Source of the DNA: Candidatus Parvarchaeota archaeon
GTDB taxonomy: Archaea > Nanobdellota > Nanobdellia > JAFCGN01 > DAOVEB01
Reading direction: 5' to 3'
NCBI GenBank assembly: GCA_030669205.1
Contig: DAOVEB010000004.1
Coordinates: forward strand, 1-33,945
DNA length: 33,945 bases
Below the pieces are notes generated by a model, which was not told the origin of the DNA, made no database searches, and saw only the letters and a list, made by a program, of their open reading frames with translations. Both the position numbers and the translations under genes were made by a program. This document shows, piece by piece, positions 1 to 33,945 of the stretch. Within the stretch, counting starts at the first letter, position 1. Each line of letters starts with the position of its first letter.

Positions 1-2
1 GT

Positions 3-401
3 TATGGAGACCTTGACTTGGAGAACCGGAAAGTGAGGGTTCGAGGCAAGGGTGACAAACAACGCTTTTCAAGGTTAAGCAACGCAGCTGTTGGAAGTCT
101 GCGCCTCTACATAGGCGAATCTCAACGTGATACCCCGCCCCCGGATGAAGCGGTTTTCACAATCACAGCACGCCGCATCCAGCAGTTCGTCGGTAGAACT
201 GCGAAGCGCGCAGGCATAGCAAAGGCGACCCCACATATGCTCCGCCACTCATTTGCTACGCATCTGCTGCAGAGTGGGGTTAGCATCCGTTATATCCAGC
301 AGCTCCTCGGCCACTCAAGCCTGAACACAACAGAGATATACACCAGCGTTGTTGACGCGGACCTTGATAGGTTGAGAATGCCAGGAGATGATTTGGAATA
401 A
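3..401 (+). CDS. xerA: Tyrosine recombinase/integrase, XerA/XerC/D-like, C-terminal catalytic part (5' truncated by window edge)
   Basis: Frame is open from base 3; HMLRHSFATHLLQSGVSIRYIQQLLGHSSLNTTEIYTSV carries the HxxR...H/W...Y catalytic signature. Confidence 0.9.
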   Translation, partial: YGDLDLENRKVRVRGKGDKQRFSRLSNAAVGSLRLYIGESQRDTPPPDEAVFTITARRIQQFVGRTAKRAGIAKATPHMLRHSFATHLLQSGVSIRYIQQLLGHSSLNTTEIYTSVVDADLDRLRMPGDDLE

Positions 402-421
402 TCTTAATAGAATTTAATTAG

Positions 422-1471
422 TTATATTTTTGGAAATTTTTGGTAATGTTTTGCTGCAAGTTCGTTTAATCCAGGTATAACTTCATCTTGAACTACTCCC
501 AATATTAAATCACTAACTTTGCTTTTTGGAGCAACGAAATAAGAATATCTATTGTAATTAGTTAACTCAAAATTTAGGTTTTCTCCACTAACAGGATCCA
601 AAACAGTTAACCCTGCTTGTTTGGCGTAGAAGCAAGGTGGAGCCAAGTCATATGAGTAACATCCTCTATTTGCTGTTCTTCCGAACCCTTCAAGCGCTAA
701 TCTGAACTCGTTCCGGAGATCAAGTGATATTGCTTTTGTATCAACAGATCTTAAAATCTCTGCTGTTGTTGATCCAGTTGCTCTCACGCCAAGGCTTTTC
801 CACTCTTCAAGTTCTAGACCATCCAACAACTTTTCTCTTATGAAATTCCCGACTATTGCACCATGAAAGTAGTGTTCGCCAAAGTATATCTTTAGAACCT
901 GATCCAACTCCTCGATCTGGTACATCTTGGGTTTTCCTATTTCTTCCTTTCCAACGCCAATTCTAGCACTTTTTTTATCTGAGTAGAATGTTCTCCCATC
1001 CCAATCTTGCATAGCACAAGCAACTGCACCATCTAAAGTTGGGTTGTCCTGTTTGAAAGCTATGGCTGTGCTGAAAACCAGTGAAGGACCACCAAATACC
1101 ACTTTCCCATAATTCTCCGTTCTATATGTCTGGATATTGGCTTTTGACCCGTCTATGGGATCTGAAAGTATGAATAGATCAGGATTTTCCCCAAGTATTT
1201 TATCTATACTTAACTCCGCAGACTCTCCACTTTCTATCAGTGTCCATGTGTCTCTTAATTCATATCCTAGAGCTATCTTAAGATCAGAGGATTTACTCAT
1301 CATAAGAAGATAACTCAATCCTGCCTCTTCAGCACAGGTCTCAAACTCCTTTATTGGATGAAGGCGGCCTCTATATTCAGACACATCATCTTGTATAAAC
1401 TCTGAAACGGCTTCACATATGGTCCCTACTTGACCCTTGCAAAGTTCTAAGGCGAGGTTATCAATTTTCAT
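422..1471 (-). CDS. Inositol monophosphatase/FBPase-superfamily phosphatase
   Basis: 349-aa ORF with DPIDGS metal-binding motif and C-terminal YDLAPPCFYAKQAGLTVLD; TATA-like ctttttaaattg upstream on the minus strand. Confidence 0.65.
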   Translation of the reverse strand: MKIDNLALELCKGQVGTICEAVSEFIQDDVSEYRGRLHPIKEFETCAEEAGLSYLLMMSKSSDLKIALGYELRDTWTLIESGESAELSIDKILGENPDLFILSDPIDGSKANIQTYRTENYGKVVFGGPSLVFSTAIAFKQDNPTLDGAVACAMQDWDGRTFYSDKKSARIGVGKEEIGKPKMYQIEELDQVLKIYFGEHYFHGAIVGNFIREKLLDGLELEEWKSLGVRATGSTTAEILRSVDTKAISLDLRNEFRLALEGFGRTANRGCYSYDLAPPCFYAKQAGLTVLDPVSGENLNFELTNYNRYSYFVAPKSKVSDLILGVVQDEVIPGLNELAAKHYQKFPKI

Positions 1472-1517
1472 TATCTACTGCGAGATAGTTACAATTTAAA
1501 AAGATTTTCAAATTCGA

Positions 1518-2438
1518 TTATTCCTGTGGGAGCTCAATCAGTGGTACGAACCTGTCTTCTTCTTCTTCCTTTTTCTTGGACTTCTTCTTTCCTTTCTTTT
1601 TGCCCTTCTTGTCTTTCTTTTCTCCCTCACCTTTCTTCCCCTCACCGCCAGAACGCACGAACCAGAGCAGGACGACTAGGAAGATGACGATGAATATGAC
1701 CAATCCGAGTGCTGCTGAGTTGGTTGCGAGGAAGTCGAAGACGTTGAAGAAGGTGCTTGATATCGTGCTGTGGCACTGGCGGTCGACTATCGTGCCGTCA
1801 CAGATGATGGGTGCGCAGACGTTACCGACGCAGGTTGAACTCTCGTTGCAGTCCCCGTCAACGATGCACTCGAATGGTACGCATCTGTGATTTGGACCCA
1901 CATACTCACTGCTTCCACAACTTAATGGCGAGCACGTGTAGTTGTTGAGGCAGTACTCGTTGTACTCGCAGTCGTTGTCCGAGCAGCAGATGGACACGCC
2001 GAAGTAAATATCCTTCTCATATATGGTCTTTGTGAGGATACGTCCGCACACCTGTTCCTCTTGTTCGAGGAAAGCGTCTGTTGTGTAGTTGTATATTATG
2101 CAGGCCTGGAACGAGAAGGAGTTGTTTGTTGGTTCTGGCAGGTCTGCATCTATAAAAAAGGTGGTGCTGTTGTGCATGCCTAACCTCACGTTCTGGTTTC
2201 TGAACCTGGTACCATTCACAGTCCTGGCGCTGATAGACTGCACCCAATACTCCTTTATCCTGTAGACATAAGGTTGGGGGTTGTTGATGGTTATTATGTA
2301 CTCTGCCGGGTAACCTTCGATGCAGCAGGAGATACACCTTGAAGACGCCACTATTGTCCCGGAGAATGGCTGGTCCGCGTGGACTGCACCCAGTAAAAAA
2401 AACAGAAGAAGTGCAGGCGCGAGCCTAGCGACGTTCAT
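1518..2438 (-). CDS. Secreted, Cys-rich single-TM surface protein with Lys/Glu-rich cytoplasmic tail
   Basis: Start placed at MNVARLAPALLLFFLLGAVHA (signal peptide) rather than the longer ORF; EGF-like Cys spacing, TM LGLVIFIVIFLVVLLWFV, then a KKGKKKGKKKSKKKEEEE tail. Confidence 0.75.
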   Translation of the reverse strand: MNVARLAPALLLFFLLGAVHADQPFSGTIVASSRCISCCIEGYPAEYIITINNPQPYVYRIKEYWVQSISARTVNGTRFRNQNVRLGMHNSTTFFIDADLPEPTNNSFSFQACIIYNYTTDAFLEQEEQVCGRILTKTIYEKDIYFGVSICCSDNDCEYNEYCLNNYTCSPLSCGSSEYVGPNHRCVPFECIVDGDCNESSTCVGNVCAPIICDGTIVDRQCHSTISSTFFNVFDFLATNSAALGLVIFIVIFLVVLLWFVRSGGEGKKGEGEKKDKKGKKKGKKKSKKKEEEEDRFVPLIELPQE

Positions 2439-2493
2439 ACCACTCTTTATTGCAGGACAAAATATAAAACTATTGAAATGTTGATTTGGTTCA

Positions 2494-3294
2494 ATGGGTG
2501 CTATCAGGTCAACAACTGTCAGATATCTGCGCATATACAAGAAGTATAGATTTAGACTGGTCATGGACGTACTGTGGCTGTTCGTCAATCTGCTCATCTT
2601 CGCTTTCATGGGTGAGGTAATTGAGCCCAAGGGTGCAGTGATAAGTTACTCGTTTACAAGCTTCTTTATGGTTGGAATCCTCTTCTGGAGCTTCTTTGAG
2701 GCGCCCTATGTGAACGCCGTTATGGCCATTCCTGAAGAGGCAAGCAGCGGAACACTTGGAATCTTGTATACAAGTGGAGTAACACCTTTGAAGGTCATAG
2801 TGGCCCAGATGCTCTCATCCACCCTGATATTTGGAGTTGTCGGGATGTTGGTGGTCCTACCCGCGGTTGTTTTCATTGGAGCGATTGACATATTTTCAAT
2901 CTCTTATAACCTGCTCGCGCTTCTGATTCCTATTCTGGCTGTGTCATGGCTGTTCATGCTGGCCGTATCCATCGCATTCGGCTCACTTGCACTTCTGGTC
3001 AAGAAGTTGGGCGGAACAGCCACCGTAATCATCCAAGGATTGAAGATACTCTCAGGGTTTTTCTTCCCAATTGCCGGCTTCCCTGCCGTGATAAAACCTC
3101 TCATTGCCAAGTTACCAGTTACAATCGGACTGGGCATGGCCAGGGACATACTGATACTTAATACAACCAGCAACGTCCTTGACAACATGTTTTGGATGTG
3201 CAGTGGGACACTTTTCTTTTTGCTCCTATCCTATGCAATATATACATCTGCTGAGAGAAAGGCGAGGTTGAATGGTACAATTGAGACTTACTGA
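2494..3294 (+). CDS. ABC-2 type transporter permease
   Basis: 266-aa polytopic protein directly upstream of an ABC ATPase; TATA-like aaaatataaaact about 27 nt upstream. Confidence 0.85.
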   Translation: MGAIRSTTVRYLRIYKKYRFRLVMDVLWLFVNLLIFAFMGEVIEPKGAVISYSFTSFFMVGILFWSFFEAPYVNAVMAIPEEASSGTLGILYTSGVTPLKVIVAQMLSSTLIFGVVGMLVVLPAVVFIGAIDIFSISYNLLALLIPILAVSWLFMLAVSIAFGSLALLVKKLGGTATVIIQGLKILSGFFFPIAGFPAVIKPLIAKLPVTIGLGMARDILILNTTSNVLDNMFWMCSGTLFFLLLSYAIYTSAERKARLNGTIETY

Positions 3295-3300
3295 GGTGGA

Positions 3301-4230
3301 ATGATGAACGTGACCGTGGATGTGAAGGGTCTGACCAAGAGGTTCGCGGATAGGGGTAAAAGGATTACCGTGCTCAACAGGGTGACATTTGATGCGAAGA
3401 GGAGTCAGATCTTCGCCATAATAGGGCCGAATGCCAGCGGAAAGACAACACTTTTGAAAGTACTCTCGACGATTTTCCTGCCTGATGGAGGTTCAGCAAG
3501 GATAATGGGTTATGATATAGTGAGGCAGGCCAAGAAGGTCAGGGAGGTCTCTAGTTTCACGTCACCAGCGCTCACCTTCCAGAAGAAATTGACGTTGAGG
3601 GAGGTTCTGAAGTTCTACGCCGGTACAATAAACAAGGACTTTGAGGCCGTGATACCGTTCCTCAACGAATGCGGCATGTACAAACTCCTTGACGAGAGCG
3701 TCGAGGGCTTTTCAGAGGGACAGAAGATGCTGACAAGGATTGCAATAGCGCTCCTCAAGGACCCGCAGGTCCTGATGCTGGACGAGCCAACAGCACCTTT
3801 GGACGCCCAGAAAAAGGAGTTTCTTATAAAGTTCCTGAGGAAGTACGCGGAGAACCGGACTCTGCTCGTGGTTGACCACAACCCCGACACAATAGGCCAG
3901 CTCTGCACAGACTTCCTCCTCTTGGCGCGGGGTGGCAAGGTTGTCAAGAAAGGGACCATGGACGAGTTCTTTGCGGGTTTTCCGTACCGCTTTGCCTTGA
4001 TTATAACACCCCGTGGCTTCGTGCCCACCAATGTGCTCAATGGTCTTGGCAAGCCGTACCAGAAGAATCCTGACGGAACAGTGTCGATACTCCTCAACGA
4101 AAGGGGGGAAGCCGAGGAGATGGTTAATTCGCTGATGAAGGATCACAAGAGGATAGTTGCCTCCTTTGAGACTTCTATAGTCACATGGCGCGAAGTGTAC
4201 AACTACTGGCTGAAGCAAGCAACTAGGTAA
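3301..4230 (+). CDS. ABC transporter ATP-binding protein
   Basis: Walker A GPNASGKT, signature FSEGQKM, Walker B VLMLDEPTAPLD. Confidence 0.92.
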   Translation: MMNVTVDVKGLTKRFADRGKRITVLNRVTFDAKRSQIFAIIGPNASGKTTLLKVLSTIFLPDGGSARIMGYDIVRQAKKVREVSSFTSPALTFQKKLTLREVLKFYAGTINKDFEAVIPFLNECGMYKLLDESVEGFSEGQKMLTRIAIALLKDPQVLMLDEPTAPLDAQKKEFLIKFLRKYAENRTLLVVDHNPDTIGQLCTDFLLLARGGKVVKKGTMDEFFAGFPYRFALIITPRGFVPTNVLNGLGKPYQKNPDGTVSILLNERGEAEEMVNSLMKDHKRIVASFETSIVTWREVYNYWLKQATR

Positions 4231-4669
4231 TCTTCTTTAACCTCTTTTCGCATCTTTTGAGCACCTCTTCACTCCTTTCCACAAACCCGTCCCTGTTTTC
4301 AACACTCTTTCCACGCAGCAGCTCGCCCACATGGATTATCTCCTTCAGCTCACGGAGTATCTCCTTCAGGTCTGAGGGTATCTTCCCCTTCTTTGCTGAG
4401 AACATCTTTTTGGACGAAAGCACAGAGTAGAACTCCTTTGGCAGTGTCCTCAACTTCTCTGAGGTCATCTCCGTTGTGGTCACAAAGTTCCAGAACTCGC
4501 TTAAGCCTGACAAAGTTTCGAATATTTCTTCTGAGTGCAGGGAACCCCTTATACTCCCTATCATCATCTGCACGCCAATGACCATAATCTTCTTTGACTT
4601 TATGAGAAGGCCTTGCCTGAACTTGTTTGCTGCTGTTCCGGCTGCCTTGGAACCCATATCATAAGTCAT
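4223..4669 (-). CDS. Hypothetical protein
   Basis: 148-aa ORF filling the gap between two confident genes; tail overlaps the ABC ATPase stop (convergent). Confidence 0.55.
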   Translation of the reverse strand: MTYDMGSKAAGTAANKFRQGLLIKSKKIMVIGVQMMIGSIRGSLHSEEIFETLSGLSEFWNFVTTTEMTSEKLRTLPKEFYSVLSSKKMFSAKKGKIPSDLKEILRELKEIIHVGELLRGKSVENRDGFVERSEEVLKRCEKRLKKIT

Positions 4670-4707
4670 GGAAAAGGATTTATTGTGTGCGGTTATAATA
4701 CTTTGCT

Positions 4708-5406
4708 ATGGAAGAAAGAGTGAAAACTTCAGTCAAAGGTCTTGACAAACTTATAGGCGGCGGGTTGATACCCGGCAGCGTCATGCTCATAGCAGGCAAG
4801 GCGGGGGCTGGGAAGACAATCATGTGCGCACAGTACATCTACAACGGCGCACTTGCAGGGGAGCCCGGACTTTACATAACAACAGAAGAGACTCCGGCCA
4901 AGATACGCAAGGACGTTGCAAATTTTGGCTGGGGCATCGGGAAGTTGGAGAAGGAGAAAAAGTTTGTAATCCTTGAAATAAGCCCTATGCGCCTCGCTGA
5001 GATGGAATCCATAATCAAGGAGGCGAAGAGGAAGTACAAGATACAGAGATGTGTGATAGACTCTCTGAGCGTATTTGCGCTCTACTTTGAGAAGCCGTTT
5101 GCAGCCAGGAAGAGGCTCTATTCCATCTTTAAGGTTGTAGAAGAGTTGGGTATAACCACCATAGTGACAGCTGAGATACCCGAAGACTCGAAGAGGTTGA
5201 GCAGGCTGGGTCTGGCAGAGTTCATGGCAGACGGTGTGATAGTCCTCCAGTACCTGCCAATGGGCAGGCAGTTCAAGAGGGCGCTGCAGATACGGAAGAT
5301 GCGGATGAGTGACCACAGCAAGAACATCCACCCGTTCCGGATAACAAAGGGGGGAATCGAGGTCTTTGCCCCGAAGATGCCAAAGGGTATGAAACTTGAA
5401 TTGTAA
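4708..5406 (+). CDS. KaiC-like RecA-superfamily ATPase (single domain)
   Basis: Walker A GKAGAGKT, Walker B RCVIDSLS, YITTEETP, C-terminal HSKNIHPFRITKGGIEVF. Confidence 0.88.
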   Translation: MEERVKTSVKGLDKLIGGGLIPGSVMLIAGKAGAGKTIMCAQYIYNGALAGEPGLYITTEETPAKIRKDVANFGWGIGKLEKEKKFVILEISPMRLAEMESIIKEAKRKYKIQRCVIDSLSVFALYFEKPFAARKRLYSIFKVVEELGITTIVTAEIPEDSKRLSRLGLAEFMADGVIVLQYLPMGRQFKRALQIRKMRMSDHSKNIHPFRITKGGIEVFAPKMPKGMKLEL

Positions 5407-5439
5407 CTTTTATTAACCTGTAACTGGTTTACCTTATAG

Positions 5440-8301
5440 ATGCGCCTGAAAACATTATTTGCAATATTAGCGGCATTAAACCTCGTTGGGGTTGCTTCAG
5501 GAACCACCTGGTGGAACACCAATTGGGGGTACAGGATGCAGTTCAACGTCTCTGCCGGCTCGTACGACAGGGAGAACCCGGTAGTCGTCTACAACATCAA
5601 CTTCACTGCGCTGTTGCACGGTGCCGGGGACTCTGCACAGTTTGATGAGAACTCCATAAGGCTCATAGACGACGGTACCTTGGCAGAGGTTCCGTACCAG
5701 TTTGACCAGTCACCCGACTTCAACGCCACGACAAACGCAGTTGGTAACCTCACCTTTGTGGCGACTGGCACAATCCCCTCTGGAAGCGTGAAACCTCACC
5801 ACCTCTACTTCGACTCAGGAAGCGGCAAATCCGCGCCCAGCTATAGCACGTCGTGGGGCAGCATATACACCCCCTCAAACAGGCTTGAAAACTCGGTTTT
5901 TCAGGCACAATGGGACCAGATCAGCAACTACGGCCCAGGCATGGTGGACCTTTTCATAAAGAGCTCCGGCCGCGACCAGTGCAACGAGAATGTGAACCAG
6001 TACGCGAGGGTCGATGCTTACAAGCCGGAGAACTTGGGATGGACAGCAACTGTCCAGTCAACATCACTTGAGAACGGCGTTGTCAGGAAGCGGATGCAAC
6101 TGCGATACGAGGGAGATGGTTATGGTATAACAGAGAATGTCACCCTGTATAGGGGTGGCACTTACCTCTTTGTTGAGGTCGAGCACAACGCCACACTCAT
6201 GACACTTGGATTTTATGGAACACCTGGCGGCGACGAGTCTGACGACATCACAGATAGTACCGTGAGTGGTACGGTTGGTAGCCACGACTATAGAGGGGTG
6301 TACGACAATGTCAATAGTGAGGGTTACGAACTTATTATAGGCAGGAACTACATAGATGTCTCCTCGTGGGCCGAGTTCAAAGGTCAGAGCAGATATGGCT
6401 TTGACTTGAACGTCACTTCCTCAACATTCAGTTGTTATATGATTGCAGTCACCTCCGGTTCATCAGAGATTCAGAGCTGGCCAGACAGGCTTCTGAATCC
6501 TGTGACAGTTGTGACGGGCTCGGTGATAGAGGGCCCGGTGTGCGGCGACGGCGTGTGCGAAGTTTCCAAGGGTGAGACAGAGTCAACGTGCTGGGACGAC
6601 TGCCACATAGTCGTCTGCGGCGACGGCATCTGCGAGGGTGACGAAGACGAGGAAACGTGCCCAACTGACTGTTTCATAAACATAGACATACAGCAGCCCT
6701 ACATCAACCAGCAGTATTCCCTTGGAGACGTGCTAAGAGTCAGGGCCAAGGCCACAACACCGAAGGGTCTTGACGTGCTTGACGCAACAGCGGTTGTGCA
6801 CGTCCCATTCGACACGCCTTACAGCGCGACCTTGAAGGATGACGGCAGCCACAATGACGCCTTTGCCAACGATGCGGTTTATGGTGAGGAGACAATCATC
6901 CAGTCGAGCGCTGGTGTGGGATTGTACAACCTCACGGTCAATGTCACAAAGTGGGGTGGGACATCCTCGGCGGGTGTGCAGATTGAGGTGAGGGATGCGC
7001 TGTCAACAACCGCAGCTGTCTCGAATACGACCTTTTACAAAGGCTATGAAATCTTGGTTTCAGGAAAGGTGAGCAGCCTCAGGGGCGTGATACGTGAAAA
7101 CGCCACGTTTGAAATCAGCTTCTCCAGCGGTTCTTGGAGGTTCACCGACACCTTTCAGACAGACAACTCAGGCGCGTTCATCTATATCTATCCCGTCTCC
7201 TTCGCTGAGCCTGACGGTGTGTGGGAGATAACACTCAGCGGCAATGATTCGTACGGCAACAGGCTGAACAAGACATTTGAAGTTGAGGTGATAACTCCCT
7301 CACAAATCCTTTACTATGGCGTTTACTTCTCGACAAGCCCTCTTTCGTCTTACACCCGCGGGGACGAGATACCTGTGAGTGTATTTGTGAGGAAGGGCGA
7401 CAATCCGGTTGAGGATGCAGATGTCTCATACAAAGACCCGGCAGGCATCAGGAGATTCCTTCGCGAGGTCACTCCAGGATACTACGAGGATACCTACACC
7501 ATTCCAATGAATTCGCCAATTAGACCCTGGACACTCGCCATTCAGGCAATCAAGTATGAGAACAACACCCTTCAGGCCGGTGCATCAAGTCCGTTCACAA
7601 TCAACATAACAGCGCTCCAGTTCGTATACGACCTGATTGAGCCAACCCGTTTTGTTTTCGTCGCAGGCGAGCAGATAACACTAACAATCAGCCTGCGATA
7701 CGCGAATGGGACACCTGTGACGGGTGCGACTGTGAAGACCGAGTCCCCCTCAGGCGAAATCCTCATCTTTGACGAAGGAGAGGTTTCTGGTTACTATACA
7801 AGGGTTTACACGCCCGGAAACTATGAAAACGGCTCATGGTCGCTCAACGTACTCGCAAAGGATTCAGATGAGAACTTCGCCATCATAGGCAGGGAGATAC
7901 TCATAAGGGAGAACCTCCCCCTCATACCACCTTGGGGCTGGATAATCATAGCAGGTGTGGTTTTGTCGTCCCTCATCTTCTGGAAGGTCAGTGGGGAGAG
8001 AAGATACTATCGCTGGAGATTCGCGAAGCTGAACTCTGAGAAGGAGAGAATTGAGACCATGAAAGGCATAGTTGAGGAGAGATACTTCAACCGTAGGATA
8101 GACGAGGAGACCTACACCAAGTTGATGAGGGACTATGAGGAACAGAGCGTGGATGTAATCTCAAAGCTTGCGGCCATACAGCAGAAAGCGAAGATCAGAA
8201 AGAAGCCGAAGAAAAAGAAAACCAAGAGGCGACCAAAGGAGGAGAAATCGCCAGAAAAGAAAGCTCCTTCTGAACAACAGGACCAGGAGGGCACCTTATA
8301 G
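5440..8301 (+). CDS. Large surface protein: signal peptide, DUF2341-like N-terminus, CGDGxC repeats, Ig/MG2-like domains, TM, cytoplasmic helix and Lys-rich tail
   Basis: N-terminus MRLKTLFAILAALNLVGVASG; TTWWNTNWGYRMQFNV; CGDGVCE...C..DC twice; TM WGWIIIAGVVLSSLIFW; C-terminal KKPKKKKTKRRPKEEKSPEKK. Confidence 0.82.
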   Translation: MRLKTLFAILAALNLVGVASGTTWWNTNWGYRMQFNVSAGSYDRENPVVVYNINFTALLHGAGDSAQFDENSIRLIDDGTLAEVPYQFDQSPDFNATTNAVGNLTFVATGTIPSGSVKPHHLYFDSGSGKSAPSYSTSWGSIYTPSNRLENSVFQAQWDQISNYGPGMVDLFIKSSGRDQCNENVNQYARVDAYKPENLGWTATVQSTSLENGVVRKRMQLRYEGDGYGITENVTLYRGGTYLFVEVEHNATLMTLGFYGTPGGDESDDITDSTVSGTVGSHDYRGVYDNVNSEGYELIIGRNYIDVSSWAEFKGQSRYGFDLNVTSSTFSCYMIAVTSGSSEIQSWPDRLLNPVTVVTGSVIEGPVCGDGVCEVSKGETESTCWDDCHIVVCGDGICEGDEDEETCPTDCFINIDIQQPYINQQYSLGDVLRVRAKATTPKGLDVLDATAVVHVPFDTPYSATLKDDGSHNDAFANDAVYGEETIIQSSAGVGLYNLTVNVTKWGGTSSAGVQIEVRDALSTTAAVSNTTFYKGYEILVSGKVSSLRGVIRENATFEISFSSGSWRFTDTFQTDNSGAFIYIYPVSFAEPDGVWEITLSGNDSYGNRLNKTFEVEVITPSQILYYGVYFSTSPLSSYTRGDEIPVSVFVRKGDNPVEDADVSYKDPAGIRRFLREVTPGYYEDTYTIPMNSPIRPWTLAIQAIKYENNTLQAGASSPFTINITALQFVYDLIEPTRFVFVAGEQITLTISLRYANGTPVTGATVKTESPSGEILIFDEGEVSGYYTRVYTPGNYENGSWSLNVLAKDSDENFAIIGREILIRENLPLIPPWGWIIIAGVVLSSLIFWKVSGERRYYRWRFAKLNSEKERIETMKGIVEERYFNRRIDEETYTKLMRDYEEQSVDVISKLAAIQQKAKIRKKPKKKKTKRRPKEEKSPEKKAPSEQQDQEGTL

Positions 8302-8922
8302 GAACTGCTCTTCAAGCACAATACCCCTCTTTTCTATGCTGAACTGGAGCAGTGAGGCTGGGCAGTCGTTCCTCACCTGCAAAAAATTGCCTGACTCTGT
8401 TCTCATGAAGTTTACAACAACGTTGCAGAGCTCCTTGAGGGTCTCAAACTCCTGTTTGTTATGCATATCCTCATCAACAACCACTGCCAGAGGGACTCCG
8501 ATAGCCTTGCACCTGTCAATTGTGGTCTGGAGGAACTTCACAATTCTTTCCAGTTCGTTGTAGAGCATGAGTGTTGAGAGCAGGTTGATGACAACCCTTG
8601 GTTTTCCCTTTTTCTTGACCAGGTCGTCCATAGCCATCGATATTTGCTCTAGGGCGGCGAGGCTTTCCACGTAGTCTGTGTTCTTGGTTCTCTTTCCGCT
8701 CTGAGCCGCTATGAAATGTGTCTCTATCTTCATGTTGAGGCCGGAGATGCGCCCCATTACGTCATCAACTGCCTCGGTTGAGACATAGATTCCCTTGTTT
8801 ATGAACTGCAGCACGTAGGTGTCGCGCGCCTTCTTTATCCCAGTCACCATCACAACTGTGTCATGATTGAATCCGCCACTGAGAAACCTGTCAAGACCCT
8901 TTATTCCCGTTGTCACCTTCAT
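8296..8922 (-). CDS. KaiC-like paralog with degenerate nucleotide-binding site
   Basis: Same N-terminal KxTTGIKGLDRFLSGGF and STEAVDDV as KaiC-like proteins, but Walker A reads GIKKARDT and Walker B reads RVVINLLS. Confidence 0.75.
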   Translation of the reverse strand: MKVTTGIKGLDRFLSGGFNHDTVVMVTGIKKARDTYVLQFINKGIYVSTEAVDDVMGRISGLNMKIETHFIAAQSGKRTKNTDYVESLAALEQISMAMDDLVKKKGKPRVVINLLSTLMLYNELERIVKFLQTTIDRCKAIGVPLAVVVDEDMHNKQEFETLKELCNVVVNFMRTESGNFLQVRNDCPASLLQFSIEKRGIVLEEQFL

Positions 8923-9716
8923 TTCTCTTCCCCAGTCAACTTCACTATTTCCATTCCGTCGTCTGTGATTTTTATCGGATGTATCTTGTCAGAGTGTTCG
9001 GTTCTCCTCATCTTGCGTATTAGCAACGCCCTTTTGTACTTCCTTGCGAGGCCGATGTACATCAGGGAGATTATCCCATCTGCTATAAACTCCACGACCC
9101 CGAACCTGCTCAATCCCTTACTTTCCTCAAGAACCTCGGCTGTTACAAGTGTTGTGAGCCCGAGCCGCTTGGCCTCGCGCAGAATCTTGTGGAACTCCTT
9201 CCGTGTTTTGTACTCGTCGCCCAGATAAAGCCCGAACATCGAAGCCGAGTCTATCACAAGCCGTTTTGCATCTATCTCCTTGGTCAATCTGCGCAGCAGC
9301 TGAGGCAACTTGGCCATCATGTCGGGTTCAAGTTGCAGGACTCTGAACCGGTTTTTCTTTATCAGTTTGAGCAAGTCCCAGCCGAACGACACGTTCATGT
9401 CGTTCAGCAGGTCAGCTGCTGTTTCCTCTGTTGAGACAAAGATGCCGTTTTCATTGTAGTCGATTACTCCTTTGTAGAGGAACTGTGACGTGAAGATGGT
9501 CTTTCCAGTTCCTGTCTTTCCGGATATCAACACAACAGAACGCGGCAGGTAACCACCCTCCATCCGTTCATCAAGCCCGACCACTCCGGTTTTCACACGT
9601 TTCTTTGACGTGATGAAGTAATCCTTTATGGAGGGCATGTAGACCTTCAACTTCTCCAGGAACTTCTTGTCGCTCTCGCCCGCAACCTCCTTGCTCAAAC
9701 TCTGTTTCTTTTTCAT
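8919..9716 (-). CDS. KaiC-like RecA-superfamily ATPase
   Basis: Walker A GKTGTGKT, Walker B RLVIDSAS, HSDKIHPIKITDDGMEI; 4-nt overlap with the next gene. Confidence 0.88.
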   Translation of the reverse strand: MKKKQSLSKEVAGESDKKFLEKLKVYMPSIKDYFITSKKRVKTGVVGLDERMEGGYLPRSVVLISGKTGTGKTIFTSQFLYKGVIDYNENGIFVSTEETAADLLNDMNVSFGWDLLKLIKKNRFRVLQLEPDMMAKLPQLLRRLTKEIDAKRLVIDSASMFGLYLGDEYKTRKEFHKILREAKRLGLTTLVTAEVLEESKGLSRFGVVEFIADGIISLMYIGLARKYKRALLIRKMRRTEHSDKIHPIKITDDGMEIVKLTGEEK

Positions 9717-10426
9717 CTGAACATCTTCTCCTTGGAGTATATCTTTATGCCATTTGGCATCATCTTGAATGGATGCATCCCCTTATCATGCGCGGTTCCG
9801 CGCATCTTGAGCACTTCAATAGCGCGTTGTCTTATGTTGCCTGAACGGAGGTTGTAAAGAAGGACTATCCCGTCGACAACGGATGTCGGCAACTTGCTCA
9901 GATTGACCTCTGGTGAGCTTGTGTCCACCTCAGATATCATGAAAAGGTTGGAGTTGGTCTCCTGAAGCTTTGTGACCAGGTTGTGGACTGCAACCCTCTT
10001 TTCAAACGGGTCCTTGTACAGGAGGTCAAAGACGTCCAGTGAGTCGATGACCAGGCGCCTGACCCCATACTCCTCAACCTTGTTGTACAGGAGGGAAGCG
10101 AGCGTCTCGCTACCTCCTAGTTTGTGCATCTGGAAAGGGTCCATGGTTATTATTATGACTTCCTTTTTTTCTTCCATCTTTTTGAGGTCCCACTTGAAGA
10201 CTTTCATAAATTCAAACAGTTTGTGTGGCGTGGTTTCAAGCGTGACAAACAGACCCTTTTCCTTGTACTTCTTCACGCCTTCGTGGAGCAGCTGCGTGCA
10301 GAATGTTGTCTTCCCGGAACCTGAACTTCCCGCGACGATACAGCTTATGCCCCTTGGCACTCCATTTTGGACCAGTTCGTCGAATCCCGGGATACCGGAA
10401 TGCATCCTGGACATCACCATAACCAT
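9713..10426 (-). CDS. KaiC-like RecA-superfamily ATPase
   Basis: Walker A GSSGSGKT, Walker B RLVIDSLD, HDKGMHPFKMMPNGIKIY; start set at MVMVMSRMHSGIPGFDEL; ATGA overlap with the downstream gene. Confidence 0.87.
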   Translation of the reverse strand: MVMVMSRMHSGIPGFDELVQNGVPRGISCIVAGSSGSGKTTFCTQLLHEGVKKYKEKGLFVTLETTPHKLFEFMKVFKWDLKKMEEKKEVIIITMDPFQMHKLGGSETLASLLYNKVEEYGVRRLVIDSLDVFDLLYKDPFEKRVAVHNLVTKLQETNSNLFMISEVDTSSPEVNLSKLPTSVVDGIVLLYNLRSGNIRQRAIEVLKMRGTAHDKGMHPFKMMPNGIKIYSKEKMFR

Positions 10427-10498
10427 CTTAATACGGCGTTGAAATAAAACCTTAACGTTCCACAAAAGATAAATGCCCGAAGAGGCTACTGTAACCTG

Positions 10499-11389
10499 AT
10501 GAGAAGGGTTGCAGTTGCTGTTGTAATTATATTGGTTGGAATTGCAGTGTATGAGATTCTCGCAACCACAACTCCTACAAGGGCGGTCTACCTCGCACTT
10601 CCAGCTGTGGAGGGTGTGGACGACAACTGCGTCTTCACAGACATAACCGACCTTGTTCAGTCAGGGGTCCTTGTCAACGATACCCTACATCCTTTCTCGG
10701 CTTATGAGTTAGTTTCACTTACATGCTCCGAGGACAATATGGAGTATAGTGTGATGATATACTTGGACGTTTCGCCATATGAGAGAAGGGATATAGAGAA
10801 CGCGCTTCCACAACCAGTAACCGTAATCTCAAACAGGAGTGTTTATCTGATCAGCGCCAACAACTACTTTGTACCTATTGCAAGTGAGTTTTACTTCTAC
10901 TCTTTCAGCAATGTGGAGGATCCTTACTTGGTCATCAATGACTCACTCAATTTGAGGAACTCGTACTCCTTGGACGAGGAGTTCTCCATGTTAGCAAGGA
11001 TTCCGGACAGAATAGGATATCTTGACCCAACCTTAAAATACGTGAAGGCTGAGTTTGGGACCAGCAGAAGCGTGACAAACAGAAGCGTGACAAAGGAATG
11101 GTATGTTGGGACAACCACAGATGCCTCAACAATAGCGTATATCATACTCAAGGAACCAAAAGATCCAGACCGGATTCTCGGCTGTACCAATGAGAATTCG
11201 ACATACGCCAACGTGACCACACCCGCCGGCATCCTTTATACATGCAACTACGGCAACATGTGCGGTCCGAAGTACCTTATAATGGAAAACTCCTTTGCGT
11301 ACACACATATGCAGATGGTCTGCGAATCGGTTGAGGACGTCTTCACAACAGCTGTTTTGGAAAGGGTTATGGACCGCTCTGGTCGCTGA
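10499..11389 (+). CDS. Membrane-anchored extracytoplasmic protein of unknown function
   Basis: N-terminal TM VAVAVVIILVGIAVYEIL, several N-x-S/T sites and Cys residues; divergent from the KaiC-like operon. Confidence 0.65.
   Translation: MRRVAVAVVIILVGIAVYEILATTTPTRAVYLALPAVEGVDDNCVFTDITDLVQSGVLVNDTLHPFSAYELVSLTCSEDNMEYSVMIYLDVSPYERRDIENALPQPVTVISNRSVYLISANNYFVPIASEFYFYSFSNVEDPYLVINDSLNLRNSYSLDEEFSMLARIPDRIGYLDPTLKYVKAEFGTSRSVTNRSVTKEWYVGTTTDASTIAYIILKEPKDPDRILGCTNENSTYANVTTPAGILYTCNYGNMCGPKYLIMENSFAYTHMQMVCESVEDVFTTAVLERVMDRSGR
11065..11094 (+). repeat. Perfect tandem duplication of 15 nt (cagaagcgtgacaaa x2), in frame
   Basis: Read directly; encodes SRSVTNRSVTK. Confidence 0.95.
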
Positions 11390-11879
11390 ACTCGCCTTCG
11401 AAGGTGGCGTTCCCCTCCATCTTTTGGAACACAATCTGGCATATGCGGATTCCCGGCTTCAGAAGCAAGTCAACATCCGACAGGTTCATTATCTCAAGGA
11501 CTTGGTTCCCCTTCGATGTGGGATGGATGAGCCCGGAGGTGATATGGACCATAAGGCCTATGCGCGCAAGCGATGACCGTCCCTCAATCCTCCCGCAGAC
11601 GTTGTCCGGAAGCCTGATTTTCTCTGTTGTCATCCCGTGCACAAGTTCCTTTGGCTTGAGCCTGTAGTGGTCCTCCACCTCGATTACCTTGGTAATGGAG
11701 CGGAAGTCAGGTCTCTCCACAACCACAAGCGGCTTTCTATCCTTTTTGAAGACCCTGAATTTGTTGCTCAGCGTGAAGTCAACCGACGCTGGCCCCACCA
11801 TATCCTGGTTGAAAGGCTCTATTGAGATTGTCCCCTTTTTGATACACTTCAGGATTTCCCCACGTGACAGCACGCACAT
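11367..11879 (-). CDS. dcd: dCTP deaminase / dUTPase-superfamily protein
   Basis: GRSSLARIGLMVHITSGLIHPTSKGNQVLEIMNLSDVDLLLKPGIRICQIVF matches the family core. Confidence 0.85.
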   Translation of the reverse strand: MCVLSRGEILKCIKKGTISIEPFNQDMVGPASVDFTLSNKFRVFKKDRKPLVVVERPDFRSITKVIEVEDHYRLKPKELVHGMTTEKIRLPDNVCGRIEGRSSLARIGLMVHITSGLIHPTSKGNQVLEIMNLSDVDLLLKPGIRICQIVFQKMEGNATFEGEFSDQSGP

Positions 11880-11922
11880 GGATAGAATATAATGTCTTCC
11901 ATTTAAAAAAATAAGGAAAAGG

Positions 11923-11942
11923 AGGTAGGGAAGCGCCCACCT
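11923..11942. other. GC-rich hairpin in intergenic region (aggt-a-ggg aagcg ccc acct)
   Basis: 7-bp stem with one bulged A and a 5-nt loop in an otherwise AT-rich 115-nt gap. Confidence 0.5.
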
Positions 11943-11993
11943 GTAGTTATATTGTGTCTGCGCTTTAAAATACGGGTCGATAGCGGATTTCCG

Positions 11994-12326
11994 CTAATAA
12001 AGAGGGAGCCTGCGCTTTGTCCCGTAGTCTGTGAGCAGATGGGACGCGTAGCCGCACCCGAACGCCGCGAAGTAGACAGAGTCCCTGAACGCGTATATCA
12101 AGAATACCACACACGCAAGGAAAAGTATGGAGTGGAAGAAGCCACGGTGCCTGAATGTCTTTGGCTTTTCTATCTTGTCAGGAAAGAGCGCACCAACCAT
12201 TGATAGCACGATACAAACAGCACGTTCGAAGTAGCCTGGCATGTGCACGACTCCAAAGAGCGATAGAAGCTCGACAGTGGCGTAACCAACCACAGCTGCA
12301 AAGACGAGGTGAGTTTCCTTTCTCAT
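11994..12326 (-). CDS. Small integral membrane protein of the YdjM/LexA-binding (DUF457-like) metal-dependent hydrolase family
   Basis: FPDKIEKPKTFRHRGFFHSILF and ASHLLTDYGTKRRLPLY motifs; start set at MRKETHLVFAAVVGY. Confidence 0.75.
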   Translation of the reverse strand: MRKETHLVFAAVVGYATVELLSLFGVVHMPGYFERAVCIVLSMVGALFPDKIEKPKTFRHRGFFHSILFLACVVFLIYAFRDSVYFAAFGCGYASHLLTDYGTKRRLPLY

Positions 12327-12380
12327 TTTGAGGATAAGTGGTCCGAGACATTTATAAAAGGTGGGTAACTTTATCTCGTT

Positions 12381-12746
12381 ATGAAAATTTTCCAGAAGAC
12401 GCACTTTTGGCAGGAGAAACGCACCTTTATGGAGGCGGACGCAACTATGCCTGGGCTTAACGAAAGGGGCTATGCTAAGGAGGGCGATGTCACCATTCGC
12501 ATTGGAGACCAGGATGGAATCAAGGGCGCGTTCAAGCTCACAGTCGACGAGTCACGCGCGTTGAGGGATGTGGTTGACCTCTTTCTGAGAAAACACGACA
12601 ACGGGATGGCCAAGCTGTTCAAGGAAGGCAGGGAAGTGAGGAAAGAAGTGTCCCAACCGGAAATCCGGCCTGAAATCCAACCTGAAGCTTTCAAGATATT
12701 CGACAACGATGACAAAGAAGAGCCTAAGATGAGGTACTACTACTAG
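12381..12746 (+). CDS. Hypothetical protein
   Basis: 121-aa ORF with TATA-like tttataaaagg about 25 nt upstream of ATG; PEIRPEIQPE mini-repeat. Confidence 0.55.
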   Translation: MKIFQKTHFWQEKRTFMEADATMPGLNERGYAKEGDVTIRIGDQDGIKGAFKLTVDESRALRDVVDLFLRKHDNGMAKLFKEGREVRKEVSQPEIRPEIQPEAFKIFDNDDKEEPKMRYYY

Positions 12747-13429
12747 CGCTTTCGCACCTTTTTACGCATCTCTTCTAGATTTGTCTTGCTTATCCAGGCA
12801 TCGATGAGAGAGTACCTCTCATTTAGCGTGATTATGAACGGGATGTCACTGTTTTCAAACTTCTCCAACACAGGGTTCAGATAGCTGGTCTCTCCAATGC
12901 CGACTGGGAGGTGGCCGTAACCCCTAAAGAAGTCGCTTACCCTGATTCCGACTGTTTCGTCTGCCAGATAGTTGACAAAGTTGACTATGTTACTGCTCTC
13001 GGTTCTCGCATGTGCTGTGTCAAGGAGCACGTAAGCGCCGGTTGATTCAGCAATATGTTTCATCTCTTTGGCTTTGCTAGGATATCCAACTTCAGCCGGA
13101 TTGTTGATAACTGCGACCCTCTGCCCGAGTTCTGTGGCCTTCTTGACCATCTTTCTGAGTTTGTTCAGGTCGGTTCTTGATGAGAGTTCAACATATGTGA
13201 ACTCTGCATTGAGAGCCTGGCTGAGGAACAAAACATAGTTGTAGTTTTTGAGTTCACCTTCTACCCCACAGATACCGATACTTTTCGAGAAGAACTCCAA
13301 CAACTTCAAGTTCTCTTCTTTCAAATGCCCGGAGCGTATCTCTATTTCATTGAATCCGAACTTTCCCACATTTCTCAGAAACACGTCAAATCCTGTTGCA
13401 ATCGAAGTTGAGACGCAAATTCTCATCAA
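12743..13429 (-). CDS. Xylose isomerase-like / AP endonuclease 2-like TIM-barrel protein
   Basis: FGFNEIEIRSGHL, YVLLDTAHA, GYGHLPVGIGE motifs. Confidence 0.6.
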   Translation of the reverse strand: MMRICVSTSIATGFDVFLRNVGKFGFNEIEIRSGHLKEENLKLLEFFSKSIGICGVEGELKNYNYVLFLSQALNAEFTYVELSSRTDLNKLRKMVKKATELGQRVAVINNPAEVGYPSKAKEMKHIAESTGAYVLLDTAHARTESSNIVNFVNYLADETVGIRVSDFFRGYGHLPVGIGETSYLNPVLEKFENSDIPFIITLNERYSLIDAWISKTNLEEMRKKVRKR

Positions 13430-13457
13430 TCAAAAATACACCACGTCACAATAAATA

Positions 13458-13478
13458 GTTATCGTGCTGTTATCGTGC
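13458..13478. promoter_or_regulatory. Tandem direct repeat gttatcgtgc-t-gttatcgtgc upstream of tpiA promoter
   Basis: Two perfect 10-nt copies at 11-bp spacing, just upstream of the TATA-like ttttttaaatggg (about 13491-13503). Confidence 0.55.
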
Positions 13479-13521
13479 CACCAACAACATTTTTTTAAAT
13501 GGGTAGACCCACGTATGCTTT

Positions 13522-14163
13522 ATGCTCCTTATTAACTTCAAGACTTATGAGGAAGCCGAGGGTGAAAAAGCTGTTGAGATAGCTAAGATAGCCGCGGCAA
13601 TTTCAAAGGAGAGCTCGAAGCGCGTGGCAGTTGTCCCGAACTTTGTTGACCTGAAAGAAGTTTCAGAGATAATAGAAACGTTTGCACCGCATGTAGACCC
13701 GCTTGAGCCAGGGAGCCATACCGGTCACACAATACCTGCTATAGTTGACTTTTTGAAGGGCGTTGTTCTCAACCATTCAGAGTACCCTATGCTCATAAAA
13801 GACATAGAAGCAGCTGTCCAGATGGCAAAGGAGGAGGGTCTTGAGACGGTCATCTGCGCGAACAACGTGGCGGTTGCCCGGGCTGTGGCAACCTTTGAAC
13901 CGACCTATGTGGCAGTGGAACCGCCCGGGCTGATTGGTGGCGATGTCTCGGTGAGCACAGCCAAACCGGATATTATAAAAGAGGCTGTGAAGGTGGTAAA
14001 ACCCAAGTCCAAGCTGCTGGTCGGTGCGGGTGTCAAGACAAAGAAGGACGTGGAAAAGGCTGTTGAACTCGGCGCAGACGGGGTTTTTGTCGCTTCCGGA
14101 GTTGTGAAGGCGAAGGACGTGCGGCTGACAATAAAGGAGCTTGTTGATGGTCTGGGAAGATGA
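13522..14163 (+). CDS. tpiA: Triosephosphate isomerase (archaeal type)
   Basis: LLINFKTYEEA, YVAVEPPGLIGG, LLVGAGVKTKKDVEKAVELGADGVFVASGVV. Confidence 0.95.
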   Translation: MLLINFKTYEEAEGEKAVEIAKIAAAISKESSKRVAVVPNFVDLKEVSEIIETFAPHVDPLEPGSHTGHTIPAIVDFLKGVVLNHSEYPMLIKDIEAAVQMAKEEGLETVICANNVAVARAVATFEPTYVAVEPPGLIGGDVSVSTAKPDIIKEAVKVVKPKSKLLVGAGVKTKKDVEKAVELGADGVFVASGVVKAKDVRLTIKELVDGLGR

Positions 14164-14384
14164 GGGTCATAATACAAACAACCAGGAAACGCATTGAGAG
14201 GGTGCTCAACTTTGATGGCACTGTCTCTGAACTAGTCCATAGGCTCAATCCCAACCTCAGCGAAACACTTTTCTCTGATATGGGAAAGGAGCTGTACACT
14301 ATACTTGTGGACGGGAGGAGAGCAGAGATGGACTCGAATGTTGGTGAGACTGTCTCAATCCTTCCTGTCATAACAGGAGGCTGA
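14160..14384 (+). CDS. MoaD/ThiS-like (ubiquitin-like) sulfur carrier protein
   Basis: 74 aa; GETVSILPVITGG ends in the diagnostic C-terminal Gly-Gly; overlaps tpiA stop (ATGA) and the oxidoreductase start. Confidence 0.82.
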   Translation: MRVIIQTTRKRIERVLNFDGTVSELVHRLNPNLSETLFSDMGKELYTILVDGRRAEMDSNVGETVSILPVITGG

Positions 14385-16309
14385 TGCGGATGAAAGAAGT
14401 CATAGTTGATGTTAGGAAAAAGAAGGCGGAGGTCAGAAACTCTGACTCAGTCGGGCCGATAGATTTTGCGCTGAGGAGACATGATGAGCTGAAATCCCAC
14501 GACTGCGACGTCTACAACCCAAGGAACGCGCTTTGCTTTGGTGGCGGGCAACTTCTCCAGTACAACATCCCTGGAACACACCGGCTCATAACAGCTGCGC
14601 GCTCCCCCTTGTGGACTGGTTTCTACATCAGTTCAATGGGTGGCTTTGCCATCAATCTCGCCTATGCAGGCATAAACTACATCAGTGTGGAAAGCAAGGG
14701 CAAGAAGTTCTCGCTCATCGGAATCAAGGGTGAAAAGGGAAGAGTCACCACCAAGTTCATCGAAGTCAAGAAGGAGCAGCTCGATGACATCTACTTCCGC
14801 GGCTTTGGCGGCCAGCGCGGGCTCTGGGCAGTGCAGAACTACGCCTACGAGGCGCTCAAGCGCTGGTATGGCGGTTCCAAGTTCCGCGTCATCGCCACTG
14901 GTCCAGCGTCGCTCTACTCCCGTATGGGGTGCCTGTGCTCAACTGTTATATCAAATGACAGGTTCCAGTTCGGCCAGGATGACTTCGCCGGACGCGGAGG
15001 GCTTGGCTCACTGATGGTTCAGGGCCATCGTGTCTTTGCAGTTGTTGTTGGCGGGAATAACGAGGTCAAGAGCTTTGACAAGGCCAAGCTGGACAAAATC
15101 TACGCCAAGACTGGTAAAAAGCCTGCACAGGCCTGGAAGGACGCCACAGAGAAGTACAGGTACATCCCAGACCTTAAGACAGGCGGGACCTATGGCGTCA
15201 ACTTCACCAAGTTACAGGACAAGTGCCTCATGTTCAACTGGAAATCGAGTTTCATGACCAGAAAATCCAGGCAGAAGATTTACGAGCGCCTCATAAGGCC
15301 CGGAATCCTTGAGCCATTCAACAGGGAGGTTATAGAGACCAAGTCGTGGTTCAACTGTGGCGAGCCATGTCCTGGGGTCTGCAAGAAGCGCCACATAACA
15401 AAGAAGATAGACTACGAACCATATTCATCTGCAGGGCCAAACATGGGGGTATTCAACTTTAGAGATGTAGAGTCTGTGGTTCACCGCATAGACACCCTCG
15501 GCTTCGATGCAATTGAGTTCGGCACAATCGCTTCTTGGATTCTCGAGTGCCTTGACAACGGACTGTTGAAATCAACAGATTTTTTCCTTGATGTGGAGAC
15601 GACCTTTGACCCGGAGAAGTTCATGAAGAAAGCGGGTGAATACTCGTGCAAGAACGCGCTCTTCATCCGTCACCTTGCCTACATGGTTGTGGCGCGTGAC
15701 GGTATTGGTGAGGCGGTTGCAGAGGGTATGCGAATAGGTGCGCGCAAGCTGGACAAGATGTTTAAGGACAGGCTCAAAGGCAAGAGTTTCAAGGACTTTG
15801 CAGTGTATCTGGCACATGGCAAGGACGGCTCACTTGCTCCGTCGCAGTACTGGGCACCAGGACTCTTCGCACCGATTCCGCTGCCGCACCTTTCCAAGAC
15901 CTACTACAAGATGGACATCTGGGACCCTGTTGAGCTTGGGAAGGGCATAGCAAAGCGCTACGTGACTGAGCTGGGAATAGATGAGCTTGGAATCTGCAGG
16001 TTCCACCGCGGCTGGGCCGAAAAGGTTGGAGGTGACCTAATGATGGAGGTTTCAGGAATCGACCTTGAGGACCACGCACGAGGACTGGGCAGGAGGATTC
16101 TCGACTACAACAAGAAGGCAGGCGCGCAACCGGTGTTCTGGGAGAGCAGGCGGGTGAAGGACATAATCTATAATTATCTCATTGACTTCAACAGCATCTC
16201 ACCGAACAAGGAGCTGGGTAACTGGGTGCACAGGTTTGGAAATAGCCTGGACGTCAACGCACGCAAGTACTGGAGCAAAATCAGGGACAGTTTCGAGGCA
16301 GCTGTCTAG
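14384..16309 (+). CDS. gor: Tungsten-dependent AOR-family oxidoreductase, most like glyceraldehyde-3-phosphate:ferredoxin oxidoreductase (GAPOR)
   Basis: RHDELKSHDCDVYNPRN, TGGTYGVNF, CGEPCPGVCKKRH, GFDAIEFG, GICRFHRGWAEKV resemble recalled Pyrococcus GAPOR; adjacent to tpiA. Confidence 0.85.
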   Translation: MRMKEVIVDVRKKKAEVRNSDSVGPIDFALRRHDELKSHDCDVYNPRNALCFGGGQLLQYNIPGTHRLITAARSPLWTGFYISSMGGFAINLAYAGINYISVESKGKKFSLIGIKGEKGRVTTKFIEVKKEQLDDIYFRGFGGQRGLWAVQNYAYEALKRWYGGSKFRVIATGPASLYSRMGCLCSTVISNDRFQFGQDDFAGRGGLGSLMVQGHRVFAVVVGGNNEVKSFDKAKLDKIYAKTGKKPAQAWKDATEKYRYIPDLKTGGTYGVNFTKLQDKCLMFNWKSSFMTRKSRQKIYERLIRPGILEPFNREVIETKSWFNCGEPCPGVCKKRHITKKIDYEPYSSAGPNMGVFNFRDVESVVHRIDTLGFDAIEFGTIASWILECLDNGLLKSTDFFLDVETTFDPEKFMKKAGEYSCKNALFIRHLAYMVVARDGIGEAVAEGMRIGARKLDKMFKDRLKGKSFKDFAVYLAHGKDGSLAPSQYWAPGLFAPIPLPHLSKTYYKMDIWDPVELGKGIAKRYVTELGIDELGICRFHRGWAEKVGGDLMMEVSGIDLEDHARGLGRRILDYNKKAGAQPVFWESRRVKDIIYNYLIDFNSISPNKELGNWVHRFGNSLDVNARKYWSKIRDSFEAAV

Positions 16310-16311
16310 TC

Positions 16312-17274
16312 TCACCCTCTCAGAAGTTTGGCCACCTTCTCCGGCCTGATTGTGTTGACCTTGGTTCCGTAGCCCAGTTCAACAGAGGCCTCGGTCTTCA
16401 ACCTGGGCTGGATACCCACGTGCAGATGGAACTCAGCCTCCAGCCTGTTTGGCAGGTGATGGATGAACATGTTGAACGGGAAGTTGCCAATTGTCCTGAA
16501 CATCGCCTTTATCGTGCGTTCAATTATGTCTGCGAAAAGCTTGATGTTGATGTCACTGATGTCCGAGAGATGGTCCTTTGGCAGCACCCAGAGCTCGAAT
16601 GGGTAGCGCGCGCAGAATGGGGAGAGGGTTATGAACTTTTTGTTCTCGAACACAAGCCTCTCACCTTCCTGTTCCTTTTCCACTATGTCACAGAAGGGAC
16701 AGCTGAAGCACTTTTTGGTGTAGTCAGCGATGGTTGATATGTCTTTCATCACACGGGTCGGCAAAAAGGTAGTTGCGAGTATCTGGGAATGGGAGTGGAC
16801 CAGCGAAGCGCCTCCGGCCTTACCATAGTTTTTGAATAACATCACATACTGGATGTTTGGTCTGTTTATGAGGTCCTCATAGCGCTCCCTGTACATTCTG
16901 AAAACTCCCACAAACTCGGACTTTGAGAAATCCTGCCACTGTCTGTTGTGGTACGGGGTTTCCACAAAAACCTCATGGAAGCCGTACCCACTCATCCTTT
17001 TCAGCAGTTTGTTCTCCTTCTGCGTGAACTTCACACCACCCTCAAGTAGCGGGAATTTGTTGTTGAAGACCCTCAACCTCCAGTTCTTACGTGGGACCTG
17101 CACTATGGTCGGCGGCGTCATATGCTCATTTCCCTTGCAGAAGGGACAGTTCTCATCGACCTTCTCCGCTGGCAGGATGATTTTCTCCTTGACGAAATCG
17201 TGCGGTCGCAGCGTCCTCTTCTCGGATATTATGACTTGCTCTGTTGAGAAGTAGTGGTCTCTGACCTCCATCAC
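16312..17274 (-). CDS. galT: GalT-like hexose-1-phosphate nucleotidylyltransferase (HIT superfamily)
   Basis: CPFCKGNEHMTPP, LVHSHSQILA, FSCPFCDIV, FPFNMFIHHLP; ATGA overlap with the glycogen synthase gene. Confidence 0.87.
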   Translation of the reverse strand: MMEVRDHYFSTEQVIISEKRTLRPHDFVKEKIILPAEKVDENCPFCKGNEHMTPPTIVQVPRKNWRLRVFNNKFPLLEGGVKFTQKENKLLKRMSGYGFHEVFVETPYHNRQWQDFSKSEFVGVFRMYRERYEDLINRPNIQYVMLFKNYGKAGGASLVHSHSQILATTFLPTRVMKDISTIADYTKKCFSCPFCDIVEKEQEGERLVFENKKFITLSPFCARYPFELWVLPKDHLSDISDINIKLFADIIERTIKAMFRTIGNFPFNMFIHHLPNRLEAEFHLHVGIQPRLKTEASVELGYGTKVNTIRPEKVAKLLRG

Positions 17275-19124
17275 CTGCTCACCGCCATCTCATAAGCCTT
17301 TTTGTAGTATTTGATGAGTTCCTTCCAGTTGTCCTTTTCAGCTATCTTCCTCGCGTCTTTCTTGAGCCCGAGCAATTCGTCCCTGTTCATCTGCGAAACC
17401 TCGCTGAAGACCCCGTACAACTGTCGCACTATCTCCTTGTTGGTCTTCCCGTCCATCATGAGAACTCGTATTCCACGTTTTGACATGTCGCCGAAGTTCT
17501 CCAGGAGGAACTGCCCGTAACCTGACAGGTCAGATGCAACCGCCAAGTTCATAAGAGCTGCTGATTCGACAGGGGTGTAGCCCCAGGGTTCATATCTGGA
17601 AGGGAAAACGCCCATGTCCATGGCGTTCACAACAGAGTAGTATGACATGTTGAGGAGACCATCCCCTGGTTTTATGTAAGTCGGGTAAAAGACCACCTTC
17701 ACCCTGTCCTTTTTCCTGTTTCCTAGGCCGTTGTCTTGGAGAGAGTCGATTATCAGGTCTGAGTGGTTGTGCATCTCGAATGTGCTCAGCGGCGCATCTC
17801 CCACGGTTTTCAACCCCTTGAACAGATTGGTTGACTCCTTTATCAGCCGCTCATTCTTCCAGCTGTGGTTCTTTATGGAGTTGTCTGCGATGCTTCTCAT
17901 CAGAGCAATCTCTTCGTCCCTTATGACCTCCTCGAACCTCTTGGCCTTGTCTATTGCCTTACCTTCACTGAAGATTACCTCGTCCTGTCTTTTGTGCACA
18001 ACCTTCTTGATGTTGTCCAGTATCCGGTCAACTGCAGACAGATTCCGCGTCACCTCTGGCCTAATTCCCTTCACACCAGCAGGCACGAAGATGAAGGCAA
18101 AAACGTTCCGTTTTGCGGTTCTGTTCAGTTTTCCCAGGGCTTCTATGAAGACGTCTATGCCCTTGTTCTCGAACTCATATCTCCCTGAAATGAAGGCGAA
18201 CAGCGCGTCTTTGCAGTTGAGGTCGTAGTACGGGAGGAAATATGTGTATAGGAAATTCTCTACCTCCACCCTCCTTTCTTCCTGGCTTTTCATGATTGAG
18301 GGAATGTCGCCGAATCTGGAGAAGTCCAGACCATTGGGCGTTATCAGAGCTGGTTTCACGCCCAGTATGTAATGTGACTCCATTCCGACGACTTTGGAAA
18401 CAGTTGTGAAGACATCAGCCTCAGCAGCGCAGACACTTTCCATCAGGTGTTTTCCTTCAACCTTGTACTTGAAGGCCTCCTGGATGTTGACTGAAGAACC
18501 GCGTTTCAGACCAGCAGACACCTCACGCATGAGGTTGCCTTCCCAGGCAGACTTGGTTCTTCCAAGGGTTGTCGCGTGGGTTGTGAACACGGTTTTGACG
18601 TGTGACCCCTTGTCCTTGAGGTACAGCAGACCAGCACCGCTTATCCACTCGTGGAAGTGAGCAATTGCTTTCTTTCCTTTGGCCAGTTCTTCCACAAGCA
18701 CGCCGGCTGCGTGGGACCAGCCTACGTTGAGGGTGAAGTCCCATGGCATCATGAGGGAATCTATCCTGTACTTTTCCCACAGCCCGGTCTTTATCAGGTC
18801 CACACGCTTCTTGCCATCAACAGTCTCATTCATGAATGAGGTGGCGTCAAGGAGCATCAACTTGGCGTCGCTCCCGTGCGTCCATCTTCCATAGTGGCAG
18901 TGTATCCCCAAGGAGCTCAGTTTTTTACAAGCCCTTGAAATTTCACCTGGCATCTTCATCCTCTCCAGTTCGGTCTTTGCAGACGACTCATTGTAAAAGC
19001 CGATCAGATGATATGATTTGCCAAAGGCTCTCGTCATTTCCAATGACTTGCTCTGAAGAACTGTGTATATGCCGCCAACCTTGTTTCCGGCCTCTGAGGA
19101 AACTTCAAAAAGGAGGTCAACCAT
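17271..19124 (-). CDS. Glycogen synthase, GT3 (animal/fungal-like) family
   Basis: FEVSSEAGNKVGGIYTVLQSK, AHFHEWISGAGLLYLK, TVFTTHATTLGRT, FPSRYEPWGYTPVESA. Confidence 0.88.
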   Translation of the reverse strand: MVDLLFEVSSEAGNKVGGIYTVLQSKSLEMTRAFGKSYHLIGFYNESSAKTELERMKMPGEISRACKKLSSLGIHCHYGRWTHGSDAKLMLLDATSFMNETVDGKKRVDLIKTGLWEKYRIDSLMMPWDFTLNVGWSHAAGVLVEELAKGKKAIAHFHEWISGAGLLYLKDKGSHVKTVFTTHATTLGRTKSAWEGNLMREVSAGLKRGSSVNIQEAFKYKVEGKHLMESVCAAEADVFTTVSKVVGMESHYILGVKPALITPNGLDFSRFGDIPSIMKSQEERRVEVENFLYTYFLPYYDLNCKDALFAFISGRYEFENKGIDVFIEALGKLNRTAKRNVFAFIFVPAGVKGIRPEVTRNLSAVDRILDNIKKVVHKRQDEVIFSEGKAIDKAKRFEEVIRDEEIALMRSIADNSIKNHSWKNERLIKESTNLFKGLKTVGDAPLSTFEMHNHSDLIIDSLQDNGLGNRKKDRVKVVFYPTYIKPGDGLLNMSYYSVVNAMDMGVFPSRYEPWGYTPVESAALMNLAVASDLSGYGQFLLENFGDMSKRGIRVLMMDGKTNKEIVRQLYGVFSEVSQMNRDELLGLKKDARKIAEKDNWKELIKYYKKAYEMAVSR

Positions 19125-19154
19125 ACTGGCCTTACAAGAACTCCGGACATTTAA

Positions 19155-19481
19155 CTATTTTGATATTTCCCTGATGCGCCTGTCTATTGCTGATACGATT
19201 TTCCTCTTCATTTCAAGCCAGTTCTTCGCCTTCAGCCCCTCTATCTTCAGCGCCAACTTGTTGTCCCCTATTGTGTCTTCAATCCAGTGGACGAAGTCGC
19301 TGCTACCTCCCCTCATATGGTAGGCAACCACCGTCTCGTCCGAGTCTTTCAGACAGGTCGAGAGCTCTTTGAGCGACCTTGGAACACATATCACCTTGTG
19401 GTCAGACCTCTTGAGCCAGAAGCCCTGATGCTCTGGCACGGTTCTCACGATTCTTTTTGCAAGGCTGTTTATACGAGCCAT
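19155..19481 (-). CDS. DUF5752-like small protein
   Basis: VVAYHMRGGSSDFVHWIEDTIGDNKLALKIE resembles the family core as recalled; located in the glycogen cluster. Confidence 0.5.
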   Translation of the reverse strand: MARINSLAKRIVRTVPEHQGFWLKRSDHKVICVPRSLKELSTCLKDSDETVVAYHMRGGSSDFVHWIEDTIGDNKLALKIEGLKAKNWLEMKRKIVSAIDRRIREISK

Positions 19482-19574
19482 GGTTAAAGTGTCAAAACAG
19501 TTAAATTTAAATATTTGCCTTTTGAACCATCAATTGTCGATAACTATAACAATATGTTATGTAAGGGGGTTGAA

Positions 19575-20207
19575 ATGAAAAACAAGAGAGTAATGTTTCT
19601 GACGTGGGAATATCCGCCTAGAAACCTTTCCCCCATATCAAGATACTGCAGGGACCTGTCAGTCAAAATCTCCAGCGAGATGGACGTGATAGTCGTGACA
19701 TTCGACGACTGGAAAGCCTCAAAGTCCAGTTTCAAGATGGATGGTGAGGGTCTGTACATCTTCTACGTGGAGAACTCGATAAAGAACACGCCTTCACCGC
19801 TGATGTGGAGCCTCACGCTCTCATCTGATATGGAACGTGTGGCATCGGAGGTCTTCTACGAACTTGACGGAAAGGTCGATTTAATCCACGCAAATGACTG
19901 GATAACCTTCCCAACCGCCATAGCCCTCAAGAAAGCCTTCAGAAAGCCGTTGGTGGTCACGCTCCACTCAATTGAGCCCACCCGTGTCGCTGGCTCTGAC
20001 CCTTATATTGAGGCCATAAAGAAAATCGAGTGGCAGGGAACTTATGAGGCAGACAGGGTTCTTGTGAACAGCCTCTGGATGAAGGACAAGGTCATGCAGT
20101 ACTACAACGTTCCGGGTGCCAAGATGGACGTCTGCACCCCTGACTGGAACGGCTGGTCAGCAGATGTTTTGAAGTCGTACAGGAGGATACTGGGAGGGAA
20201 GAAATGA
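19575..20207 (+). CDS. Glycosyltransferase GT4/GT5-type N-terminal (acceptor) domain only
   Basis: Start at MKNKRVMFLTWEYPPRN preceded by gggggt; aligns by eye with the N-terminal half of the next gene and stops at the inter-domain hinge; ATGA overlap with that gene. Confidence 0.75.
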   Translation: MKNKRVMFLTWEYPPRNLSPISRYCRDLSVKISSEMDVIVVTFDDWKASKSSFKMDGEGLYIFYVENSIKNTPSPLMWSLTLSSDMERVASEVFYELDGKVDLIHANDWITFPTAIALKKAFRKPLVVTLHSIEPTRVAGSDPYIEAIKKIEWQGTYEADRVLVNSLWMKDKVMQYYNVPGAKMDVCTPDWNGWSADVLKSYRRILGGKK

Positions 20208-21421
20208 GGATACTCCATCTCTCCTGGGAGTTCCCGCCAAAGAAGATTGGCGGGCTCGCAACAGCCCTACACGGTCTCGTCGGGGCCCAGGCACAGAAGC
20301 ATGAAGTCCATGTAGTAACCTGCGGCTTTGACGGATGCAAGCCTTATGAGAGAAAGGGGAAACTCCACATCCACAGGTTTGACTCCAACATTCCGAGCAA
20401 GGACTTCCTGAGCTGGGCCCTTTCCATGAATATGTACATGAAGATGAGCGCAGCAGACGTCATCAACAAGTACGGCAAGTTTGACCTGGTCCATGCCCAC
20501 GACTGGCTGTCTGCGCTCGCAGCGTTCTTCGTCAAGTACACCTACCGCGTCCCGCTCGTATCCACAATCCACTCAACTGAGCATGGCAGGAGGCAGGGAG
20601 TCCACGAGAGTTATCAGAGGGTCATACATGACGTTGAATCAAAGCTTGTATACGAGTCCTGGAGGGTCATCACATGCTCACACTTCATGAAGTACCAAGT
20701 GATGGACGTTTTCAACTGCCCCGGCGACAAAATAGACGTAGTTGGGAACGGCGTGCTGCTCGAGCAGTTCACAGAGGAGTTCAACTGGGAGGAGGTCAAG
20801 TCCAGGTTCGCACTGCCGCATGAGAGAATCATACTCTTCGTCGGACGGATGGTGCCTGAGAAGGGCTGCGACGTCCTTGTGGGTGCGGCTCGTTTTGTTC
20901 TCCCACATCATCCGAATGTGAAGTTCATCTGCGTTGGCAGCGGGTATATGCGCGACAAATACCTTGACGACTCCAGGTTTCTGGGCGTTCACGACAAGTT
21001 CTACTTTCCGGGTTACATAGATGACAGGACGCTCCATGCGCTCATGCGAGTTGCTGACGCGGTTGTTGTGCCTTCAAGATACGAACCATTCGGCATAGTT
21101 GCGCTCGAGGCCATGGCTGCCAGGACACCTGTTGTTGTGTCGGACACAGGCGGTCTCTCAGAGGTGGTTGAACATGATAAAGACGGGCTGAAGGTCTGGG
21201 CCGGACACTCCGAATCCCTAGCATGGGGTATAAACAGGGTTTTGGGTGACCATGGCCACTCACAGTGGCTGGTATCGAACGCCTTTGAGAAGGTGAAGAC
21301 AGTGTTCAACTGGAAAATGGCTGCTGGGAAAACCGATGAAATATACACGCGCGTTCTATCCGAGTACCATGTCAACAGATGGAAACCCAAGATTCCCATA
21401 GACATGAGCAGCCACAGCTAG
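20204..21421 (+). CDS. Full-length glycosyltransferase (GT4/GT5, glycogen/starch synthase-like)
   Basis: LHLSWEFPPKKIGGLATAL, LVHAHDWLSALAAF, IILFVGRMVPEKG, VVPSRYEPFGIVALEAMAARTPVVVSDTGGLSEVV. Confidence 0.92.
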   Translation: MRILHLSWEFPPKKIGGLATALHGLVGAQAQKHEVHVVTCGFDGCKPYERKGKLHIHRFDSNIPSKDFLSWALSMNMYMKMSAADVINKYGKFDLVHAHDWLSALAAFFVKYTYRVPLVSTIHSTEHGRRQGVHESYQRVIHDVESKLVYESWRVITCSHFMKYQVMDVFNCPGDKIDVVGNGVLLEQFTEEFNWEEVKSRFALPHERIILFVGRMVPEKGCDVLVGAARFVLPHHPNVKFICVGSGYMRDKYLDDSRFLGVHDKFYFPGYIDDRTLHALMRVADAVVVPSRYEPFGIVALEAMAARTPVVVSDTGGLSEVVEHDKDGLKVWAGHSESLAWGINRVLGDHGHSQWLVSNAFEKVKTVFNWKMAAGKTDEIYTRVLSEYHVNRWKPKIPIDMSSHS

Positions 21422-22629
21422 CCCATACCGTTTGTTATCTTCCACTTTATGTCAGAGACTATCCTGTGGATTGTGTAGAAGCCGTCCTCAGCTGTTCCGA
21501 AGGGCGAGAAATAGGTGTGGACATCCCCGTCACCCCATCCCTTGGTGCAGAGGTAATAGAGATGGTCGCTGTTCTGCAAGTATCTCCAGACTTTCTTCAT
21601 CTCCTTGTTGTTAGAGACGTCGACCCAGTGCTTGAGTGCCTTTATCTCCTCATACGCGTGCTGCTGCATCCGGTTTCCCAACCATGCCGAGGTGTCGCGC
21701 TCCATGTCCGCCCAGGATATTGTGTTGTACTCGAAGACGTCCAGCCCACCTCGCGCCGGAAGGGTCAAACACCTGCGTGGGGTCGTGAACTTCAGATTCT
21801 TCCGCTTCGAAATCTCGAACGGGAGCGAACCCAAAAACCATAGTATACCCGTGTCCTTCCAGTGGTGCTCGCCAAAGGTCTCGTAGTCTATGAAGATGTT
21901 GACCACTTCGCCGGGTGTTGACGCGAGCCATGCAGCGTATTTCTCTGCTGTGAGCGGCCACTCCTCCCACCACCTGGCGCTGAACCTGTAGCCGATGTCG
22001 TCGCTGAGCTTGTAGTTCCTGAGGAATATCTTTATGTCGTTCTCGACGTGGCCTGGTGGGGTATACAGATAGTTCGGGGATTTCCACCCGTCAAGCAGGT
22101 GGTCGCATCCTTCTGCGAAGATGCCACGGAAACCCAGACCTGCAACTGTCTTGGCCACCATGTTGTTGTAGATGAGCTCAGTGTTCTCGAAGACAATAGG
22201 TCTCTGGCCAAAAAGGTCCTTCGTCCGTTCCCTGTGCATCTCCACCTGTTCAACAAACTCCTCCCGTTCAGTTCCCCAAAGGCTTGCAAGCGAGTGATAG
22301 TATGTCTGGCCGAGGAACTCCACACAACCCGTGTCAGCAAGCTGCTTGAAACTTTCGAGCACATCGGAGTTGAACATCTCGCACTGGTCAAGGAATACAC
22401 CCGAAATCGAGTATGTGACGCGGAACTTCTTTCCCAGGTTGTCTATGGCGTTCAGAACTGCTGCGTTCGCAGGCAGGTAACACTTGTGCGCGACCTTGTT
22501 GAAGATGTTCTCATTCTTCTTCATGTCAAAGTAGTGGTCTATGAGACTGTCGCTCTTCACGTCAGGATTGAAGTGCGCCTTGAGTCTGAGGGGCTGATGA
22601 ACCTCAAAGCACAGGTTTATACGGGTCAT
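21418..22629 (-). CDS. GH57 alpha-amylase-like glycoside hydrolase
   Basis: CFEVHQPLRL, FLGQTYYHSLASL, VFENTELIYNN, FIDYETFGEHHW. Confidence 0.9.
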   Translation of the reverse strand: MTRINLCFEVHQPLRLKAHFNPDVKSDSLIDHYFDMKKNENIFNKVAHKCYLPANAAVLNAIDNLGKKFRVTYSISGVFLDQCEMFNSDVLESFKQLADTGCVEFLGQTYYHSLASLWGTEREEFVEQVEMHRERTKDLFGQRPIVFENTELIYNNMVAKTVAGLGFRGIFAEGCDHLLDGWKSPNYLYTPPGHVENDIKIFLRNYKLSDDIGYRFSARWWEEWPLTAEKYAAWLASTPGEVVNIFIDYETFGEHHWKDTGILWFLGSLPFEISKRKNLKFTTPRRCLTLPARGGLDVFEYNTISWADMERDTSAWLGNRMQQHAYEEIKALKHWVDVSNNKEMKKVWRYLQNSDHLYYLCTKGWGDGDVHTYFSPFGTAEDGFYTIHRIVSDIKWKITNGMG

Positions 22630-24482
22630 ATAAGCCTAACAGTTGCACAACCCTTTTTTAAAGTATTCTGTTTCAAGCCGCTGATTATATGATTTTTCCC
22701 CCTGGAAACTATTGAAAAAACGTCCTCTCCAACGCGAATTGAGCGCCTAGAAATACCGTCTGTTGGTTTTACTATTACATAATGTCCCATTTGAGGTTTG
22801 ACACCCAAAACCATCTCGTCCAGCACCATGAACAGCGGAGAGAGGCTCCATCCCTGCGAGACGCAGCCCATTGGCTCAAAGCTCTCGCCGTTGTAGACCT
22901 CATCCATGGACCATTCGCACCTCTTTGATACATTGTTGAGCATGATGTTCAGATACCTTTTTCCTACAGTGTCCCTGCCATAGGCATACTCTGCGTAGGA
23001 CATCATACCTGTCAGCAGACCCCAGACGCAGCCAGTGTGGTATCCGTGGGGTTCATAGTCTACATCATCCTTTGAGAGCGAGCGCACGCCAACCGGGGTG
23101 GTGAACTCGCATGACTCGAGCAGACTGAAAGCCTTTAGTGCTTTGTTGTACTCCACCTGTTTGAAGAAGAGCGGGAAGAGGACGTTCGCACTAACACGGT
23201 CTATATCCAATTCATCATCGAAGAACTTGCCGTTCCAGAACCTGTTGTTGATGCTGTGGACCAGCTGGTTGTGGAAACGCTCGTATCTCGGCTTGAAGAA
23301 CTGCGAGGCCCTGAGAAATGCTTCGGCCCACACAGCTTGCAGCTCAATGCAGAAGTCGCCGCGCTCGAGTGTGTCCATCCAGGTGAGACCGTCCCTCCTG
23401 ACCATGTTGTCCTCCATTAAGTTCACACCCCTTTCCAGAACGCGCTCCACAGCCGGCCTCAACTGGTCGAAGAACGCGAAGTCTTTGGAGTAGCGCACAT
23501 AGTGCTCTAGCGCTACGATGAAGAGCGGAGAGGCATCAGCTGACCCGTAACTCGCATCGCCATCGACGCGGTTGGGTATCCTACCGCCTCTCTCATGTGA
23601 GGCGAGCTTTGCCAGCGTCCCTTTCACACCCTCAAAGTCACCGAGATTCGTAGCGCCCATTGACATCCACGCAGCGTCCCTGCCCCAGCAGTCTTGGAAC
23701 CAGGGCAATCCAGCTATGTAGCACCCACCTCTCTTCAGAGAATCCATGGAGCAGGCAGCCATCCCTGCCTCTTTCACGCTGTAGAGCTTCGTCAGTCCTG
23801 CCTCCCTCTCCTTGGACAATTCCACCACCTTCTCCCAGTTCTTCATAGTTCTGAGATCCTCTGCATGCGAGAAGATGAAAGGAACCTTGACTGTTTTGTG
23901 TGCCGGGAGCTTGACACCAACGTCCAGCGTCCCAGGTTCGTAGACGCTCTGTTCAAACTCATCTTTCCATCCCCATTCTCGTATGTAGTCACCAGGCCTA
24001 TGCTTCCTGTACGTCGGTTCGCTGCGGAACCTCCCATCTTTGGTGTAGACCACAAACTCCATCAGGTCGGACTTGACCTTTATGGAGTTCCTGCCTGACG
24101 AGAGATACTTCCTGCTGTGGGCGTTCTCCCATATATGCCTGATGTTGACACCCGGTTTGAGCGACACCACAATGTCCCTGTCTTTTCTACCAGTGTTCCT
24201 GACAGACAGTACACTTACGAGTCCACGGCCGTTTTTTGGCGTGCATACGGTCTCGGAAACCGCCAGACCTTTCAGCCTGAAGTCGTGCTTGGCAGCGCCC
24301 GGCGAGCGCTTGAAATCGGTACAGTTGTGAGTCCCCAGCCACTCGTCGTTTACACTGTAGGCATAGTAGTCAAGCACCTTTTTCTGTGGAAACCACAGCC
24401 CGCTCCACTTGGAGCCGAATGCCGAGCTGGTGAATCTGAAGAGGAATGACCCGTCCCCACCCAGAATATAGCACCTTTTCAT
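22626..24482 (-). CDS. Amylo-alpha-1,6-glucosidase / glycogen debranching enzyme
   Basis: LPWFQDCWGRDAAWMS, GRIPNRVDGDASYGSADASPLFIVAL; 4-nt overlap with GH57 gene. Confidence 0.9.
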   Translation of the reverse strand: MKRCYILGGDGSFLFRFTSSAFGSKWSGLWFPQKKVLDYYAYSVNDEWLGTHNCTDFKRSPGAAKHDFRLKGLAVSETVCTPKNGRGLVSVLSVRNTGRKDRDIVVSLKPGVNIRHIWENAHSRKYLSSGRNSIKVKSDLMEFVVYTKDGRFRSEPTYRKHRPGDYIREWGWKDEFEQSVYEPGTLDVGVKLPAHKTVKVPFIFSHAEDLRTMKNWEKVVELSKEREAGLTKLYSVKEAGMAACSMDSLKRGGCYIAGLPWFQDCWGRDAAWMSMGATNLGDFEGVKGTLAKLASHERGGRIPNRVDGDASYGSADASPLFIVALEHYVRYSKDFAFFDQLRPAVERVLERGVNLMEDNMVRRDGLTWMDTLERGDFCIELQAVWAEAFLRASQFFKPRYERFHNQLVHSINNRFWNGKFFDDELDIDRVSANVLFPLFFKQVEYNKALKAFSLLESCEFTTPVGVRSLSKDDVDYEPHGYHTGCVWGLLTGMMSYAEYAYGRDTVGKRYLNIMLNNVSKRCEWSMDEVYNGESFEPMGCVSQGWSLSPLFMVLDEMVLGVKPQMGHYVIVKPTDGISRRSIRVGEDVFSIVSRGKNHIISGLKQNTLKKGCATVRLI

Positions 24483-24504
24483 ATCCTTATCATCCTACCA
24501 CAAC

Positions 24505-24518
24505 TTTTTATATATATT
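24505..24518 (+). promoter_or_regulatory. TATA box for SIS-domain gene (leaderless configuration)
   Basis: tttttatatatat located about 25 nt upstream of the ATG at 24536. Confidence 0.6.
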
Positions 24519-24535
24519 AGTTGTTCCGGTCCCTG

Positions 24536-25600
24536 ATGGACTCGACTGACATGAAACAGCAGATAATGGAGCAGGGAAAGTCCGCACTGATGAGCCTCGA
24601 GCAATCAAAGGACGAGATAACGGAGGTTGCACGCTCGCTGAAGGACTTTGACAGGTTCATCTTCTCCGGCGCAGGGGACAAGTACATAGTACCCCTCATC
24701 TCACAGTTTCTATGGCGCAGGCTTTCTGACAGACCTGTCGACGTCATCCATTCCAGAACCCTCGCGGACTACGTACCGAAATATGTGGACAAGAAAACCT
24801 GTTGCATCTTCCTGACACAGTCTGGCAAAACAAGGGACACGCTGGACGCCATAAAAGAGGTGAAGCGCAAGGGGGCGAGGTGCATAGCCATAACCAATCT
24901 TAAAGGGGACGGCGGAGTTCATGAGATGTGCGACATCATCCAGACGCATACCGTGACCTACCCTGAGAGGGCCACGCCCTCTACCGGAACCTTCCAGGCG
25001 TCGCTGGCAGTTCTGAACCAGCTCATCATCGAGGCCTTCGGCACAGAGGCGTGGGCGGATGCGCACATGGAAATCCTGCACACCGTTGACAGGCTCTCCA
25101 CTGACAATAAACTTATGTCATGGTCGGAGAAGACGGCAGAGGAAATGATGAAGTATGACGGGACGTCCTTCTACTTTCTTGGTGATGGGCCGCGTTATCC
25201 CGTTGCCAGAAAAGCCGCGATGATAATGTGGTATGAGGGGGCGAAACACGACGCCTGCAGCGTTGAGACAGAGGACTTTGTCCATTCGCTCATTGAGACA
25301 CTGGAGGAGGAGAACAAGTCGAAGAAGCCACTTGTTCTGCTTCAGCCGCTGCCAGCGCACCTCAGTGAGTTCTCCCGTGACCAGTTGCAGAAAATAAAAA
25401 AGATGTGGTCAGAGAGGGCGCCGCTGTTCATCGTCAACCCGTTTGAGTTCTGCAACGCGCCGGGTGGTGAGATGGGCGACCTGCTCTCGCCAGCTCTTTA
25501 CGGAGTCCAGACAGTATGGCTTTCATACCACTTCGCACTCAAACGCGGTGTAGACCCTGGGCTAACCCGCATGGTGGGCAAGATAAGAAGCGGCTCTTAA
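24536..25600 (+). CDS. SIS-domain sugar-phosphate isomerase, GlmS-isomerase-like, without amidotransferase domain
   Basis: FLTQSGKTRDTLDAIKEVKRKGARCIAITN and GDGPRYPVARKAAMIMWYEGAKHDA resemble the two SIS subdomains of GlmS; ATG chosen over TTG by TATA distance. Confidence 0.8.
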   Translation: MDSTDMKQQIMEQGKSALMSLEQSKDEITEVARSLKDFDRFIFSGAGDKYIVPLISQFLWRRLSDRPVDVIHSRTLADYVPKYVDKKTCCIFLTQSGKTRDTLDAIKEVKRKGARCIAITNLKGDGGVHEMCDIIQTHTVTYPERATPSTGTFQASLAVLNQLIIEAFGTEAWADAHMEILHTVDRLSTDNKLMSWSEKTAEEMMKYDGTSFYFLGDGPRYPVARKAAMIMWYEGAKHDACSVETEDFVHSLIETLEEENKSKKPLVLLQPLPAHLSEFSRDQLQKIKKMWSERAPLFIVNPFEFCNAPGGEMGDLLSPALYGVQTVWLSYHFALKRGVDPGLTRMVGKIRSGS

Positions 25601-26694
25601 CTCAGGTCTTCCCACTTCTCCTTGAGCTTTTTCTGTACAGTTGGCAGTGTGGTGTACTCCATCTGTTCGAGGTCAAGCCTGTGAGGTTCAAACGGCCCCA
25701 TGCGTCTCAAGTAGTCTGCTGCGTTGTTTGCGGTCCGTCTTGCCTTGTCGTACGACGGGTCGTCAAACATGTCCCTGGGCTTGCCGAGTTTGCAATTCGC
25801 TATTTGGAACCCTAGGCACGTCACCCTGGGCGGTCCATCGAACCTCGTGGGATTCGCGTGCCTTACGGGCACTGCCATCAGCGGTCCGTGGTGCGAGCCC
25901 CGCATCCACCCTGCTACCATGTGCGGATACGACCAAGGCTCCATGACCTCGCCGACTGCCGGCATGCCGTGCTGTGCGCGTATTGCCAGAACCGGGTCGT
26001 CCTTGCCAACGTATTTTCCTGCAATCAGGCTAAGTCTTGTGGTTGACGTGGATGCTGCCACCTCCCCGTCTGACCTCCTGAAGACGTGCTTGATGACATA
26101 TCTTCCAGGTGCCCCGATTAGGACGAGCAGGTCATACATCTCCTCTGGACAGTTGAAGAAGACCTTTTTGCTCTTCATCACGTCGTGCACCTCGAACCTG
26201 AAGCCGCCGTGCATGTTTGGGTCAATCACAAGCCCGATTGTGTTGAACGGGTCCGCGAAAATCTTGAACAACGGGTAGTTCCAGGCCCCTGGCTCGGTCT
26301 TGTCAGCCATGAATATAAGTACAGGTTCGCTTTTTCTCTCTTCAAACTCCATCTCTGCGTATCCGGGACCCATTCCCTTCAGGTTCCCAGAGAATGCATC
26401 GCTCAGCAGGTCCTGTCCTGCGCCGTACAGCTTCAGTTCCTCTGCCTTTTTGGTGCCCTTGAGAAAGATGTTCCATGATAGGGTGTGTATCTTCTTAGAC
26501 CCGACACCCAGTTTGTGCGTCATTATCAGCTGCAGGTCGTCCCCGCACGCTGTAACGTGGTAGTCCTCAATTGTTCCCTTTTTCTTCTCCTTGTTCAGTT
26601 CGGCGTCTGCCAGCTTCAGTATCTCCGGATGCGAGGAGCTGTGCCCCACATAACCGCCTATATCTGCCTTTATCACACTCAAAGTCGTTTTCAT
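25597..26694 (-). CDS. fbp: Fructose-1,6-bisphosphate aldolase/phosphatase (archaeal class V FBPase)
   Basis: TLSVIKADIGGYVGHSSSHPE, DKTEPGAWNYPLFKIFADPFNTIGLVIDPNMHGGFRFEV. Confidence 0.95.
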   Translation of the reverse strand: MKTTLSVIKADIGGYVGHSSSHPEILKLADAELNKEKKKGTIEDYHVTACGDDLQLIMTHKLGVGSKKIHTLSWNIFLKGTKKAEELKLYGAGQDLLSDAFSGNLKGMGPGYAEMEFEERKSEPVLIFMADKTEPGAWNYPLFKIFADPFNTIGLVIDPNMHGGFRFEVHDVMKSKKVFFNCPEEMYDLLVLIGAPGRYVIKHVFRRSDGEVAASTSTTRLSLIAGKYVGKDDPVLAIRAQHGMPAVGEVMEPWSYPHMVAGWMRGSHHGPLMAVPVRHANPTRFDGPPRVTCLGFQIANCKLGKPRDMFDDPSYDKARRTANNAADYLRRMGPFEPHRLDLEQMEYTTLPTVQKKLKEKWEDLS

Positions 26695-26743
26695 GTGCCT
26701 TTTTGAGGCAAGTTATTAATTTAAAGGTTGTGTGAGAGCTGGT

Positions 26744-27160
26744 ATGAAACGCAGGAAGGAGGTCCCTCTTTCTGAAATCACACTTCGCAAGTTTGAGAAG
26801 CCCTATGGCGACGCAGATGAACTGTTGCGGAAGTTCTGCATCTCAGTTGGCATTCTCCAGCCAGGCGACTCACGCGACTCGGTTGTGGGGGTGCTGGGAG
26901 TGCTGTTGGAAGCGGGAAAGGGCAGGAGATACCTCACTTCCGAGGAGTTTGCGAAGTCGGTTGCAGTTAGCAAACCGAATCTCAGGCGCCATCTCCGCCG
27001 TCTTGCACAGCTTGGCATTGTTGAGAAGAGGGAGAACAGATACAGGATACGCGAGTTCTTGACACTGCGCGAGATACTTGTAGGTTATACACGACCTTTT
27101 TTGGTTGACACTGCGTTCAGCAGGATTCTCGAGTACGCGGATTGTATAGACAGACTATAA
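26744..27160 (+). CDS. Winged-helix DNA-binding protein
   Basis: YLTSEEFAKSVAVSKPNLRRHLRRLAQLGIVEKRENRYRI; ATG at 26744 is about 25 nt from TATA-like atttaaag. Confidence 0.7.
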   Translation: MKRRKEVPLSEITLRKFEKPYGDADELLRKFCISVGILQPGDSRDSVVGVLGVLLEAGKGRRYLTSEEFAKSVAVSKPNLRRHLRRLAQLGIVEKRENRYRIREFLTLREILVGYTRPFLVDTAFSRILEYADCIDRL

Positions 27161-27454
27161 CTCGTCAGCTTTTTCGAACAGCCGAACCAGGCGCTCAAGG
27201 CAGTCTGCAACGTCCTCTCCCAGTTTTGTGAGTTTTATCATCTTTATGCGGCCCTTTTTGTCGAACTCGATGAGTTTCCTCCTTTCAAGCTCCTGCAGTA
27301 TCCTGACGGTGTGGGAGTAAGTGCAGTCCGCCTCCTTCGCGAGAACGCTCGCATATCTGGACTTCTCATCTTTCTTTAGGGCTATCAGTATCGTACTCGG
27401 TTTCTTCCTCAAAAAAAACAGTGATAACTTTTTTTTCCTCGCTATATCAACCAC
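27155..27454 (-). CDS. Winged-helix (MarR/ArsR-like) regulator
   Basis: YASVLAKEADCTYSHTVRILQELERRKLIEFDKKGRIKMIKLTKLG; convergent overlap with the preceding gene. Confidence 0.7.
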   Translation of the reverse strand: MVDIARKKKLSLFFLRKKPSTILIALKKDEKSRYASVLAKEADCTYSHTVRILQELERRKLIEFDKKGRIKMIKLTKLGEDVADCLERLVRLFEKADEL

Positions 27455-27524
27455 CTGCCACTCTTAACAACATCCCTATTAAAAAGCGTTGCTATATCCT
27501 GGAATATATAATTTGAGAAATAGG

Positions 27525-27539
27525 TAATATAAAATATTA
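27525..27539. repeat. Inverted repeat taatat-aaa-atatta
   Basis: Perfect 6-bp arms in divergent promoter region; low complexity. Confidence 0.4.
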
Positions 27540-27653
27540 TTAGTAGGCAATTGCCGACAGTTCCGGTTTCATAAACCTTTTAAACGGTGGTTGTGGCTAC
27601 GAGGCCATGGAAGGGGATCGTCTTTGCCTCTGGAACTGATTTCTACCTAGATA

Positions 27654-27866
27654 GTGGTCACCTTTGCATCCAGCGAACATAGAGTCCTCTCTATAGTCCT
27701 GGAAGAGGGCGCCATTGGCCTGCAGAGTCTGCGGCAGCGCGTCGAGTTCTCAGACAGGACGCTCAGAAAGGCGGTTCGAAAGCTTGAGGCACGCGGACTC
27801 GTTGAGGAGAGGATGGTGCTCGGCGATTTGAGGCGCAAGGTTATCGTAGCAGGTGAGCTAGGATGA
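27654..27866 (+). CDS. Small winged-helix protein (GTG start)
   Basis: EHRVLSIVLEEGAIGLQSLRQRVEFSDRTLRKAVRKLEARGLVEERMV; ATGA overlap with cysteine synthase gene. Confidence 0.65.
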   Translation: MVTFASSEHRVLSIVLEEGAIGLQSLRQRVEFSDRTLRKAVRKLEARGLVEERMVLGDLRRKVIVAGELG

Positions 27867-28717
27867 GTGTCCTGAACTTGATTGGGAACACGCCTTTGGT
27901 CAAAGTAGGCAAAAACAGTGGCGTTGCAATCTACGCCAAGCTGGAAGGCTTTAACCCCAGCGGCTCCATAAAGGACAGGATTGCCAAGTACATGATAGAG
28001 GAAGCGGAGAGGAGGGGGGTGTTGAAGAGAGGAATGACGATTATTGAGGCTTCTTCAGGAAACACCGGGATATCTGTGGCCATGGTTGGCGCTTTGAAAG
28101 GCTACAAGGTGAAGATAGTGATGCCCGAGTCTATGAGCATTGAGAGGAGGAAGATAATATGTTCCTATGGTGCAGAGGTCATACTCACGCCAGCTGAGGA
28201 CTATACAGACGGCTCAATAGAGGTTGCACGTGAGCTCGCCGAAGTTGAGGAGTTCTTCTTTCCTAACCAGTTTGCGAACGGGAACAATGTTCTCGCACAT
28301 TATGAGACAACAGGTGAGGAGATAGCTGGCAAGATAAACCCGACCCACCTTGTTGCGGGTATAGGAACAGGCGGCACCATAATAGGCACTGGAAAGAGGC
28401 TCAAGGAGATGAATCCGGAGTTGAAGATTATCGGCATTGAGCCGCACAAGGAAAGCCCCATACCAGGACTCAAGAATACGGAAATCCACGAAAAGCCGGA
28501 GATACTCGATAGGACCTTCCTTGACGAAACCAGTTACGTGAGGCTGGATGATGCTGTGACCATGGCAAGGAAGCTGGCAAAGGCAGAAGGTCTTTTCGTT
28601 GGCCTCAGCTCAGGCGCAGCGATGCATGTGGCGTCCAAGCTTGCAAAGGAACTGAAACGCGGGACAATAGCCACCATCTTCCCTGATAATGGATACAGAT
28701 ACCTGAGTGTGGTTTGA
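27863..28717 (+). CDS. cysM: PLP-dependent cysteine synthase-like (O-acetylserine/O-phosphoserine sulfhydrylase family)
   Basis: NPSGSIKDRIAKYMIEEA, IEASSGNTGISVAM, GIGTGGTIIGTGKRLKE, GLSSGAAMHVA. Confidence 0.92.
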   Translation: MSVLNLIGNTPLVKVGKNSGVAIYAKLEGFNPSGSIKDRIAKYMIEEAERRGVLKRGMTIIEASSGNTGISVAMVGALKGYKVKIVMPESMSIERRKIICSYGAEVILTPAEDYTDGSIEVARELAEVEEFFFPNQFANGNNVLAHYETTGEEIAGKINPTHLVAGIGTGGTIIGTGKRLKEMNPELKIIGIEPHKESPIPGLKNTEIHEKPEILDRTFLDETSYVRLDDAVTMARKLAKAEGLFVGLSSGAAMHVASKLAKELKRGTIATIFPDNGYRYLSVV

Positions 28718-28778
28718 ATTGCCCTTGTCGGGGTAAAGGCAATGGTTTTTCTACCCTCCAGCCTTAAATAAGGGTTTC

Positions 28779-28820
28779 AGGAAGGTTCTAAAACCTTTCT
28801 TTTTTTCTTTATTTTAGTGC
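28779..28820 (+). terminator. Hairpin followed by T-rich tract
   Basis: aggaaggtt-ctaa-aacctttct stem (9 bp with one G-U) followed by ttttttctttatttt, downstream of the cysteine synthase gene. Confidence 0.6.
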
Positions 28821-28871
28821 CCAGTCAGTGATGCGAATCATTATATAGCGGTTTATTATGAGTTTTATTGG

Positions 28872-29193
28872 ATGAATACGAAAAAAATGAAAGAGTTCTT
28901 GAAAACGGTGAATCCAAGAAATATAACTTTCAAAACCCACGCTTTAAAGAGATTGGAACAAAGAAAGATTGACCGATACACCGTAATTTCCCCATATTTT
29001 ATCTCCTAGAACATTACTTTTTGCAGGAAAAAGTGAAAAATATAAGGGGTCAATTGAACTGTACTTTGAACTTTCCAAGAGATTTGCTCTATTTGTTGCT
29101 GTCGACATTGGGGAAAAGAATATAATAGTAAGAACCGCATATAAGTATAATATAAAAAAGCAAAAGAGTTTGTTAGGTGATAAGAAATGGTGA
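28872..29193 (+). pseudogene. Frameshifted DUF4258/RelE-like toxin candidate
   Basis: Frame 1 (28872-29009): MNTKKMKEFLKTVNPRNITFKTHALKRLEQRKIDRYTVIS; frame 2 continues ILSPRTLLFAGKSEKYKGSIELYFELSKRFALFVAVDIGEKNIIVRTAYK and stops at 29193, overlapping the next gene start. Confidence 0.6.
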
Positions 29194-29525
29194 AATTTCA
29201 TACAGACTACGACTTCAAGAGAGATTCGCTCTACATCTATAAAGAAACCGAAGGCGCTGTGAAGAGTTTTGAGTTTGGAGACGAAGCAGTAATCGATTTT
29301 GACTCACCTACATCAGTTTCTGGTATTGAGATATTCAACATTTCAAAAGAATTTGAACTTCCAAAATATTACTTCAAATCAATCAAAAAAGCCAGCATCA
29401 GGACAAGGTGGTCTGGTAATGTCTTATTGATATACTGGGTAGTTCTGTTCGACACTGAAAAGATTGAAACGGTTAGGGAAGAAAAGGTAAGTGCTAGGCT
29501 TCTAATACCAGCTAGAGCAGTATAA
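29187..29525 (+). CDS. DUF2283-like protein, putative antitoxin partner
   Basis: YDFKRDSLYIYKETEGAVKSFEFGDEAVIDFDSPTSVSGIEIFNISKEF matches the DUF2283 pattern. Confidence 0.68.
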   Translation: MVKFHTDYDFKRDSLYIYKETEGAVKSFEFGDEAVIDFDSPTSVSGIEIFNISKEFELPKYYFKSIKKASIRTRWSGNVLLIYWVVLFDTEKIETVREEKVSARLLIPARAV

Positions 29526-29527
29526 AG

Positions 29528-29750
29528 AAAGTGAGGACATCAGCCTCCCATTTAACTCCTACCTCGGCCGCTTTCCTCTCAACGGTACGCCCCCCTGTAA
29601 AAACATCGGTTTTTCAACAAATTCTATTAATTTGGAGCGACAAAGTAGATTTCGCTAGGAACTCTTTTTGGGCCGGAAAAGAGGGAGTCTGTTCTGTAAC
29701 CTATTACCCTTGCCGGAGTTGCCAAATTGCTGCATTCTTTAAGGAGTCCG
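29528..29750 (-). pseudogene. Possible degenerate remnant of an IS200/IS605-type TnpB C-terminus
   Basis: Minus-strand fragments SLKNAAIWQLRQG and KTDVFTGGRTVERKAAEVGVKWEADVLTF interrupted by stops and frame changes. Confidence 0.3.
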
Positions 29751-30173
29751 ATACAACTTTTTCTTAACTGTTGCCATCAGCTCTTCTTCCTCAGGAACCA
29801 TCACTTCCAAAACCCTCTCATAAACCCATTCTGAAATGAGATGTTCTACCATCCTTTCGATCCTCCTTCCATCTTCGCTGTTCCACTCTTCATCTTCAGA
29901 TTCGTAGTCTGTTACTGTTCCTCTCCTCCATGGTTCAAGAAGGTGGCTGACTTGGACATGATACGTTGGTTCATAGCCGTCTTCAGAACTCTCGAGATGA
30001 CGAAAAAGCTTTATATACTCGAAACCAATCTTCTGCGAGCATTCGTCAAGCTCGATAACAAAGTTATAATCTGGGTGATGAAAACCGAAAGGACCTATTA
30101 TGCAGTCTTTGATATTGGTCTCCACCAAGTTAGCAATCTCTTCCAAAGAAGGTTTTGGTTTTTCGACTCCCAT
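29739..30173 (-). CDS. Hypothetical acidic protein
   Basis: 144-aa ORF with TATA-like ctttataagc upstream (minus strand). Confidence 0.5.
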   Translation of the reverse strand: MGVEKPKPSLEEIANLVETNIKDCIIGPFGFHHPDYNFVIELDECSQKIGFEYIKLFRHLESSEDGYEPTYHVQVSHLLEPWRRGTVTDYESEDEEWNSEDGRRIERMVEHLISEWVYERVLEVMVPEEEELMATVKKKLYRTP

Positions 30174-30209
30174 ATTTTCGTCACCTCAAAGTAAGCTTAT
30201 AAAGATTCA

Positions 30210-30331
30210 TGCCCTTGCCGGGATTCGAACCCGGGTCACAACCTTGCTGCACGCGTTTTCCCGAGGGTTTTGGCCCGAAGGGACAAAAGGCTCACCGCAG
30301 GGTCGCGTACTATCCACTATACTACAAGGGC
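30210..30331 (-). tRNA. tRNA-Arg(GCG) with a 50-nt intron after position 37 (intron 30245-30294)
   Basis: Folds with GCCCTTG/CAAGGGC acceptor, GTAT/GTAC D-stem, CGACC/GGTTG anticodon stem, CCGGG-TTCGAAT-CCCGG T-arm; spliced loop CTGCGGA; CTGC/GCAG helix between two 3-nt bulges (GGT, CAA) is consistent with a bulge-helix-bulge site. Confidence 0.9.
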
Positions 30332-30364
30332 ATGGATAAAGTTGCGAGGACACGGTTTAAATCG

Positions 30365-32608
30365 TTATTGCTTGAGCCTCTTCCTAAGTTTTGAAAGCTT
30401 CTCCTCGTACTCGCGGTTCCTCCTGTTGAACGCCTTGCGGGTTATGTCACCAAGCTTAAAGTAGGACTCTCGCAACTCGGACTGCAATTCCTTTATCCTC
30501 TCTATCCTTCCTTTTACAATTCTGCTGACAGCCAGGGGAACAACCTTTTTGTTGAAGTAAACCAAGGCTAAAACCGAGGCGACTATGCCCAGGAGGATGA
30601 GGTATATGTTCTGTGCGAGCAGGTCGAGCAGGTTTGCCTGCCGCACCACCACTTCAACCCTTCCGTACTCCAACCTGTCAACCCCGTAGAGGAAAAGGAT
30701 CCACTCGCCCTCGTAGGACGGGTCTGTGGAGTAGTATGCGTCATAGATTCCACTTCCCCTTTCAACAAGGCTCAGGTTTCCGTCAGGTGTTGAGACAATG
30801 AGACTCGCACCACCCACAGCCGAGCCGTCTGACCTTGTAAGGTTGACCTTTATGTGGACCATACCCCCTGAGATGTACGGGCCCCCGACTTCCATGAAGC
30901 TGGCGTGCACTCCCCCGCCCATCACAACAATCTTTGTGCTGTTTTCCCCGAAGTAGTTTCCTTGGACTGACCTGATGGAAATTGAGTAGTTTCCTGTCTG
31001 ACTGTCATCTGGTATGTCGAACTGGGCGTAGTAGTTGCCCGGACCGCTTTCATCCATGACAGTCCTCCTGCCGTCAGGGAGCACGATGAAGGTTGTTGCA
31101 CCCGATATGGGGAGATTTGAGCGCCTGACCTGCGCAGTGACCACGACCCTGTCGCCTTGGTAGTGAACCTTCCCGTTTTCTGGTTGGACAACGGAGACAG
31201 AGAGGTATGGGAACATCACGACCTCAACGACCTCAACAAGGAAACTCTTTTTCCCCATCCTTGTCCCATCTGTGCATAAAAGTTCCACGTTCCATGTTCC
31301 AGTAGGGTCAGCAGCGCCTATTGTGTAGTTGAACGAAAACATGCCATCCGCATGACTCTCTAGTGACTTCTGCCACAGACCGGAGCTGAGTCTGAGTTCC
31401 AGGTCGCAGTTGACGGGCCCACTCGCATCTGAGATATTGCCACTCATCAAAATCACATCGCCCTGCCTGTAGGCGTCCGCACCAATCTCAGCGTTGAGGT
31501 CCAAGTTTTCAAATACTGTGAAGGGCTCCAGGGCGAACCAGGAGGTGTTGCCATCCCATTCCACTACTTCTATGTGAGGCCTGTAAACACCAACAACTGA
31601 CGTGTTTGTATGGAGGTAGGTGTAGGTCCCGTTTTCTGAGTTCATCGTCGCGCTTGTCAAAGTTGCAGATGGTTCTGCAACGTGGATTGTGGCGTGTGAT
31701 ATACCGCTTCCCGAGATCTTTGCGGTTATCTCCACCCATTCGCCCGAATTGACTTTGTCTGAACTCACCTCATGTTTGATTTCCATCATATCAGTGCATC
31801 CGCGTACTGTCTCGGGCATTCCTTGGGCCCCGCAGAGGTTCAGGTCCTCGCACGACCTTGTCCTGACTCCAGCAGAACAAATGCCCCACGCACCGCAGAC
31901 CCAGAGCGGTTCACAGTCACATTCCCTCCATGTGATGGGTTTCCCAATCTCTGTTCCGCACGAGTTTTCGTCCTCGCATGACCTGTACTGTGTGTTGTTC
32001 TCATAGCACTTTGACCATCCGGTGCATGACCATGATTCATTGCAGCACGTCCCAGGGACTGATGGTATCAGCATTATGTCGTCGTAGTAGACCCTGCTAT
32101 GAGGGTTTTCTATGTTTATGGAGCCAACGCTGTTCCCCTCAAATGAGAAGGTGCTGCTCTTCCATGTGTAACCTTCAGCTATGTTGATGTTCAGGTTCTC
32201 CCATCCACCGCATGAAACTGGCGACGCATCCATTCCAACTGCAGACCAGCTGCCAAAGGTGGACATGTGTGACATATAGAATGTGCTGTCCCCTGAGAAA
32301 GGACACTCTGCAAAGTACCAGAAGGACAGGTTGTAGTCTGTGTAGTTTCCTCCTTGTGGGAAGGTTGTGTTCAGATACTCCAATGTGAAATCGGCATCAT
32401 CCTCCCCGCCGTTCCACAAGAGGACGGAGTAGTTGCCGCTGTGTGCAAAGTCGCTGAGGGTTATGCTGCATTCCGGCTCCGCGCCGTACAGAACCCTCCA
32501 GTTCAGAATGGTTGCGCTTTCAAAGTCGTCTATTATGACGGAGTTGCATACCGCTTCTGCACCATGGACCAAAGCACATATGACCACAAACAGCAGCAAG
32601 GCACGCAT
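30365..32608 (-). CDS. Large surface protein: signal peptide, TSP1-like Cys repeats, Ig/MG2-like domains, TM and cytoplasmic helical tail
   Basis: CNESWSCTGWSKCYENNTQYRSCEDENSCG and CEPLWVCGAWGICSAGVRTRSCEDLNLCG; TM IYLILLGIVASVLALVYF; tail RIERIKELQSELRESYFKLGDITRKAFNRRNREYEEK. Confidence 0.82.
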   Translation of the reverse strand: MRALLLFVVICALVHGAEAVCNSVIIDDFESATILNWRVLYGAEPECSITLSDFAHSGNYSVLLWNGGEDDADFTLEYLNTTFPQGGNYTDYNLSFWYFAECPFSGDSTFYMSHMSTFGSWSAVGMDASPVSCGGWENLNINIAEGYTWKSSTFSFEGNSVGSINIENPHSRVYYDDIMLIPSVPGTCCNESWSCTGWSKCYENNTQYRSCEDENSCGTEIGKPITWRECDCEPLWVCGAWGICSAGVRTRSCEDLNLCGAQGMPETVRGCTDMMEIKHEVSSDKVNSGEWVEITAKISGSGISHATIHVAEPSATLTSATMNSENGTYTYLHTNTSVVGVYRPHIEVVEWDGNTSWFALEPFTVFENLDLNAEIGADAYRQGDVILMSGNISDASGPVNCDLELRLSSGLWQKSLESHADGMFSFNYTIGAADPTGTWNVELLCTDGTRMGKKSFLVEVVEVVMFPYLSVSVVQPENGKVHYQGDRVVVTAQVRRSNLPISGATTFIVLPDGRRTVMDESGPGNYYAQFDIPDDSQTGNYSISIRSVQGNYFGENSTKIVVMGGGVHASFMEVGGPYISGGMVHIKVNLTRSDGSAVGGASLIVSTPDGNLSLVERGSGIYDAYYSTDPSYEGEWILFLYGVDRLEYGRVEVVVRQANLLDLLAQNIYLILLGIVASVLALVYFNKKVVPLAVSRIVKGRIERIKELQSELRESYFKLGDITRKAFNRRNREYEEKLSKLRKRLKQ

Positions 32609-32683
32609 GAAAATCCAATAAACTTCAGAACTATTAAAATATATTCAGAAAGCCTTTTAATTGTGGTTTTGGGTGTACCAACA

Positions 32684-33502
32684 ATGCTTGTTGTTACTGG
32701 CGGCCCCGGTTTCATCGGCTCACACCTGCTCAAAACAGTTGAGGGCATGAGTTTCAGCTTGAAACAGGGATTTGACATCACCAACCTGAAGCAACTCATC
32801 TCAAAAACAGCTGGAGCAGAGGCGGTTGTGCACCTCGCAGCCGAGACCGACGCGTCGAGCATGGATAATGACAAAATATTTAATACCAACGTTCTTGGCA
32901 CGGTCAATGTTCTGGAGGCGTGCAGGAAAAACGACGTCAAAAACCTTGTCTTTGCCTCATCTGCTGCTGTCTATGGTGAGGCAGAGCCACCACTGAGCGA
33001 GGCGATTTGCTGTGAGCCAACGAATCCATACGGAGCCTCAAAGCTTGCAGCAGAGTCCTACGTCTCAGCTTACTCGAACTCCTATGGCATCAACTCCACC
33101 GTACTGCGCTTCTTCAACGTCTACGGTCCCGGTTGCCACGGGGTTGTCCGTGACTTCATCACATCGGCACTTTGCGGCAAGGCCATAACAATATTGGGCG
33201 ACGGCTCCCAGACCCGCGACTTCGTATACGTGGGTGACGTGGTGGAAGCGATAAAGCTTGCGATTGGGAGGAGTGGCTTTGGCGTCTACAACGTTGGCAC
33301 AGGTCTCGGCACTACGATAAAAGAGCTCTCGGAGGTTATCTCCAGACTTGCTGGAGATGTTGGGATAAGGCATGCTCCTGCCAGAAAAGCAGATATCAGA
33401 CACTCGTTGGCAGACACGTCAAAGGCGCAGAAGTTCGGCTTCAAAGCAAAGGTCTCCCTGCTCGAGGGGTTGGAGAGAACCTTTCGGTTTTTCCGAAAAT
33501 AA
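32684..33502 (+). CDS. NAD-dependent sugar epimerase (GalE/SDR-extended family)
   Basis: MLVVTGGPGFIGSHLL, VVHLAAETDAS, NPYGASKLAAE, RFFNVYGPG, RDFVYVGDVVEA; TATA-like ccttttaattg about 27 nt upstream supports this start. Confidence 0.9.
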   Translation: MLVVTGGPGFIGSHLLKTVEGMSFSLKQGFDITNLKQLISKTAGAEAVVHLAAETDASSMDNDKIFNTNVLGTVNVLEACRKNDVKNLVFASSAAVYGEAEPPLSEAICCEPTNPYGASKLAAESYVSAYSNSYGINSTVLRFFNVYGPGCHGVVRDFITSALCGKAITILGDGSQTRDFVYVGDVVEAIKLAIGRSGFGVYNVGTGLGTTIKELSEVISRLAGDVGIRHAPARKADIRHSLADTSKAQKFGFKAKVSLLEGLERTFRFFRK

Positions 33503-33519
33503 TTTCGTATAATACGAAA
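33503..33519. promoter_or_regulatory. Perfect palindrome tttcgta-taa-tacgaaa abutting the TATA box of the winged-helix gene
   Basis: 7-bp perfect arms immediately upstream of gattatatttt; ATG at 33552. Confidence 0.65.
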
Positions 33520-33551
33520 GATTATATTTTCCCACTTTCTTTACTACCACC

Positions 33552-33800
33552 ATGCGCCTGAACGAGTCGAAGGTGAAGGTCCTCAAACCATTCCTTGACC
33601 ACCCGCAGGAGGAGTTCTATCTCTCACAGATAAAAAGGCAGGTCGGCCTCTCACTCGACACAGTTCATCGTTCCCTCCGCTTCTGGAAGGAAAAAGGAGT
33701 TCTGCGCTGCAGGCCAGTGGGCAGGATGAAGCTCTATTGCCTGAACAGATGCGAGTTGACAGATATCATGAGAAAACTGCTGGAGGTGGAATATGGCTAG
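33552..33800 (+). CDS. Winged-helix transcriptional regulator
   Basis: FYLSQIKRQVGLSLDTVHRSLRFWKEKGVLRCRPVGRMKLYCLN. Confidence 0.75.
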   Translation: MRLNESKVKVLKPFLDHPQEEFYLSQIKRQVGLSLDTVHRSLRFWKEKGVLRCRPVGRMKLYCLNRCELTDIMRKLLEVEYG

Positions 33801-33945
33801 GTCACAGGTAGCAACCACACTCATAGCCGCCCTACTCGCGTTACTCGCAGGCGCGGTCATCCTCGGCGTCTCCCCCATGGGCACCGGCCAAACAATTAGC
33901 GTCTACCCCGGCAACTCGACAAAGATAGTCTCAACAATCACGGTT
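33793..33945 (+). CDS. Secreted or membrane-anchored protein, N-terminus only (truncated by window edge)
   Basis: MARSQVATTLIAALLALLAGAVILGVSP signal/TM segment; open to the window end; overlaps the preceding stop. Confidence 0.55.
   Translation, partial: MARSQVATTLIAALLALLAGAVILGVSPMGTGQTISVYPGNSTKIVSTITV

Follow-up and report, generated by a model that had tools for sequence, protein, structure and literature searches.

KaiC-family genes beside large surface proteins with a shared membrane-proximal tail: a candidate surface-coupled module of DPANN archaea

The window, i.e. the whole 33,945-nucleotide stretch analysed here, represents contig C43 of a Candidatus Parvarchaeota archaeon genome of 0.91 Mb in 68 contigs. 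It carries four KaiC-family genes that flank the gene of a 953-aa single-TM surface protein (Table 1). All five open reading frames were confirmed at the coordinates of the initial annotation, and Pfam matches and hydropathy agree with its description of four KaiC-like genes around a surface protein with one TM segment and a basic cytoplasmic tail. The ATGA coupling it had proposed for KaiC-B, -C and -D was read directly (B/C overlap at 9713-9716, C/D overlap at 8919-8922), and so was their tail-to-tail arrangement with the surface gene, which is convergent to KaiC-D with a 6-bp overlap at 8296-8301 involving the surface gene's stop codon. KaiC-A ends 33 bp upstream of the surface gene's ATG on the same strand, and both are therefore probably co-transcribed in a single transcript. 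Two genes without a Pfam match border the block, one (4223-4669, minus strand) for a helical-looking 148-aa protein and divergent from KaiC-A, the other (10499-11389, plus strand) for an exported 296-aa orphan and divergent from KaiC-B.

Table 1. Coordinates in the window of the KaiC-family genes, the surface protein gene and features of its tail.
Feature	Position	Strand	Description
KaiC-A	4708..5406	+	232 aa; Walker A GKAGAGKT, TEET, VIDS and KMR all intact
Large surface protein	5440..8301	+	953 aa; beta-rich ectodomain, one TM, ~105-aa basic cytoplasmic tail
TM segment of surface protein	7921..7983	+	residues ~828-848, by hydropathy
Cytoplasmic hairpin core VEERYFNRRIDEETYTKLMRDYEE	8071..8142	+	residues ~878-901; motif common to KaiC-linked surface proteins
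KaiC-D	8296..8922	-	208 aa; putative inactivated KaiC-like protein, DUF7504/DUF835-like; without Walker A Lys and Walker B Asp
KaiC-C	8919..9716	-	265 aa; motifs intact; N-terminal ~38-aa basic extension
KaiC-B	9713..10426	-	237 aa; intact Walker A and VIDS; another residue in place of the second catalytic Glu

All four KaiC-family proteins scored above the membership cut-off of Pfam family KaiC (PF06745; 26.6 bits), with 222.9 bits for KaiC-A (E = 4.6e-66), 203.7 for KaiC-C (3.6e-60), 174.3 for KaiC-B (3.4e-51) and 32.0 for KaiC-D (1e-7). Walker A and Walker B are intact in A, B and C; A and C moreover keep the KMR motif and the two Glu residues that follow strand 2, the second of which is lost in B (LETTP versus TEETP). 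The P-loop of KaiC-D reads GIK-KARD in place of GxxGxGKT, its Lys and Thr being gone, Walker B reads VVINL in place of hVIDS, and the KMR motif is absent. As judged by sequence, KaiC-D is probably no working ATPase. Its AF2 model (pLDDT 83, pTM 0.81) found its best PDB matches in KaiC, PH0284 and FlaH (4yds), and it passed the cut-off for DUF7504 (30.3 bits; cut-off 27) and missed that for DUF835 (30.6 bits; cut-off 33.1). Given that the nucleotide-binding motifs are lost yet the predicted fold remains that of KaiC, we class KaiC-D as an inactivated KaiC of DUF7504/DUF835 type; sequence and model together place it within the definition of iKaiC, a KaiC fold with lost nucleotide-binding motifs. 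The initial description of four KaiC-like ATPases thus stands for A, B and C, and falls for D. KaiC-C is the orthologue of a protein encoded at L076:11329-12153 (52% identity). Two better known assignments were rejected for the set: circadian clock KaiC, as these are single domains, not two fused, and the best circ_KaiC score was 130.8 against an equivalog cut-off of 546; and ArlH (NF052589), for which A, C and B scored 62.6, 65.9 and 46.0 bits against an equivalog cut-off of 215 and D had no listed match.

The surface protein starts with a hydrophobic signal-like segment, followed by an ectodomain with a beta-rich N domain of the WWNTxWxYR type, CGDGxCE Cys motifs and MG2-like beta domains. 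Structure prediction for the N-terminal 367 residues reached a pLDDT of just 49 from 4 sequences, so that the ectodomain is described here simply as beta-rich. The WWNTxWxYR domain also occurs in 1700-1800-aa proteins of the source genome and of one related genome. Ectodomains vary among homologues of the surface protein, and what is kept is the TM segment and a cytoplasmic hairpin with the core YFxRxIDEETYxxLMRxYE, which reads YFxRxIDxxTF/Y in a profile of TM plus hairpin. This profile (A5/A8) matched residues 832-913 of the window protein with E = 1.7e-20, the window protein itself being one seed row of the profile. A Pfam search with the tail alone returned no curated family. The same tail is found on further surface proteins of the source genome, namely two on contig C44 and one in the window (30365-32608, minus strand; 747 aa, MG2-like), with weaker matches on contigs C27 and C24. 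No KaiC gene lies within 19 kb of the second tailed protein of the window.

We compared the block with relatives of the same class. In G016 (Nanoarchaeota MAG DPANNHV_H2.bin.89), which belongs to a different family, the gene set of the window recurs in an altered layout, as a surface-C-D-B operon whose genes all share a strand, separated by a 10-bp gap or overlapping by 4 bp. In G006 (Ca. Jingweiarchaeum tengchongense), three KaiC-like genes lie beside the surface gene, of which one is divergent and clusters with D in the tree, although its P-loop is kept. The synteny check suggested with the initial annotation hence found the block co-conserved in both genomes. When 378 class genomes were searched with a C-terminal profile, further near-full-length matches came only from G248 and G214, and KaiC is adjacent in both (4-bp overlap and 12 bp); many other class genomes share only TM and tail with the window protein. 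The TM-and-tail-only loci encode a giant exported protein, a partner of ~300-450 aa that is also exported and has that tail too, and an active KaiC, to which a dead KaiC of ~175 aa is often added. The locus on contig C44 of the source genome combines two genes for tailed proteins and two for KaiCs with those of a PAS/GAF histidine kinase, a receiver and a further degenerate KaiC. The surface protein is absent from the nearest relatives, G001 and G002. In one locus of G002 (L088; G002:C11:12000-31900), a relative from the window's order in which the tailed protein is missing, pilin-like genes lie next to a KaiC and a degenerate KaiC, and a T2SSE ATPase is encoded 2 kb past the end of the stretch.

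Searching with the TM-and-tail profile revealed tailed surface proteins in 30 further class genomes, the three profile-seed genomes being left out. An active KaiC was located within 5 kb of a TM-and-tail protein in 22 of these 30 genomes, compared with 0.85 expected from KaiC density (P about 2.5e-30 in an independence model, a value that overstates independence as the genomes share ancestry). In the remaining 8 no active KaiC lay within 5 kb of a tailed protein, and in 2 of the 30 no KaiC was found anywhere. Presence of KaiC anywhere in the genome was likewise enriched among tail genomes (28/30; Fisher P 2e-5). As a control, 20 PKD surface proteins, mainly from KaiC-bearing class genomes, were inspected, and none had a KaiC on the fetched stretch. 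In the reverse direction, 20 class KaiC loci chosen solely by high KaiC score had no tailed neighbour and several were pilus-linked; a high KaiC score by itself does not pick out the tail-linked KaiC type. TM and tail, rather than surface location as such, mark the KaiC-linked proteins.

The association extends beyond the class. A scan for the KaiCs most like A and C over genomes of 84,980 species yielded 16 loci, some of them near-identical pairs, on Aenigmatarchaeota, Nanohaloarchaeota and other DPANN contigs, where KaiC starts at most 62 bp after, or overlaps, the gene of a tailed exported protein. These exported proteins usually measure 1100-3300 aa where complete, and their TM and tail (TEKxYFxRxIDxxTFxxIM) match those of the window protein. 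A second KaiC often comes next on the opposite strand (L201, L209-L212, L225). Whole-genome searches of 19 such genomes gave 14 strong tail genes, most of which KaiC adjoins (L285/L271 included). The functional link that the initial annotation had drawn between KaiC genes and surface protein is thus supported at the level of gene linkage: this linkage is conserved in three or more DPANN phyla, and what the linked proteins have in common is, as had been guessed, the TM with its cytoplasmic tail. In genomes of other DPANN phyla, 122-140-aa proteins with one or two TMs show a weaker hairpin match and no adjacent KaiC (L294-L297).

A tree built from 170 KaiC domains places A and C in the tail-linked set of Aenigmatarchaeota and Nanohaloarchaeota (support 97), and B in the tail-linked set of Nanoarchaeia (support 90). 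The clade with A and C and the clade with B are separate, and both are rich in tail-linked genes. KaiC-D lies near other degenerate forms on long branches, which leaves its exact placement unsure. The label 'tail-linked' requires 20 changes on the tree versus 46.6 in shuffles. Pilus-linked KaiCs belong mostly to other groups, one of which is close to the B group.

Taken together, we consider it fairly probable that the block represents one instance of a module widespread among DPANN archaea, which couples KaiC ATPases and their dead paralogue to the tail of a large surface protein. Since the linkage tracks the membrane-proximal tail, not the ectodomain, we infer that KaiC docks on the hairpin, which would serve as docking site for a soluble KaiC at the membrane. 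Those KaiCs that are active (A, B and C) may switch by ATP binding, hydrolysis or autophosphorylation, the KaiC proteins may form hetero-oligomers, and the dead paralogue D may act as a non-catalytic adaptor or cap. Contact or a ligand outside could set the state of KaiC inside and thereby address response regulators, or the state of KaiC could determine how active or how clustered the surface protein is. The job of the module is most likely cell-surface-coupled signalling or switching, in either direction. Signalling or switching is favoured over force generation because of the company in which these genes occur: active KaiC paralogues alongside dead ones, CheY-like receivers at 5 loci, a PAS-histidine kinase encoded by the source genome, dCache-HAMP sensors and hemerythrin-KaiC fusion. 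The data suggest an uncharacterised module for contact sensing or adhesion control. A more specific version, which we put forward tentatively and hold to be possible at best, would be a transmembrane contact system, with KaiC rings on the juxtamembrane hairpin of giant surface proteins reading or setting attachment to a host or another cell. If true, this would be an archaeal counterpart of receptor-coupled signalling, previously undescribed, in DPANN archaea.

Several features of the data bear on other explanations. The KaiC set might instead regulate a type IV pilus encoded elsewhere in the genome, a role that has been proposed for KaiC/ArlH-like proteins, the surface protein being a pilus-linked adhesin or a mere neighbour of this regulon. 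The operon of G016 has a T2SSE ATPase gene and two TadC genes at a distance of 2-3 kb, KaiC pairs stand beside type IV pilus genes in several Nanoarchaeia, the neighbour branch to KaiC-B is a clade with pilus-linked KaiCs, and an association of KaiC with type IV pili is already published (PMC4858521, PMC9563170). Yet no T2SSE motor ATPase and no TadC/ArlJ was found among the scanned window proteins, in line with the initial annotation, to which no archaellum or pilus genes were visible here, and an archaellum or type IV pilus locus was rejected for the window by the T2SSE plus TadC/ArlJ criterion. The T2SSE matches of the source genome are on other contigs, most tail-KaiC loci have no pilus genes, and the tail is present where no type IV pilus gene is near, including most loci of Aenigmatarchaeota and Nanohaloarchaeota, so that we regard pilus regulation as unlikely. 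Some findings count against the coupling of KaiC to the tail as well: tailed proteins with no KaiC close by, the 20 high-scoring KaiC loci that had no tailed neighbour, and the missing surface protein of G001 and G002. KaiC also occurs beside pilus genes and elsewhere, and is therefore not dedicated to the tail.

Control of expression is another reading, in which KaiC-B, -C and -D, staying in the cytoplasm, would influence how the surface gene is transcribed or translated, as GvpD does for gas vesicle genes, and would make no contact with its protein. It draws on the GvpD-like similarity of the KaiC domains, on an HTH gene in a few loci and on one tail-linked KaiC with a winged-helix-like N-terminal segment, seen by eye (L157:18181-19473, minus strand). 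It leaves unexplained, however, that the linkage follows TM and hairpin and not the ectodomain, which differs between phyla, and that no KaiC accompanied the PKD surface genes; we judge it quite improbable. Chance, or a gene order inherited within the lineage without function, could be invoked as KaiC genes are abundant in the source genome (16 PF06745 matches in 0.9 Mb) and the relatives share ancestry, but gene content is kept while order and strand change between families, the association recurs in other phyla, and both the density-corrected expectation and the PKD control speak against it, leaving it hardly credible. The coupling of KaiC to the surface-protein tail is the reading that we favour.

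The module can be compared with known systems. For archaea, signalling hubs built on KaiC-like ATPases and inactivated KaiC (iKaiC) proteins as partners have been published (Makarova et al. 2017, as cited in PMC5847659). Single-domain KaiC ATPases, dead KaiC-fold proteins of the DUF835/DUF7504 type and nearby receivers and kinases are common to both; measured against the hubs as known from outside the text of Makarova et al. 2017, the difference is a defined membrane partner here, i.e. large surface proteins sharing the TM-and-hairpin tail. ArlH is KaiC-like and binds ATP without hydrolysis, and its autophosphorylation ends binding of the motor ATPase (PMC8978795). It resembles the present proteins as an ATP-binding regulator of KaiC fold beside a membrane machine, and FlaH (4yds) is among the structural matches of KaiC-D; here, in contrast, there are no archaellum genes, A and C retain the catalytic Glu, and scores are 46-66 bits against 215. 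The analogy to the archaellum drawn in the initial annotation is thus a loose one, although in G016 type IV pilus genes lie close to the block, and ArlH would be the nearest mechanistic model for the module by analogy. The KaiC ATPases known from the vicinity of archaeal type IV pili (PMC4858521), with two kaiC genes in Tad clusters of Nanohaloarchaeota (PMC9563170), belong to a related KaiC clade, and both contexts meet in the one G016 locus, whereas the window and most tail-KaiC loci are without pilus genes. The SPEARE giant surface proteins of Nanohaloarchaeota, whose cytoplasmic part was described as type III restriction-like (PMC6642349), are likewise very long exported DPANN proteins with a C-terminal TM and a cytoplasmic end. 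The tail here is instead a short helical hairpin, and KaiC is absent from the text of PMC6642349; SPEARE membership was rejected for the window protein, with its ~105-aa helical basic tail and no type III restriction-like Pfam match.

Full-text literature searches returned no paper that treats KaiC together with tailed surface proteins, within a coverage that ends short of the likeliest place, Makarova 2017 (mBio). The proposed tail/KaiC module appears to be undescribed so far; gene linkage, motifs and the role of TM and tail as marker are direct observations. To our knowledge, a partner has been identified for only a minority of archaeal KaiC-like ATPases, and we know of no account of the means by which DPANN symbionts perceive or regulate contact between cells. 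A short tail motif linked to KaiC in several DPANN phyla offers a concrete partner pair that is testable without culturing the organism, and a search handle for further cases.

Some observations concern the surroundings of these loci. The pair of a giant exported protein followed by an exported partner of ~300-450 aa recurs in the window's class (L143, L144, L148-L151, L154, L156, L157, L161, L166), usually with a short overlap and with the same TM-and-hairpin tail on both, which suggests a two-subunit surface complex. A six-TM protein of ~190 aa is encoded near the tailed pair in 8 loci (L144:11061-11648, L165:5863-6453, L142, L145, L148, L160, L161, L167), and one member of this family matches PF09819 (ECF-type permease). 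Some KaiCs beside tailed proteins bear an input domain at the N-terminus, as does the winged-helix-like case of L157: the KaiC at L143:2-1405 (plus strand) has a hemerythrin domain there (Pfam 2e-12), and the KaiC at L149:4217-5596 (plus strand) a segment that by eye resembles the hemerythrin of L143. Further along the window, positions 14384-26694 encode an aldehyde ferredoxin oxidoreductase, glycogen synthase, GH57, a debranching enzyme, a SIS-domain protein and fructose-bisphosphatase, a compact glycogen/sugar phosphate set within a small archaeal genome. Finally, MinD/ParA-type ATPase genes at L078:12353-13099 (identified by Pfam) and L090:12353-13105 (by position and Walker motif) adjoin surface proteins of 1797 and 1712 aa, which have in common the N-terminal WWNTSW domain and a tail with a related hairpin; this may be a MinD-like version of the KaiC-tail arrangement.
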